Shown here: piece after piece, positions 1 to 64,000 of the stretch | Layout of the letters: every line of letters begins with the position of its first letter | Numbering within the stretch: the first letter of the stretch is position 1 | Assembly (NCBI GenBank): GCA_902562875.1 | Contig: CACEVB010000006.1 | Location: 1-64,000, forward strand | Direction: 5' to 3' | DNA: 64,000 nucleotides | From: an uncultured Pelagibacteraceae bacterium | GTDB taxonomy: Bacteria > Pseudomonadota > Alphaproteobacteria > Pelagibacterales > Pelagibacteraceae | The notes under the pieces: model-generated | Databases searched by the model: none | Seen by the model: only the letters and a program-made list of their open reading frames with translations | What the model was told of the DNA's origin: nothing | Made by a program: the position numbers and the translations under genes

Positions 1-946
1 CCAATTCTACAGAATTTTTAATAGCAAATGGGTTTGTATCCTGCTCTAAATTCAATATAAATTTTTTATCTGAAATTTCCTCAAATGACTTGATTATCTC
101 ATTTACATAAATTCCTATACTTAAGTTTTTGTCGATAAAATCATCGTCTGTACTTGGATTAAGAGTTAATTTTTTTAGAATTTCATTGCACCTTTTAACT
201 TGACTCAATAGCAGATCAACATCTTTACTAAAATCTTTTTTTTTATGTAACTGATTATAGAGTTCTTGTGCGATTATGTTAATAGTAGATAGTGGTGTGC
301 TTAAAGAATGTGCAGCAGCTGCAGCTTGGCCACCTAAAGAAACTAACTCATGCTCTTTAGCTAACACTTCTTGAATTTTATCAAGCGCATCTTTTCTAAT
401 TCTATTTTCTTTACCAAACATTATTGCAAAATAATTTAAAAATATTAATGCTATTATTAAACCAATTGGTAATGAGTAATAATAATAATTACTTAGTTTA
501 TAATTATTTAATGGAGAAGGAAGTTCTTCATGATATATTGTCAATGTGCATATTGCAAAAATGGTAATGGATATAAGAATTAAATTTGTTTTTATATTTA
601 AGTTTGATGAAGCAAATACACTAGGTATGATTAAAAATATTGAAAAAGGATTAAGTATACCACCTGTCAGGAAAAGCAAAATGCTCAACTGAATAATATC
701 AATAAAAAGATAAATAAAAGATACCTCATTCGATAGCTGATTTTTCTTATGAAAGAAATATAAAATTAAATTAGTTATAATTCCTAAAATTACTATTAAA
801 TTAGCTAGTATATAATTAAATTCAAACTTAAAGTAAAAAGCGACAATATTAATTGTAGTTAACTGCCCGGCTATGCCTATCCACCTTAAATTTAAGTAAG
901 TTGTTTTATTTAAAAAATAATTACCAGAAGTTTCTGAAAAACCCAT
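1..946 (-). CDS. regB: RegB/PrrB-type redox sensor histidine kinase (C-terminus beyond window)
   Basis: Membrane sensor kinase; RegB phosphorylates the response regulator RegA in response to ubiquinone redox state in other alphaproteobacteria. The N-terminal half has about six hydrophobic segments. The RegB quinone-site signature GGxxNPF is present (GGILNPF, residues 95-101). The dimerisation box reads GGQAAAAAHSLSTPL with the phospho-acceptor His at 213, and a Cys follows exactly 40 residues later (Cys253), the same spacing as His225 and redox-active Cys265 in Rhodobacter RegB. Odd: the residue after His is Ser instead of the usual Glu. The ATPase domain runs off the window. ATG is 2 nt after the gyrB stop, so it is probably co-transcribed with gyrB. 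No regA is visible here. Confidence 0.85.
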   Translation of the reverse strand, partial: MGFSETSGNYFLNKTTYLNLRWIGIAGQLTTINIVAFYFKFEFNYILANLIVILGIITNLILYFFHKKNQLSNEVSFIYLFIDIIQLSILLFLTGGILNPFSIFLIIPSVFASSNLNIKTNLILISITIFAICTLTIYHEELPSPLNNYKLSNYYYYSLPIGLIIALIFLNYFAIMFGKENRIRKDALDKIQEVLAKEHELVSLGGQAAAAAHSLSTPLSTINIIAQELYNQLHKKKDFSKDVDLLLSQVKRCNEILKKLTLNPSTDDDFIDKNLSIGIYVNEIIKSFEEISDKKFILNLEQDTNPFAIKNSVEL

Positions 947-948
947 TA

Positions 949-3015
<2,067 letters not shown>

Positions 3016-3141
3016 TTATATCATTTTTTAAAAAAATTTAAAAATCCTCAAAAAAAAGTAGTCATTATAATTATTGATTATCAACGGTAATAGATCAAAA
3101 AAAAAAAATTATTGGTGAAATTTATTTTTAACTGATTTTTA

Positions 3142-3231
3142 TGGCGGAGAGAATGGGATTCGAACCCATGAAAGGGTTTCCCCTTTACACGCTTTCCAAG
3201 CGTGCGCCTTAAACCGCTCGGCCATCTCTCC
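3142..3231 (-). tRNA. tRNA-Ser(GGA), CCA encoded
   Basis: The minus strand folds as a class II tRNA. The 7-bp acceptor is GGAGAGA/TCTCTCC with discriminator G and an encoded CCA at 3142-3144. The anticodon stem is CACGC/GCGTG with loop TTGGAAA, giving anticodon GGA, which reads UCC and UCU. There is a long variable arm and a T-arm with GTTCGAATC. The first tRNA base (3231) directly follows the stop codon of the upstream glycosyltransferase-like gene on the same strand. Confidence 0.95.
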
Positions 3232-4033
3232 TTAAAAATTTTTCATAAAAATCCAAGGATGAAATTTATAATTTGTATATTTTTGAAACCAATAAGATAA
3301 ATATCTTTCTGCTAAATATGCATATAATCTTGTAGTATCATAACCTTCAAGTTTTTCGAAACCAAATATTTTTTCACATCTTTCTAACCATGGAAAAAGT
3401 TCATTAAACCATTGTTCAACTAATTTTTTTTTTTGCAATAAACATAATATGAGGATTAAAACTAGATTCCATTTTAACAAAATTAAGAAAATTTATACTA
3501 TTTTCTTTGCTAATAAGTTTGATTGCTTTTTCTAAATTTCCATGACCATGGTGCATGTCAAAGTGTAATTTAATATTTTCTAAATTTGGGTTAAATAACA
3601 AAGCAGGATTTTTTAATAAGTTTTTCCAACCTCTTTTTAAGATTTTAATTTTTTTTGCACCAATAATTGAAATTGGTTTGCAGAGAATTGCATCATAGTT
3701 TTTCCATGTTTCATCAGGAGATATTAGTAAATAATCTTTAATGTTTTCGAAATTAATTTTTTCAATACTACTTGTATCTTTTACCCATAATCTTCTTCTT
3801 TGACAAAAACCTACCCACTCTGCATCCTCATTTTTTAAAAGGTTTTTCCAATACCAATAATGAAATGTCAGCTCAGAATAATATTTTTCTTTTTCAAATA
3901 TATTAATACCATGGTCTGATCTAAGATAATAATTGTTAAAATTGCTTTTTCCTACTCCACCTAAAATATAATTTGAATTTTCTAAAGCTGGTACCAATTT
4001 ATTGGTTACACAAAATATTTTTAATTTTACCAT
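3232..4033 (-). pseudogene. DUF4422 glycosyltransferase-like gene, frameshifted at an A11 tract
   Basis: DUF4422 proteins are putative glycosyltransferases found in polysaccharide clusters. The first frame gives 205 residues from ATG 4033 (HYWYWKN, EWVGFCQRRR, then HFDMHHG) and stops at 3416. The DUF4422 C-terminus (LVEQWFNELFPWLE...YLAERYL) continues in the next frame to the stop at 3232. The break is at eleven T on the plus strand, 3424-3434 (A11 in the sense strand). Removing one A joins the frames into about 266 residues, a normal family length. It could be a pseudogene, an indel error, or a gene read by slippage on A11. The stop codon touches the tRNA-Ser gene with no spacer. Confidence 0.75.
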
Positions 4034-4058
4034 TTAAAGTATATATGTAATTTACTAT

Positions 4059-4875
4059 ATGGGCCTTAGAAAAAAACTAAAAAAAAAAATTTGTGAATAT
4101 TTATTAAATAAAGGAATTTTTACGTCAAAAAAGACCGATTTAAAAAAAATAGACAGATTTTTAAATATGGTTCATCCAGAATCATTAAATATTGAAAATA
4201 TAAGAATTGGAGGTGATAATGATGGAGGTTATATCATACCAAATGATCTTAATGGAATAAAGTATTGTTTTTTCTCCTGGTGTCGGTACTCTCTCAAAAT
4301 TTGAGCAAGAATTAACGAAAAAGAACATAAAATGTTTTCTTGCTGATTTTAGTGTTAATCCAAAATTTGAGAATAATTTAATTGATTTTGAAAAAAAATT
4401 CATTGGAGCTTCGACTTATGATAATTATTTTACATTGAAAGATTGGATCTCTCAAAAAGTTGATTATAATAAAAATAATGATCTTTTGCTTCAAATTGAC
4501 ATTGAGGGAGATGAGTATAGTGTAATTAACGCATTAGATGAAGAAACAATAAAAAAATTCAGGATAATCCTTATTGAGTTTCATCAATTACATTACTTAT
4601 TTGATGATTACATGTTTGAAAAAATAAATGACGCTTTTAAAAAAATATTAAAATTTTTTTATTGTTCACATATTCATCCAAATAATGACGTGGATTTTAT
4701 ATTTAAAGAACAAAATATTATTATCCCTCCAGTATTAGAGTTTAGTTTTTTAAGGAAAGATAGAGGAAAGATTTTAGATAATGAGTTATCCTTCCCCTCA
4801 AAAATTGATCAACCAAATAATTCAAAAAAAAGAGATATAATTTTACCTAAATGTTGGTATAAGCCAGTTAATTGA
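4059..4875 (+). pseudogene. FkbM-like methyltransferase gene, frameshifted at a T6 tract
   Basis: The first frame from ATG 4059 has RIGGDNDGGYIIPNDLNGIKYC (residues 50-61 carry the GGDNDGGY core) and ends at 4304. The continuation SPGVGTLSKFEQE... is in the next frame and runs to 4875 with LLQIDIEGDEYSV and a C-terminus typical of FkbM-like SAM methyltransferases. Deleting one T from the T6 run at 4268-4273 gives NGIKYCFSPGVGT and an uninterrupted protein of about 271 residues. It is divergent from the DUF4422 gene, with 25 bp between the starts, and it overlaps the end of the convergent gene by 33 bp. Pseudogene or sequencing indel; the substrate is unknown, probably a surface glycan. Confidence 0.7.
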
Positions 4876-5817
4876 ATATTTAATATGGTGCTTTATACCT
4901 CTATACAAATTATTACTAATTTTATTTAATATTAAAAAAATTAGGCGTGACCAACTTTGTTTTCTTTTTAGCATGTTTTTACTAAAAGAATTAGGATGGG
5001 TGTGTTCATATGCAACATATTTAAAATTTAGTAACTTCAATAATTTTATTTGATTATTTGTTAATACTCCATCTAACCAATCTCTTAACCCTGAAATTAA
5101 TTTCTGTTTTCTATATTCAAATAGTAAATTTGACTGTCCAACTAATTCGTACTCAGAAAACATTGAACCATTGTATTTTTTATGTGAATCTTTTATTGCC
5201 TTCATAATAGTCTTTGTAATATTAATAGATAGGTTTTCTTTTAAAGAATAGATTTTTAGTTTTTTTTTTAAAAATTTTTGCTCTATTACACTTAAATTAA
5301 CAAATTGTGCTAAACTAGAAATATAATATTTAGGGAGTGATTTAAGTAGAGTTTTATTAGTATCATAATAAGCCCTATGAAAATAAGATGTGGTTCCATA
5401 CTTTATAGATATTTGTCTACTAAAAAAATTAATTTTATTTATTATTTGAGTATCAGCATCCCAAATTACTATATTTTCTTTATGCTTATTTATAAAATCA
5501 ATTATAAAAGACAACTTTAAGATTTGTTGATAGTACCAAGTTAGTCTGCTCTGAATTTGGTTGTAATAGTCTGTTTTTTTTAAAATTAAATTCGAAATAT
5601 TTTTAAATTTTTTAAATTTTATTAATTTATTCTCTGATATAATTTGTATCCTTTTACTTTTAATTTTCCTTCTAAACAATTGTAAATCTTTGTTTGGAAC
5701 TATTAAGTAGAAGAATACATTGCTATAAAACTTTTCAAAATTTTTCAGATTTTTTAATATAATTGGTATATTTCCAGCCAGAGAGACTTGGCAAATATTT
5801 AATCTATTTTTATTCAC
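4843..5817 (-). CDS. DUF6492-like putative glycosyltransferase
   Basis: A protein of 324 residues. An N-terminal Rossmann-like start (NICQVSLAGNIPIILKNL) is followed by TWYYQQILKL (residues 93-102) and a WDADT acidic motif (119-123), the arrangement of DUF6492/GT-A-like nucleotide-sugar transferases where DAD would bind the metal. SEYELVG follows further on, and the C-terminal part is basic. It lies in the island between tRNA-Ser and lepA, convergent with the frameshifted methyltransferase gene and overlapping it by 33 bp. Family assignment comes from motif memory only; donor and acceptor are unknown. Confidence 0.6.
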   Translation of the reverse strand: MNKNRLNICQVSLAGNIPIILKNLKNFEKFYSNVFFYLIVPNKDLQLFRRKIKSKRIQIISENKLIKFKKFKNISNLILKKTDYYNQIQSRLTWYYQQILKLSFIIDFINKHKENIVIWDADTQIINKINFFSRQISIKYGTTSYFHRAYYDTNKTLLKSLPKYYISSLAQFVNLSVIEQKFLKKKLKIYSLKENLSINITKTIMKAIKDSHKKYNGSMFSEYELVGQSNLLFEYRKQKLISGLRDWLDGVLTNNQIKLLKLLNFKYVAYEHTHPNSFSKNMLKRKQSWSRLIFLILNKISNNLYRGIKHHIKYSINWLIPTFR

Positions 5818-5858
5818 AAATTTAATATAACTATTTCTTTTAACGTTAATATAATTTT

Positions 5859-6599
5859 ATGTTAAGTAAATTATTTGTCAAATTTATAGGACTTTTTGGT
5901 TATAAATTGTTTAATAAAGATTTAGTAAAAAATCAGAGACTCATAGATACTAATTCAACTTTAAACATGAGTTTCGTATTAGACTTAATATTTAAAAAAA
6001 ATAATATAAATTGTGTTATTCAAATAGGAACTAATGATGGTGTAAGATTTGACGAATTAAAGAAATATATAAAATCTCAAAATATTAAATCGATTTTAGT
6101 AGAACCTATAAAAAAATATTTTGAAATTCTTAAAAAAACGTATTTTGAAAATAAAAATATAATTTATGAAAATTGTGCTATTGGAGATAAAACTGGGGAT
6201 TTAGATATTTATACTGTTAAGGATGAATATTTAAAAATTTACGACGATCACATTAAAGGAGTTAGTTCGTTTAATAAAAATCATTTAATTAAACATAAAG
6301 TTAAATCTAATCACATTACTACCGAAAAGGTAAATGTTTTAACTATTAATGATTTAATGGAAAAACACAATTTTTTAAAAGTTGATTTAATTTATATAGA
6401 TGCTGAAGGTTATGATGGAAATATTGTAATTAATTTTTTAGAAAATTGTAGTTGCTATCCAATTATTATATTTGAGTATATACATATAAATTCGGATATC
6501 TTTAAAATTGTTACAGATAAATTAACTATTAATAAATATAAATATTTTAGAGTTAACGAAAATTTAGTTTGTTTTAAAGATGGTAAGTATATTTTATGA
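5859..6599 (+). CDS. FkbM family SAM-dependent methyltransferase
   Basis: A 246-residue class I methyltransferase. The SAM-binding motif I is VIQIGTNDGVR (residues 53-63), followed by the acidic strand end LVEPIKKYF, then NCAIGDKTGDLDIY and LIYIDAEGYDG, all typical of FkbM proteins that O-methylate sugars or polyketides. It is divergent from the DUF6492-like gene (41 bp between starts) and its stop overlaps the convergent GT17 gene by 6 bp. It is intact, unlike the FkbM-like gene upstream. A role in modifying a surface polysaccharide is inferred from its neighbours. Confidence 0.85.
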   Translation: MLSKLFVKFIGLFGYKLFNKDLVKNQRLIDTNSTLNMSFVLDLIFKKNNINCVIQIGTNDGVRFDELKKYIKSQNIKSILVEPIKKYFEILKKTYFENKNIIYENCAIGDKTGDLDIYTVKDEYLKIYDDHIKGVSSFNKNHLIKHKVKSNHITTEKVNVLTINDLMEKHNFLKVDLIYIDAEGYDGNIVINFLENCSCYPIIIFEYIHINSDIFKIVTDKLTINKYKYFRVNENLVCFKDGKYIL

Positions 6600-7406
6600 A
6601 TCAATCCATTTTAGATATTTAACAATATTTTCTCTAAAATATTTTGGATAAGTTTCATCAACATGAACTTTACAAAACTCATCATCTCTTCCTATTATAT
6701 CAATTTTCTGCTTTACTCTTAGTGAAATTTCGTTCAAATTTAAATATCTTTTATCGATCTTCTCCTTAAAGTTTATTGGATCGTCTGTCTCACATAAATT
6801 ATTATACTTATATAAAAGCTCTTCTGGTTTTTTTAAGTTGCAAAAGTGCCATCCTCCATTATCTATTACATTGTTTAACCTTAATTTGTCTAATCTCCAA
6901 AAGGGACGTTTTTTAAACTTTAATTCTCTTAACCACTGAGGTGATTTAAGATATTTATTTAAGCAAACTCGTGTTCCAATCCAATTAGGATTATTTTTAC
7001 TTAAAAGATTAAATTTATAATTAAAATTTTTTTGCTTAAATGCTGCAAATCTCATTTTTTTTTTAAATTTATTTATTTGGTTTGGATTTGGAATTTCATC
7101 CAAATCTGAAATCATAATAATATCATCAGGTTTAGCATCTTTTAAACCACGTAAAATACAATTTCTTTGGTGATTTTCTCTTTTATATGGATCATTTCCA
7201 TCTGGAAGATCCTCTACTTTAATATATTTAATTTTACTTCTAAAATTTGGAAAATTTTCAATATTAAATCTAAATTCTTTTGGATTATTTTGCCAAGTTT
7301 TATTACCTTCAACTATTATAAAAAAATTTACATACTCATTTAGTATGTTCAATCTTAATTCTAATAGTAAATCTTCATCCCAATATGAGAAACAATCATA
7401 AATCAT
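6594..7406 (-). CDS. Glycosyltransferase family 17 protein
   Basis: A 270-residue protein resembling the beta-1,4-mannosyl-glycoprotein N-acetylglucosaminyltransferase family (GT17). Visible signs: the start MIYDCFSYWDEDLLLELRLN, FFIIVEGNKTWQ, the acidic DLDEIP motif at 101-106 preceded by DDIIMIS, and GGWHFCNLKKPEELLYK. Its ATG is at 7406, directly next to the lepA stop (7407), so it is likely read as the last gene of the thrS-lepA transcript although it belongs by function to the glycan island. The acceptor is unknown. Confidence 0.85.
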   Translation of the reverse strand: MIYDCFSYWDEDLLLELRLNILNEYVNFFIIVEGNKTWQNNPKEFRFNIENFPNFRSKIKYIKVEDLPDGNDPYKRENHQRNCILRGLKDAKPDDIIMISDLDEIPNPNQINKFKKKMRFAAFKQKNFNYKFNLLSKNNPNWIGTRVCLNKYLKSPQWLRELKFKKRPFWRLDKLRLNNVIDNGGWHFCNLKKPEELLYKYNNLCETDDPINFKEKIDKRYLNLNEISLRVKQKIDIIGRDDEFCKVHVDETYPKYFRENIVKYLKWIDS

Positions 7407-9215
7407 TTATATTTCCTTATTAATTTTTAATACTCCTATGAATGCCTCCTGAGGTATCTCTACTTTTCCAAATTGTTTTGATCTCACTTTCCCTTTTTTT
7501 TGTTTATCAAGTAATTTTCTTTTCCTGTCCCTTGCTCCACCACCGTGAATTTTTGTTAAAACATCTTTTTTAAAACCCTTAATGGTTTCCCTCGCTATTA
7601 TTTTTCCGCCTATTGCAGCTTGGACAGGTATCATAAAATTATGTCTTGGTATTAAATCCTTTAATTTTTCACATACCTCTCTACCTATTGTCTGTGCAAA
7701 ATCTTTATGGACCATCATGGCTAAAGCGTCAACTGGCTCTGAGTTAACAAGTATACCCATTTTAACAAGGTCACCCTCTTTATGCCCAATTATTTCGTAA
7801 TCAAAACTTGCATATCCACTTGTCATTGATTTTAATCTGTCATTAAAATCAAAAACTACTTCATTAAGTGGAATTTCGTAATTTATTACAGCTCTACTTC
7901 CAGAGTAACTTAGATTAGTTTGTCTACCTCTTTTATTTTGACATAACTTCATAATTGAGCCTAAATACTGATCAGGAGTGATGATTGTAGCTTTAATCCA
8001 TGGCTCCTCTATAAATTTGATGAAAGTTGGATCTGGTAAATTTGAGGGATTTTGTAAATTCTTGACTTCATTATTATTCATATGAACTTTGTAAACAACA
8101 CCGGGTGTAGTAGTTAATAAATTTATATCAAATTCTCTTTCTAGTCTTTCTGTTACAATTTCAAGATGTAACAATCCTAAAAAACCACATCTAAAACCCA
8201 AACCTAGAGCAGATGAGGTTTCTGCTTCATAAGTAAAGCTTGCATCATTTAATTTTAACTTAGCTAAACCGTCTTTTAATTTTTGATATTCTGAACTGTC
8301 TACGGGGAATAAACCACAAAAAACCACTGGCTTACTAGGTTTAAATCCTGGGAGAGCTTCTTTTAATGGATCATTTGCATCACAAATTGTATCTCCAACT
8401 TTTGTTTCTGATAGTTCCTTAATTCCAGTAGTAATAAATCCAATCTCTCCCGTATTAAGCTCGCTAGTATCCTGAGCTTTTGGAGTAAATACTCCAACTT
8501 TTTCTACAAAGTATTCTTTATTATTTGACATCATCCTAATTTTCATACCTTTTTTTAAGTTTCCGTCTATTATTCTTACTAAGATGACAACTCCTAAATA
8601 AGTATCATACCAACTATCAACTAATAAACATTTAAGCTTATCATTAGCTTGTCCTTTTGGAGATGGAAGTATTTCAATTATCTTTTCTAATATTTCATCT
8701 ATACCTTGACCAGTTTTGCCAGAACATGGAATAGAATTTTTTGTATCAATACCTATAACATCTTCAATTTGTTTATTTGATCTTTCTAAATCAGATGCAG
8801 GAAGATCTATTTTATTTAGTACTGGAATAATTTCGTGGTTTGAGTCCAAAGCTTGATACACATTTGCCAGTGTCTGTGCTTCAACCCCTTGGGTGCTATC
8901 TACTATTAATATTGATCCCTCACAAGCGTATAATGACCTACTCACCTCATAGCTAAAATCAACATGTCCAGGTGTATCAATAATATTTAAAATATAGATT
9001 TTGCCAGATCTTGATTTATATTTTAGTTTTACTGTTTGGGCTTTTATTGTAATTCCCCTCTCTCTTTCAATATCCATAGAATCTAAAACTTGGGCTTTCA
9101 TTTCTCTTTCTGTTAGACCCCCGCATTTATGGATAATTCTATCAGCTATCGTGGATTTACCATGATCGATATGAGCAATAATTGCAAAATTTCTTATATT
9201 TTCAATTGATGACAT
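7407..9215 (-). CDS. lepA: Elongation factor 4 (LepA)
   Basis: Ribosome-associated GTPase that back-translocates or remodels stalled ribosomes. It is full length at 602 aa. G1 is AHIDHGKST (about 14-22), G3 DTPGH, G4 NKID. EF-G-like domains II to V follow, then the LepA-specific C-terminus with [18 protein letters not shown] and KFG-like [15 protein letters not shown] 9215 lies 1 nt after the true pheT end (9217), so it is translated from the thrS-pheT transcript. Confidence 0.97.
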
Positions 9216-9216
9216 T

Positions 9217-11599
9217 TTAAGATCTTAATTTTGCACCAGTTTTTTCTTCTACAGATTTGACTATTCTATCAGATATACTTGTTAAATCATTATCATTTAA
9301 AGTTTTATTATCTGACTGAATTGTTACTTTAAGTGCAATAGATTTTTTATCTTCTGGTATATTTTCACCCTCATAAACATCAAATATTCTTATATTTTTG
9401 ATTAAAGTGTTGTCTGTATTTTTGATTGCGTCTACTAATATTTGAGATTTAGTATTTTTATCAACTAAAAAAGCAAAATCTCTCTCTGATTTTTGGTAGT
9501 CAGATAATAAAAGACTTCCTTTTTTATTTTTTGTTAACCTTTTTAAAATTTACTAAGTGCTCCAAAAAAATCTCAAAACCGTAGACCAAAGATTTTATTT
9601 TTGGGTGGATACGACCAAAATATGCAAACAAAAATTTACCGTCCAATGATGAAATTGAACCTGAAATACCAGGATGATAATAGGTAGGTGATTTATCATC
9701 AACTAGCATCTCTTCTCTATCTATACCAAGTTCGACGAGTGTTTGAATAAGATCTTTTTTTATATCAAATACATCTTGATAATCTGGATTCTCGTGATTT
9801 TTTTCGTCATAAATTTTATTCTTGATGCCACAAACGACGGTAATCTGATTTCCAGGTTTTTTTCCCGTGAACACAGGACCAATTTCAAATAAAGATTGCT
9901 CCCCTAGTCCTCTATTTAAATTTTTTTCCAAGTAATAAATTAGATTTGGATATAATGAGTTTCTCAAAACTCCAAGATCAGAGCTAATAGGATTAAATAT
10001 TTTTACAGTTTCGTAATTTTCTTTAAATTTATTGTTTATATTTTCACCGGTAAAGGACCATGTAATAGTTTCATAATATCCTTTAGAGGCAACTGATCTT
10101 TGAGCTAAATGAAAATGTTTTTGATAAAAATTTAAAGTTGGTTTTGTTCTAATTTTTTCAGGATCTATGGACTTAATATTATCGAAACCTAAGATTCTAA
10201 TAATTTCTTCAACTAAATCTATCTCACCTAATATATCAGGTCTCCAGGTTGGTATCTTTATTTCAATTAATTTACTTTTCTTTTTTATTTCAAAACCTAA
10301 TCTTGTTAAAATTTTAATAATTTCCTTATCGCTAATTTTAATACCAATTGTTTTTGATACTAATCCAGAGTCAAATTTAATTATTTTTTTTTTAAATTTT
10401 TGTATTTGTTGAACATCAAAATTTGATACTTCTCCACCACATATTTCAGTTATTAATTTAGTGGCCATTTCTAACCCTTCTTTAACTGATTGAGGATCTA
10501 TTCCTCTTTCAAATCTGAATTTGGCATCGCTATTAATTTCTAATTCTTTAGAAGTTTTTCTTGTAATACTCGGATCAAAATATGCCGCCTCTATCAAAAT
10601 GTTTTTAGTTTCTAATTCTGTCCCTGATCTAGTTCCTCCAATTATCCCTCCTAAACCAAGAACACCCTCATCATCAGAAATCACACACATATTCTCTTTT
10701 AAGGTATACGTTTTGTTATCAAGGGCCTTGAGTGTTTCACCTTTTTTCGAATTTCGTACTATTATTGGATTTTTAATTTTATCTAAGTCATATGCGTGAA
10801 GTGGTCTATTTAAATCAAACATTACATAATTTGTAATATCTACAACTGCGGATATTGGTCTTAAACCTAAAGATAAAATTCTTTCCTTTAACCAACTCGG
10901 ACTTTCTTTATTAGTTATATTTTTAATAAGGCAACTTCCAAATATAGAACAAGCTTGATTTTTATTTTTCTCTATTTTAACTTTTAAATCGTGCTTTAAA
11001 GTTTTTTTAAATCTAGTTTTTTTTATTTCTTTTAAATTTCCAAAGCCACTTGCAAAAAGATCCCTGGCTATTCCTCTGATACCTAAGCAATCTGGTCTAT
11101 TTGGTGTAATAGATAATTCTATAACATTATGATTATTTTTGCTCTTAAAATAAGGTTTTCCAATACTATGATTATATTTTTGATTTAATTCAATAATACC
11201 TTTAGATTCATTGGAGAGTTTTAATTCAGCCTCTGAACAAAGCATACCATAAGAAGTCTCTCCTCTAATTTTTGATACTTCTAATTTCATTCCATTTCTT
11301 GGTATTTTTGAACCTGGTGGTGCATAAATAGTTAATAACCCTTCCTGTGCATTTAGAGCACCACAAACCACTTTAATTTTTTTTTTTGCTCCTATATCCA
11401 CATCACATAACTTCAATCTATCTGCATTAGGATGCTTGTTAGCTTTTACAATTTTTGCGACTATAAAATCACTGAATTCATTTCTTGGTTGTTCAACTTT
11501 CTCAACTTCTAGACCAATTCCATTAAGTTTCTCAATTATTTGCTTTTCACTTTTATTTGTATTTAAGTGATCACTTAACCAATCTTTAGTAATTTTCAT
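9217..11599 (-). CDS. pheT: Phenylalanyl-tRNA synthetase beta subunit, with +1 frameshift before the last domain
   Basis: Beta subunit of the (alpha-beta)2 PheRS. The first frame (11599 to 9524, 691 aa) contains the N-terminal EMAP/OB domain ([20 protein letters not shown]), the B3/B4 region, B5 and the catalytic-like core, and stops after KKVNKK. The anticodon-binding FDX-ACB domain ([11 protein letters not shown]..., [15 protein letters not shown]..., ending GAKLRS) continues in the next frame to 9217. Removing one A from the sense-strand A6 at 9527-9532 restores a protein of about 793 residues, the usual length. PheT is essential, so this is probably a sequence indel or a slippage site. 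It overlaps pheS by 4 bp (ATGA). Confidence 0.85.
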
Positions 11600-12663
11600 C
11601 TGCTTAGTCCTCTATAATTAGTTGGAACATCTAATGGATCAAAACCGTAATGATTTAACCATCTATAATCACATTCAAAAAAAGATCTTAAATCATTAAT
11701 TCCATATTTTAACATTGCAAGCCTATCTATGCCTATGCCAAAAGCAAAACCTTGAAATTTTTTAGGATCAACTTTACAGTTTTTTAAAACATTTGGATGT
11801 ACCATTCCACATCCTAGTATTTCAAGCCATTTGTCTCCTTCTCCAATTATTATTTTATTATTTTCAAGTTTGTAACCAATGTCTACCTCTGCTGATGGTT
11901 CTGTGAAAGGGAAATGACTAGGACGAAATCTCATTTTTATTTTATCGACCTCAAAAAATTGTTTTATGAAATAATTAATACAACCCTTTAAGTGTCCCAT
12001 ATTTATATATTTATCAATATGAAGACCCTCTAATTGATGAAACATAGGGGTATGAGTTTGGTCACTGTCACTTCTATATGTTCTTCCAGGAGCTATAATT
12101 TTAAAAGGTGGTTTGCCTTTAAGCATTGTTCGTACTTGGACTGGAGAAGTATGTGTTCTTAGTAATGTTTTCATATCTTTATCTAAATAAAAAGTATCGT
12201 GCATATCTTTTGCAGGATGATTTTCAGGCGTATTAAGTGCTGTAAAATTATTATAGTCATTTTCAACATCTGGCCCCTCTTCGACAGTAAATCCTATTTC
12301 TGAGAAAATACACGATATTTCATCAATTACTTGAGAAACCGGATGAATTTTTCCTATTTTAAAATCTTTTTCAGGCAAAGTAACATCAATTTTTTCTTTA
12401 TTAATCTTATCTATAATTTCTTTATCCAGAACTTCATTTGATCTTTTTGAGAAAAGTTCTGAAAGATCTTTCTTTACATTATTAATATTGGCAGCAAAAT
12501 TTTTTCTTTCATCCGGAGATAAAGATCCGAGTTTTTTAAATTCAGAATTTATTATTCCGTTTTTACTAAATATTTCAGAACTTATCTTAGTCAATTCAGA
12601 TTGATTTTTTGAATTTTCTATTTTTTCTTTAAGCTCAAATATTTTTTTTTCAAATTCTGTCAT
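11596..12663 (-). CDS. pheS: Phenylalanyl-tRNA synthetase alpha subunit
   Basis: Catalytic subunit of PheRS, 355 aa. The N-terminal coiled coil (about residues 1-90) binds tRNA. The class II core has motif 2 with [19 protein letters not shown] and motif 3 with [15 protein letters not shown]; phenylalanine-pocket residues sit in between. It lies 47 bp after rplT and ends in a 4-bp overlap with pheT, which suggests translational coupling for 1:1 subunit synthesis. Confidence 0.97.
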
Positions 12664-12710
12664 TATTACAGATTATTTCTTAAACAAATAAAAACAATAG
12701 ACAATGATTG

Positions 12711-13067
12711 TTAATTAAGTGCAGCTTGAGCTTTTTTTACAATGGTTTTAAAGGCTTCTGGATTGTCATATGCAATTTCAGCTAAAATCTTCCTATCAAT
12801 TTTTATTCCTGATTTGTTCAATCCATTAATAAATTTAGAATATGTTAAGCCCTCTTGTCTTACGCCTGCGTTAATTCTTTGTATCCAAAGTGATTTAAAT
12901 TCTCTTTTCTTGTTTCTTCTATCTCTATAAGCATATTGCATAGCCTTTTCCATAGCCTGCCTAGCAACTCTAATAGTATTTTTTCTTCTTCCCCACTGAC
13001 CTTTTACTGCCTTGAGGACTTTTTTATGTTTCGCTTTACTTGTTACTCCTCTTTTGACCCTTGCCAT
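12711..13067 (-). CDS. rplT: 50S ribosomal protein L20
   Basis: A 118-aa basic protein, typical L20: [19 protein letters not shown] at the start, then [37 protein letters not shown] and [17 protein letters not shown]. It acts in early 50S assembly and binds 23S rRNA; in enterobacteria it also represses its own operon. It starts 1 nt after the rpmI stop. Confidence 0.98.
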
Positions 13068-13068
13068 A

Positions 13069-13275
13069 TCATCCTCTTAAACTGTAAGGCATATATGATT
13101 TAACGATTTTTCCATCTTGCTTCGACATTACAGTTGTACCTCTTTGTTTTCTAATCTGAGAATTTGTTCTTTTAATCATTCCATGTCTTTTTCCGGCTTG
13201 TGCCATTATTACTTTGCCCCTAGCTGAAATTTTGAATCTTTTTTTCGCTGAACTTTTTGTTTTTAATTTTGGCAT
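13069..13275 (-). CDS. rpmI: 50S ribosomal protein L35
   Basis: A 68-aa basic protein: [20 protein letters not shown], then [20 protein letters not shown] and a C-terminal YMPYSLRG. This is a full-length L35. It sits 52 bp downstream of infC and directly before rplT in the conserved infC-rpmI-rplT order. Confidence 0.98.
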
Positions 13276-13327
13276 AATTTCAGGGTTTATACTAAGTAAA
13301 ATTAAAATTTACAACATCAATTATAGG

Positions 13328-13873
13328 TTATAAAGGCTGGATTACCATTATCATTTGTTTACCGTCGAGTTTTGGGTGAAGTTCAACTTTACCTATATCC
13401 TTCATATCTGCTTTAATTTTTTCCATGAGATCGTTACCTAAATTAGAATGTTGCATTTCCCTACCCTTAAATCTTATAGTAAATTTAACTTTATCTCCTT
13501 TTGATAAAAATTTCTGAGCATTTTTAATTTTAAAAGTATAGTCGTGTACCTCAGTGACTGGTCGTAATTTAATTTCTTTTAACTCAATTTTCTTTTGTTT
13601 TTTTTTTGCCTTATTAATTTTTTTTTGCTGGTCGTATTTATATTTACCCATATCCATGATTTTACATACTGGCGGCTTTGCATTTGGAGCAATTTCGATT
13701 AAATCTAAATTTTCATTTTTTGCTTTTGAAATTGCCTCTTGTAAATTTAATACACCTAGGTTCTCTCCCTCAGAATTTATTACTTGAACTTCTGGTGAAG
13801 TTATTCTGCTATTAGCTCTTGGACCTTTTGGCCGTGTTCTTCTTTGGAAATAATTTTGTTTTGGAAATGGCAC
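13328..13873 (-). CDS. infC: Translation initiation factor IF-3 (GTG start)
   Basis: IF-3 prevents premature 50S joining and proofreads the start codon. It has 181 aa: the N-domain has RITSPEVQVINSEGENLGV, the linker KKKQKKIELKEIKLRPVTEVHDY, and the C-domain KFTIRFKGREMQH. The start is GTG (13871-13873), not ATG, reached after two tandem stops at the thrS end; other bacteria use AUU here, so a weak start codon may serve self-regulation. No strong ribosome binding site is visible, and coupling to thrS translation is likely. Confidence 0.96.
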   Translation of the reverse strand: MPFPKQNYFQRRTRPKGPRANSRITSPEVQVINSEGENLGVLNLQEAISKAKNENLDLIEIAPNAKPPVCKIMDMGKYKYDQQKKINKAKKKQKKIELKEIKLRPVTEVHDYTFKIKNAQKFLSKGDKVKFTIRFKGREMQHSNLGNDLMEKIKADMKDIGKVELHPKLDGKQMIMVIQPL

Positions 13874-13876
13874 TTA

Positions 13877-15790
13877 TTAAATAGGAGCTTTACTTAAAAG
13901 AGAAAATTTATTTTTAAATTCTTTTAATTGCATATTTTCTTGTTTATTAGAATCTAATCTTCTAATAGTTACCGTATTAGAGTCAACTTCTTTTTTTCCA
14001 CATATCAATAATAATGGGATTTTTTTTAAAGAATGTTCTCTAATTTTATAATTTAAGTTGTGATTTTTTAAATCTACTTCACTTAATATGCCAACACCTT
14101 TGAGTTCTTTATTAACTATTTTGGCATAATCATCAAATTCATCAGATACAGGTATCACCATTGTTTGCAAAGGTGATATCCAAAAAGGTAATTTTCCTGA
14201 ATAGTGCTCAATTAAAATTCCGATAAATCTCTCTAGTGATCCAAATAGAGCTCTGTGCAGCATCACAGGAACTTTTTTTGTACCATCTTTATCTACGTAA
14301 CTTGCTCCAAGTCTGCCTGGAAGATTTAAGTCTACTTGTAATGTTCCACATTGCCAGTCTCTTCCTATGGCATCCCTCAATACAAATTCTATTTTCGGAC
14401 CATAAAACGCTCCTTCACCATTATTAATAGAATACTCCAAACCTGTTTTTTTCATAGCTTTCAGCAAAGCTTCTTCTGATTTATCCCAAACATCATCTTC
14501 GCCTACTCTTACCTTGGGTCTATCTGAATATTTTAAAATTATATTTTCAAAACCTAAATCTTTATAAATATCTAATATAAGCTTAGTAACAGATAAACAT
14601 TCTTCTGTAATTTGTTCGTCCGTGCAGAAAATATGAGCATCATCTTGAGTAAAAGCCCTTACCCTTAATAATCCATGTAGTGCGCCAGATGGTTCATATC
14701 TGTGAACCTTTCCAAATTCGGACATTTTTAATGGTAAGTCTCTATAACTTTTTAAACCTTGATTAAAAACTTGCACACATCCTGGGCAATTCATTGGTTT
14801 AATTGCAAAAACTTTTTCATCTGGAGTAGTTGATGTGTACATGTTGTCACCAAATTTCTCCCAGTGACCAGACTTTTCCCACAAAGATCTATCCAAGATT
14901 TCTGGTGTATTTATCTCATCATAGCCTGCATGATTTTGTTTTTCTCTCATATAGAAGACAAGTTTTTGAAATAATTTCCATCCTTTATGGTGCCAAAAAA
15001 CTGATCCTGGGCTTTCTTCTCTAAAATGAAATAAATCCATTTCTTTACCCAATTTTCTGTGATCTCTTTTTTCGGCCTCTTCCAATCTTTTTAAGTATTG
15101 ATCAAGTTCTTTCTTTGATGGCCATGCAGTACCATAGATTCTTTGTAGCATTTCATTATTAGAGTCTCCCCTCCAATAAGCGCCAGCAACTTTCATCAAT
15201 TTAAAATATTTCCCAATTTTTCCTGTCGAAGATAAATGTGGACCTCTACAAAGATCATGCCAATCACCGTGAAAGTATATAGATATTTCCTCATTCTCTG
15301 GTATCGTTTCAATTATTTGAGCTTTGTAAATTTCTCCTTTTTTTTGAAAATGTTTTATTGCTTTTTCTCTATCCCAAACTTCTCTTTTAGTAATCTCATC
15401 TCTATCAACAATTTCCAACATTTGTTTTTCAATTTTTCTTAAATCATCTTCAGTAAAAGGCTCTTTTCTCGCAAAATCATAATAAAATCCATTCTCAATT
15501 ACAGGTCCAATCGTAACTTGAGTTCCAGGGAACAGTTCTTGAACAGCCATTGCAAGAATGTGTGCTGTATCATGTCTTATGGTTTCAACCCCTTCTAAAT
15601 TTTTTGAGGTAAAAATTTTTACTGTAGAGTCTTTTTCAACTAAAAAGCTTAAATCTTTAAGCTGCCCATCAACCTCCATAATAAGTGCCTGCTTTGATAA
15701 TGAGCTACTAATTTTTTCTGCAATTTGAGATCCATTAACAGCTTTCGAAAAACTGATTTGATTTCCATCAGGTAATTTTATATTTGGCAT
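13877..15790 (-). CDS. thrS: Threonyl-tRNA synthetase
   Basis: Charges tRNA-Thr; 637 aa. An N-terminal TGS domain (about 1-60) is followed by the editing domain with RHDTAHILA and DLCRGPHL, the class II core with the zinc Cys in MNCPGC, motif 2 YRYEPSGALHGLLRVR, and a C-terminal anticodon domain (LQTMVIPVSDEF). ATG 15790 overlaps the stop of the upstream glycosyltransferase by 1 nt (TAATG), and infC follows 3 nt after its stop. Confidence 0.97.
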   Translation of the reverse strand: MPNIKLPDGNQISFSKAVNGSQIAEKISSSLSKQALIMEVDGQLKDLSFLVEKDSTVKIFTSKNLEGVETIRHDTAHILAMAVQELFPGTQVTIGPVIENGFYYDFARKEPFTEDDLRKIEKQMLEIVDRDEITKREVWDREKAIKHFQKKGEIYKAQIIETIPENEEISIYFHGDWHDLCRGPHLSSTGKIGKYFKLMKVAGAYWRGDSNNEMLQRIYGTAWPSKKELDQYLKRLEEAEKRDHRKLGKEMDLFHFREESPGSVFWHHKGWKLFQKLVFYMREKQNHAGYDEINTPEILDRSLWEKSGHWEKFGDNMYTSTTPDEKVFAIKPMNCPGCVQVFNQGLKSYRDLPLKMSEFGKVHRYEPSGALHGLLRVRAFTQDDAHIFCTDEQITEECLSVTKLILDIYKDLGFENIILKYSDRPKVRVGEDDVWDKSEEALLKAMKKTGLEYSINNGEGAFYGPKIEFVLRDAIGRDWQCGTLQVDLNLPGRLGASYVDKDGTKKVPVMLHRALFGSLERFIGILIEHYSGKLPFWISPLQTMVIPVSDEFDDYAKIVNKELKGVGILSEVDLKNHNLNYKIREHSLKKIPLLLICGKKEVDSNTVTIRRLDSNKQENMQLKEFKNKFSLLSKAPI

Positions 15791-16944
15791 TAATCTATTA
15801 ATTTTTTGTACTCTGAATAAGTACTATTACACATTTTTTCAACATTAAATTTTCTGATTACGTTTTTTCTCCCTTCAGCACCTATACCATTAAGCGTAAC
15901 TTCGCTCAAATTAAGTATTTCGCTTAATTTTTCTCCTAAATTTTTTGAGTTACCCGATTCAAATAAAAAACCTGTTTTTTCATTTATTATTGTTTCATTT
16001 GAACCACCAATATCGCTTGCAATGATTGGTTTTCCCATAGATTGTGCCTCAACCGAAACTCTTCCAAAAGCTTCTGGTTCAACAGAAGATGAGACTACGA
16101 TATCAGATATTTCATATGCTATTGGCATCAATTCTAAATGATCAACAAAAATTATTTCTTTATTAAGTCTGTGCTGCTCGACTAGTCTAACAAGTTTTTT
16201 CCTATAAATTTTCCTACCTTGATCACTTCCTAAAATTATTGCAACAAAGTCTAACTTTGGTGAAAATTTCTTTAGATTGCTTATAGCCTCAATGAACATT
16301 TCCTGTCCTTTCCACTCGGTAAGTCTACCTGGTAGCAAAATAATTTTTTTACTTTCATCTATATTCCATTTTTTTTTTAATAGTATTTTATCTGTATCTT
16401 TAATTTTTTTTGGATTAAAGTAATCAGTATTAATACCTCTGAATATTACAAGAAATTTTTTTTTTGGATTTAAATAATTAGAATAATTATCTTTAATATG
16501 TGAGAATATAAAATTTGATCCAGCAATTACCAGATCAGATCGCACCATTACAGAATTATACCATTTTTTTAAAGAACTTTTAAAATTATAAGTTCCATGG
16601 AATGTAGTTACAAATTTTCTTCTTGTTAATTTTGTAGCAATTAAGCACGACCAGGCTGGTGCTCTACTTCTTGCGTGTACGATGCTAATATTATACAGCA
16701 CAATTATAAGTGATAAAATTATAGAATTAATTATTATCATAATAGGATTTTTACTTTGGACTGGGAGCCTTAATACTTTTACTTTTTTTTTATTAATATA
16801 CTTTATTAAAGGACCGCCACTTGTAACTATATATGATCCAAATTTATTTTCGTATAAATAGTGTGCTAAATCAAAACAACCTGTTTCTGCTCCACCGTAG
16901 CCAAGTTTGGGAATTACTTGTAAAACTTTTTTTTTTGATGACAT
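15790..16944 (-). CDS. Glycosyltransferase family 4 protein
   Basis: A GT-B retaining transferase, 384 aa. The N-terminal domain has KVLQVIPKLGYGGAETGCFD (about 6-25), then FHGTY. The C-terminal GT1 domain has LLPGRLTEWKG (UDP-sugar phosphate region) and the E-x7-E motif EPEAFGRVSVEAQ. Residues about 65-85 are hydrophobic, suggesting membrane association as in lipid-linked glycan enzymes. Translationally coupled to thrS by a TAATG overlap, it is the first gene of the translation operon; lipopolysaccharide or core-sugar assembly is an inference. Confidence 0.88.
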   Translation of the reverse strand: MSSKKKVLQVIPKLGYGGAETGCFDLAHYLYENKFGSYIVTSGGPLIKYINKKKVKVLRLPVQSKNPIMIIINSIILSLIIVLYNISIVHARSRAPAWSCLIATKLTRRKFVTTFHGTYNFKSSLKKWYNSVMVRSDLVIAGSNFIFSHIKDNYSNYLNPKKKFLVIFRGINTDYFNPKKIKDTDKILLKKKWNIDESKKIILLPGRLTEWKGQEMFIEAISNLKKFSPKLDFVAIILGSDQGRKIYRKKLVRLVEQHRLNKEIIFVDHLELMPIAYEISDIVVSSSVEPEAFGRVSVEAQSMGKPIIASDIGGSNETIINEKTGFLFESGNSKNLGEKLSEILNLSEVTLNGIGAEGRKNVIRKFNVEKMCNSTYSEYKKLID

Positions 16945-16986
16945 TTGGATTATTTATATATTAAGTAAGAATTCTAATAAACTTTT

Positions 16987-17742
16987 ATGAACAAAATTAA
17001 ATACTTAAAAATATCAAAAAATGTCAAAATTAGATACCTAACTAACAACTTAAAGAAGAATATTAATGTAGTTTTTCTACATGGTTTTATGTCCGACATA
17101 GATGGAGAAAAACCAAAAGTATTAAGTAAATTTTGTACAAAGCAAAAGATTGGTTTTCTAGCTATAGAATATTCAGGGCATGGAAAATCTTCAGGAAAAT
17201 TCACAAGTGGAAATATAACAAAATGGAGCAATCAAGTTAAAATAGCAATAAGCAAAATAATAAAAAAAAGAAAAATTATTTTAGTTGGCTCCAGTATGGG
17301 TTCCTGGTTGTCTGTCAAACAATTACTATTTTTTGGTAATCAAATTGGAGGTTTTATTGGCATAGGTTCGGCTCCAGAGTTTTTAGAAAAAGTTATGTGG
17401 AAAAAATTTACAAAGAAAATGAAAAAAGAGACAATAAAAAACGGAATATACAATCTTAAGCATGGAGGGTATGAATATCCCATTACATATCAGTTAATAA
17501 AAGATTCAAAAAAAAATAGAGTTTTAAACAAAAAAATATACATAAATTTATCTGTGACGTTGTTTCATGGATCAAAGGATGAGGCTATACCAGTAATTTA
17601 CTCCAGGCGACTTATCAAAACTTTTGTGAATGCAAGGAAAAAATTAATAATTTTTAAAAAAGGTGATCATAGTTTATTTGCAAAAAAGTATCAAAAAAAA
17701 ATATTAAGAGAGTTAAAAAAAATTATTTCTCAGAACGTTTAA
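16987..17742 (+). CDS. Alpha/beta hydrolase (ABHD10-like serine esterase)
   Basis: A 251-residue alpha/beta hydrolase without a signal peptide. The oxyanion region is VVFLHGFMSD (about 28-37), the nucleophile elbow is GSSMGSW (Ser about 103), the acid lies in HGSKDEAIP and the catalytic His in GDHSLF. The overall pattern (HGFMSDIDGEKP, YSGHGKSSG) resembles the alphaproteobacterial relatives of mitochondrial ABHD10, a thioesterase/esterase. It is divergent from the GT4 gene (42 bp) and overlaps the gltB end by 4 bp. The substrate is unknown. Confidence 0.8.
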   Translation: MNKIKYLKISKNVKIRYLTNNLKKNINVVFLHGFMSDIDGEKPKVLSKFCTKQKIGFLAIEYSGHGKSSGKFTSGNITKWSNQVKIAISKIIKKRKIILVGSSMGSWLSVKQLLFFGNQIGGFIGIGSAPEFLEKVMWKKFTKKMKKETIKNGIYNLKHGGYEYPITYQLIKDSKKNRVLNKKIYINLSVTLFHGSKDEAIPVIYSRRLIKTFVNARKKLIIFKKGDHSLFAKKYQKKILRELKKIISQNV

Positions 17743-20700
17743 ACAGCTAAACCTTTTACACTATTTTCTGTAATTGGATTTTCTAATTTATCTATCATTT
17801 CTTTTGGACAAATTTGATAAAAATAATTTAATTCAGTGTCAAAATTTTTTAATATCATGTTTGAAAGATTTGAATTTGTTTCTTTAAATTGTTCTAAAAT
17901 CAAATTTTTTAAGAATTTTTTCCAGTAACTTGTTTCGACTCTTTGCCAAATCACAGTTTCAGGGTTGACTCTTTTATCAAAAGTGTTGTGAATGTCATAT
18001 ACAAAAGACATCCCTCCTGTCATGCCTGCTCCAAAATTGTCACCTACTTCACCCAATATTACAATATTTCCACCAGTCATGTATTCACATCCATTAGAAC
18101 CACAACCCTCTACTACCGAAGTAGCTCCTGAATTTCTGACTGCAAATCTTTCACCTGCTTGGCCTGATGCGTAAAGCTTGCCTGATGTCGCTCCATACAA
18201 TACTGTATTTCCAATTATTGTATTATCTTTAGATACGAGATTACTCTCATCCTGTAATTTAATTGATATAATAGCTCCTGATAAACCTTTTGCTACATAG
18301 TCATTTGCATCACCAAATAAATTTAATTTTAGGCCCTTGGTTCCAAATGCTCCAAAAGACTGTCCAGCAGAACCTTTAAAACTGATTTCAACTTCATTAT
18401 CTTTTAATTTATTATTCCCAAATTTTTTATAAAGTTGATATGAAATTCTCGTACCGACTGCTCTATGAGTATTATGAATTTCATATATTTTTTTTATTTT
18501 TTCTTTTTTATCGATAGCATTTTCAATTTCTGGCCAAATCGTTTGATCCAAAGTATCTGGGACATTATTTATAATTGGTTTATCACAAAATGTTTTATTA
18601 TTTCCAGGATCTGCTTGTACAAAAAGTGGGTTTAAATCAAGATCGTCTAAATTAGAGGAGCCTTTACTTATCTGTTTTAATAGATCAGTCCTACCTATTA
18701 CATCGTTAAGTTTCGTAAAACCTAATTCAGCTAGAATTTCTCTGACCTCAGTTGCAATAAATTTAAATAAATTCACTACCTTATTTGGTGTACCCGTGAA
18801 TTTTTCTCTTAATTTTTCATCTTGGGTGCATACCCCAACTGGACAAGTATTTGAATGACATTGTCTAACCATTATACAACCCATCGCAACTAATGATGTC
18901 GTGGCCACTCCATACTCTTCGGCTCCCATCATTGCTGCTATGACAACATCACGTCCTGTCTTAATACCTCCATCTGTTTTTAAAGTTACAGTATGTCTCA
19001 AGTTATTTAATGTAAGAACTTGATTTGCCTCGGTTAATCCCATTTCCCATGGTATGCCAACATATTTGACACTTGTTTGGGGCGATGCTCCTGTTCCTCC
19101 ATTATGCCCTGATATTAAAATTATATCTGCCTTTGCCTTAGCAACACCTGCTGCAATTGTTCCAACACCAGATGAGGCCACTAGTTTAACGCTTACTCTC
19201 GCTTTAGGGTTTATTTGTTTAAGATCATATATTAACTGAGCTAGGTCCTCTATAGAATATATATCATGGTGTGGTGGTGGCGATATAAGTGTTACACCAG
19301 GCGTAGAATGTCTTAATTTTGCTATTTCATCTGTGACTTTGAAACCGGGTAGCTGTCCACCTTCGCCAGGCTTTGCTCCTTGAGCAATTTTAATTTCAAT
19401 TTCATTACAATTATTTAAATAATCCACAGTAACTCCAAATCTAGCAGAAGCAATTTGTTTAACTCTTGAATTTGCTGAATCTCCATTATCCATTACTTTG
19501 AACCGTTTAGCATCCTCTCCTCCTTCACCACTACATGATGCTCCCTTAATTCTATTCATCGCAACAGCTAAAGTTTCATGGGCTTCCTTGGAAAGAGCTC
19601 CGTGTGACATACTTCCACTTCCAAATCTTCTTAAAATATTTTCTAAAGGTTCTACCTCTTTGATATCTATTTTTTCTTTAATTTTGAAATCAACTAAATC
19701 TCTGAGATTAATTGGTGGGAGGTCGTGTATACCCTTTGAGTATTTTTTGTAAATCTCATAAGAATTATTTGAAACTGCAGTCTGAAGTAAGTGAATAAGT
19801 TTTCCTTGATACTGATGTTTTTCTCCATTTTTTCTATACCTATATAATCCTCCTATTGGTAAAATATTGGTATCGTTTTTAAATGCATCACTGTGTATTC
19901 CTCTAATTTTTTTTTCTATTCCGTATAATCCTATTCCAGATATTTTTGACGTAACTCCTGGAAAAAAGTCATTTACTATAGTTCTGCTTAGGCCAACAGT
20001 TTCAAAATTACATCCACCTCTATACGAACTAAGCACTGATATCCCCATTTTTGACATTATTTTTAAAAGACCTAAATTTACTGATTTTATATATCTTTTC
20101 ACACAGTCTTCGTAAGTAAGCTTTGGAAATAATTTTCTTTTATGTCTTTGAAATAAGCTATCAAAAGCTAAATATGGATTAATTGTCGTCGCCCCAACTC
20201 CAAGCACAGTCGCAAAAGAATGTGTATCTAAGCACTCACCGGATTGAACATTTATTGAAACATATCCTCTGAGACCTAATTTTACTAAATTAGTATGAAC
20301 TGCACCAACACTTAATAATGTAGGTATAGGGTATTTATTTTCAGAAATATTTTTGTCCGTTAGTATAATTTGAGTTATACCTTGTCTCACTGCTTCCTCG
20401 GTATCTTTTTTTATTTTATTAATACCATGTTCAAGTGTTTCATCTTTATTAAATGTACAATCAAAAATTTTATTATTTTTACCAAAATAGTTAACAAATT
20501 TGTCAAATTGTGAATTTGATAATATTGGGGTGTCTAAAACATAAATATTTTCTTCAGTTAGATTATTAAAATCTAAAATATTTCCTAAGTTTCCAAATCT
20601 AGTTTTCAGACTCATGACTTTATTTTCTCTTAAAGAGTCTATTGGCGGGTTTGTAACCTGGCTAAAATTCTGCCTAAAATAGTGATATAGTGGTCTATAT

Positions 20701-22238
20701 TTATCAGATAGAACTGCTAATGGAGTGTCATCACCCATTGAACCTGTTGCCTCTTTGGCATCTTCAGCCATTGGATGAAGTATTAGCTCTAGGTCCTCTA
20801 GACTATAACCAAAAACGTGTTGTCTTCTTTTTAATTCTAAATTTTCAAAAATATTTATCTCTTTATCAATTGGGAATTTTTTATCTAAATCAATTATTTG
20901 ATTATTAAAGTGTTTGTACTCTTTAGAAAGGTAATCTTTAATCTGACTATTGGTATAGACTTTACCTTTATCAATCCTTACTCCGAGTATTTCACCTGGC
21001 CCTAATCTTCCTTTCGTTACAATCTTTTTTTCATTTAAATAAACCATTCCAGTTTCAGATCCCGCAAATAATAATTTATCTCTAGTAATAGTATATCTTA
21101 ATGGTCTCAAACCGTTTCTATCAGATGCCACTATCACCCAATCGTTATCAGTTCCAGCAATAGCTGCAGGACCATCCCAAGGTTCCATTGTACTGTTTAA
21201 AAAATTGAATAATTTTAATTGGTTCGCTGGTAAAATTTTACTTTTTTTAGACCATGCATCTGGGATTAACATTAATTTTGTAAGAGGAGCCGAATGCCCT
21301 GACATAGTAAGTAACTCAAAAACGTTATCTAAAGAGGCTGAATCTGAATTTCCTTCAGGTATAACTGGCTTTAAATTTTCCATATTCTCATAATCGGCAC
21401 TAAACATATCTTCCTCATGAACCTTCATCCAATTTATATTTCCTTTTAATGTATTAATTTCTCCGTTATGCGCTATTGATCTAAAAGGTTGTGCCAAATC
21501 CCAGCTGGGAGCAGTATTAGTAGAAAATCTTTGATGAAAAATTGCAAATCTAGATTTGAATCTTTGATCTTTTAAATCTACGAAAAAGTCTGATAAAGCT
21601 TCAGCTAAAAACATACCCTTATAAATTATCGATTTAGAACTAAAAGAGCATATATAAAAGCTATTTAAATGTTTTAACCTACATTTGTTTTCAATTTTTC
21701 TTCTTGTTTCATATAATTTTCTCTCTAAATTCTTTCCAGTGATTTTATTATCATTAGTCTTAAAAAGTACTTGGGTTATTTCTGGTCTGGTAGCTTCGGC
21801 CTTTTCACCTAGAACTTGCGGATCAACAGGCACCTGTCTCCAACCATAAATATAGAAATTACTTTTGGTTAGCTCACTTTCAACAATAGTGCGGCACGCT
21901 TCTTGTGCCGAAAAGTCATTTCGTGGTAAAAAAATCATTCCAACACAAACCTCGTCTTTGATATTATGTTTGTGTCCAGTCGCCTCAATTTTCTCTATAA
22001 AAAAATCGTGAGGTATTTCTATGTGAATTCCTGCCCCATCTCCAGTTTTACCATCTGCATCTACAGCGCCTCTATGCCAAACTGCTTTTAACGCTTGGAT
22101 ACCATATTCCACAACTTGTCTTGTTTTTTTGCCCTCTGTTGAGGCTACCAATCCAACTCCACAGGCATCATGTTCCATTTTCTCGTTATAAACATTTGCC
22201 TTTTTTAGAATTTTTAAATTTTTATCTCTTAGGCTCAT
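17739..22238 (-). CDS. gltB: Glutamate synthase (NADPH) large subunit
   Basis: Converts 2-oxoglutarate and glutamine to two glutamates. It has 1499 aa, the full family length. The N-terminal nucleophile is Cys26 in HDACGVGLVAS after a 25-residue propeptide. The amidotransferase domain (about 26-430) has FHQRFSTNTAPSW and NGEINT. The FMN/synthase domain has FGSGSMSHGALS and GGTGASPQTS, and the 3Fe-4S cysteines lie in CIMVRQCHSNTCPVGVC. The C-terminal GxGxG helix has GGNIVILG. ATG 22238 overlaps the gltD stop by 1 nt. Confidence 0.98.
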   Translation of the reverse strand: MSLRDKNLKILKKANVYNEKMEHDACGVGLVASTEGKKTRQVVEYGIQALKAVWHRGAVDADGKTGDGAGIHIEIPHDFFIEKIEATGHKHNIKDEVCVGMIFLPRNDFSAQEACRTIVESELTKSNFYIYGWRQVPVDPQVLGEKAEATRPEITQVLFKTNDNKITGKNLERKLYETRRKIENKCRLKHLNSFYICSFSSKSIIYKGMFLAEALSDFFVDLKDQRFKSRFAIFHQRFSTNTAPSWDLAQPFRSIAHNGEINTLKGNINWMKVHEEDMFSADYENMENLKPVIPEGNSDSASLDNVFELLTMSGHSAPLTKLMLIPDAWSKKSKILPANQLKLFNFLNSTMEPWDGPAAIAGTDNDWVIVASDRNGLRPLRYTITRDKLLFAGSETGMVYLNEKKIVTKGRLGPGEILGVRIDKGKVYTNSQIKDYLSKEYKHFNNQIIDLDKKFPIDKEINIFENLELKRRQHVFGYSLEDLELILHPMAEDAKEATGSMGDDTPLAVLSDKYRPLYHYFRQNFSQVTNPPIDSLRENKVMSLKTRFGNLGNILDFNNLTEENIYVLDTPILSNSQFDKFVNYFGKNNKIFDCTFNKDETLEHGINKIKKDTEEAVRQGITQIILTDKNISENKYPIPTLLSVGAVHTNLVKLGLRGYVSINVQSGECLDTHSFATVLGVGATTINPYLAFDSLFQRHKRKLFPKLTYEDCVKRYIKSVNLGLLKIMSKMGISVLSSYRGGCNFETVGLSRTIVNDFFPGVTSKISGIGLYGIEKKIRGIHSDAFKNDTNILPIGGLYRYRKNGEKHQYQGKLIHLLQTAVSNNSYEIYKKYSKGIHDLPPINLRDLVDFKIKEKIDIKEVEPLENILRRFGSGSMSHGALSKEAHETLAVAMNRIKGASCSGEGGEDAKRFKVMDNGDSANSRVKQIASARFGVTVDYLNNCNEIEIKIAQGAKPGEGGQLPGFKVTDEIAKLRHSTPGVTLISPPPHHDIYSIEDLAQLIYDLKQINPKARVSVKLVASSGVGTIAAGVAKAKADIILISGHNGGTGASPQTSVKYVGIPWEMGLTEANQVLTLNNLRHTVTLKTDGGIKTGRDVVIAAMMGAEEYGVATTSLVAMGCIMVRQCHSNTCPVGVCTQDEKLREKFTGTPNKVVNLFKFIATEVREILAELGFTKLNDVIGRTDLLKQISKGSSNLDDLDLNPLFVQADPGNNKTFCDKPIINNVPDTLDQTIWPEIENAIDKKEKIKKIYEIHNTHRAVGTRISYQLYKKFGNNKLKDNEVEISFKGSAGQSFGAFGTKGLKLNLFGDANDYVAKGLSGAIISIKLQDESNLVSKDNTIIGNTVLYGATSGKLYASGQAGERFAVRNSGATSVVEGCGSNGCEYMTGGNIVILGEVGDNFGAGMTGGMSFVYDIHNTFDKRVNPETVIWQRVETSYWKKFLKNLILEQFKETNSNLSNMILKNFDTELNYFYQICPKEMIDKLENPITENSVKGLAV

Positions 22239-23671
22239 TATGCTACTTTTTGATTTTTTTTAAAATTTATAAATTTAGATATTTGTTCAGATACATCTCT
22301 TCCATCTTTTATTGCCCAAACTACTAGAGATGCTCCTCTTACTATATCGCCTGCAGCAAAAACACCTGGGACTGAAGTTTCCATTGTTGTATAATCAACA
22401 CTTATTGTCCCCCATCGCGTAACCTTTAGTTTATCCTCGTTAAATAAATTAGGTAAATCTTCAGGATCAAATCCTAAAGATTTTATAACTAGGTCGGCTT
22501 TAATTTTAAAGTTTGCATCTTTTATAATCTCCGGCTTTCTTCTTCCACTGTCATCAGGCTCACCTAGTTGCATCTTATTTACTTCAACACTCTCAACTTT
22601 GTTATTACCATTAAATTTTGACGGACTACTTAACCAAACAAATTCTATACCTTCTTCTTCTGCATTTTGCACTTCTCTTGCTGAGCCTGGCATGTTTTCT
22701 TTGTCTCTTCTATACAAACATTTTACGGAATTTGCATCTTGTCTTATTGCTGTTCTCACACAATCCATTGCTGTATCACCACCTCCAATTACAACAACAT
22801 CTTTTCCTTTAGCATTAAGTGTTCCATCATCAAATAATTCTACTTTATCACCCAATCCTTTTCTGTTGGATGCTGTTAAAAAATCCATGGCAGGAAAAAT
22901 ATTTGCTAAATCATTTCCAGGTAGATCTATTTCTCTAGCTTTATAGACACCAGTTGCAATTAAAATTGCATCATGCTTTTCCCTTAAATCTTTTAGCGTT
23001 GCATCTTTACCAACCTCAAAATTATGTTCAAATTTTATTCCACTCTTTTCAAGAAGATCTGTTCTTCTTTGGACTACATATTTTTCAAGTTTAAAATTTG
23101 GAATTCCATAAATCAAAAGACCACCCGGTCTATCGTATCTGTCATAAACAGTTATTCTAAAACCCTGTTTCCTCAACTCTTCCGCACACGCAAGCCCCGC
23201 TGGACCAGCTCCTATAATCCCAACACTTTCACTTCTTTCATTTTTTACTTCAAGGGGTTTAACCCATCCCTTTTCCCAAGCATTTTCTGTGATGAATTTT
23301 TCAACTGACCCTATAGTGACCGTCCCGTGCCCAGACTGCTCAATCACGCAATTACCTTCACACAATCTGTCTTGGGGACAAATTCTTCCGCAAACTTCTG
23401 GCATATTATTCGTGCTTTGAGACAATTGATAAGCCTCTTCTAACCTACCTTCGGCTGTTAATTTTAACCAATCTGGAATATTATTACTAAGTGGACAATG
23501 CACTTGGCAAAATGGGACTCCACATTGAGAACATCTGCTTGATTGTTCTTTTGCTTTTTCACTGATAAATTCTTTATAAATTTCGTTAAAATCCTCTTTT
23601 CTCTCATTTATTTTTCTTTTAGGTGGAGATTGCTGACCTAAATTAACAAATTTTAACATTTTTTCCGACAT
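22238..23671 (-). CDS. gltD: Glutamate synthase (NADPH) small subunit
   Basis: Electron-input subunit, 477 aa. The N-terminal cysteine-rich region (CSQCGVPFCQVHCPLSNNIP and CGRICPQDRLCEGNC) carries the 4Fe-4S clusters at the subunit interface. The FAD-binding motif is GIIGAGPAGLACAEEL (about 151) and the NADPH-binding motif is VVIGGGDTAMDC; GVFAAGDIVRGASLVVWA closes the FAD site. It is the first gene of gltDB; GGAG lies just upstream of its ATG, and the 180-bp gap to uppP should hold the promoter. Confidence 0.97.
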   Translation of the reverse strand: MSEKMLKFVNLGQQSPPKRKINERKEDFNEIYKEFISEKAKEQSSRCSQCGVPFCQVHCPLSNNIPDWLKLTAEGRLEEAYQLSQSTNNMPEVCGRICPQDRLCEGNCVIEQSGHGTVTIGSVEKFITENAWEKGWVKPLEVKNERSESVGIIGAGPAGLACAEELRKQGFRITVYDRYDRPGGLLIYGIPNFKLEKYVVQRRTDLLEKSGIKFEHNFEVGKDATLKDLREKHDAILIATGVYKAREIDLPGNDLANIFPAMDFLTASNRKGLGDKVELFDDGTLNAKGKDVVVIGGGDTAMDCVRTAIRQDANSVKCLYRRDKENMPGSAREVQNAEEEGIEFVWLSSPSKFNGNNKVESVEVNKMQLGEPDDSGRRKPEIIKDANFKIKADLVIKSLGFDPEDLPNLFNEDKLKVTRWGTISVDYTTMETSVPGVFAAGDIVRGASLVVWAIKDGRDVSEQISKFINFKKNQKVA

Positions 23672-23851
23672 AATTTCGGACTCCTACACTAAAAAAAGGT
23701 TGTATAAAAGTTTTAAAAGGACAATAATTATTACCTATTTTTTCAAAAAAGCCCTTTATTTAGCCTTTTTTTTTAATAAGTGCATACCTATTATGCATTC
23801 ATGTAATTGCTGTATTTTAAAGGTATTTAGTTTACGTACAAAATAAAAGCT

Positions 23852-24625
23852 ATGATTTCTTATTATATTCAAATAATTTTTTTGGCTCTGGTTCAGGGTA
23901 TATTTGAGTTTATACCTGTAAGCTCATCTGCGCATTTATTTATTATATCATATTTTAATAATTTTGACCACCAATCATTAGAATTAGACATCAGCCTACA
24001 CCTCGGTTCGCTTATAGCTATTTTAATCTATTTCAGGAAGGACCTAATTAATATTTTAAATAATAAAATAAAACTTAATTTGATAGTTTATGGATCAATA
24101 CCAATGGTAGTCATTGGATTATTTTTACACCATTTTGAATTAATTTATCAATTAAGAAATCTTAAAGTAATTGCTTGGACAACATTATTATTTGGAATAT
24201 TTTTGTATTTGACTGATAGGAATCCAATCTCAAATAAGATTGATAAAAACCTAAATTTAAAAAAAACAATAATTATTGGTTTATATCAAGCTTTAGCATT
24301 AATACCTGGAGTTAGTCGATCTGGAATAGTAATTTCAGCTTGTAGACTTTATAATTTCAATAGAGTTGATGCAGCAAAAATTTCTTTCTTATTATCTATA
24401 CCTGCACTTACCGGTGCAAGTATATTAGGATTATTTAATACTTTAGATAGAAATATTGAATTTAATATAATGATTTTTTCGTCAATTTTTTTTTCATTTA
24501 TATTCTCTTATTTAACTATTAAATTTTTGTTAATTTATTTAAAAAAATTTTCATTGAATATTTTTGTTTATTACAGAATATTTTTAGCTATAATTTTATT
24601 TCTGATCGCTTACGGTCAATTTTAA
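23852..24625 (+). CDS. uppP: Undecaprenyl-diphosphatase (BacA/UppP)
   Basis: Membrane phosphatase that recycles the undecaprenyl carrier of peptidoglycan and other glycans. It has 257 aa with about seven or eight hydrophobic segments. Catalytic motifs: QGIFEFIPVSSSAHL (about 15-29), where the Glu and Ser residues are conserved, and PGVSRSGIVISA near 155. It stands alone, divergent from gltDB, and its 3' end overlaps the convergent permease gene by 30 bp. Confidence 0.95.
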   Translation: MISYYIQIIFLALVQGIFEFIPVSSSAHLFIISYFNNFDHQSLELDISLHLGSLIAILIYFRKDLINILNNKIKLNLIVYGSIPMVVIGLFLHHFELIYQLRNLKVIAWTTLLFGIFLYLTDRNPISNKIDKNLNLKKTIIIGLYQALALIPGVSRSGIVISACRLYNFNRVDAAKISFLLSIPALTGASILGLFNTLDRNIEFNIMIFSSIFFSFIFSYLTIKFLLIYLKKFSLNIFVYYRIFLAIILFLIAYGQF

Positions 24626-25498
24626 ACTTGGTGCTAATTGCGATAAAATTACAGCAATAAGAATTAAGAAACAGCCTATAATATTATCTAGATTTAATAC
24701 TTGATTTAAAATTATCCATCCAGCAATTGCAGCGAATACACCTTCTAAAGAATAAATTATAGCTGCTGGTGCCTCATCTATATTTTTTTGAGCATACATT
24801 TGAAGGGTAAATGCTATACCACCTGAAAATACTCCTGCATATATAATTGAATATTGTTCAAGAAGTATATTTGATAATTCTACTTCTTCAAAAGAAAATG
24901 CAAATATTAACGAATATGTACCTACTAACATAGCTTGTAAAGATGCAAAAAAAATAGGAATATCAAATTTTTCCATAAATTTACCAGCATAAATTATGTG
25001 TAATGCCCAAAAAATTGAGCATAATATTACCAGACTATCACCCAACAAAATTTCAGAATCTGAAAAGTCACTTAAAAAATATACACCTAATAAGCAGAGA
25101 AAAATTGAGGCCCATATACTCCAATGAACTATTGATTTATAAATTATATATAAAATTATTGGTACTAAAGGGACATAAAAAACTGTAAAAAATGCAGCAT
25201 TAGCAATATTAGTATATAAAAGTGATGTTTGTTGTAGATATGTACCAAGAAAAAGTGAAATACTCATTAATATCAAATACTTAAAAAAAAGATTTTTATT
25301 TACGTTTATATTTTGAAAGATTTTTTTTCTTTCGAATAACAAAGCTATTGGTAAAATAGTTAAAAAGCCCACAAAAAACCTGGCAGAATTAAAGCAAAGG
25401 GGACCAATATTATCCATACCAGTATCTTGTGCAATAAAAGCAGTTCCCCATATAAATGTTGTTATTAAAGCGCAAACAAGGGACGAAGTTTTTGACAT
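24596..25498 (-). CDS. EamA-family (DMT superfamily) permease
   Basis: A 300-residue integral membrane protein with ten predicted hydrophobic helices arranged as two EamA repeats (about 5-135 and 150-285). The first helix region carries FIWGTAFIAQDTG and the second repeat YAGVFSGGIAFTLQMYAQ, then EGVFAAIAGWIIL, typical of DMT exporters of amino acids or metabolites. The start lies 9 nt after the dioxygenase stop on the same strand, so they may be co-transcribed. The substrate cannot be told from sequence. Confidence 0.85.
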   Translation of the reverse strand: MSKTSSLVCALITTFIWGTAFIAQDTGMDNIGPLCFNSARFFVGFLTILPIALLFERKKIFQNINVNKNLFFKYLILMSISLFLGTYLQQTSLLYTNIANAAFFTVFYVPLVPIILYIIYKSIVHWSIWASIFLCLLGVYFLSDFSDSEILLGDSLVILCSIFWALHIIYAGKFMEKFDIPIFFASLQAMLVGTYSLIFAFSFEEVELSNILLEQYSIIYAGVFSGGIAFTLQMYAQKNIDEAPAAIIYSLEGVFAAIAGWIILNQVLNLDNIIGCFLILIAVILSQLAPSLKLTVSDQK

Positions 25499-25507
25499 TT
25501 GAATTAA

Positions 25508-26605
25508 CTAGATAATGTTATTCATTCTACATGCACTGTCGAAGTCTTCTTTATTGATATAACAACCTGACATTTTTCTTTCTCCCTTGAAGGATCCTCG
25601 ACCATGTAAAATTCTCCAATTGTTAAAAATTAGAAGTTCTCCAGGTCTTAATACACGTCTCCATTGATATTTTTTGTTATTTGCAATTAAATCGAATTCT
25701 CTTATTGCATCATAAAATTTTAATGTTTTTTTATCATTAGCTCTAAATACTGCGCGATCATAGTTATTAAAACTTACTTGAATTAATTCTTTATTTGGGT
25801 TTAATTTGAAAATTGGTCTTTTTGCCTGTAAAAAAACTCCATCACCAATATATTGACCAGTAACTTCCATGTCGCATAGTAAGTTGTATAAATCTTTTCT
25901 CAATAAATTTATCTTTTGTGCAATTTTAAATCCATCGACCATAATAGACTCCCCACCAGAGGCTTTATAATGACAACATAATAGTAATTGTAAACCTGGC
26001 GCGTCATTACTATAAGTTGAGTCAGTATGAGGTCTTAGTTCGTCTTGAGTATATGCACTATCCGCCATATCTTGGTTTGATTGAAAACTCCATAGTCCAC
26101 CAAATATAGATTCTCTAACATAACCAATTTTCTTCGCAACTTTTTCTACTGAACTCATCTCAGTTTTACAATTTTGTATTACTACAAACCCAAATTTATA
26201 GAGTTTGTTTAAAAAAGTTTTAAAACCATTATCTGATATTGCATCCTCAAAATTTACATATACTTCATCCGTAATTTCTTTTTTTTCCCAAATCCTAATA
26301 TTTTTGAAATTTTTTTTTTTGTAAATTGAATTTTCTTTAAAGAAAATAGAGGGGTAGTTGATAGGTGTAGTTAAATCTGACCACAATATATCTATAGATT
26401 TTCCGTTATCTTTTATAACAGCTTTCTTAATATGTAGATCTGGTTTTAATTTAGCAGTATAAATTTTTCTCTGATTGCTCCGCGCATCCCAACTTGATTT
26501 ATCTTTTGCATGATCTCTTAGCCAAATATTAAGAAAATTATCCTTTTTATTATTGGAAAATACAATTTTTAATTTATTGGGTAAAACTTTAATATTTTTA
26601 ATCAT
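25508..26605 (-). CDS. TauD-fold Fe(II)/2-oxoglutarate dioxygenase, gamma-butyrobetaine/trimethyllysine hydroxylase type
   Basis: A 365-aa protein. The N-terminal GBBH-like domain (about 1-90) has FLNIWLRDHAKD and SSWDARSNQR. The TauD domain has FGFVVIQN, the Fe motif HTD in LRPHTDSTYSN and the distal His in NNWRILHGRGSF, with the 2-oxoglutarate Arg shortly after (RKMSGCY). The family hydroxylates trimethylammonium compounds on the carnitine route. Odd: the N-terminal domain has none of the cysteines that bind zinc in gamma-butyrobetaine hydroxylase. It precedes the permease gene on the same strand. The substrate is uncertain. Confidence 0.82.
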   Translation of the reverse strand: MIKNIKVLPNKLKIVFSNNKKDNFLNIWLRDHAKDKSSWDARSNQRKIYTAKLKPDLHIKKAVIKDNGKSIDILWSDLTTPINYPSIFFKENSIYKKKNFKNIRIWEKKEITDEVYVNFEDAISDNGFKTFLNKLYKFGFVVIQNCKTEMSSVEKVAKKIGYVRESIFGGLWSFQSNQDMADSAYTQDELRPHTDSTYSNDAPGLQLLLCCHYKASGGESIMVDGFKIAQKINLLRKDLYNLLCDMEVTGQYIGDGVFLQAKRPIFKLNPNKELIQVSFNNYDRAVFRANDKKTLKFYDAIREFDLIANNKKYQWRRVLRPGELLIFNNWRILHGRGSFKGERKMSGCYINKEDFDSACRMNNII

Positions 26606-26678
26606 AGCAGTAAATTATAATATATTTTTAACATATTTGGATCTTTTTTTGGTCAAATTTTAAGTTAATATTATTTGT

Positions 26679-26795
26679 ATGATTGATTTAATACTAAACA
26701 AAATTTTTAATAAAAGACTAAAATCTAACCTTGACGCAAAATATTGGATTCAGGTTGCTTTATTAAAAGAAAATTTTACTAATTTTAAAAATTAG
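26679..26795 (+). CDS. Possible small protein, 38 aa, unknown
   Basis: An ATG-started frame of 38 codons lying in the gap between the divergent dioxygenase start and the thiolase stop; it overlaps the thiolase 3' end by 4 bp. The product starts MIDLILNKIFNKRLKS and includes DAKYWIQVALLKENF, an amphipathic helix-like composition. No ribosome binding site is visible, so this may be chance; it is included because it fills the gap almost exactly. Confidence 0.35.
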   Translation: MIDLILNKIFNKRLKSNLDAKYWIQVALLKENFTNFKN

Positions 26796-27904
26796 TCTGT
26801 TTCTAAGCACATTGCTATTCCCATACCACCACCTATACAAAGTGTTCCGAGTCCTCTTTTTGCTTCTCTTTTGAGCATTTCATGCAATAAAGTAACTATT
26901 ATTCTAGAACCGGATGCTCCAATCGGGTGACCCAATGCTATAGCACCTCCATTTACGTTAACTATTTCTTTTGGAATTTTTAATTCCTTAATTACCGCTA
27001 AGCTTTGAGCAGCAAATGCCTCATTTGACTCAACTAAATCTAGCTGATCAATGCTCCATGATGCCCTCTGAAGTGCCTTTTTTGTAGAGGGGATTGGGCC
27101 AGAACCCATTAAAGATGGATCTACGCCACAGGTGGCCCAAGAAACTATTTTTGCTAAAGGCATTAAATTTCTTTTATCTGCCTCTTCTCTTGACATAAGT
27201 ATGACTCCAGCTGCACCATCATTAATTCCTGATGAATTTCCAGCAGTCACTGTTCCTTTTTCTTTAAAAACTGTTTTTAATGACAATAAGCTATTTAAAG
27301 TAACATCAGGTCTTGGATGTTCATCTTTTTCAATCAAATTATTAATTAATTCATTCTTAAATTTGTTACCTTTTAATGCATTTTGAGTTTTGATCTGAGA
27401 TTCATAGGCAAATTGGTCTTGCTCCTCTCTAGTTATATTCCATTTATCTGCAACGTTTTCAGCTGTCACACCCATATGATATTTATTATAAACATCTATT
27501 AAGCCATCTTTTAACATTACTTCCTTTTCACAATTTGTCATGCTTTCTTGTCCACCAGCAATCACAATTTTAGTTTCTTTTGATAATATAGAGTTATATC
27601 CAGCAGCAATGCTCCTAAGTCCTGAACCACAAACTTGATTAATTAAATATGCAGTTGTTTTATTTGGAATGCCAGCATTTAAAGAGGCTTGTCTAGCAGG
27701 ATTTTGACCTGTATTACCTGTCAGTACTTGCCCCATAATCACTTCATCAACATTCTCTGGTGGTATTTTAGATTGATCCAATAAATTTTTAATGACTTTA
27801 CAACCTAGGTCATGTGCTTGATATGAGCTTAATTTTCCTTTGTATTTGCCAATTGGCGTCCTTAAAGCGTTAGTTATTACTATATCATTTAAATTTTTTC
27901 CCAT
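26792..27904 (-). CDS. Acetyl-CoA C-acetyltransferase (thiolase), shortened loop
   Basis: Thiolase II that interconverts acetoacetyl-CoA and two acetyl-CoA. Acyl-accepting Cys92 lies in NQVCGSGLRS, His326 in ALGHPIGASGSR and the second Cys356 in GTLCIGGGMG; NEAFAAQ is also present. At 370 aa it is about 20 residues shorter than usual: between GGQESM and KDGLIDVYN only about 10 residues replace the usual 26, and a second short gap precedes DEHPRPD. The active site is intact. With acetoacetyl-CoA synthetase nearby it suggests acetoacetate use. It is divergent from tRNA-Arg. Confidence 0.9.
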   Translation of the reverse strand: MGKNLNDIVITNALRTPIGKYKGKLSSYQAHDLGCKVIKNLLDQSKIPPENVDEVIMGQVLTGNTGQNPARQASLNAGIPNKTTAYLINQVCGSGLRSIAAGYNSILSKETKIVIAGGQESMTNCEKEVMLKDGLIDVYNKYHMGVTAENVADKWNITREEQDQFAYESQIKTQNALKGNKFKNELINNLIEKDEHPRPDVTLNSLLSLKTVFKEKGTVTAGNSSGINDGAAGVILMSREEADKRNLMPLAKIVSWATCGVDPSLMGSGPIPSTKKALQRASWSIDQLDLVESNEAFAAQSLAVIKELKIPKEIVNVNGGAIALGHPIGASGSRIIVTLLHEMLKREAKRGLGTLCIGGGMGIAMCLETD

Positions 27905-27969
27905 AAAAATACATTAATTGCTAATTTAATAAATTACATTAAAAATATAAAAAATAGTATTATATAATT

Positions 27970-28046
27970 GCGCCTGTAGCTCAATTGGATAGAGCGCTTG
28001 GCTACGGACCAGGAGGTTCTGGGTTCGACTCCTAGCAGGCGCGCCA
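27970..28046 (+). tRNA. tRNA-Arg(ACG), CCA encoded
   Basis: The acceptor stem is GCGCCTG/CAGGCGC with discriminator G and encoded CCA (28044-28046). The D-arm is GCTCAATTGGATAGAGC. The anticodon stem CTTGG/CCAGG has one G-U pair and loop CTACGGA, giving anticodon ACG, expected to be deaminated to ICG by TadA. The T-arm has GGTTCGACTCC. A small membrane-protein frame starts 11 nt after the CCA. Confidence 0.96.
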
Positions 28047-28057
28047 AGAAAGGAAAT

Positions 28058-28141
28058 ATGAAAATATCTCTACAATCATCTGTGATATATTTTTTTATAA
28101 TTATTGGAATAATATTATTTTTGATAACATTACTAATATAA
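28058..28141 (+). CDS. Small single-pass membrane protein, 27 aa
   Basis: The frame starts MKISLQSSVIYFFIIIG and is one continuous hydrophobic helix after a short polar start. A ribosome binding site (AAGAAAGGA) lies 4-12 nt before the ATG, immediately after the tRNA-Arg CCA end. The stop overlaps the next ATG (TAATG), so translation is probably coupled to the thioesterase. No family recognised. Confidence 0.6.
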   Translation: MKISLQSSVIYFFIIIGIILFLITLLI

Positions 28142-28548
28142 TGAAAAAATTTGAGAACATAAGTACAAAACCTGGATTTATGAAACATAATGGTGGTTTA
28201 ATGTTTCGAGAAGTTACCAAAAATAGATATCAGTTTAAAACCAATGTAAAAAAAATCCACTTAAATAGAGCAGGAATTACGCATGGAGGTTTTTTGGCGG
28301 GAATAATTGATGCGGGTTCAGGCACAGCAGTGCATAGAGCTGCTGGCAAACAAGTATGTGTAACCATTTCATTAGATATTAAGTTTATTGGCTCAAGTGG
28401 GATTGGAAATAAGATAATCGGCGATGTAGAGATACAAAAAGTTACTAACTCTTTAGTATTTATGAGATGTAAATTATCATGTAAGAAAAAAATTATAGCT
28501 ATTGGGACTGGAGTTTGGAAAAAAACTAAAAAATCTTTTATTCATTAA
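28141..28548 (+). CDS. PaaI-like hotdog-fold thioesterase
   Basis: A 135-aa single hotdog domain. The helix motif NRAGITHGGFLAGIIDAGSGTA (centred near residue 50) matches the HGG-x-D active-site pattern of the PaaI/4HBT group, and VTISLDIKFIG follows as the central strand. It hydrolyses a small acyl-CoA; the substrate is unknown. It is held by TAATG overlaps between two tiny membrane-protein genes, and the neighbouring acetoacetyl-CoA synthetase and thiolase point to acyl-CoA metabolism. Confidence 0.85.
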   Translation: MKKFENISTKPGFMKHNGGLMFREVTKNRYQFKTNVKKIHLNRAGITHGGFLAGIIDAGSGTAVHRAAGKQVCVTISLDIKFIGSSGIGNKIIGDVEIQKVTNSLVFMRCKLSCKKKIIAIGTGVWKKTKKSFIH

Positions 28549-28649
28549 TGAAAAAAAAAATTAAATATCTTTTGTATTTTTTATTGTATTTAGTAATAAT
28601 TTTGGTCATGGCTATATATTTCTATAAAAATGGTATTAGTTTAATTTAA
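28548..28649 (+). CDS. Small single-pass membrane protein, 33 aa
   Basis: The ATG overlaps the thioesterase stop (TAATG). The product starts MKKKIKYLLYFLLYLV, a Lys-rich start followed by a hydrophobic helix of about 20 residues and a short polar tail (YKNGISLI). The Lys-rich side should face the cytoplasm. It is convergent with the acetoacetyl-CoA synthetase gene, whose stop is 14 bp away. No family recognised. Confidence 0.55.
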   Translation: MKKKIKYLLYFLLYLVIILVMAIYFYKNGISLI

Positions 28650-28663
28650 TAAAAACTCTAGTT

Positions 28664-30619
28664 TCAAGATTTTAATTCATTAATATTTTTATATTCATCA
28701 AGATCTTTAGGATTTGTCAAAGCATGTAAATTATTAATTTTATTTCCCTCTATTATATTTTTAACAGCTAGTTCAACAATTTTGCCATTTTTAGTTTTTG
28801 GTATATTACTTACTTGAATAATTTTTTCTGGTACGTGTCTTGGTGAGGCATATTTACGTATTTTTGATTTTATTAAACTTTTTAACTCATTATTCAAAAT
28901 ACAATTCTTTTTTAATACTACAAATAGTACTATTCTAATATCATTGTTCCAAGATTGACCGATTGCTAAGCTCTCAATTATTTCTGAAAATTTTTCAACA
29001 ATTGAATAAATTTCTGCGGTACCCAGTCTTACGCCACCAGGATTTAAAGTCGCATCTGATCTGCCATAAATTCGAAAACTATTTTTATTTGTTTTTTTTG
29101 CAAAATCTCCATGAAACCAAACTCCTTTAAATTTATTAAAATATGCTGATCTAAACTTAATATTTTTTTTATCGTTCCAAAATTTTATTGGCACTGATGG
29201 AAAAGAGTTTCTACATACCAATTCTCCTTTTTTATTTTTTATTGACTTTCCTCTATCATTTAATACATCAACATCCATACCTAGACCACAGTTTTGAATT
29301 TCCCCTTTTATAACCGGCTCATAAACGTTACCCAAAACAAAACAGGATACAATATCTGTGCCTCCCGATATAGAGGCTAAATGAACATCAGACTTGATTT
29401 TTTTGTAAACAAACTCAAAACTTTCATCAGAGAGAGGTGAGCCAGTTGAGCAGATTGTTTTTAGATTGGTTAACTTATACCTAGATTTTATGTTTACTTT
29501 AGACTTATTCAGCGTATCAAGATATTTAGCACTCACACCAAATAAAGTAATTTTTTCTTTTTCTGCTAATTCAAAAAGTAAATCTTTTTTTTTGAACATT
29601 GGAAAACCATCAAATAAAACTATAGATGCTTTAGAAGCTAAAACACTTACCAACCAATTCCACATCATCCATCCACAAGTGGTAAAATAAAATACGTTAT
29701 CACCTGGTTTAATATCGCAATGTAATTGATGTTCTTTAATATGTTGTATTAACACACCACCGCTCCTATGACAAATACATTTTGGTTTACCAGTTGTACC
29801 ACTTGAGTACAGGATGGCTAATTTATGATCAAAATTAAATTTTCTAAATTTTATATTTGATGAAGTAAATTTTTCTAAGTTTTTTTTGTTAAATATTAAA
29901 ACGTTTTTAAATTTTCGAATTTTTAAAGATTTTTTTCCTGGATAATTTATTACAACTACTGTTTTAATAGTTTTTACTTTTTTTAATATTTCAGGAAGCC
30001 TATTTAATAAATTTATTTCTTTACCATTATAATAATATCTATCAGCAATTATTAAAATTTTCGGTTTTATTTGAGAAAATCTTTCTATTACACCATTAAC
30101 ACCAAAATCTGGAGAACATGAAGACCATACAGCACCTATCGTTACTGATGCTATGAAAAACTCTACAGTTTCAATAATATTTGGTAGATAGCCAACAACC
30201 CTATCACCCTTGTTTATTGAATTTTTTTTCAAAAAGCTCGCAAATTTAATAGTTGAATTATGTAATTCTTTCCATGATTTTTCTTTTCTAAATCCATTTT
30301 CACTTATAAAAGTAATTGCTTTGGTGTTATCTTTTTTTGAAAGCAAGTTTTGTCCAAAATTTAATTTAGAATTAACCAAAAACTGGCTTTTATAAATTTC
30401 TCTATAAATTTTACAATTTTTTTTTTTTATTCCTTTAATTTTTGCATACTCCCATACTGAGTTCCAAAATAATCTTGGATTTTGAATACTCCATTTATGA
30501 ATTTTATAAAAATTATTTTGAATTTTTAAATTATAATTATTTTGCAAATAAATTTCGTATTTATTTAAATTAGAGTTTTCTTTTATTTTTTTTGTTGGTT
30601 TCCACAAAATTGTTTTCAT
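28664..30619 (-). CDS. aacS: Acetoacetyl-CoA synthetase
   Basis: An ANL-superfamily ligase of 651 aa that activates acetoacetate with ATP and CoA. The N-terminal extension (about 1-100) contains HKWSIQNPRLFWNSVWEYA, characteristic of acetoacetate-CoA ligases. The P-loop is LYSSGTTGKPK (about 265-275), followed by YFTTCGWMMWNW. The core motif has WFHGDFAKK, and PKTKNGKIVE provides the catalytic Lys. With the thiolase at 26792-27904 it would convert acetoacetate to acetyl-CoA. It is convergent with the thioesterase cluster. Confidence 0.92.
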   Translation of the reverse strand: MKTILWKPTKKIKENSNLNKYEIYLQNNYNLKIQNNFYKIHKWSIQNPRLFWNSVWEYAKIKGIKKKNCKIYREIYKSQFLVNSKLNFGQNLLSKKDNTKAITFISENGFRKEKSWKELHNSTIKFASFLKKNSINKGDRVVGYLPNIIETVEFFIASVTIGAVWSSCSPDFGVNGVIERFSQIKPKILIIADRYYYNGKEINLLNRLPEILKKVKTIKTVVVINYPGKKSLKIRKFKNVLIFNKKNLEKFTSSNIKFRKFNFDHKLAILYSSGTTGKPKCICHRSGGVLIQHIKEHQLHCDIKPGDNVFYFTTCGWMMWNWLVSVLASKASIVLFDGFPMFKKKDLLFELAEKEKITLFGVSAKYLDTLNKSKVNIKSRYKLTNLKTICSTGSPLSDESFEFVYKKIKSDVHLASISGGTDIVSCFVLGNVYEPVIKGEIQNCGLGMDVDVLNDRGKSIKNKKGELVCRNSFPSVPIKFWNDKKNIKFRSAYFNKFKGVWFHGDFAKKTNKNSFRIYGRSDATLNPGGVRLGTAEIYSIVEKFSEIIESLAIGQSWNNDIRIVLFVVLKKNCILNNELKSLIKSKIRKYASPRHVPEKIIQVSNIPKTKNGKIVELAVKNIIEGNKINNLHALTNPKDLDEYKNINELKS

Positions 30620-30691
30620 AATTTGTTATATTGAATTTTTAAATTTTATGTTATGTTGAAATTTTAAAATTTAAAATGAGAACTTTTTTTT

Positions 30692-30704
30692 GTCCGATTC
30701 GGAC
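30692..30704. promoter_or_regulatory. Perfect 13-nt palindrome GTCCGATTCGGAC upstream of the helicase operon
   Basis: Two 6-nt arms (GTCCGA and TCGGAC) around one central base lie in the 162-bp gap between the divergent acetoacetyl-CoA synthetase and helicase genes, 77 bp before the helicase ATG. The one-base centre is too small for an RNA hairpin loop, so a dimeric protein operator is more likely than a terminator. It is much richer in G and C than its surroundings. The binding protein is unknown. Confidence 0.45.
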
Positions 30705-30781
30705 TATTTTTATACTATATTTGTTCTTTTTGAGTAACAAGATATAGTTGTCTTAAAAAAAGATACACAAAAAGTTGGAAA

Positions 30782-33253
30782 ATGAAAAATAAAATAACTG
30801 CTGTTTTAGGACCTACAAATACAGGTAAAACATTTCTCGCTATTGAGACAATGTTATCTTTTGAAAGTGGAATGATAGGATTTCCACTTAGACTTCTAGC
30901 AAGAGAAGTTTACGACAAAATAATAAAAAAAATTGATCCACAAAAAGTTGCCTTGATTACAGGAGAAGAAAAAATAATTCCAGCAAATGCAAAGTATTAT
31001 CTATGTACTGTAGAGTCTATGCCTGTAGATAAATTTTTAGACTTTGTTGGTATTGATGAAATTCAGATGTGCTATGATCACGAAAGGGGGCATATATTTA
31101 CTGATAGGCTTTTAAACCTTAGAGGTGAAAAACTAACTATGTTTATGGGTTCAAATACAATTAGAAATATAATTTCAAATCTAGACGAGGATATCGAATT
31201 TATAAATAAAGATAGATTATCAAAGTTAACTTATAGTGGTTACAAAAAAATTTCTAGAATTGAGAGAAAAAGTGCAATAATTGCATTTTCGTCTGAAGAA
31301 GTTTATGCAATTGCTGAGTTGCTCAGGAGACAAAAAGGAGGGGCAGCTATAGTTATGGGATCTTTAAGTCCTAAAACTAGAAATTCTCAAGTTAATTTAT
31401 ATCAGTCAGGAGATGTTGATTATTTAGTGGCCACTGATGCTATTGGGATGGGAATAAACATGGACTTAGATAATGTATATTTTTCAAATTTAAAAAAATT
31501 TGATGGAAAAAAATTAAGAAGGCTCAGTCTTGCTGAACTTGGTCAAATTTCAGGTAGGGCTGGTAGGCATATAAATGATGGTTACTTTGGTACAACTGGT
31601 GACTGTAAAGATTTGAGTTCTGAGGAAATAGAACTTTTGGAAGGACATAAGTTTGAGGAAATAAAAACAATTTTCTGGAGAAACTCAAATTTAAATTTTG
31701 AAAGTTTAAACAAATTACTCCTTTCTTTAGAGGAAAGGCCAAAAAAAGATTGGTTAAGAAGAATTCATGAATGCGAAGATGAGAAAGTTCTTAAATATAT
31801 TATCAAAAGTAACAATTTTGATAAAAATCTTAATTTAAGAGAAATTAAAATTTTGTGGGAGTGTTGTCAAATACCTGATTTTGTAAAGAAAACCTACGGA
31901 CACCACCTAGATGTGGTTCAGAAAGTATTTTCGTTTCTTAGGAGCAAAGATAGTCGTGTATCTAATAGTTATATGAAAGAACAGTTATCTAGTTTAGATA
32001 AATTAGATGGCAATGTTGACTCTTTATCAAATAGAATTGCTAACGTTAGAACATGGTCGTACGTATCAAATAAATCTAATTGGGTTGATAACCAAGACTA
32101 TTGGATAGAAAGGACAAAATATTTAGAAGATCAGCTTTCTGATAGACTTCATGAGGAATTAACCAAAAGTTTTATTGACAGAAGAGCAAGTGTGCTTGCT
32201 AGAGGGTTAAAACAAGATATTATTCTCAAGACAAAAATAGAAAAAAACGAAACAGTTATGATAAATGAGCAGTTTATTGGTAAATTGAAGGGTTTAAAAT
32301 TAGATCTTGATTTAAAAATTGGAGCTTTAGATACTGACGTAAAGTCACTTAAGAAAGCGGCTAGGCAAAATGTTACTCCTGAGATTTTAAAGAGAATTAA
32401 TCTAATTATTGGTGGTTCTCCTTTACATTTATCTAACGACTTTAAGATTTATTGGGAAAAAAACCCCATTGCAAAAATTAAACCTGGGAAAGATTATTTA
32501 AGTCCCGAGATAGATTTAATAATAGATGACATGGTTGAATTCTTTGATCAAAAGAAACTATTAAATTATTTAGAAATCTGGTTGAGAAATAAAATTTCTA
32601 ACGATTTAGACTCTTTATTTAAGTTGAAGTCTATTAAAATTAGCAATTCTAATATTAGAGCTTTATCATATCAATTATATGAAAATAATGGTGTTATAAA
32701 AAGAGATAAAGTCACTAATATCGTAAAAGTTTTAAATCAAGATGAAAGAAAAGTTTTAAGAGATATTGGGGTTAAATTTGGTAGATATCATATTTTTCTT
32801 TACAAGTTATTCAAACCTGGGGCGGTGTCTTTAAGAGTACTACTTTGGAAAAATTTTTATCAAAAATACTATAATTTAAACCCTCCTAAATTTGGTCTTA
32901 ATTTTTTAGAGGAGGATAAATTTAAAAACCAAGATTTTATGCTTTTATGTGGTTTTGAGAAATTTGATAGGTTTTTTGTGAGAATTGACATTTTAGAAAG
33001 ACTGTTTATTCATATAATAAAATTAAATATTGAAAACAAAAAAGAAATCAAAGTAATACCTCAAATGCTAAATTTATTAGGTTGCAACAAAGAAAGCTTT
33101 ATAAAATTGGTAAAATTAATGGGCTATCAAGCATTTAGCAAGGAAAATGAAACTTACATTAAATATATTCCAAAAAAGAGTTTTAAAAAAAGGAAAAGCA
33201 AAACTACATTTGATAATCCTTTTAATATTTTAAATCAATTAAATATAAAATAA
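30782..33253 (+). CDS. SUV3-like superfamily 2 RNA helicase
   Basis: An 823-aa helicase. Walker A is GPTNTGKT (10-17), motif II DEIQMC near residue 91, motif III-like MGSNT, and motifs V/VI LVATDAIGMGINMDL and GQISGRAGRH. The DEIQ motif and the sequence after the core match alphaproteobacterial relatives of the mitochondrial RNA helicase SUV3 rather than DEAD-box proteins. The C-terminal half is long and Lys-rich near the end (KKSFKKRKSK). A role in RNA turnover is inferred from mitochondrial SUV3. Its stop overlaps the next start (TAATG). Confidence 0.88.
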   Translation: MKNKITAVLGPTNTGKTFLAIETMLSFESGMIGFPLRLLAREVYDKIIKKIDPQKVALITGEEKIIPANAKYYLCTVESMPVDKFLDFVGIDEIQMCYDHERGHIFTDRLLNLRGEKLTMFMGSNTIRNIISNLDEDIEFINKDRLSKLTYSGYKKISRIERKSAIIAFSSEEVYAIAELLRRQKGGAAIVMGSLSPKTRNSQVNLYQSGDVDYLVATDAIGMGINMDLDNVYFSNLKKFDGKKLRRLSLAELGQISGRAGRHINDGYFGTTGDCKDLSSEEIELLEGHKFEEIKTIFWRNSNLNFESLNKLLLSLEERPKKDWLRRIHECEDEKVLKYIIKSNNFDKNLNLREIKILWECCQIPDFVKKTYGHHLDVVQKVFSFLRSKDSRVSNSYMKEQLSSLDKLDGNVDSLSNRIANVRTWSYVSNKSNWVDNQDYWIERTKYLEDQLSDRLHEELTKSFIDRRASVLARGLKQDIILKTKIEKNETVMINEQFIGKLKGLKLDLDLKIGALDTDVKSLKKAARQNVTPEILKRINLIIGGSPLHLSNDFKIYWEKNPIAKIKPGKDYLSPEIDLIIDDMVEFFDQKKLLNYLEIWLRNKISNDLDSLFKLKSIKISNSNIRALSYQLYENNGVIKRDKVTNIVKVLNQDERKVLRDIGVKFGRYHIFLYKLFKPGAVSLRVLLWKNFYQKYYNLNPPKFGLNFLEEDKFKNQDFMLLCGFEKFDRFFVRIDILERLFIHIIKLNIENKKEIKVIPQMLNLLGCNKESFIKLVKLMGYQAFSKENETYIKYIPKKSFKKRKSKTTFDNPFNILNQLNIK

Positions 33254-33672
33254 TGCTAAATTTTTTAAAAAAAAAAAATGTAATTTCTCAAGAAAATGAA
33301 GGATCTTTAGTAGAGATTGCTTGTCTATTGATACACGCATCAAAGATTGATGAACATTATTCAATAGATGAAAAAAATATAATTACAAAAGTACTAATTA
33401 AGTTTGGTGCTAACGAAAAAGAAATAGAGAATATTTTAAAAAAAGCTGAAGATATAGAAAAAAATTCAAACCAAATATTAGACTTTACACGTAAAATTAA
33501 AGATGTTGATAAAGATAAAAAATTACTAATTGTCAAATCATTATGGGAAATAATATACTCTGATGACAAATCAGATATGTTTGAGGCAAATCTAATGAGA
33601 AGACTGACTGGATTACTTTATTTAGATCCAAAAGAAGTGGGTGATTTAAAAGAGGAAGTTAAAAATAAGTAA
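33253..33672 (+). CDS. TerB-like family protein
   Basis: A 139-residue all-helical protein. [20 protein letters not shown] (about 18-37) and [28 protein letters not shown] match the pattern of the TerB/DjlA-N domain family: repeated helices with acidic residues near D-x-Y-S and SDD that could bind metal. It is coupled to the helicase by TAATG and lies 4 bp before the ferredoxin. Specific function unknown; the link to tellurite resistance in the family name should not be taken literally. Confidence 0.75.
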
Positions 33673-33676
33673 TCAT

Positions 33677-34000
33677 ATGACTTATATTGTAAATGATAAA
33701 TGTATTAAATGTAAGTTGATGGATTGTGTTGAAGTTTGCCCTGTAGATTGTTTTTATGAGGGAAAAAATATGCTTGTAATTAAACCTGATGAGTGTATAG
33801 ATTGTGGCGTTTGTGAACCTGAGTGTCCAATAGGCGCAATAGAACCAGATACAAATGATGGTACAGATAAATGGTTGGAGATAAACAAAAAATATTCAGA
33901 AATGTGGCCGAATATAACTGTAAAAAAAGAAAGTCCTTACGGACAGGAACTTAAAGATGAAAAAGATAAATTTGAAAAATATTTTAAAGAAAACATTTAA
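33677..34000 (+). CDS. fdxA: Ferredoxin FdxA, seven-iron type
   Basis: A 107-aa ferredoxin. The first cluster region is [21 protein letters not shown], with the spacing typical of a 3Fe-4S plus 4Fe-4S ferredoxin, and the second is [16 protein letters not shown]. The C-terminal extension has [16 protein letters not shown], standard for alphaproteobacterial FdxA. Soluble electron carrier. Its last 44 bp are overlapped in another frame by carD, matching the fdxA-carD neighbourhood common in alphaproteobacteria. Confidence 0.95.
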
Positions 34001-34817
34001 AAAAAAAAAAGATAAAGTAAAAAAACCAACCAAAAAAATAAAATTAAAAAAAAAAGAAACTAAAAAAAGCAAGAAAATTGAAAAAATTAAATTAAAAACG
34101 GATAAAATTAAAAAGAAAGAAATTAAGAAAGATAAAATTTTAAAAACTAAATCCAATGAAATCAATAATAGCAATTTAAGACTAACAAAAACTGCTGCTG
34201 ATCAAAAACCTGAAATAAAAAAAATTAAAAAACAATCTACAGAAAAAAGAGAATTTAAAATAAAAGATTACGTTGTCTATCCAAAACATGGTGTAGGTCA
34301 AATTACAGAATTTAAGAAAATTAATATCGGTGGGATTGATGTAGAAACCTACATCTTAAAATTTGAAAAAGATAAAGCAAGCGGAATGATACCAGTAAAT
34401 AAGCAAACTAATCTTAGACCCTTAGCATCTATAAACCAAGTAAATAAGTGTATGAGTATATTAAAAGGTAAGCCTAAAATTAAACGATCGATGTGGAGTA
34501 GGAGAGCTCAGGAATATGAAGCAAAAATTTCCTCTGGAAAAATTTATGATTTAGCTGAAGTTGTAAGAGATTTGAATAAAGGAGAAGATTTGATGATTGA
34601 CCAATCTTATAGTGAAAGACAATTATTTGAGAAAGCTTACGAGAGAATTCTAACTGAATTTCAAATAATACTTGGAATTGGACATGAAAACACTCAAAAA
34701 AAACTTGATAAAGCTTTAAAAAGAAATTTAGAAAGTCAGGTCGCTAAAACAGAGGTCGTAAGACCAAAACCTGATGAAGTTAAAGAGGACGATCCAATTT
34801 CAGATAATCCAGTATAA
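33957..34817 (+). CDS. CarD/CdnL-family transcription regulator with a Lys-rich N-terminal extension
   Basis: The CarD RNA-polymerase-interacting domain begins near residue 98 ([21 protein letters not shown]) and is followed by the helical DNA-binding part ([35 protein letters not shown]). CarD proteins stabilise open complexes at sigma-70 promoters, notably at rRNA genes. The first 65 residues hold 34 lysines, a low-complexity tail absent from typical CarD proteins of about 170 aa. The start inside fdxA is supported by AGGA 8 nt upstream of the ATG. The short C-terminus is acidic ([10 protein letters not shown]). Confidence 0.88.
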
Positions 34818-34855
34818 AAAAAAACGCTTCTCACGCAATCGCCATGAGAAGCGTT
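34816..34855 (-). terminator. Rho-independent terminator for the 23-aa basic peptide gene
   Basis: A perfect 11-bp inverted repeat (AACGCTTCTCA at 34823-34833, TGAGAAGCGTT at 34845-34855) with an 11-nt loop. On the minus strand it is followed at once by nine T (34824-34816 complement), the classical intrinsic terminator form. On the plus strand the hairpin follows the carD stop closely but lacks a strong T run, so it probably ends carD transcripts less efficiently or protects their 3' end. Confidence 0.85.
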
Positions 34856-34880
34856 ATTTACTAAGAAAAAGAATACTAAA

Positions 34881-34952
34881 CTATCTTCTTCTTTTTTTTT
34901 TAGCTTTTTTAGCTTTCTTTTTCTTTTTAGCTTTTTTTCTTCTTTTAGCCAT
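34881..34952 (-). CDS. Tiny Lys/Arg/Ala-rich basic protein, 23 aa
   Basis: ATG 34952 to TAG 34881. The product starts MAKRRKKAKKKKKAKK and ends in three Arg; 18 of 23 residues are Lys or Arg and the rest apart from Met are Ala. A strong ribosome binding site (GGGAG) lies about 6 nt before the ATG. It has its own promoter (35002-35030), a 5' hairpin (34973-34991) and a terminator (34816-34855), so it is a complete one-gene transcription unit. The composition recalls histone H1-like tails or very small ribosomal proteins; the family is not recognised. Nucleic-acid binding is an inference. Confidence 0.7.
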   Translation of the reverse strand: MAKRRKKAKKKKKAKKAKKKRRR

Positions 34953-34972
34953 TTTTAGCTCCCTTTTTTTTT

Positions 34973-34991
34973 ACGAATCATTTTGATTCGT
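34973..34991 (-). promoter_or_regulatory. 5' leader hairpin of the basic peptide mRNA
   Basis: Inverted repeat ACGAATCA / TGATTCGT (8 bp) with a 3-nt loop, placed between the predicted -10 element and the ribosome binding site. With the promoter at 35002-35030 the transcript would start within a few nucleotides of the stem, giving a 5'-terminal stem-loop of the kind that stabilises bacterial mRNAs. A protein operator is the alternative. Confidence 0.55.
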
Positions 34992-35001
34992 ATTTAAGTA
35001 A

Positions 35002-35030
35002 TTTTTATTTTTTTTAATTAGTTATGTCAA
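35002..35030 (-). promoter_or_regulatory. Sigma-70 type promoter of the basic peptide gene
   Basis: On the minus strand, a perfect -35 TTGACA (35030-35025), a 17-nt spacer, then TAAAAA (35007-35002) as -10. It points at the 23-aa gene 50 nt downstream. The consensus -35 stands out in this AT-rich background; the -10 is less perfect. Confidence 0.6.
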
Positions 35031-35132
35031 TTCTTTAATTGTTTGAAAAAACTTAACAGAAATAAAAAAATTATAATTTTTAGTAAAATTAAAAAAAGTA
35101 AGATAAAATGCGAATAATAAACAATTTTTTTT

Positions 35133-36842
35133 TTATTTTAAGTAAAGTTTTTCAAATAAATTTTTATATTTGTGTATAATTTTAAATCTTTTTAACTTTA
35201 AAGTAGGTGTTAACATTCCATTTTCAATTGAAAACTTTTCATCAATTATAAAATATTTTTTTATTTTTTCTATTTTTGATAAATTTTCATTTATTTTTTT
35301 TATTTCATTTGCTATTTCTTCATTTGTTGAATTTATTTTTTCATGCGCCTTTATTAATAAAGCAACTAAAAAAGGTTTATTATCTCCATAAACTACCGCT
35401 TGATCGAAAAATTCAGAATTTGTTATTTCATTTTCAACTTTCATTGGACTTATGTTATCGCCACCTGGTGTAATTAAAATATCTTTTTTTCTGTCGGTAA
35501 TTCTTAAGTAATCATTTTCGAAAATTCCAATATCTCCTGTGTGTAGCCAACCGTCAATTAAAACTTTATTTGTTTCCTCGGGTTTGTTCCAATATCCTAA
35601 CATTACATTTTCACCTTTAACTAAAATTTCTCCATCTTCTGCAATTTTAACCTCATTTCCAGGAAATGGGGGTCCCACAGTTTCAACCCTTATATCTTGT
35701 ATAGGATTACAACTCACCACTGGTGATGTTTCTGTTAAACCATACCCTTGCAAGGTTGGTAAACCTATAGCATTTAAAAAATAACCAACTTCTTTGTTAA
35801 GAGCCCCTCCGCCAGATACGAAAGTTTTTAAAGATCCACCAAACTGTTTCTTGATTTTTCGTCTTACTATCATATCTAGAAATTTGTCTTGTAAACTCTC
35901 AAAAAAACTTAGTTTATTTTTTTTAATTTTCTTTAGTCCTAAATTTATGGTTTTTTGAATTAAAAATTTTTTAATACCATTATTTTTTTTAAAATTTGAA
36001 TTTATTTTTTGATAGAGATTTTGATAAAATCTTGGAACAGCTGTCATAATATCTGGACTGCAGTCACTCATATTTTTTATTAATTTTTCTATACTTTCAG
36101 CATAAAATATTTTTGCCTCAACTGTGATTTGCACAAATTGAACGGTATGCTCATATGAGTGTGACAAAGGAAGCCATGTAAGAAATTTTGTAGTTTTTTT
36201 TTCTATAAGGGGTTTTAATAATTGAATAGCTCCCTCACAATTATTTAATATTCCTCCATGACTAAGCATAACACCTTTGGGATTACCTTGTGTTCCTGAA
36301 GTATAAATAATACACGCAACATCCTTTCTTTTAAGATCAGAGAACTGTGTATATTCATCATTATTATTTGTAATCAATTTATTTATATTAATATAATCTA
36401 AATCTTTTATTTCGTTTAAATTTTCAAAAGAAAATATTTTTTTAATAAATTGCTTATTGTGAATAATATTCTCAATTTTTTTAAATTGATCTTTATTAGA
36501 AACAATAACAACTGTAGGTTTGCAATCACTTATTATATATTCGTAATCTTTTTCTGTATAAGTTGTGTATACAGGTACTGTTATCCCCTCAGAAAACATT
36601 ATTGCTAAATCAGATATAAACCACTCAGGTCTATTTTCAGATATTATCAAACATCTATCACCTTTTTTTATATATTTCTTTAACTGTTTAGAAAACAAAA
36701 CAATAAAATTAAATGTTTCTGACCAGGTAAATGTTTTTTGGGGCTCTTTTAAAGAAGTTAAAAAAACTTTATTTTTATCTTCTTGATTTTGAAACTTTTC
36801 AAAAAATAATTGAACAAGATTATTTACTTTATTTAATTTCAT
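35133..36842 (-). CDS. Long-chain fatty acid-CoA ligase (AMP-forming)
   Basis: An ANL-superfamily enzyme, 569 aa from ATG 36842 (MKLNKVNNLVQLF). The P-loop is IIYTSGTQGNPKG (about 180), then LPLSHSYEH, and GYGLTETSP (adenylate-binding), GWLHTGDIG and RKKDILITPGGDNISP (hinge). The pattern is that of long-chain acyl-CoA synthetases of the FadD15/FAA1 type. An upstream in-frame extension is only a translation of the tRNA-Leu gene and was excluded. The start is 6 nt after the tRNA-Leu CCA end, so no ribosome binding site lies outside the tRNA. Confidence 0.9.
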   Translation of the reverse strand: MKLNKVNNLVQLFFEKFQNQEDKNKVFLTSLKEPQKTFTWSETFNFIVLFSKQLKKYIKKGDRCLIISENRPEWFISDLAIMFSEGITVPVYTTYTEKDYEYIISDCKPTVVIVSNKDQFKKIENIIHNKQFIKKIFSFENLNEIKDLDYININKLITNNNDEYTQFSDLKRKDVACIIYTSGTQGNPKGVMLSHGGILNNCEGAIQLLKPLIEKKTTKFLTWLPLSHSYEHTVQFVQITVEAKIFYAESIEKLIKNMSDCSPDIMTAVPRFYQNLYQKINSNFKKNNGIKKFLIQKTINLGLKKIKKNKLSFFESLQDKFLDMIVRRKIKKQFGGSLKTFVSGGGALNKEVGYFLNAIGLPTLQGYGLTETSPVVSCNPIQDIRVETVGPPFPGNEVKIAEDGEILVKGENVMLGYWNKPEETNKVLIDGWLHTGDIGIFENDYLRITDRKKDILITPGGDNISPMKVENEITNSEFFDQAVVYGDNKPFLVALLIKAHEKINSTNEEIANEIKKINENLSKIEKIKKYFIIDEKFSIENGMLTPTLKLKRFKIIHKYKNLFEKLYLK

Positions 36843-36848
36843 AAAAAC

Positions 36849-36935
36849 TGGTGGGCAAAGAGAGAATCGAACTCTCACAGTATTTCTACTATTGGATTTT
36901 GAGTCCAACGCGTCTACCAGTTCCGCCATTCGCCC
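36849..36935 (-). tRNA. tRNA-Leu(CAA), CCA encoded
   Basis: A class II tRNA. The acceptor is GGGCGAA/TTTGCCC (one G-U pair) with discriminator A and encoded CCA at 36849-36851. The anticodon stem TTGGA/TCCAA has loop CTCAAAA, giving CAA for UUG codons. There is a long variable arm and GTTCGATTC in the T-loop. The acyl-CoA ligase starts 6 nt downstream on the same strand. Confidence 0.95.
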
Positions 36936-37000
36936 GATTTAAAAAACTTCTCAAAATCAATATTAATAGTATAAGAAGTGTAATTATAATAAAAGCAAAT

Positions 37001-37609
37001 ATGTTAAAAAAATTGTATCAAACAACTATAAAACTCGCTGGGCACAAAAGTTCGAAATCAATACTTGGGTTTATTTCATTTATTGAAAGTTTTATTTTTC
37101 CTATTCCGCCTGATGTTCTTATAATACCTATGACTATTGCAAAGAAAAATGATTGGTTTAAAATTGGTTTGACGGCAACTATTGGCTCTATATTAGGAGC
37201 ATTGCTTGGTTATTTTATTGGGTATATTTTTTTTAATGAAATTGGTGTAAAAATTTTTGAACTATATGGAGTTGATAATGTATCATTTTTAAAAGATAAA
37301 GTTTCTAGTGAAGGAGGAATAATTGCATGGATGACACTGCTTGCTATAGCTGGTTTTACTCCTGTACCTTTTAAATTATTAACCATAACAAGTGGATTTG
37401 TAAACTTTAATATTTTTTACTTCTTGATCGTGGCAACAATAACAAGAGGATCAAGATTTTTCCTAATATCATTTTTAATAGGAAATTTTGGACCAACTAT
37501 GAAAAAAATTATTCAGAAAAAGTTAACATCTGTATCTTTAATTTTAGCATTTTCTTTAATTATTATTGGGTATTTAGTATACGATTTTTTAATAAATTTT
37601 AGTGATTGA
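37001..37609 (+). CDS. DedA/YqaA-family membrane protein
   Basis: A 202-aa membrane protein of the VTT/SNARE-associated family. GFISFIESFIFPIPPDVLIIPM (about 22-43) carries the family E-x-x-x-P-x-P core, then GSILGALLGYFIGY, TPVPFKLLTITSGF and the Arg-containing ATITRGSRFFLI. DedA proteins are undecaprenyl-phosphate or lipid scramblases. The ATG at 37001 is chosen because earlier in-frame codons merely cross the antisense of tRNA-Leu. The stop overlaps the dsbB ATG (TGATG). Confidence 0.85.
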   Translation: MLKKLYQTTIKLAGHKSSKSILGFISFIESFIFPIPPDVLIIPMTIAKKNDWFKIGLTATIGSILGALLGYFIGYIFFNEIGVKIFELYGVDNVSFLKDKVSSEGGIIAWMTLLAIAGFTPVPFKLLTITSGFVNFNIFYFLIVATITRGSRFFLISFLIGNFGPTMKKIIQKKLTSVSLILAFSLIIIGYLVYDFLINFSD

Positions 37610-38085
37610 TGTATTTAATAGGAAATAGAAATTATTATTTTTTGAGTGTATTTTTGATAAGTTTATTATCTTTATTAACCGCTCTTTACATAGAATTTAT
37701 AGTTGGCTTCAAGCCTTGTAGTCTTTGCTTATACCAAAGATTACCTTACTTAGCTGCAATTTTTATATCTTTTCTAGGTTATTTTTATGATAAACAATTG
37801 TTATGGGTTTATTTGTCTCTAGCTATTTTTATACTTAGTTCAATTATTTCTGGTTTTCATGTAGGTGTTGAAAATGGTATTTTTGAAGAATTAAAAAATT
37901 GTAAGAATAACTTAGGAATTTTAAATAAAGAGGACTTATTAAACTCTTTAAAAAATCAAAATATATCTTGTAAAGATGTTCCTTTAAGATTTTTAGGATT
38001 ATCACTTGCGACTTTAAATCTTATCCTTTCATTGACTGTAAGCGTGTTAACAATTATTCATATAAAGTATGCAAAAAACAGATAA
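37609..38085 (+). CDS. dsbB: Disulfide bond formation protein DsbB
   Basis: A 158-aa membrane thiol oxidase with four hydrophobic helices that passes electrons from DsbA to ubiquinone. The first periplasmic pair is CSLC in FKPCSLCLYQRLPY; the second loop has NCKNNLG and SCKDVP cysteines. ATG 37609 overlaps the DedA stop; a TTG one codon earlier is also possible. It overlaps coq7 by 17 bp, placing quinone-linked enzymes together. No dsbA is in the window. Confidence 0.9.
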   Translation: MYLIGNRNYYFLSVFLISLLSLLTALYIEFIVGFKPCSLCLYQRLPYLAAIFISFLGYFYDKQLLWVYLSLAIFILSSIISGFHVGVENGIFEELKNCKNNLGILNKEDLLNSLKNQNISCKDVPLRFLGLSLATLNLILSLTVSVLTIIHIKYAKNR

Positions 38086-38602
38086 AACTAAATTAGAAGA
38101 ATTTATTAGAGTTGATCATGCCGGGGAGAGAGGTGCAATTAAAATTTATGAGGGACAATTATTAGCACTAAATACTATTTTAAAAGATGAAAGCTTAAAA
38201 GAGACTATTTTAGAGATGAGAGAGCACGAAAGAGAACATTGTGAGTTTTTTGAAAACGAAATAAAAAAAAGAAATATTAAGCCAACAAAATTTCTTCCAT
38301 TATGGGACCTTTTAGGAGTAGGTCTAGGTTTTGGTACAACAATTTTGGGAAAAAAAGCTGCAATGTTGTGTACAGCTTCTGTTGAAGAAGTGATTGATAA
38401 GCACTATCAAGATCAAATAAATCAATTAAAGGATGACGAAAAGGAATTAAAAAAAAAAATAATAAAATTTAGAGAAGATGAACTTCATCATAAAGATATT
38501 GCATATGAGAAGGGGGCCTCAAAAAAAGGAGTGTATTCGATACTTGATAAAATAATTAAAACAGGATCGAAAATTGCAATTAATATATCTGAAAAAATAT
38601 AA
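38069..38602 (+). CDS. coq7: 5-demethoxyubiquinol hydroxylase, Coq7 type
   Basis: A di-iron monooxygenase in ubiquinone synthesis, 177 aa. The ferritin-like four-helix bundle has iron ligands in VDHAGERGAIKIYEG, EHEREHCEFFE, ASVEEVIDKHY and REDELHHKDIA, matching the E-ExxH-E-ExxH pattern. Alphaproteobacteria and mitochondria use Coq7 where E. coli uses UbiF. ubiE and ubiB lie at 47910-50182. It is convergent with and abutting the HNH gene (38603). Confidence 0.95.
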   Translation: MQKTDKTKLEEFIRVDHAGERGAIKIYEGQLLALNTILKDESLKETILEMREHEREHCEFFENEIKKRNIKPTKFLPLWDLLGVGLGFGTTILGKKAAMLCTASVEEVIDKHYQDQINQLKDDEKELKKKIIKFREDELHHKDIAYEKGASKKGVYSILDKIIKTGSKIAINISEKI

Positions 38603-39172
38603 TTAAGGTTCTAATTCAACATCCCAGTATAAATAGTCCATCCAACTTTTATGTAGAAAATTAGGTGGAAAGTTTTTTCCATTCTTATGAAGGTCTTCAG
38701 TACTTGGCCTATATGGTTTTTGATTTAATACCATGCCTGAATTTTCAAATAATCTTCCTCCCTTTTTAACATTACAACTTGAACAAGCTGTTACCACATT
38801 GTCCCAATCAGTTTTTCCTCCTTTTGATCTAGGGAGTAGATGATCAAAGGTTAATTCTTTACCACTACCACAATATTGACATAAGAATTTATCTCTTAAA
38901 AAAACATTAAATCTTGTAAAATTTGGATTTGAAAGCGGTCTAACAAATGATTTTAGAGCAATTACACTTGGAAGTTTCATACTGAATGAGGGACTTCTTA
39001 TTGCTCTGTCATAATAACTAACAATAGAGACCCTATTTAAAAAAACAGATTTTATAGAATCTTGCCAACACCAAAGCGATAACGGATAATAACTCAAGGG
39101 TCTATAATCAGCATTAAGCACTAAAGCAGGACACTTTTCTAAAGAAAGTTTAGTATCAATTGTATTATTCAT
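38603..39172 (-). CDS. HNH endonuclease family protein
   Basis: A 189-aa protein. The N-terminal part (CPALVLNADYRPLSYYPLSL) is typical of a family found widely in alphaproteobacteria and cyanobacteria. The HNH domain has zinc cysteines CQYC and CSSCN, with the catalytic LTFDHLLPRSKGG between them and the WDNVV helix. It is a free-standing gene with no methylase or phage neighbour, so it is probably a housekeeping nuclease rather than a mobile element part. Function unproven. Confidence 0.88.
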   Translation of the reverse strand: MNNTIDTKLSLEKCPALVLNADYRPLSYYPLSLWCWQDSIKSVFLNRVSIVSYYDRAIRSPSFSMKLPSVIALKSFVRPLSNPNFTRFNVFLRDKFLCQYCGSGKELTFDHLLPRSKGGKTDWDNVVTACSSCNVKKGGRLFENSGMVLNQKPYRPSTEDLHKNGKNFPPNFLHKSWMDYLYWDVELEP

Positions 39173-39240
39173 AATTTAGATTAACCTATTAAAAATTATT
39201 TTTCAATGGAACAAATAGTAAAGCAATTGATTAAATATTT

Positions 39241-39897
39241 TTAATTAAAATTGGATTTAATAAATTGTAATGCTAAGCTTGAAGCTTCTAGCGGTATAGT
39301 ATGTTCAGTATTTTTAATCATTTTTGTAATAACATGTACTTTTTGTCTTAAAAGAAAATCTTTGGTCTCAAGCAAGTTATTGGGTGGGACAATAGTATCC
39401 ATATCTCCATGAAGTAACAAAAATTTTGGTTTTGTTTTTATCCTATTTTCAAGATTTTTTTTATTTATAATTTTACCTGAAAAACCTACTACACAGTTAT
39501 ATTCCGTATTTGAAACTAAACCTAAGTTTATTGACATCATACAGCCTTGACTAAATCCACAAAGACATATTTGATTATTACTTAAATTAAACTCTTTTTT
39601 AATCTCACTCACAAACTCATTGAGTATTCTTTCACTCTTTAATGAATGGTCTAAAATATAACTTTCTTCTTCTGTTGAAAGGTCAAACCATTGATAGCCA
39701 TTTGGGTTTATGCTACAAACTTCATGTCCGTTTGGACATATAAAAACTGTATTGGTTAAATGTCTTTTCCAATTATATGCTAACATACTTATATCTTTAC
39801 CGTCACCGCCATATCCATGTAGCAATAAAATAGCATTTTTAATCTCAGCATTTTTTTCTGGTTTAATTATAATGCTATCTAGTCTAAACTTTTTCAT
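39241..39897 (-). CDS. Phospholipase/carboxylesterase family serine esterase
   Basis: A 218-aa alpha/beta hydrolase of the carboxylesterase family (YpfH-like). ILLLHGYGGDGKD (about 22-34) forms the oxyanion region, Ser sits in CGFSQGCMM, Asp in HGDMDTIVP and His in NTEHTIP. There is no signal peptide, so it is cytoplasmic. It lies 6 bp after the TlpA gene on the same strand. The substrate is unknown. Confidence 0.85.
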   Translation of the reverse strand: MKKFRLDSIIIKPEKNAEIKNAILLLHGYGGDGKDISMLAYNWKRHLTNTVFICPNGHEVCSINPNGYQWFDLSTEEESYILDHSLKSERILNEFVSEIKKEFNLSNNQICLCGFSQGCMMSINLGLVSNTEYNCVVGFSGKIINKKNLENRIKTKPKFLLLHGDMDTIVPPNNLLETKDFLLRQKVHVITKMIKNTEHTIPLEASSLALQFIKSNFN

Positions 39898-39903
39898 AAT
39901 TTT

Positions 39904-40434
39904 TTAATCAAATTTTTTTAACCAACTTATAAATTTCTTATTGTCAAAATCTGCTGAACCTATAACTCTCCCTAGTTCATCACCTTCTTTGTTAATAATA
40001 ATAGAGGTAGGCACGCCTCTTAACATAAGTTTTTTTGGTAACTGCAGTGTATCATCATAATAAATATTCAAATTTTTGATATTAACTTCTTTAAAAAATT
40101 CTTTTGATTTTAGTAAATCTTCTCGACCAATATTAATAGGTATTACATAAAGATTTTTGAAATCCTTCCTTGCTTTCAATCTATCTAAAGACGGCATTTC
40201 TTCTCTACATGGGGCACACCATGTTGCCCAGAAATTCAATATAACTAATTTATTTTTATATTTTGACAATGTTAATAATTTATTATTAACGTTTTTAAAC
40301 TCTATAAAATCGAGTTTTTTAGCTTTTTTATGTATTACTAAATTCTTAAAAGCAGGCTGTTCTATTGCATATGTATAAGTTGGTGATATTAAATATGATA
40401 CTAAAATAATAACTTTAAAAAAAAATAATCTCAT
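39904..40434 (-). CDS. TlpA-family thiol-disulfide oxidoreductase
   Basis: A 176-aa exported protein. The signal peptide is MRLFFFKVIILVSYLISPTYTYA. The thioredoxin fold has ILNFWATWCAPCREEMPSL with Cys73 and Cys76 and the cis-Pro in RGVPTSIIIN. It is a periplasmic reductant, often for cytochrome c maturation or copper delivery. It is divergent from argH with only 18 bp between the starts; in alphaproteobacteria tlpA beside argH is a recurring arrangement. Confidence 0.9.
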   Translation of the reverse strand: MRLFFFKVIILVSYLISPTYTYAIEQPAFKNLVIHKKAKKLDFIEFKNVNNKLLTLSKYKNKLVILNFWATWCAPCREEMPSLDRLKARKDFKNLYVIPINIGREDLLKSKEFFKEVNIKNLNIYYDDTLQLPKKLMLRGVPTSIIINKEGDELGRVIGSADFDNKKFISWLKKFD

Positions 40435-40452
40435 ATAGGCTAAACATTTAAC

Positions 40453-41847
40453 ATGACAAAAAATAAAAACAATCAGTCAGTTTGGTCGTCTAGAATAAAA
40501 AAAAATAAAAGTACTCTTTTTGAAAAGATAGGATCATCTATAAATATAGATAAAAGATTGTATAAAGAGGACATTAATTGTTCACTGACACATGTAGATA
40601 TGCTTTTTAGACAAAAAATAATTTCATTTAAAGTTAAAAATAAAATTTTTTTTGGTTTAAACAAAATTAAAAATGAGATTACAAAAAAAAAATTTATCTT
40701 TAAAAATAGAGATGAGGATATACATATGAGTATCGAAAGAAGACTTCATGAGATAATTGGAGATGATGCTGGTTTTATTCATTCTGGTAGATCAAGAAAT
40801 GATCAAGTTGTAACAGATTTAAAAGTTTGGATGAAAGAATCTACAAATCAGATAATTAGTTATTTAAGGTCTAATCAAAAAACCATATTGCAATTATCTG
40901 AAAAAAATATTTATACTATTATGCCTGGTTTTACTCATTTAAAAAATGCACAACCAATTTCTTTATGTCATTATCTTCTTGCATACATAGAAATATTTGA
41001 AAGAGATAAAAAAAGATTTGAATATAATCTTAAAAATTTAAATGAAAATCCTTTAGGCGTGGCTGCACTAAGTGGAACTAGTTTTAATATAGATAGAAAT
41101 TACACTACAAAAAAACTGAACTTCTCAAAACCAACAAATAATTCAATAGATACGGTATCTGATAGAGATTTTGTTGTAGATTTTATTTACGCATCGTCTA
41201 TGTGTTCAATGCATATTTCAAGACTATCTGAGGAATTAATAATTTGGAACTCAGATGGTTTCAAATTAGTAAAACTCAACGACAGAATTGTAACCGGCTC
41301 ATCAATCATGCCACAAAAAAAAAACCCTGATCCATTAGAATATCTAAGAGGACAAACAGGAATATTTTATGGTAATTTAGTTTCGATGTTAACAATATTA
41401 AAAGGTCTTCCTTTAAGTTATTTTAAAGATCTTCAAGATGACAAAAAATTAATTTTTGAAACATTCGATAATCTTAAAAATTGTTTATTACTTACAAACG
41501 AAGTCTTAAAAAATATTATTTTCAATAAAAAAAATATGTTGGAACTAGCAGAAAAAGGTTTTTTAACAGCTACCGACTTGGCAGATTATATTGTTAAAAA
41601 ACATAACTACCCATTTAGAAAATCGTATAATTTGACAGCAAAAATTGTAAATTTCTGCGAAAAAAATAATAAATCATTTAAAGATTTAAAAATTAATGAA
41701 ATAAAAAAAATTGATTCACAATTAGAGAATGATATTTTAAAAGTATTCGATTTAAACAACTCTATAAGTTCAAAAAAATCGTTTGGTGGAACATCTTTTG
41801 ATAATATAAAAAAAATGATAAAAAAGTATAAAAAGGAATTGAGATGA
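40453..41847 (+). CDS. argH: Argininosuccinate lyase
   Basis: Last step of arginine synthesis: cleaves argininosuccinate to arginine and fumarate. It has 464 aa. HSGRSRNDQVVTDLKVWM (about 111-128) and the family signature GSSIMPQKKNPDPLEYLRG (about 281) with catalytic Ser are present, and the start W-S-S-R-I-K matches the family. It ends in an ATGA overlap with the small lipoprotein gene, then lysA. Confidence 0.97.
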   Translation: MTKNKNNQSVWSSRIKKNKSTLFEKIGSSINIDKRLYKEDINCSLTHVDMLFRQKIISFKVKNKIFFGLNKIKNEITKKKFIFKNRDEDIHMSIERRLHEIIGDDAGFIHSGRSRNDQVVTDLKVWMKESTNQIISYLRSNQKTILQLSEKNIYTIMPGFTHLKNAQPISLCHYLLAYIEIFERDKKRFEYNLKNLNENPLGVAALSGTSFNIDRNYTTKKLNFSKPTNNSIDTVSDRDFVVDFIYASSMCSMHISRLSEELIIWNSDGFKLVKLNDRIVTGSSIMPQKKNPDPLEYLRGQTGIFYGNLVSMLTILKGLPLSYFKDLQDDKKLIFETFDNLKNCLLLTNEVLKNIIFNKKNMLELAEKGFLTATDLADYIVKKHNYPFRKSYNLTAKIVNFCEKNNKSFKDLKINEIKKIDSQLENDILKVFDLNNSISSKKSFGGTSFDNIKKMIKKYKKELR

Positions 41848-41960
41848 AAGTATTAGTAATAATATTTATTATTTTTAATCTATTGGTATCATGTGGAAAA
41901 AAAGGTGATCCTGAATTTAAAAGTGAATTTATTAAACAGAATTATACTAAAAAAATTTAA
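41844..41960 (+). CDS. LptM-like small lipoprotein (38 aa)
   Basis: The product starts MKVLVIIFIIFNLLVS, followed by lipobox Cys17 in LVSCGKKGDPEF, a type II signal peptide leaving a mature peptide of about 22 residues. The CGKKGDP start resembles the LptM/YifL family, which assists maturation of the LptD outer-membrane translocon. Its place between argH and lysA, with a 4-bp overlap (ATGA) and a TAATG overlap, is the usual position of that family in proteobacteria. Confidence 0.82.
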   Translation: MKVLVIIFIIFNLLVSCGKKGDPEFKSEFIKQNYTKKI

Positions 41961-43174
41961 TGTATTATAAAAAAAATAAATATTTTTTTGAAAAAATTAA
42001 TGCAATTTCAGTTGCTAAAGAATTTGGTACACCATTATATGTTTACTCATATAATAAAATTAAAAAAAATGTAATTAATTTCAAAAATTATTTTAAATCT
42101 TTTAATCCATTAGTTTGTTTTTCTGTTAAATCTAATTCAAACCTAAGTATCTTAAAAATTATAGGTAAATTTGGTTTAGGTGCAGATGTTGTATCTATAG
42201 GAGAATTAATGAAAGTATTAAAAGCTGGGATAAAACCCAATAAAATTGTTTTTTCAGGTGTGGGTAAAAATTCTAAAGAAATAGAATATGCTATCAAAAA
42301 AAAAATTTTATTAATAAACGCAGAGTCAGTAGAAGAAATAATTGAAATTGAAAAGATAGCAAAAAAGAGAAAGGAAATAGTAAATATTGGTATAAGACTA
42401 AACCCTGATACAGATGCTAAAACAATAAGTAAGATTTCTACAGGAAAAAAAGAAGATAAATTTGGTGTGAGCGAAAAGAAATTGTCTGAGATAATTAATA
42501 ATTATAAATCATCCAAATTTATAAAAATAAAATGCCTAAGTGTTCATATTGGAAGCCAAATAACTTCGAATAAACCATACGACATGATGTTAAAAGTAAT
42601 TAATAGAGTGATAAATAAAATTAAATTTAAATTTGAATATATAGACCTTGGTGGTGGAATGGGGATTGAGTATGAAATTAAACAAAAAAAACTTAACTAC
42701 AAGAATTATTGCGACTCTATAAAGAATTTTTTAAAAAAAAATAATTCTAAGATAATTTTTGAACCAGGACGGTCAATAATTGGCGATGCTGGAATATTGT
42801 TAACAAAGGTCATATATATAAAAAAAACAAGAAACAAAAACTTTGTTATTTTAGATGCTGCAATGAATGATCTGATTAGGCCAGCCTTATATAATGCTAA
42901 GCATAGAATAAATCCTTGTGATAAAAAAGGTAAATACGAAAAGAAGTTACACGAGTTTGTTGGTCCAATATGCGAAACCTCTGATAGCTTTCTTTTGACT
43001 AAAAAATATAAAAAATTAAAACCAGGTGAAATTATGTTGATTCATGACGTTGGTGCATATGGAATGGTTCTATCATCTAATTATAATCTTAGACCTAAAC
43101 CTGCTGAGGTATTAATCAATGGATCAAAACCTATTATTATAAAAAAAAGACAAAATATTAGAGACATTATTTAA
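41960..43174 (+). CDS. lysA: Diaminopimelate decarboxylase
   Basis: Final lysine-synthesis enzyme; PLP-dependent, 404 aa. The PLP Lys57 is in CFSVKSNSN; other signs are GADVVSIGEL, HIGSQI, the phosphate-binding YIDLGGGMG, EPGRSIIGDAG, and GPICETSDSF with the active-site Cys. The alanine-racemase-like barrel is N-terminal and a beta domain C-terminal. It is coupled to the lipoprotein gene by TAATG and followed after 7 bp by plsC. Confidence 0.96.
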   Translation: MYYKKNKYFFEKINAISVAKEFGTPLYVYSYNKIKKNVINFKNYFKSFNPLVCFSVKSNSNLSILKIIGKFGLGADVVSIGELMKVLKAGIKPNKIVFSGVGKNSKEIEYAIKKKILLINAESVEEIIEIEKIAKKRKEIVNIGIRLNPDTDAKTISKISTGKKEDKFGVSEKKLSEIINNYKSSKFIKIKCLSVHIGSQITSNKPYDMMLKVINRVINKIKFKFEYIDLGGGMGIEYEIKQKKLNYKNYCDSIKNFLKKNNSKIIFEPGRSIIGDAGILLTKVIYIKKTRNKNFVILDAAMNDLIRPALYNAKHRINPCDKKGKYEKKLHEFVGPICETSDSFLLTKKYKKLKPGEIMLIHDVGAYGMVLSSNYNLRPKPAEVLINGSKPIIIKKRQNIRDII

Positions 43175-43181
43175 TAAATAA

Positions 43182-43880
43182 ATGATAAGGGGTTTTCTTT
43201 TTAAATTTTTTTTCTATTTAGGTTTAGTATCCTTGTGTATTGTTTTTCTGCCAGCATTATTAATGCCAAAAAAAATTGTAAGTTTTGCAGGTAAACTAAG
43301 TGGATACTGGTCGCTAATATGTTTAAAATTTATTTTATCTACTAAAATTAATGTTGTAGGACAAGAAAACTTAATAAAAGACGAAAAATTTTTTGTTGCC
43401 TGTACTCATCAATCTGCTTTTGAAACTTTTTATTTACAAACCATTTTAAACTCACCTTATTTTATAATTAAAAAAGAGCTAACTAAAATTCCTATTTTTG
43501 GAAACTACTTAAAAAAAATTGGCTGTATTTGGATAGATAGGGATAAAATAAGCAGAGATAACATTGAATTTTCAGAAAAATTAAAATCCTCAATTAAAAC
43601 ATTAAAAGAACCATTGGTTATATTTCCTCAGGGTAAGAGGTTTAAAGCATCAGAAAGACCAGTATTTAAAAAGGGTGTATTAAGAATCTATAATTTGAAT
43701 TTACAATGTCAGCCAATTGTCATGAATTCAGGTGATGTATGGCCAAAAAAAGGTGAGGTAAAAGCTAATAGTATATTAAATATATCAATATTAAAGCCAA
43801 TAGAAAATAATTTGGATAGCAATGTTTTTATCAAAAAGTTACAAAATGAAATGTACAATGCATTAGATAATTTAAATTAG
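43182..43880 (+). CDS. plsC: 1-acyl-sn-glycerol-3-phosphate acyltransferase (PlsC-like)
   Basis: A 232-aa membrane enzyme making phosphatidic acid. An N-terminal hydrophobic segment (about 5-30) is followed by motif I CTHQSAFET (an H-x4-E variant of H-x4-D seen in alphaproteobacterial members), motif II IDRDK, and motif III FPQGKRFK in place of the usual FPEGTR. These variants may alter acyl specificity; a lyso-ornithine-lipid type acyltransferase is possible. It overlaps the convergent dnaN end by 4 bp. Confidence 0.82.
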   Translation: MIRGFLFKFFFYLGLVSLCIVFLPALLMPKKIVSFAGKLSGYWSLICLKFILSTKINVVGQENLIKDEKFFVACTHQSAFETFYLQTILNSPYFIIKKELTKIPIFGNYLKKIGCIWIDRDKISRDNIEFSEKLKSSIKTLKEPLVIFPQGKRFKASERPVFKKGVLRIYNLNLQCQPIVMNSGDVWPKKGEVKANSILNISILKPIENNLDSNVFIKKLQNEMYNALDNLN

Positions 43881-44989
43881 CCTTTCATTGGCATAACTAC
43901 ATATATGCTATCAAAATCTGATGGATCTTTTATAAGAGCTGGAGACCCTGTATCTTTTAAATAAATTTCAATATTATCTCCTTCGAGTTGAGAACTTACA
44001 TCTATTAAATACCTAGAATTGAAACTAATTTCTAAATCATGGTCAAATTTTACGTTCAAATTTTCTTTTCCATCTCCACTGTTTGTATTATTTACAGATA
44101 GATCCAAGCTATCTTTTGTTAATTTAAATTTAACTCCATCTTTTTTGTCTAAAGATACCGATGCAACTCTATCAACTGAATTTATGAAAGATTTTAAACT
44201 AACCTGAAGCTTTTTTTGATTTTCCTTAGGTATAACTTGAACATAATTAGGAAATTTACCGTCGATTAATTTTGATATCAAAGTGCTGTTATTTAAATCA
44301 AACTTTATTTTTGTTTTTATATTTGAAATTTTGACGTCCCCATCAAAATCATCTAATAATGAGCAGAGCTGAAATATCGTTTTTTTTGGCAAAATAACTG
44401 GTTCAAAATCAATTTCATTTTTTAGTTTTACTTTTGAAATAGACATACGATGACTATCTGTTGCAACCGCAGTTAAATAAGGTTTTTCATTAATTTGTGT
44501 TTTATGTAAAAAGATGCCACTTAAATAGTGTCTTGTTTCATCTGTTGAAACTGAAAATTTACACTTATTTAGTAATTTCAACAAGTTTTTTGAATTTATA
44601 GAAAATTCGTTTTGGTTAAAATTTTCGTCTGTAAGAGGAAATTCTGAGGCATTTATACAATTTAAATTAAATTTAGAATTTTCTGACTCAAGACTTAATT
44701 TTGACTCTCCTAAAGCTGAAAATGTTATATTTTTTCCAGCTGATATTTTTCTTACTATATCATACATTATAGAAGATGAAGTTGTTGTCTTCCCACCTTC
44801 ATCTACTTTTATATTTTTAATTTTATTTATAAATATTAAATCTAAATCTGTTGCAGTAAGAGTTAGTTCAGAATTTGAAACACTTAACATCACATTTGAT
44901 AGGATGGGTAAAGTACTACGCTTTTCAATTACACCTTGACAATAGTTTAGTGATTTTTGTATGTCTTGTTGATTTACGCTAAATTTCAT
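43877..44989 (-). CDS. dnaN: DNA polymerase III beta sliding clamp
   Basis: A 370-aa protein with three repeated clamp domains. The start MKFSVNQQDIQKSLNYCQGV, TLPILSNVMLSV, RHYLSGIFLH, ATDSHRMS and the C-terminal YVVMPMKG are standard. It gives processivity to DNA polymerase III. Its start overlaps the dnaA end by 11 bp, the conserved dnaA-dnaN pair; recF and gyrB do not follow here. Confidence 0.97.
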   Translation of the reverse strand: MKFSVNQQDIQKSLNYCQGVIEKRSTLPILSNVMLSVSNSELTLTATDLDLIFINKIKNIKVDEGGKTTTSSSIMYDIVRKISAGKNITFSALGESKLSLESENSKFNLNCINASEFPLTDENFNQNEFSINSKNLLKLLNKCKFSVSTDETRHYLSGIFLHKTQINEKPYLTAVATDSHRMSISKVKLKNEIDFEPVILPKKTIFQLCSLLDDFDGDVKISNIKTKIKFDLNNSTLISKLIDGKFPNYVQVIPKENQKKLQVSLKSFINSVDRVASVSLDKKDGVKFKLTKDSLDLSVNNTNSGDGKENLNVKFDHDLEISFNSRYLIDVSSQLEGDNIEIYLKDTGSPALIKDPSDFDSIYVVMPMKG

Positions 44990-46424
44990 TTTGTTTTTTA
45001 AATAGAATTTTATTTTTTAAACTCTCAATATTCATATTTAACTCAGTGTCATTTTTCCTAAGTTTATCGATTGTTTTTACCGAATGAATAACAGTTGTAT
45101 GATCTCTATTCGAAAAAGCCCTACCAATCTCTGGCAGTGATTTTGTTGTTAAAGATTTAGATAAATAAATAGCTGCTTGTCTTGGTCTTACAAGGTAACG
45201 AGATCTTCTAGCTGATAGCATCTCATTTTTGCTTATTTTAAAAAACTTACAAACTTCAGTCTGAATGTGATCTATTGAGACATTATTTTCATGTATATTT
45301 AATAAATCTTTTAAAATAATTTTTGTTTCAATTATATTTGGTAATTTGTTATAAATTTTCGAGAAGGAGACAATTCTATTTAAAGATCCAATCAACTCTC
45401 TTATACTAGTCTTAATTTCTAAACTTATAAATTTTTTAATATCCTCTGAAATAGCAATATTATTATTATTTAAAATGCTTAATTCGTCGGATTTTTTGCT
45501 TAAAATTTTATATCTCAGTTCATAATCTGGTTCTTGTATATCAACAACTAAGCCACCAGAAAATCTAGATTTTAATCTTTCTTGAATTCTCTGAAGTTTA
45601 TTTGGCGGCCTATCAGAAGTTAGAACAATTTGCGAACCTTTGTCTAATAAAGAATTAAATGTGTGAAAGAACTCTTCTTGCATTGCTTCTTTTCCATTCA
45701 TAAATTGTATATCGTCGATAAGGAATACATCTGTGCTTCTAAAGTATTCTTTAAATTTCACCATGTCATATGATTTGATTGATTTAACGAATTGATACAT
45801 GAATCTTTCAGCAGAAATAAAAACTACTTTGTTATCAGCTTTTAGCTTTGATCCTATTGAGTTTAATAGGTGAGTTTTCCCCATACCTACTCCACCATAA
45901 AGATAAAGAGGATTATAATGTGCCATATCTTCTGATACTTTTTTAGAGGCTTCAAACGCAAGTTTGTTGCTGTTCCCAATTATGAAATTATCAAAGTTTT
46001 TTTTTGGATCTATCCTATTATACTGTAAGAAAGAATCTTTTATAAAAGAAACTGATGTATCAACATCTTTTAACTCATTTTTTTGACTAAAAGAATTTTT
46101 CTCATTCATATTTTTGATATTAAATTCAATTCTAATAATATCTTTTTTCTGTTTTTTGATAATTTGAAGTATCTGATCTAAATATCTAGATGTAATCCAA
46201 TCTCTGATAAATCTTGTTGAAACAGATAATATTATATAATTATTTTGCTCCTCTACAAAATCCATCTTCTTTAACCAGCTTTCATAGATTTCTGAACCAA
46301 ATTTTTCTTTAAATATTTTTTGTATTTGTAGCCAGTTTACTTTATGTAAATTTTGATTTAAATTTTCAGGTAAAATATTTTTCATTGAAGATAAACTGTT
46401 ATGACTGTAATAATTTTTATTCAA
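44979..46424 (-). CDS. dnaA: Chromosomal replication initiator DnaA
   Basis: A 481-aa protein. Domain I is about 25-105, with a short linker. The AAA+ domain has Walker A YGGVGMGKTHLL (177-184 core), Walker B DVFLIDDIQFM, and the arginine finger region RLKSRFSGGLVV. Domain IV DNA-binding signature: ARRSRYLVRPRQAAIYLS and RDHTTVIHSV. It overlaps dnaN by 11 bp. The 277-bp gap upstream (46425-46701) should hold the promoter. Confidence 0.97.
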   Translation of the reverse strand: MNKNYYSHNSLSSMKNILPENLNQNLHKVNWLQIQKIFKEKFGSEIYESWLKKMDFVEEQNNYIILSVSTRFIRDWITSRYLDQILQIIKKQKKDIIRIEFNIKNMNEKNSFSQKNELKDVDTSVSFIKDSFLQYNRIDPKKNFDNFIIGNSNKLAFEASKKVSEDMAHYNPLYLYGGVGMGKTHLLNSIGSKLKADNKVVFISAERFMYQFVKSIKSYDMVKFKEYFRSTDVFLIDDIQFMNGKEAMQEEFFHTFNSLLDKGSQIVLTSDRPPNKLQRIQERLKSRFSGGLVVDIQEPDYELRYKILSKKSDELSILNNNNIAISEDIKKFISLEIKTSIRELIGSLNRIVSFSKIYNKLPNIIETKIILKDLLNIHENNVSIDHIQTEVCKFFKISKNEMLSARRSRYLVRPRQAAIYLSKSLTTKSLPEIGRAFSNRDHTTVIHSVKTIDKLRKNDTELNMNIESLKNKILFKKQNEI

Positions 46425-46701
46425 TAAAATTTTTTAAAAAATAAAAAAAATTTGTAATCTACAATTGTAAAATCTTTACTAGAATACAACTCAAAGTTAA
46501 ATCAGATCAAAAATTTAAAAGTTAGTAAATATTTATTTACTTTAAAAAATTAAAAATTAACTACATATAGTTATAGTTTTTCAAAATAAATTGTATTTAG
46601 TGTCAACCAGAAAATAAATTAGTTTGAAAGTTGAATCTTAAATTTTCAATTACAGATTTAGAAACTTTTAAAATTATGCACTTAAGAATAAAAACTTATA
46701 A
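46425..46701. other. dnaA upstream gap (277 bp), probable promoter region
   Basis: Almost pure A/T. A perfect TTGACA (-35) for minus-strand transcription lies at 46606-46601, but no good -10 is found at 16-18 nt. One DnaA-box-like site, TTATGCACT at about 46675, matches TTATNCACA at all but the last base; a single imperfect site fits dnaA self-regulation better than an origin. No gene or RNA is seen. Confidence 0.4.
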
Positions 46702-46962
46702 CTAAAGGTTGTTTATTTTTTTTGTGATCCTTGAAATATTTCTTGACGCATTTTGCCTCTTAATTACACCAGTCTTTGCAATTTTCATTAGTTCTGAATT
46801 TAATTTGGGTAAAAAACTTAGCGCTTCTTTTTTATTTCCTTTATCAATTAAAACATTCATTTTTTTTACGGCTTTTCGGAATCTATTTTTTCTTGACTTG
46901 TTCACTATAGTTTGTCGAGATATTCTTCTAACACGTTTAATTGCAGATTTTGTATTTGCCAT
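46702..46962 (-). CDS. rpsT: 30S ribosomal protein S20
   Basis: An 86-aa basic helical protein: MANTKSAIKRVRRISRQTIVN, RKAVKKM and a C-terminal GVIKRQNASRNISRITKKI. It binds the 5' domain of 16S rRNA. The rpsT-dnaA order is common in alphaproteobacteria. mutM lies 48 bp upstream on the same strand. Confidence 0.97.
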   Translation of the reverse strand: MANTKSAIKRVRRISRQTIVNKSRKNRFRKAVKKMNVLIDKGNKKEALSFLPKLNSELMKIAKTGVIKRQNASRNISRITKKINNL

Positions 46963-47010
46963 AAGCGAATTTTATATATATCGCATACTATTTTTGGTCA
47001 ACAAATATAT

Positions 47011-47877
47011 CTAGCTTTTTTGACAATAAGAGCAATAAAAGGTTGATCTATTTGATATTGTTATTTTTTTAATAACTTGAATACAATTTTTATTTGTACA
47101 TTTTAAACCTTTTTTATTGTAAACTTTAAAGTCATCTTGAAACTTTCCTTCTATTCCATTTGCATTTTTAAAGTTTCTGATAGTGGAACCACCTTTTAAA
47201 ATTGCATTGTTTAAGACTTTTTTTGAGTAAAAAACTAGTTTTTTTATATCTATATCACTTAAATTTTTTCCTAATTTTTTTGGATTAATTTTTGAAAAAA
47301 AGAGAATTTCATTTGCATATATATTACCTATACCTGATATACATTTTTGGTCTAAAAGAATATTTTTAATATTTTTTTTTTTACTACCCAATATATTTTT
47401 AAGATGATTAACGTTAAAATTTTTATTTAATGGTTCTTTTTCGTAATTATCTAAATATTTATTTAAAATTTCTCTAGAATTAAAAATTTTTAGAAAACCA
47501 AATCTTCTTGGATCATTATATATAACTTTAAAATTATCAAAAAAAAATTCTATATGGTTATGTTTCTTTGGTAGATCACATGAATTATAAAAACTTAGAT
47601 TTGTATTCTTGATATTTTTATCTTTTTTAAGCAAATGCAAAGTTCCAGACATTCCAAAATGTATTATAAGATATTTATTATTATCTAATGCTATAATTAA
47701 ATATTTTGCTATCCTGAGCACATCTGTTATTTTTCTTTTTATCAGATAAGTTTCAAAGTTTTTTTTTAATTTAAACCTCAAATTTCTATTACTTACTTTG
47801 ACGTTTATTATTTTTTTATATATAATTGTTTTTTTTAACGATTGTTTGACTATTTCTACTTCTGGCAATTCTGGCAT
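47011..47877 (-). CDS. mutM: Formamidopyrimidine-DNA glycosylase (MutM/Fpg)
   Basis: Removes 8-oxoguanine and nicks the abasic site; 288 aa. The N-terminus MPELPEVEIV supplies the catalytic Pro2 and Glu3. The H2TH region has ILLDQKCISGIGNIYANEIL. The C-terminal zinc finger has CTNKNC and FYCSYCQ with the conserved R in SNRSTFYC. It is divergent from ubiE with 32 bp between the starts. Confidence 0.96.
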   Translation of the reverse strand: MPELPEVEIVKQSLKKTIIYKKIINVKVSNRNLRFKLKKNFETYLIKRKITDVLRIAKYLIIALDNNKYLIIHFGMSGTLHLLKKDKNIKNTNLSFYNSCDLPKKHNHIEFFFDNFKVIYNDPRRFGFLKIFNSREILNKYLDNYEKEPLNKNFNVNHLKNILGSKKKNIKNILLDQKCISGIGNIYANEILFFSKINPKKLGKNLSDIDIKKLVFYSKKVLNNAILKGGSTIRNFKNANGIEGKFQDDFKVYNKKGLKCTNKNCIQVIKKITISNRSTFYCSYCQKS

Positions 47878-47909
47878 TTGATACTATATTACTTTAAACA
47901 AATTATATT

Positions 47910-48614
47910 ATGACTGAAAATTTACAACAAGACCAAAACTTTGTAAAAAAAGTATTTGATAAAGTATATAACAAGTATGACCTAATGAACGATATAATGT
48001 CTTTGGGTATTCATAGAAGTTGGAAGAAACAACTAATAAGATTGATGAATCCTCATGAAAGTCAAAAATTAATTGATGTTGGTTGTGGAACAGGCGACAT
48101 TGGAAAAATGTACTCCTTAGCAACCAATTATAATTCCAAAATCTTATCAGTAGATCCAAATTCTAAAATGATTAATGTTGGAAAAGAAAGATTGAAAAAA
48201 TTTAAAAATATAGATTGGAAGGTTTGCTCTGCAGAAAATCTGAGTGTTGATGATTGTACTTTTGATTTTTATACTATTAGCTTTGGTTTGAGAAATACTA
48301 CAAACAAAGAGAAGGCTATTTCCGAAGCTTATAGAGTGTTAAAAAATGGAGGTCGTTTTCTTTGCCTAGAATTCTCAAAAATTGATAACCAAAACTTAGA
48401 ATATATTTATAAGAAATATTCAAATTTATTACCATTCTTTGGTAAAATTATAGTAGGTGAAAAAGAGCCTTACGAGTATCTTGTTAAAAGTATAGATAAT
48501 TTTATGAATCAAGGTGAACTGTTAAATTTGATGAAAGATAAAAATTTTATAAATTGTAATTATATTAATCTTAGTGGTGGTATTGTTGCAATTCATTCTG
48601 GCTGGAAAATTTAA
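47910..48614 (+). CDS. ubiE: Ubiquinone/menaquinone C-methyltransferase
   Basis: A 234-aa SAM methyltransferase. VFDKVYNKYDLMNDIMSLG (about 15-33) is the UbiE signature, motif I is LIDVGCGTGDIG, and YTISFGLRNTTNKEKAISEAYRVLKNGG follows with the family-specific FGLRN. It methylates the ring during ubiquinone synthesis. Its stop overlaps the ubiB start (TAATG). Confidence 0.96.
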   Translation: MTENLQQDQNFVKKVFDKVYNKYDLMNDIMSLGIHRSWKKQLIRLMNPHESQKLIDVGCGTGDIGKMYSLATNYNSKILSVDPNSKMINVGKERLKKFKNIDWKVCSAENLSVDDCTFDFYTISFGLRNTTNKEKAISEAYRVLKNGGRFLCLEFSKIDNQNLEYIYKKYSNLLPFFGKIIVGEKEPYEYLVKSIDNFMNQGELLNLMKDKNFINCNYINLSGGIVAIHSGWKI

Positions 48615-50182
48615 TGCTAAAAAAGATAATAACTCTTTTTAGAATAGGAAGAACTTTGGCTTTATCAGATGCACTTAGCGTCATCTATAAGGTCCATAAA
48701 CCACCGACATCTATAAAAATAATTTTTGGTTTATTATCAATCACTTTTTCTAAAAAAAAGCAGGAAAACAGAAATTTAAGTGATGAAGAAAGATTATGCA
48801 ATTCTATACAGAATATGGGTACAAGCTTTATAAAGCTCGGACAATTTCTATCTACAAGACCAGATATTATTGGTGAGAAATTATCTTTACAATTAGAAAA
48901 ACTTCAAGATAGAGTTCCACCTTTTTCCAAGAATAAGGCTATGGAAGTTCTTAAAAAAAATATAGGTGCTGATAATTATAACTTGGTTATAAACTTTAGT
49001 GATCCTGTTGCTGCTGCATCTATTGCACAGGTACATAAAGCTCAAATTAATGATAATGGGGTTATAAAAGATGTGGCTATAAAAGTATTAAGGCCAAGTA
49101 TAAAAAAGATTTTTAATGAACAAATTGATGCTTTGATGCTATTTGCGTATATAGTTGAGTCTTTAGTTAAAAAATCACAAAGACTTAGACTTGTGGAAGT
49201 TGTTTTTTTACTAAAACAAATCACTAATAATGAAATGGACTTAAGATTTGAAGCGGCGGCAGCAAATGAATATGCAGAAAATACAAAAAATGATAATGGA
49301 TTTAAAGTTCCAAAAATATATTGGAACTTTACTAGTGAAGAAGTGATGACTCTTGATTGGATTGACGGTGTATCAATAAGAGAAAAAAATAAATTAATTG
49401 AAAAAAAAATAGATATAAAAATAATAGCTTCTGATGTAATACAACATTTTTTAAGACATGCAGTGAGAGATGGTTTTTTTCATGCCGATATGCATCAAGG
49501 AAATTTATTTGTGAATGAAAATGGCCAAATTGTTCCTGTGGATTTTGGTATAATGGGAAGAATAGACAAAATTAATAGAAAATTTTTAGCTGAAATACTT
49601 TATGGGTTTATAAAAAGAGATTATAAAAAAGTTGCCGAAGTACACATTTTAGCTGGGTTAGTTCCAAAAAATACTCAGGTAGAGTCTTTATCTCAAGCTT
49701 TAAGATCAATTGGAGAGCCTATATTTGGTCAAAAAGTTAAAGATATATCTGGAGGAAAACTTCTTAAACAACTATTTGATATAACCGACAAATTTAATAT
49801 GCAAACTCAACCACAATTACTAATGCTTCAAAAAACGATGGTTGTAGTTGAGGGGGTTGCGCGTAAGCTTAATCCTGATACAAATATCTGGGAAACATCT
49901 AGACCTGTACTTGAAAAGTGGCTTAAGGACACAAAGGACCCGTTAACAAATTTAAGTGAAACGGTAAAAGATACTGCTGAAGCTTTAAAACGTTTTCCAG
50001 AATTGCCTCAATTAATGGACAAGGCTAATCAAGCTCTAACGTACTTGGCAGGAGGTCAGATACCTCAATCATCGAATTCATATTCAGCTTTTAAAGAGAA
50101 ACAACTGGAATTGAAATCTTTCAGAAATCAAAGTATTATTGGTTTAATAGTTATTGTTTTTTTTGGTTTAATAGTATTTTAA
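48614..50182 (+). CDS. ubiB: Ubiquinone biosynthesis kinase-like protein UbiB (ABC1/ADCK)
   Basis: A 522-aa atypical kinase fold. The KxGQ motif is FIKLGQFLSTRPD (about 74-86), the A-rich loop VAAASIAQVHKAQ, the catalytic-type DGFFHADMHQGNLF, and the metal motif VDFGIMGR. A C-terminal hydrophobic anchor (about 500-521) ties it to the membrane. It is needed for ubiquinone synthesis, probably by ATP-driven extraction of quinone intermediates. Coupled to ubiE, with coaBC 7 bp downstream. Confidence 0.95.
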   Translation: MLKKIITLFRIGRTLALSDALSVIYKVHKPPTSIKIIFGLLSITFSKKKQENRNLSDEERLCNSIQNMGTSFIKLGQFLSTRPDIIGEKLSLQLEKLQDRVPPFSKNKAMEVLKKNIGADNYNLVINFSDPVAAASIAQVHKAQINDNGVIKDVAIKVLRPSIKKIFNEQIDALMLFAYIVESLVKKSQRLRLVEVVFLLKQITNNEMDLRFEAAAANEYAENTKNDNGFKVPKIYWNFTSEEVMTLDWIDGVSIREKNKLIEKKIDIKIIASDVIQHFLRHAVRDGFFHADMHQGNLFVNENGQIVPVDFGIMGRIDKINRKFLAEILYGFIKRDYKKVAEVHILAGLVPKNTQVESLSQALRSIGEPIFGQKVKDISGGKLLKQLFDITDKFNMQTQPQLLMLQKTMVVVEGVARKLNPDTNIWETSRPVLEKWLKDTKDPLTNLSETVKDTAEALKRFPELPQLMDKANQALTYLAGGQIPQSSNSYSAFKEKQLELKSFRNQSIIGLIVIVFFGLIVF

Positions 50183-50189
50183 TTTACCA

Positions 50190-51389
50190 ATGAATAATTT
50201 AAATAATAAAAAAATTCTTCTTATAATTTGTGGGGGTATTGCTGCTTACAAAAGTTTAGAATTAATTAGGCTATTAAAAAAAAGAGGCTTAGAGGTAAAA
50301 ACTATTTTAACGGAAGCTGCCAGAAAATTTGTAACTCCTCTATCTGTAGCATCTTTGTCTCAAGAAAAGGTTTATACAGATTTATTTGATTATGAAAATG
50401 AAAAGGAAATGGATCATATATCTTTATCGAGATGGGCTGATTTAATTTTAATTGCTCCAGCTACAGCTAATACTATTTCGAAATTAAGTAACGGAATGGC
50501 AGACGATCTAGCATCAACGGTGACATTGGCATCAAATAAAGAAGTTTTAATAGCTCCGGCAATGAATGTCAGAATGTGGGAGCACAAATCAAATAAAGAA
50601 AATATCAAAAAATTAAAAGAATTTGGATACTTAATAATTGGGCCTGAAACTGGAGATATGGCTTGTGGAGAATACGGTGAAGGAAAAATGACTGAACCAA
50701 TTGAAATTTTCAACTATTTAAATAAATACTTTGATTTATTAAATAAAAACAAAAAGTTGAAAGTATTAATCACTGCTGGACCTACAATAGAAACAATAGA
50801 TCCTGTAAGATTTATATCAAATAGATCTAGCGGTAAACAAGGATATGAGATCGCAAAAGCTTTCATGAATAATGGATATGATACAACACTTATTTCGGGA
50901 CCAACTAATTTGGAACCACCTAGAAATGTAAAATTAATCAAAATAAATTCTGCTGATCAAATGTTTGAACAAACAATTAATAGTCTACCTGTAGATGTTG
51001 CTATTTTTTCAGCTGCAGTATCAGATTTTAAAGTGGATAAAATAAGTAAAAATAAAATTAAAAAAACAGATTCTGTGAGTTTACGTATGATTAAAAATAA
51101 AGATATTTTAGATTATGTATCAAAACATAATTCTTTAAGGCCTAAATTAGTAATAGGTTTTTCAGCAGAGACTGAGAATATTGAGGCAAATTCATTATCA
51201 AAACTTAATGAAAAAAATTGCGATTGGATTATAGCAAATGATGTTAGCAATGACCAAATTGGTTTTGGTTCAGATTATAACGAAGTGTCAATTTTTTTTA
51301 GAGAGAAGAAGATGGAAAAAATTTCAAAGTTGAAAAAATCATTACTAGCAAACGAAATTGTAAAAAAAGTTAATCTTGAATTAAATTAA
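50190..51389 (+). CDS. coaBC: Bifunctional phosphopantothenoylcysteine decarboxylase/synthetase
   Basis: Two consecutive steps of CoA synthesis in one 399-aa protein. The N-terminal CoaC flavoprotein has IICGGIAAYKSLELI, PAMNVRMWEH and the Cys-containing DMACGEYGEGKM. The C-terminal CoaB domain has ITAGPTIETIDPVRFISNRS-type residues and GKQGYEIAKAF, with AAVSDFKV. It is followed after 4 bp by dut, the usual coaBC-dut order. Confidence 0.96.
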   Translation: MNNLNNKKILLIICGGIAAYKSLELIRLLKKRGLEVKTILTEAARKFVTPLSVASLSQEKVYTDLFDYENEKEMDHISLSRWADLILIAPATANTISKLSNGMADDLASTVTLASNKEVLIAPAMNVRMWEHKSNKENIKKLKEFGYLIIGPETGDMACGEYGEGKMTEPIEIFNYLNKYFDLLNKNKKLKVLITAGPTIETIDPVRFISNRSSGKQGYEIAKAFMNNGYDTTLISGPTNLEPPRNVKLIKINSADQMFEQTINSLPVDVAIFSAAVSDFKVDKISKNKIKKTDSVSLRMIKNKDILDYVSKHNSLRPKLVIGFSAETENIEANSLSKLNEKNCDWIIANDVSNDQIGFGSDYNEVSIFFREKKMEKISKLKKSLLANEIVKKVNLELN

Positions 51390-51393
51390 ATTT

Positions 51394-51831
51394 ATGGTCA
51401 AAGTTCAAATTAAAAAACTTGATCCGAACGCCAAAATTCCAGAATACAAAACTGCGGGAGCATCAGGAGTCGATATTATGGCATTGTTAGAAAAAAAAAT
51501 TACTTTAGACCCAGGAGAGTCTCAGATAATTCCTACCGGGTTATCAATCGCTATTCCAGAAGATTTAGAAGTTCAAATAAGACCCAGATCTGGGTTGGCA
51601 GCAAAATCTAATATAAGCGTGTTAAATACACCAGGAACGATTGACAGCGATTATAGAGGAGAAATTAAGGTTATATTAATTAATCTCGGTAATGAGAGAT
51701 TTACTGTAAAAAATGGAGATAGAATAGCTCAAATGATATTAACGCCGATTATGAAATTTAAATTTGAAGAGGTTAATAAATTGGATGATACAATTAGAGG
51801 GTCTGGTGGATTTGGTTCAACAGGCAAATGA
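51394..51831 (+). CDS. dut: dUTP diphosphatase
   Basis: A trimeric dUTPase of 145 aa. Motif 1 is AGASGVDIMA, motif 2 RPRSGLAAK, motif 3 NTPGTIDSDYRGEIKV with the catalytic Asp, motif 4 GDRIAQMIL and motif 5 GSGGFGSTG. It keeps uracil out of DNA and provides dUMP. The stop overlaps the next gene by 4 bp (ATGA). Confidence 0.97.
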   Translation: MVKVQIKKLDPNAKIPEYKTAGASGVDIMALLEKKITLDPGESQIIPTGLSIAIPEDLEVQIRPRSGLAAKSNISVLNTPGTIDSDYRGEIKVILINLGNERFTVKNGDRIAQMILTPIMKFKFEEVNKLDDTIRGSGGFGSTGK

Positions 51832-52577
51832 ATTTAAAATTAAGTAAGAGTCAATTAAAAAGGTATTCCAGACAAATTGTATTAAAAAATATAGGTATTT
51901 TAGGTCAAAAAAAAATAATCCAATCAAAAGTATTAATAGTAGGTATGGGAGGTTTAGGTTGTCCCGCAGCAGAATTATTAACAAGAGCTGGTGTTGGAAA
52001 CATTGGATTAATAGATTTTGATAAAGTAGATTTATCTAATATTCATCGTCAGAGTCTTTATGATACTAGTGATCTAAATAAATCAAAAGTTTTGTCTGCA
52101 AAAATTAAATTAAAAAAAATTAATTCAAAAACAAAATTTGATTGCTATAACTTAAAATTAAATCACAAAAATCACAAAAATATTTTAAAAAAATATGAAT
52201 ACATTGTTGATGGCTCAGATAATTTTGAAACAAAATTTCTGACGAATGACTATTGTAAAAAATCAGGGAAATTTCTTGTCACGGGTGCCATTAGTAAGTT
52301 TGAAGGACATATTTTCACTTTTGATTTTAAAAAAAAAAATACTCCATGTATAAGAAGTTTTTTTCAAGAAAAGAATATTTCTGATGACATATTTAATTGT
52401 GAATATGAGGGAATTTTAGGGTCAGTTGCCGGAATTATTGGAAGTATTCAATCTAACGAAATTTTAAAAAAAATTTTAAATATAGGAAAAAATCTTAATG
52501 GTCATATATTAATTTTGGACTTACTGAATTTAAATTTTAGAAAAGTAAAATTTAACAAAATAAAAATACCCAAATGA
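51828..52577 (+). CDS. ThiF/MoeB/HesA-family adenylyltransferase lacking zinc cysteines
   Basis: A 249-aa E1-like enzyme. The nucleotide motif is VGMGGLGCPAAELLTRAG (about 39-56), then DFDKVDLSNIHRQSLY and DGSDNFETKFL, all typical of MoeB/ThiF enzymes that adenylate sulfur-carrier C-termini. The usual zinc pairs are missing: CxRC is CIRS here and no C-terminal CPxC is present. One Cys in FNCEYEGILG remains. It overlaps dut and the SH3 gene by 4 bp each. The partner carrier (ThiS, MoaD) is not in the window. Confidence 0.85.
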   Translation: MNLKLSKSQLKRYSRQIVLKNIGILGQKKIIQSKVLIVGMGGLGCPAAELLTRAGVGNIGLIDFDKVDLSNIHRQSLYDTSDLNKSKVLSAKIKLKKINSKTKFDCYNLKLNHKNHKNILKKYEYIVDGSDNFETKFLTNDYCKKSGKFLVTGAISKFEGHIFTFDFKKKNTPCIRSFFQEKNISDDIFNCEYEGILGSVAGIIGSIQSNEILKKILNIGKNLNGHILILDLLNLNFRKVKFNKIKIPK

Positions 52578-53029
52578 TATATTTCGCAAGAATTATAATA
52601 ATTTCTTATTTAGTTTTTTTTGCTGATAATTATTCATATTCATTTGAAAATTATTTTTTAATGTTAAAAAATGATGAAGTAAATGTAAGATATGGACCAA
52701 GTTTTGATTATCCAATAAAATTTATTTATAAAAAAAAATTTCTTCCTGTTGAAATTATTGATAAAAAAGAAAACTTTAGACGCATTATTGACCATAAAAA
52801 AAATAGTGGTTGGATACACATATCTCAATTACAAAAATCAAAATCTTTGGTAGCATTAAATGATACTAATATATTCAAAAAGGCATCTAAATTTTCGAAA
52901 CCAGTTGCAAAAATCAAAAGTGGTAGATTATTATTAGTTAAAAAATGTGAGGATCGCTGGTGTAAAATAAAAACAGGGGAATACACTGGCTGGGTAGATT
53001 CTAAATATCTCTGGGGGTCAATTAAATAA
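52574..53029 (+). CDS. Exported bacterial SH3-domain protein
   Basis: A 151-aa protein. An N-terminal hydrophobic signal (about 1-22) is followed by two SH3-like repeats: NVRYGPSFDYPIKF...GWIHISQL and FSKPVAKIKSG...YTGWVDSKYLWG. This double SH3_4 form is common in alphaproteobacteria and is thought to bind peptidoglycan or assist envelope proteins. It overlaps the ThiF gene by 4 bp. Function unknown. Confidence 0.8.
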   Translation: MIYFARIIIISYLVFFADNYSYSFENYFLMLKNDEVNVRYGPSFDYPIKFIYKKKFLPVEIIDKKENFRRIIDHKKNSGWIHISQLQKSKSLVALNDTNIFKKASKFSKPVAKIKSGRLLLVKKCEDRWCKIKTGEYTGWVDSKYLWGSIK

Positions 53030-53030
53030 G

Positions 53031-53053
53031 AATAAATTTTAAAGAAATTTATT
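53031..53053. terminator. AT-only hairpin between convergent genes, possible bidirectional terminator
   Basis: A perfect 9-bp inverted repeat (AATAAATTT / AAATTTATT) with a 5-nt loop fills the 30-bp gap between the SH3 gene and the convergent metal exporter. It has no G-C pairs in the stem, so it would be weak, but its position exactly between two converging stops supports a 3'-end role. Confidence 0.35.
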
Positions 53054-53059
53054 TATAAA

Positions 53060-54223
53060 TTATTCAAAAAGAAACATATATCCATATGCTACTATTATTG
53101 CTGGAACAGCACTGTAAAGAGTTGCTATTACAGCTGCTTTTGGTGCTAGTGCTATTGCTGGAAACAAGGCATCTCCATCATTTGAAATCGCATTACCAAT
53201 TTCAGCGGATAATGGTATAGAACCATTGAGATAAAACGTGGTGACTACAATTTGTGGTCCACATCCAGGTAGAAATCCAAAAAGTATAGCCATAAATGGT
53301 ACAAAAGGTAACCAAATTTCAAAAAAGGTTTTTAAATCATATGCTGTAAAATACATAAATATTTCAAAAGTTAAAAAACCACAGATAACCCAGGTAGTTA
53401 CAAAGTTTGTTGTATCCACAACTCTTGATAAAAGATTTCTACTTCTATCTGTAGAACATTGAAAGTCACTTAAAGGATTAAGAGACCACATAAATATACA
53501 TAGAATTGCTCCAGCAGCTCCTAAAGTAGCAGCTAAACTTACACCATCTGGTATTCCTAATAAATGATCAACATCTACCTGGAAAGCAACAAATAATCCA
53601 ATTATAAAGCCAGGCAAAAAAATTAATGTCCAAAATATATTAAATTTTGAGACAAAGGTTTTCGAAATCTTTTCAAATTCAACTTTTAATTTTGAGTTGC
53701 CTTGAAGATAATTTTCACCATGAATTTTATCTACGATATATCCAGATATGGCTCCAACTACAGCTCCAAGCCCAAATATAAATAATCCTGTGACTGGTTC
53801 GGCTGCGAGAAGAAGAAATGCTGCATCGCCCATTGTTGCTGTTAAGACTGCCACTAAAGATCCAAAACCGATTCTACCTTGTATATATTGTGTAACCACT
53901 ATAATTGCTCCTCCACACCCTGGCAGCGCTCCTAATAAAGAAGCCATGAATACATGATATTTTCTAGTTTTATTTAAAACATCAGAAATATTATATTTAG
54001 TTAAAGCATCCAAGCCGATAAAAATGAATAACGTAAAACCAACAAAAACAGATACCTGAAGATATGCGTCTACTAAGGTGCTTCTTACTAAATCTCCAAA
54101 ATTATTTCCTTGAAAGGCCATTGCAAGTATAGCAATACCTAAAAAGCTCTTTTTTAATAACCGACCCTCATTAGCTACTAAAATAGTTTTTTTATCAAGA
54201 ACAGCGGCGATAAATGCATTCAT
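53060..54223 (-). CDS. Putative 10-TM metal exporter (ArsP_2/putative manganese transporter family)
   Basis: A 387-aa polytopic membrane protein with about ten hydrophobic helices. It shows an internal duplication: LPGCGGAIIVVTQY near residue 100 and LPGCGPQIVVTTFY near 318, each followed about 25-30 residues later by an acidic GDA motif (TMGDAAFLL and SNDGDALFP). This pattern fits the family named as a putative heavy-metal or manganese exporter. It starts 28 bp after katG on the same strand, with irr upstream, which supports a metal and peroxide role. The metal is not proven. Confidence 0.8.
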   Translation of the reverse strand: MNAFIAAVLDKKTILVANEGRLLKKSFLGIAILAMAFQGNNFGDLVRSTLVDAYLQVSVFVGFTLFIFIGLDALTKYNISDVLNKTRKYHVFMASLLGALPGCGGAIIVVTQYIQGRIGFGSLVAVLTATMGDAAFLLLAAEPVTGLFIFGLGAVVGAISGYIVDKIHGENYLQGNSKLKVEFEKISKTFVSKFNIFWTLIFLPGFIIGLFVAFQVDVDHLLGIPDGVSLAATLGAAGAILCIFMWSLNPLSDFQCSTDRSRNLLSRVVDTTNFVTTWVICGFLTFEIFMYFTAYDLKTFFEIWLPFVPFMAILFGFLPGCGPQIVVTTFYLNGSIPLSAEIGNAISNDGDALFPAIALAPKAAVIATLYSAVPAIIVAYGYMFLFE

Positions 54224-54251
54224 ATTGTTTTATCTATAGATTATTATCATA

Positions 54252-56465
54252 TCAATTTAGTTTGATATCAAATCTATCAAGGTTCATGACCTTAGACCAA
54301 ACTTTTACAAAATCATTTACAAATTTTTTCTCTGATCCCTCACAAGCATATACTTCTGCCAAAGCTCTTAATTGAGAATTAGATCCAAAAATTAGGTCAA
54401 CACGTGATGCATGCCACTTAACTTTATTTGTTTTCCTATCTCTACCTTCAAAAAATTTATCTTTATTATCTTTTTCTCTCCAAGTAATATTCATATCTAG
54501 AAGATTTTTAAAATAATCGTTTGATAAAGTCTCTTTTTTATTTGTAAATATGCCGTGATTAGAACCATCATAATTCGTATTTAATACCCTCATGCCTCCA
54601 ACTAAAACTGTCATTTCTGGACCAGTAAGATTCATTAATTGAGATTTATCAATCAACATTTCCTCTGGTGAAGAACTAGATTTGCCTTTTTCGTAATTAA
54701 TAAATCCATCTGCTTTTGGTTCTAATAAATTAAAAGAAAAAACATCAGTATGTTCTTGTTTAGCATCTCCTCTTCCTTGCATAAATGGTACTTTTACTTT
54801 ATGACCAGCTTTTTTTGCTGATTTCTCAATTGCTACATTACCAGCTAAGACAATCAGATCTGCTACCGAAACACTTTTCTTTTTATTATCAAAATTTTTT
54901 TTTATTTTTTCTAAAAACTTTATTACTTTGTTTACTCTAGAAACCTTATTTATTTCCCAATCTCTCTGTGGTTGTAATCTTATTCTAGCGCCATTTGCAC
55001 CACCTCTTTTATCAGATCCTCTAAATGTTGAAGCTGAAGACCAGGCAGTTTTTACTAGCTGGGAAATTGATAAACCGGATTTTAAAATCTTATTCTTTAA
55101 AGTCTCGATATCTTTGTTTGAAAGTTTGTATTTTTGCTTTGGCACAGGATCTTGCCAAATCAGATCTTCTTTTGGAACTTCTGGACCTAAATAACAAACC
55201 TTTGGTCCCATATCTCTATGAGTTAATTTAAACCATGCTCTTGCGAAAGCATCATGAAATTCTTTAGGATTTTTATGGAAATGTTTTGTAATTGGTCCGT
55301 AACTTGGATCAACCTTTAAAGAGATATCAGTAGTTTGCATCATTGGAGGATGCATTTTATTTGAATCATGAGCGTCTGGTACCATTTTAATATGTTGACC
55401 ATTTTTCATTGGTGTCCATTGATGCGCTCCCGCTGGGCTTTTTGTTAATTCCCACTCATGCCCATACAAGCAATCTAAATATCCCATATCCCATTTAATC
55501 GGATTTTGTGTCCAGGCTCCCTCAATACCGCTGCTTATTGTATCAATGCCTTTACCGCTTTTATAATTACTATTCCAACCAGTTGATTGTTCATGAATTT
55601 TTGAACCTTCGGGTTCAGGACCTTTATGTGACTCAGGTGCTGCTCCATGAGATTTTCCAAATGTATGACCTCCAGCTACTAATGCTGCTGTCTCGTAATC
55701 ATTCATTGCCATTCTTCCGAATGTTTCCCTAATATCATGAGCTGCTAATAAAGGATCTGGGTTTGCATCAGGTCCTTGGGGATTTACATAAATTAGTCCC
55801 ATGTGTGATGCTCCAAGAGGTTGTTCAAGATCTCTTTTTCCGCTATATCTGTTTACTCCAAGCCATTCTTTTTCAGATCCCCAATAAATATCATCTTCAG
55901 GTTCCCATATGTCTTCTCTGCCTGCGCCAAATCCAAAAGTTTTGAAACCCATAGAATCTAGAGCAACATTTCCAACTAAAATAAATAAATCTGCCCAAGA
56001 AATTTTGTTCCCATATTTTTTCTTTATTGGCCATAATAATAATCTTGCCTTATCCAAGTTGACGTTGTCTGGCCAACTATTTAAAGGTGCAAATCTTTGA
56101 CTCCCTTTTCCTGCTCCACCTCTACCATCAGCTGTTCTATAAGTTCCTGCTGCATGCCACGCTAATCTTATAAATAAGGGACCATAATGTCCATAATCAG
56201 CAGGCCACCAACTTTGGGAGTCTGTCATTAATTTTTGTAAATCTTTTTTTAATTTTTTATAGTCTAATTTTTTAAATTCATTTTCATAATTAAATTTTTT
56301 ATCCATAGGATTAACTAAATCTGAATGCTGACTTAGAATTTTTAAATTTAAACTATTTGGCCACCAATCTCTATTGGACGTACCTTTTCCTGTGGGATGT
56401 TTTGGTGGAGTGCCAGCACCAGTAAAAGGACATTTTGATTTTTCTTTAAAAATTTCTTTACTCAT
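54252..56465 (-). CDS. katG: Catalase-peroxidase KatG
   Basis: A bifunctional heme catalase/peroxidase, full length at 737 aa with two peroxidase-like domains. The distal triad is Arg100, Trp103, His104 in [14 protein letters not shown]; Trp103 forms the covalent adduct with Tyr226 in [12 protein letters not shown]; the proximal His267 is in [12 protein letters not shown]. The C-terminal domain has lost the heme site, as in the family. It has its own promoter (56472-56499) and lies behind irr and before a metal exporter, suggesting iron or peroxide control. Confidence 0.97.
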
Positions 56466-56471
56466 AAGTAG

Positions 56472-56499
56472 ATTATAACTATTCTAAAGTAATAATCAA
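56472..56499 (-). promoter_or_regulatory. katG promoter with an Irr-like half-site in the spacer
   Basis: On the minus strand TTGATT (56499-56494), a 16-nt spacer and a perfect TATAAT (56477-56472) sit 6-35 bp before the katG ATG. The spacer contains TTTAGAA (56488-56482), which resembles half of the AT-rich TTAGAA-type palindrome described for alphaproteobacterial Irr boxes; the second half (TAGTTATAA) is degenerate. Very short leader. Confidence 0.5.
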
Positions 56500-56530
56500 G
56501 TAAGATGCGTCGAATTTTATTTTACAACGA

Positions 56531-56944
56531 TTAAGTGTTTTGTAATTTAACTAGGACCTCTATAGATTTAATTCTTTTTCCAGGAATTTTTCTATTAATT
56601 TTTACTGGTTCAACTTCACTATCATGTATATCAATTAATTTATCTTTATCTATGTCGTAGAAGTGGTGATGATCGGTAGTATTTGTATCATAATAACTTT
56701 GCTCAGAGTTAACTGCAATTTGTTTTAGATATCCTTTACCTAGAAATGCATGCACTGTATTATAAATAGTAGCTAAAGAGATCTTTTCGCTATTTTTTTG
56801 TGCAATAATTTTTGAAAGATCATTAATCGAAAAATGGAAAGTTTCTTTACTGCCAAATAAAATTTCACAGATTTTTATTCTTTGCTTGGTAGGTCGTAGA
56901 CCTGAATTTCTGAGTTTTGCAACAAAATTTAAGTTATTGCTCAT
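56531..56944 (-). CDS. irr: Irr-type Fur-family regulator
   Basis: A 137-aa protein from ATG 56944. The winged helix has LRNSGLRPTKQRIKICEILFG and SLATIYNTVHAF; YYDTNTTDHHHFYD holds the three-His motif (92-94) of Irr, which binds heme or iron. The N-terminal heme motif (GWL) of Bradyrhizobium Irr is absent. Divergence from fabA-fabB-fabI is the standard irr location in alphaproteobacteria. Earlier starts (ATG 56989, TTG 56995) are possible but would add an unconserved hydrophobic leader; no clear ribosome site decides between them. Confidence 0.88.
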   Translation of the reverse strand: MSNNLNFVAKLRNSGLRPTKQRIKICEILFGSKETFHFSINDLSKIIAQKNSEKISLATIYNTVHAFLGKGYLKQIAVNSEQSYYDTNTTDHHHFYDIDKDKLIDIHDSEVEPVKINRKIPGKRIKSIEVLVKLQNT

Positions 56945-57014
56945 TATATATATACTTATCTTGGAGAAATTTATATTAAATTGTGCCATAATCAAGTACT
57001 AAGATATTTTGTTA

Positions 57015-57515
57015 ATGAAAAAAAATTCATTTAATTATCAAGAGTTAATTAACTGCGCTAATGGCGAACTTTTTGGTCCTGGTAATGCTAAACTGCCCTC
57101 TCCACCAATGCTGATGTTTGACAGAATAACAGAAATTAGCGAAAATACAGGAGAATTTAAAAAAGGTATTATTAAGGCTGAATTAGATATTAAAGATGAA
57201 CTTTGGTTTTTTGATTGTCATTTTAAAGAGGATCCTGTTATGCCAGGTTGTTTAGGATTAGATGCAATGTGGCAACTAGTTGGTTTCTACTTAGGTTGGC
57301 TTGGAAATCCTGGTAGAGGAAGAGCATTGGGCGTTAATAGCGTAAAATTTACAGGCGAGGTGTTGAAAAATTGTGAAACAGCATTTTATCAAATTGATAT
57401 GAAAAGGATATTAATTAAAGAGGGTACAACAGTAGGTTTGGCGAATGGAATTTTGCTAGCGGACGGCAAAAAAATTTATAGTGCTGAAAACCTAAAAGTG
57501 GGATTATTTAAATAA
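57015..57515 (+). CDS. fabA: 3-hydroxydecanoyl-ACP dehydratase/isomerase
   Basis: Introduces the double bond of unsaturated fatty acids; 166 aa from ATG 57015 (a TTG two codons upstream is less likely). Hotdog fold: [16 protein letters not shown], the active-site [21 protein letters not shown] with His and the downstream Asp, and [14 protein letters not shown]. Its stop overlaps the fabB ATG (TAATG). Confidence 0.96.
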
Positions 57516-58726
57516 TGAAAAGAGTAGTGATTACAGGTGTTGGTGTAGTTTCTTGCTTAGGAAATAATCAAGTGGAAGTTTACAAATCTTTATTAAATTC
57601 TAAATCAGGAATAAGTTTTTCAGAGGAATATAAAGAATATAATTTAAAAAGTAATGTTCATGGCAAACCAAATATAAAACTTGAAGATCATGTGGATAGA
57701 AAATTTATACGATTTATGGGTCCAGGATCAGCTTACAACTATATTTCTATGGCAGAAGCTGTAAAAGACTCGGGATTGAATCAGAAAGAAGTAAGCAATG
57801 TTTCTACGGGCATGATAATGGGCTCTGGAGGCCCCTCAATTGAAAATGTAATTCTTGCTGCGGATAAGACGAGAGAAAAAATTCCAAAAAGAATGGGCCC
57901 TTTTGTAGTTCCAAGGACTATGTCAAGTACAGCCTCGGCTACTTTAGCTGTACCCTTTAAAATCAAAGGTGTTAATTATACAATTAGCTCAGCATGTGCA
58001 ACTAGTGGACATTGTATTGGAAATGCAATGGAATTGATTCAATTGGGTAAACAAAACATTATTTTTGCAGGTGGTAGTGATGAAGTTCATTTTGCAATGA
58101 CTGCTATGTTTGATGCAATGACAGCACTTTCATCAAAATATAATGATACACCAGAAAAAGCTTCAAGGCCTTACGACAAAACAAGGGATGGATTTGTTAT
58201 ATCTGGGGGTGGAGGAGTGTTAGTGTTGGAGGAATACGAGCATGCAAAAGCTAGAGGAGCTAAAATTTATGCTGAAATTACTGGCTATGGTGCTACCTCA
58301 GATGGTTATGACATGGTTGCTCCATCTGGCGAGGGTGCAGTTAGATGTATGCAAATGGCCCTCAAAACTGCGAGAAATAAAATTGACTATATAAATACCC
58401 ACGGCACCTCAACACCTGTAGGAGATATTACAGAATTAAAAGCTGTAGGTGAAGTTTTTACAGATCAGAAACCAAAAATAAGTTCTACTAAATCTCTTGC
58501 AGGACATTCACTGGGTGCCACATCAGTGCACGAAGCAATTTACAGTTTGATAATGATGAAAAATAATTTTATAGCTGCGTCAGTAAATATTAAAGACATG
58601 GACGATGAAGCAAAGAAATATCCTATAGTTACTAAAGTAGAAAAAGACATAAGTTTAAATTCAGTAATGTCTAACAGTTTTGGATTTGGTGGAACTAATG
58701 CAACCTTAGTTTTCGAAAAAATATAA
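57515..58726 (+). CDS. fabB: 3-oxoacyl-ACP synthase I
   Basis: Elongates the cis-3-decenoyl chain made by FabA. It has 403 aa. The start [16 protein letters not shown] is typical; the catalytic Cys lies in [12 protein letters not shown], the first His in [11 protein letters not shown] and the second in [11 protein letters not shown]. Coupled to fabA, with fabI 3 bp downstream. Confidence 0.97.
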
Positions 58727-58729
58727 ATT

Positions 58730-59515
58730 ATGAGTTTAATGAAAGATAAAAAAGGTCTAATAATGGGAGTTGCGAATGAAAGATCAATTGCCTGGGGTAT
58801 TGCAAAAAAACTTTCTGAGGCAGGTGCTGATCTTGCGTTTACTTACCTTGGTGATGCATTAAAAAAAAGAGTCATACCATTGGCCGAAAAATTAAATTCA
58901 AATCTTACTTTTAGTTGTGATGTTGAAAAAAAAGATGAGGTAAGAAAATTATTTGAAGAGATAAAATCTAAATGGGGAGAAATTGATTTTGTTGTTCATG
59001 CAATTGCATTCTCAGAAAAATCTGAATTAACTGGAGAATACTTAAATACCACAAGAGAAAACTTTTTGAGAAGTATGCTAATATCTTGCTTTTCTTTTAC
59101 GGAAGTTGCAAAGGAAGCCTCTAAAATAATGAGACAAAAGAGTAGTATGATAACTTTAAGCTACGAGGCAAATAAGGCAATCCCTAATTATAATGTAATG
59201 GGTGTTTGTAAAGCTGCATTAGAATCGAGTGTTAAATATTTAGCAAGAGATTTAGGATCAAAAGGAATTAGAGTTAATGCAATAAGTGCTGGACCAATAA
59301 AAACTCTTGCTGCGTCAGCAATAGGAGATGCTAAATTTTTATATAAATGGAATGAAGATCACTCATTTCTGAAAAGAAATGTAGACAATATGGACGTTGG
59401 GAATTCAGCATTATATTTATTAAGTGATATGGCTGGAGGAGTCACTGGTGAAATACATTATGTAGATGCTGGTTACAATAAAGTAGGAATGCCAGATCCA
59501 AAAAATATTACATAA
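58730..59515 (+). CDS. fabI: Enoyl-ACP reductase (NADH)
   Basis: A 261-aa short-chain dehydrogenase fold, reducing enoyl-ACP. GVANERSIAWGIAKKL (about 13-28) is the FabI nucleotide motif; the catalytic pair Tyr and Lys lies in NYNVMGVCKAALE (Y-x6-K); GIRVNAISAGPIKTLAASAI follows. Last recognised gene of the fabABI operon; a short basic frame follows 1 nt after the stop. Confidence 0.96.
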   Translation: MSLMKDKKGLIMGVANERSIAWGIAKKLSEAGADLAFTYLGDALKKRVIPLAEKLNSNLTFSCDVEKKDEVRKLFEEIKSKWGEIDFVVHAIAFSEKSELTGEYLNTTRENFLRSMLISCFSFTEVAKEASKIMRQKSSMITLSYEANKAIPNYNVMGVCKAALESSVKYLARDLGSKGIRVNAISAGPIKTLAASAIGDAKFLYKWNEDHSFLKRNVDNMDVGNSALYLLSDMAGGVTGEIHYVDAGYNKVGMPDPKNIT

Positions 59516-59516
59516 T

Positions 59517-59633
59517 ATGTCCAAAAGATATAGTGGTAAATCATTTAAAGATTCGAGTACAAAAAAAAAATCAAAATTTTCACTTAAAGAAAAAAGAAGA
59601 TTTAAAAAAGAAAAAAGAAAGAAAATAATTTAA
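59517..59633 (+). CDS. Small basic protein, 38 aa, unknown
   Basis: The ATG comes 1 nt after the fabI stop. The product starts MSKRYSGKSFKDSSTKKKS and ends in a stretch rich in Lys and Arg (18 of 38 residues are basic). It has no hydrophobic segment. The position directly behind fabI suggests co-translation. No family recognised; it could be a nucleic-acid or ribosome-associated peptide, or a chance frame in AT-rich DNA. Confidence 0.5.
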   Translation: MSKRYSGKSFKDSSTKKKSKFSLKEKRRFKKEKRKKII

Positions 59634-59679
59634 TAAATATAAAATTAATATTTTTAAAAACTTAATAATTTATAAATTT

Positions 59680-60300
59680 TTATCTTTTAGGCTTTGTCCT
59701 ATAAAATTTTTTAACAATATTTTTTAACGAAAATTCTCTATTTACTATTTTTTTTGGCTGATTTAAATATGAGTCATTCTTTTTTGTTATAAACCCATAC
59801 CCAGAATCTTTTAAATAGAACTCTAAATCTATATTAGATTGATTAGAAATATATATCTCTAAAATCATTTTAAATATAGACCTATTCATATTTTCAACAT
59901 ATTGACTATCTCTATACTCGCCTTTTACGTAAGGTAACCAACTTACGTCATCTATGAAACAAAAACCTCCAACTTTTAGATATTGGTAATAATGAAAAAA
60001 AACTTTTTTAATATGTTCCGGCTCGTGTAAAGAATCTATAAATAACAAATCAATATTTGGGGATATTAATTTATCAATTTTTTGAAAGTCATCATCACTT
60101 GAATGTATAAATTTCCAATTTTTACTAGACAAAATATTCGAATAATCATCAATATCTATGGATGTTAAATGACCGTTATTATTTTCACACAATTTAAGAA
60201 ACTTTTTTGTAGATTTGCCCTCTCTAACACCTAACTCTAAAATTTTAAGATTTTTAATTTTGCTAACTTTATTAATTATATAATCTAATTTATTCTCCAC
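59680..60300 (-). CDS. Class I SAM-dependent methyltransferase (Methyltransf_24-like)
   Basis: A 206-aa protein. Motif I is ILELGVREGKSTKKFL (about 19-34), the acidic strand end LTSIDIDDY, then LLFIDSLHEPEHIKKVFFHYYQYLKVGG, typical of the cephalosporin-hydroxylase/Methyltransf_24 group often found in glycan clusters. The C-terminus is basic. It starts 4 bp after the pnp stop on the same strand, so it probably rides on the pnp transcript. Substrate unknown. Confidence 0.78.
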   Translation of the reverse strand: MENKLDYIINKVSKIKNLKILELGVREGKSTKKFLKLCENNNGHLTSIDIDDYSNILSSKNWKFIHSSDDDFQKIDKLISPNIDLLFIDSLHEPEHIKKVFFHYYQYLKVGGFCFIDDVSWLPYVKGEYRDSQYVENMNRSIFKMILEIYISNQSNIDLEFYLKDSGYGFITKKNDSYLNQPKKIVNREFSLKNIVKKFYRTKPKR

Positions 60301-60304
60301 AAAT

Positions 60305-62377
60305 TTAAATAGACGCCTGTTTTATAGAAAGTTTGACCTTTCCACGATCAAATCCAATAACTTTAACTTTAACCTCGTCACCTTCTTTTACAACATCCGT
60401 AACTTTCGCAACTCTTTTATCTGCAAGTTCGGATATATGAACTAGTCCATCTTGCTTTCCTAGAAAATTTACAAATGCACCAAATTCCATAATCTTCATG
60501 ACTTTACCGTTATAAATTTTATTAAGTTCTGCTTTTGCAGTTAAATCTTTAATCATTTGTAAAGCTTTATTTCTTGATTCTTCATCTGGTGCCGCAACAG
60601 TCACTTCTCCCTCATCATTTACATCAACTTTTGCTCCAGATTTTTCAACTATTTCTCTGATCGTCGCACCACCTTTGCCAATAACAGTAGCTATATCTTT
60701 TTTATCAACTTTTATTTTTTCCATCTTTGGAGTATGTTTTCCGACATCGTCTCTCGATTTAGATAATGCCTTGTTCATCTCACCTAAAATATGAACCCTG
60801 CCATCTTTAGCTTGTTTTAAAGCTTGTTCCATAATTTCAAATGTTATTCCTGTAATTTTTATGTCCATTTGAAGAGATGTGATACCATCCATAGTTCCCG
60901 CGACCTTAAAATCCATATCTCCTAAATGATCTTCATCTCCTAAAATATCAGATAATACGCTGAAATTATCACCCTCTTTAATTAATCCCATTGCAATACC
61001 TGCAACTGGTTCTTTAATCGGAACTCCAGCATCCATTAACGCAAGTGAAGAACCACAAACTGTTGCCATAGAAGATGAGCCATTTGACTCTGTTATTTCT
61101 GAAACAATTCTAAACGTATAGGGAAAAATTTCTTTTGAAGGTAATGATGAATTTATAGCTCTCCAAGCAAGCTTACCGTGTCCTATTTCTCTTCTACCAG
61201 TTCCAATTCTTCCTGTTTCTCCAACTGAGAACGGTGGAAAATTATAATGAAGCATAAATCTTTCTTTTTGAAGTCCATCTAAACTTTCTATTTTCTGTTC
61301 ATCATCTGATGTTCCTAAAGTGGTTGTGACTATAGCTTGAGTTTCACCTCTAGTAAATAATGCTGATCCATGAACTCTTGGAAGAATACCGACTTCGCAC
61401 ATTATAGGTCTAACATCAGCAAGTCCTCTGCCATCTATTCTATTCTTATTTTTTAAAATATCTGTTCGTACTATTCTTTTCTCTAAATTTTTAAGTTCTG
61501 AAGTAATGTCAAGGTCTGTATAGTTTTCGTCGCCCTCATAAATTTTTTTAGCTTTATCAGAAATCTCAGAAATCATATTTGATCTATTTTGTTTATCTTT
61601 TGTTGAAAAAGCTTTTTTTAAATCATCTGTGAAATCTTTTTCTAGTCTTTTCTTTATTTCTGAAAGATCTTTTTTTTCAAGTATCCAATCTGGTTTTTTA
61701 CATTCTTTTGCAAAATCTTCGATCATTTTAATTATTGGTATAAATCCCTCATGGCCAAATTTTACTGCATTTAGCATTTCCTCCTCTGTTAAACCATTGG
61801 CCTCTGACTCTACCATCAAAACTGCTTCTTTGGTTCCTGCAACAACTAAATCTAACTTCGAGTCTTTGAGTTGTACTTTGGATGGATTTAAAACATACTG
61901 ACCATTGATATACCCAACCCTTGATGCTCCAACGGGTCCTAGAAAAGGCATACCAGATATTGCAAGTGCAGCAGAGACCGCAATTATAGATAAAATATCT
62001 GCTTCATTCTCTTTGTCATATGAGATTACTGTAGGTAAAACTTGAACTTCATTTTTAAATTCGTCTGGAAATAAAGGTCTTATAGGTCTATCTATTAGCC
62101 TGGAAATTAAAGTTTCACTTTCCGTTGGTCTAGCTTCTCTTTTAAAATATCCACCAGGAATTTTTCCAGCGGCATAATATTTTTCTTGATAATTTACTGA
62201 TAAAGGAAAATAATCAACATCTGGATTTACTTTCTTTGCGCCTACAGCAGTTGCCAATACTATTGTCTCACCACATTTTGCAATAACTGCACCATCTGCT
62301 TGTCTCGCAATTTTTCCTGTTTCTAAAGTAATTTTTTTTCCTTCTACTTCAATTTCATTTTTATAAATTTTAAACAT
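60305..62377 (-). CDS. pnp: Polynucleotide phosphorylase
   Basis: A 3'-5' phosphorolytic exoribonuclease of the degradosome, 690 aa. Two RNase PH domains: the first has [11 protein letters not shown] and the second TRGETQAIV and the catalytic [16 protein letters not shown]. The KH domain has [12 protein letters not shown] and the S1 domain [15 protein letters not shown], ending KLSIKQASI. rpsO is 13 bp upstream, the classic rpsO-pnp pair. Confidence 0.97.
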
Positions 62378-62390
62378 TTTTTTTCCTTTG

Positions 62391-62639
62391 TTATTTTCTT
62401 AAATTAAGTTTAGATAGTAATTTTTTGTAAGTTTCTAATTTATTCTTTTTCAAATACTCCAATAATTTTTTTCTTTTATTTACAGCCCTCAAAAGACCCA
62501 CCGAAGAATGCTTATCTTTTTTATTTTTTGAAATATGACTTGATAAATTTTCAATTTTATCTGTCAATAAAGCTACTTGAACCTCTGAAGACCCAGTATC
62601 TTTTTCATGATTTGCAATTTCTTTTATTTTTTCCCTCAT
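62391..62639 (-). CDS. rpsO: 30S ribosomal protein S15
   Basis: An 82-aa protein, about six residues shorter than usual at the N-terminus: [20 protein letters not shown], then [25 protein letters not shown] sits 4-8 nt before the ATG, which supports this start. It binds 16S rRNA helix 22. rbfA is 10 bp upstream; truB, which often lies between rbfA and rpsO, is absent here. Confidence 0.96.
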
Positions 62640-62649
62640 AATTTCCTTT

Positions 62650-63012
62650 TTATTTATTTGTTTGTTTAATTAAATTCTCAATTTTTTCTGCATAATCGAA
62701 GGAGTCATCCTTTACGAACAATATTTTTGGTAAAAATTTCATAGTGATTTTTTTTGATAGAACTTTTCTAACAATATAAGAAAAAGATTTTAAGTGTTCT
62801 ATGACATCAGCAGCATTCTTACCTCCAAGGGGAAGAACAAATGCTTTTGCTGTTTTTAAATCTGAACTCATTCTAACTTCTGTTACAGTTATTTCTTTTG
62901 TATCTAAATTTGGAATTTTGGCCTCATCTTTTAAAAAAATCATACTTAATGCTTGTTTAATCATTTCCCCAACTCTCAGTTGTCTTTGAGTTACAGGTCT
63001 ACCAAATTTCAT
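62650..63012 (-). CDS. rbfA: Ribosome-binding factor A
   Basis: A 120-aa KH-fold protein for 16S rRNA 5' maturation in the 30S subunit. RQLRVGEMIKQALSMIF at the start, EVRMSSDLKTAKAFVLPLG in the middle and KKITMKFLPKILFVKDDSFDYA near the end match RbfA. It starts 1 nt after the infB stop. Confidence 0.95.
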   Translation of the reverse strand: MKFGRPVTQRQLRVGEMIKQALSMIFLKDEAKIPNLDTKEITVTEVRMSSDLKTAKAFVLPLGGKNAADVIEHLKSFSYIVRKVLSKKITMKFLPKILFVKDDSFDYAEKIENLIKQTNK

Positions 63013-63013
63013 A

Positions 63014-64000
63014 CTAAATTGACCTTTCTAAAATTTTTGAGTTATAAACCTCAATAATATCTTTTTTTTGAAAATCATTAAAATCCTTTAAAGTTATACC
63101 ACACTCTAAACCTGCAGAGACTTGTTTGGTTTGATTTTTTTCCCTGAATATTGAATTTATTTTACCATTAAATACTATTGCACCATCTCTAATAACTCTT
63201 GCATTGGAATTCTGAAAAATTTCACCCTCTAAAACTTTTGATCCTGCAACTTTACCAACTTTCGAAACTTTAAATATTTCCAAAATTTCTGCTGAGCCAA
63301 TTATACTTTCTTCAACATCAGGAGTCAGTAAACCAGACATTTTTTTCTTTATAAAATCCAGTACTTCATAAATAATATTGTATGATGAAATTGATATTTT
63401 TTCGTTTTCTGATAGTTTTTTTGCCTCTTTAGTAGGTTTTACATTAAATGCAATTAATACAGCGTTCGAGGCCTTAGCAAGTGAAACATCAGTTTCGGTA
63501 ACCATCCCTACGTCTGAAAGAATAATTTTTGGCTTAACCTCTTCATGTTTAATTTGAGATATTGCACCTTTTATAGCTTCTGTAGAACCATGTACGTCTG
63601 ATTTGATAATTATATTTAATTCTTTTGCAGTTTTATCCTTAAATGCAAAATCTTGGTTTATAAAACTTAAGGGATTTTTTCCTTCTTTGGCCTCTAGAAT
63701 TCTTTGGTCACACAAGGTTTTAGCTTCCTTTTCATTTTTTAAAACTATAAAATCATCTCCTGCCTTTGAAGCCCCATTAATTCCAAGAACTTCTACTGGA
63801 CATGCTGGATCACAACTGTCTATATTATGACCTTTGTCATTAATAATAGCCCTCACTTTCCCCCACTTCATACCACTTACAAAAAAATCGCCTTTGTTTA
63901 ACTTGCCACTAGTAACAATAATATTTACAATTGGTCCTCTTCCTATATCTATTTTTGACTCCAGAACTATTGCTTTTGCTTCATTATCATAATCTGATTT
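63014..64000 (-). CDS. infB: Translation initiation factor IF-2, C-terminal part (N-terminus beyond window)
   Basis: The open frame enters at the window edge with AKAIVLESKIDIGRGPIVN, the start of the beta-barrel domain after the GTPase domain, and has no need of the internal Met at 63871 as a start. It continues with KSDVHGSTEAIKGAI (domain III), GSAEILEIFKVSKVGKVAGS and ECGITLKDFNDFQ (C-terminal fMet-tRNA binding domain). First of the visible infB-rbfA-rpsO-pnp chain on the minus strand. Confidence 0.96.
   Translation of the reverse strand, partial: KSDYDNEAKAIVLESKIDIGRGPIVNIIVTSGKLNKGDFFVSGMKWGKVRAIINDKGHNIDSCDPACPVEVLGINGASKAGDDFIVLKNEKEAKTLCDQRILEAKEGKNPLSFINQDFAFKDKTAKELNIIIKSDVHGSTEAIKGAISQIKHEEVKPKIILSDVGMVTETDVSLAKASNAVLIAFNVKPTKEAKKLSENEKISISSYNIIYEVLDFIKKKMSGLLTPDVEESIIGSAEILEIFKVSKVGKVAGSKVLEGEIFQNSNARVIRDGAIVFNGKINSIFREKNQTKQVSAGLECGITLKDFNDFQKKDIIEVYNSKILERSI

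Follow-up and report, generated by a model that had tools for sequence, protein, structure and literature searches.

The minus strand beside carD in this 64,000-nucleotide stretch of Pelagibacteraceae DNA (the window) carries, within positions 34816–35030, what appears to be a complete transcription unit for a peptide of 23 residues. The locus raises two questions, namely whether so short a frame is a real gene and, if it is, what its nearly pure Lys/Arg/Ala product would do in a member of SAR11, by one account the ocean's most abundant bacterial order (PMC7542561). The original prediction, made from this one sequence, held that the full set of expression signals argued for a real, strongly expressed gene whose product may coat DNA or RNA, or be a tiny ribosomal protein. 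It proposed looking for the same unit beside carD in related SAR11 genomes, and took loss of the frame with retention of the hairpins as the sign of a small RNA.

The unit in the window and its neighbours

The signals of the unit were read from the minus strand, and the -35 and -10 boxes, stem-loop, GGGAG, 24-codon frame and 11-bp terminator were all present as first described. The -35 box TTGACA (35025–35030), which is conserved upstream of the gene in the family, is separated by a 17-nt spacer from a presumed -10 box, TAAAAA (35002–35007), a weak match agreeing with TATAAT at four of six positions. The 5' leader contains a hairpin, ACGAATCA-AAA-TGATTCGT (34973–34991), whose 8–9 bp stem contains two GANTC sites. 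The ribosome-binding site GGGAG (34959–34963) lies within GGGAGCTAAAA-ATG, and the coding frame (34881–34952, ATG at 34952) comprises 24 codons including the stop. The encoded peptide, MAKRRKKAKKKKKAKKAKKKRRR, has Lys or Arg at 18 of its 23 residues, shows KKA units and contains no Pro; no other ATG frame in the 64 kb reaches both 15 aa and 60% Lys+Arg. The unit closes with an intrinsic terminator, AACGCTTCTCA-N11-TGAGAAGCGTT (34816–34855), which has a perfect 11-bp stem and a T9 end and stands between the peptide gene and the convergent carD gene (33957–34817, plus strand; Pfam domains CarD_TRCF_RID and CarD_C). By its predicted signals, the unit is transcribed alone from a sigma-70-like promoter and closed by its own terminator, and the same signals suggest that the peptide gene would be strongly expressed.

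The weight of these signals was gauged against shuffled sequence over positions 25001–45000. The terminator had the longest stem among the seven terminator-like sites of this region (shuffle mean, 5.6). Promoter-like sites were not commoner than chance in this AT-rich DNA (130, compared with 123.7 in the shuffles), so that the promoter alone proves nothing, the signals of a single genome are insufficient and comparison between genomes must decide. Of the argument from full signalling, the conclusion that the gene is real was upheld by the conservation described below, whereas the promoter match did not serve as proof.

Two features of the neighbouring genes were also seen. The CarD protein of this genome has a Lys-rich N-terminal extension of about 95 residues before the RID domain (33957–34250), and in a sister family of the order CarD likewise begins with a Lys-rich stretch. 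On the other side of the unit, an acyl-CoA-ligase-like frame (35133–36929) takes its first codons from a same-strand tRNA (36852–36935). Its apparent start, MAELVDALDSKS..., is thus translated tRNA, and the protein probably begins downstream, at the Met of MKLNKVNN.

Conservation of the frame, the leader hairpin and the terminator

Loci containing carD were collected from across the Pelagibacteraceae. A CarD match was present in 162 of 197 family genomes, from which 30 loci were kept as a first set, and a second set of 70 loci was taken from Pelagibacteraceae contigs. Of these 100 loci, 99 contained a short unit rich in Lys and Arg, and the other (L069) stops 89 bp past carD. More genera were then added through pattern matches and direct retrieval. 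Of the family loci gathered, 161 had carD and 153 of those had at least 230 bp downstream, and a convergent frame of at least 50% Lys+Arg was present beside carD in 152 of the 153. The unit proposed for SAR11 relatives was therefore found almost throughout. The sole exception (L131, from the draft genome G006) had, by eye, the same sequence except that an A-run is one base longer, which breaks the frame and changes where it ends; the additional A could stem from misassembly or be a genuine mutation. The loci are not all independent, as some genomes gave more than one and two of them (L036 and L037) lie on one contig, and distinct units numbered 151 among 166. In contig 6 of G030 and CACBTT010000011.1 (L036/L037), carD and the peptide unit occur twice on one contig in mirror image, probably because draft assembly produced an artificial palindrome.

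The elements of the unit were well preserved. The upstream sequence was TTGACA in 135 of the 144 distinct family units with a full leader and TTGACT in the remaining nine, and GGAG occurred within 20 nt before the start in 150 of the 151 distinct units. The start, an Ala or Pro second codon and an [RK]RKKA core were mostly kept across units, with the N-terminus M[AP]K[RK]RKKA and the Arg-rich C-terminus well kept. Arg codons swapped among AGA, CGA and CGT between units. Over codons 2–9 of 32 distinct strings, with all pairs pooled, the synonymous difference per site was 0.44 and the nonsynonymous difference 0.21, giving an only moderate ratio of 0.48. By inspection, the nonsynonymous changes were mainly Lys/Arg and Ala/Pro, together with Lys/Ala at codons 7–9. 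Length differences between the peptides were multiples of three nucleotides. Homopolymer-rich DNA without selection is expected to lose its frame fast.

Given that the frame is kept together with its start and stop, and that synonymous change is greater than nonsynonymous change, the unit in the window is, on this comparison of sequences, a real protein-coding gene and not a chance frame. The claim of a real, self-contained gene was thus borne out, with frame, promoter, leader and terminator all conserved across the family.

The same comparison bears on the possibility that the transcript is a functional small RNA, with the frame incidental or serving only to stabilise it. The leader hairpin and the terminator are both conserved, and the 5' arm of each stem is nearly invariant, as such an RNA would have it. 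Yet the frame was not lost while the hairpins persisted: the start, the GGAG and the stop are conserved, the frame is kept through length changes in 152 of 153 loci, synonymous change is the greater, and a long protein is encoded at the same place in the sister family. A non-coding RNA was ruled out by the frame, start, stop and synonymous-change evidence, and a small-RNA function with the frame as a bystander is very unlikely.

The two hairpins were compared in 161 units, 152 from the family and nine from the sister family, three leaders being too short to score. CGAATC was present in all 158 scored leaders of both families, beginning 37–42 nt after the start of TTGAC in the 153 leaders measured. 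The hairpin window was more stable than its shuffles (z below -1) in 157 of the 158, with z above -1 in the other. The right arm of the hairpin read GATTC in 125 leaders, GATTTG, with G-U pairing, in 13 and a different sequence in 20. In these 20, which belong to genera g5, g7, g9 and g12, the stem was rebuilt from other bases, with z values of -3.4 to -8.0. Since the stems are rebuilt while the left arm is invariant, the leader seems to be constrained in its pairing and, on the left arm, in its sequence as well.

The leader hairpin was also considered as a shared regulon signal and rejected, as the pattern CGAATCA-gap-GATTCG was found only at the peptide unit in all six same-genus genomes searched. 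The pattern had no match in the one sister-family genome searched, where the right arm is without the final G. In the predicted folds of g7, g9, g12 and the sister family (leaders L115–L129 and L173–L182), the ribosome-site region was wholly or partly paired with upstream pyrimidines. Such modelled pairing hints that translation is controlled in the sister family and in some of the genera; it was not seen in the genus of the window.

A terminator, defined as a stem of at least 6 bp with a T-run, was present in all 161 units, with a left arm resembling ACGC[CT][CT]. Within the genus, the hairpin (34823–34855 in the window) combines a near-invariant left arm, ACGCYY..., with a right arm that varies through G-U wobble, which is not the behaviour of an ordinary terminator. 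Runs of Lys and Arg codons followed by a terminator hairpin could also describe an attenuator, in which a leader peptide senses Lys/Arg charging by ribosome stalling before the terminator. Against this, that strand continues into the antisense of carD, the terminator is retained in every unit, and the long form of the sister family is unlike a leader peptide, so that attenuation is scarcely credible here.

A longer counterpart in the sister family

The start pattern of the short form had no match in 53 sister-family genomes. This pattern search missed the sister family because the protein start differs there, and the counterpart was then found by way of carD. Twelve sister-family genomes were queried and yielded ten carD loci, of which one (L177) ends too early. 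In all nine loci with room, a convergent frame of 76–99 aa lay beside carD in the same place and orientation. Its product consists of KKAAPKK-type repeats rich in Lys, Ala and Pro, such as MEELKVIFAKARKKAKKKAAPKKKRKAAKRKPAKKK..., and its N-terminal AKARKKAKKK resembles, by eye, the MAKRRKKAKK of the short form. The gene stands behind the same leader, with TTGAC followed after about 40 nt by CGAATC and the hairpin.

Genus g12 contained forms of 34–58 aa, with Pro in five of five and KPAAKK in two of five, and on these sequences the g12 forms bridge the short SAR11 peptides and the long sister-family ones. In a CarD tree of 51 rows, g5, g7, g9 and g12 (peptides of 20–58 aa) formed one clade with a fork support of only 81/24, and g1, g2, g3, g4, g6, g8 and g13 (19–35 aa) another with a support of 93/88. 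Based on place, leader and N-terminal likeness judged by eye rather than by statistical alignment, the short and long forms are probably orthologous. The simplest reading is that the short form arose by reduction from a longer H1-like form; the alternative would be an independent expansion.

Beyond the order, no convergent carD-adjacent counterpart was found in 28 outgroup loci, retained from the 113 genomes of the class that lie outside the family and gave a CarD match. In a looser scan of the same loci, the only Lys-rich frame, in L195, overlapped the start of the carD match. A class-wide pattern search matched three of 142 genomes, two of them belonging to the Pelagibacteraceae. The third match, in another alphaproteobacterium (G400, locus L183, 1513–1567), was a MAKKQKKAAKPAKKASKK... 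frame behind GGAG that lies away from carD and runs off the contig end. This frame may be another H1-like protein, and such proteins may thus exist elsewhere in the class. A second pattern match in G051 (L155) was an unrelated longer frame. Carriage by phages was considered and rejected: one 34-base pattern fitted to the genus of the window had no exact match in viral contigs, and phage records gave five partial matches at chance level (best E 0.2), none covering 80%.

Nature of the peptide

The 70 distinct family peptides scored, one of which (L119) includes unread residues, were 19–58 aa long with 60–83% Lys+Arg. Asp and Glu were absent from all 70, and each carried a charge of +15 to +35. 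Any of Phe, Trp, Tyr, Ile, Leu, Val, Met or Cys after Met1 was found in only two of the 70. Three further loci stand outside this set, namely L131, L141, whose peptide has 86% Lys+Arg, and L146, which appears to use a start codon other than ATG. The peptide is thus nearly pure Lys/Arg/Ala.

Profile searches with five forms (23, 27, 36, 58 and 85 aa) gave no Pfam match other than a chance match of the 85-aa form (E 8.5), and no NCBIfam match. No PDB chain was returned for the peptide of the window at E values up to 10; all of these searches are weak for low-complexity 23-mers. Among the titles and abstract beginnings listed from an open-access library, none named such a gene, the one paper matching the peptide motif concerned an antimicrobial peptide, and no paper joined histone H1-like proteins with Pelagibacter. 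In GenBank the gene may well be listed as a hypothetical protein.

The reading we favour, at a probability of roughly 0.63, is that the SAR11 gene is coding and that its peptide is a streamlined counterpart of the histone-H1-like (AlgP/Hc2-like) protein of the sister family, most likely binding DNA or structured RNA. Of the two products originally suggested, a coat for DNA or RNA is preferred, since an H1-like repeat protein holds the corresponding place in the sister family. Having no acidic residue and a net charge of +15 or more, the peptide would bind the phosphate backbone of DNA, or of structured RNA, with no sequence preference. Probably unstructured or helical, it would act as H1-like tails do, neutralising or compacting nucleic acid alongside proteins of the HU/IHF type. 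Its own genome encodes three such proteins, so the peptide would be an accessory to them. Nucleic-acid binding is likely on this composition.

The sister-family form resembles an H1 or AlgP tail standing alone. The tails of AlgP and PhaF and the chlamydial proteins Hc1 and Hc2 are similar in their Lys/Ala(/Pro) repeats, strong positive charge and drift in length. DNA binding in vitro is reported for KPAA-repeat peptides of AlgP (PMC9239181), and the size of Chlamydia Hc2 varies by lysine-rich pentamers (PMC2848022), which resembles the drift in length within the SAR11 family. Compared with all four proteins, the SAR11 forms are mostly 19–38 aa, richer in Arg, nearly without Pro and without a folded domain; they carry a separate promoter and terminator and match no model in Pfam or NCBIfam. 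Judged by composition and repeats, on which the term H1-like rests and which low-complexity convergence could also produce, the SAR11 gene can be classed as a minimal stand-alone variant of the H1-like kind.

The other product suggested at the outset, a tiny ribosomal protein, would be a short basic helix in rRNA like bL37 or like eL41/bS22, which occupies the h27/h44/h45 pocket and forms an extra inter-subunit bridge. The complete set of expression signals and the well-kept termini of the peptide suit such a protein, and bS22, eL41, mS38 and bL37 are likewise very short and highly basic. A peptide of the bS22/eL41 type would be expected to have a near-constant length, set by one rRNA pocket, and lengths of 19–58 aa in the family and 76–99 aa in the sister family are hard to reconcile with a single such site. 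The size range is that of bS22 (33 aa in C. acnes), and bS22 and eL41 are described as short helices with 55–65% positively charged residues that hold a fixed rRNA site (PMC10085706). However, the same account describes a large percentage of hydrophobic residues in bS22 (PMC10085706), and the SAR11 peptides have almost none. The PDB search, weak as it is for such a sequence, also gave no match. Given the variable length and the near absence of hydrophobic residues, the ribosomal reading was weakened and is retained at lower weight, as rather unlikely.

The peptide might instead bind another polyanion, such as polyphosphate or RNA condensates, or work with the transcription machinery as a partner of CarD. 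AlgP, with its KPAA-repeat tail, associates with polyphosphate granules (PMC9239181). A partnership would suit the constant adjacency to carD in two families and the Lys-rich N-terminal extension of CarD itself. However, this adjacency is convergent and not operonic, and the carD-adjacent counterpart was absent from all 28 outgroup loci; both roles are quite improbable beside the H1-like reading.

GANTC sites and the meaning of the gene

GAATC is a site of the methylase CcrM (GANTC), and both arms of the leader hairpin in the window contain GANTC. The genome of the window encodes GcrA, whose Pfam model scored over its cut-off, and a methylase with N6_N4_Mtase and RAMA domains, whose best NCBIfam match was CcrM at 567 bits, below the model cut-off of 830. 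A survey lists a CcrM homologue for SAR11 and describes GANTC as scarcer than expected in alphaproteobacterial genomes and enriched between genes (PMC3973325). In agreement with this depletion, 102 GANTC sites were found in the window compared with 169 expected from shuffles, two of them being the pair in this leader. The left GAATC was kept in all 158 scored leaders, and the right GANTC was absent in 33.

SAR11 could couple synthesis of the H1-like peptide to replication, with CcrM methylating and GcrA reading the GANTC of the leader, so that passage of the fork would give one burst per cell cycle; this proposal is speculative and decidedly doubtful. In Caulobacter, GANTC within 50 bp upstream of start sites is tied to cell-cycle timing (PMC4287350), whereas the sites in this leader sit a short way past the predicted start. 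A role in the RNA fits the preserved pairing, and the position of the hairpin at the 5' end of the transcript, at least as well as control through GANTC does. Structured RNA motifs reported in Pelagibacter, including rpsB, ffh, rpsL, SAM-V and others, are likewise conserved leader hairpins before genes in the same organisms (PMC2704228). In the main text of that report carD is absent, and its Table 1 lists neither carD nor the adjoining acyl-CoA ligase, although some rows read only 'hyp. protein' and may include the locus (PMC2704228). If the coupling were true, the unit would parallel, in a bacterium, the replication-dependent histone genes, and its mRNA would carry a conserved 5' hairpin of its own.

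The gene has some 20 codons in streamlined genomes, yet it was kept in 152 of 153 loci. It is easily overlooked and would mark a family-wide gap in the family libraries. If H1-like, the peptide would, in our judgement, rank among the smallest chromatin-type proteins, and the natural series of lengths from 99 down to 19 aa would bear on how little of an H1-like tail suffices.
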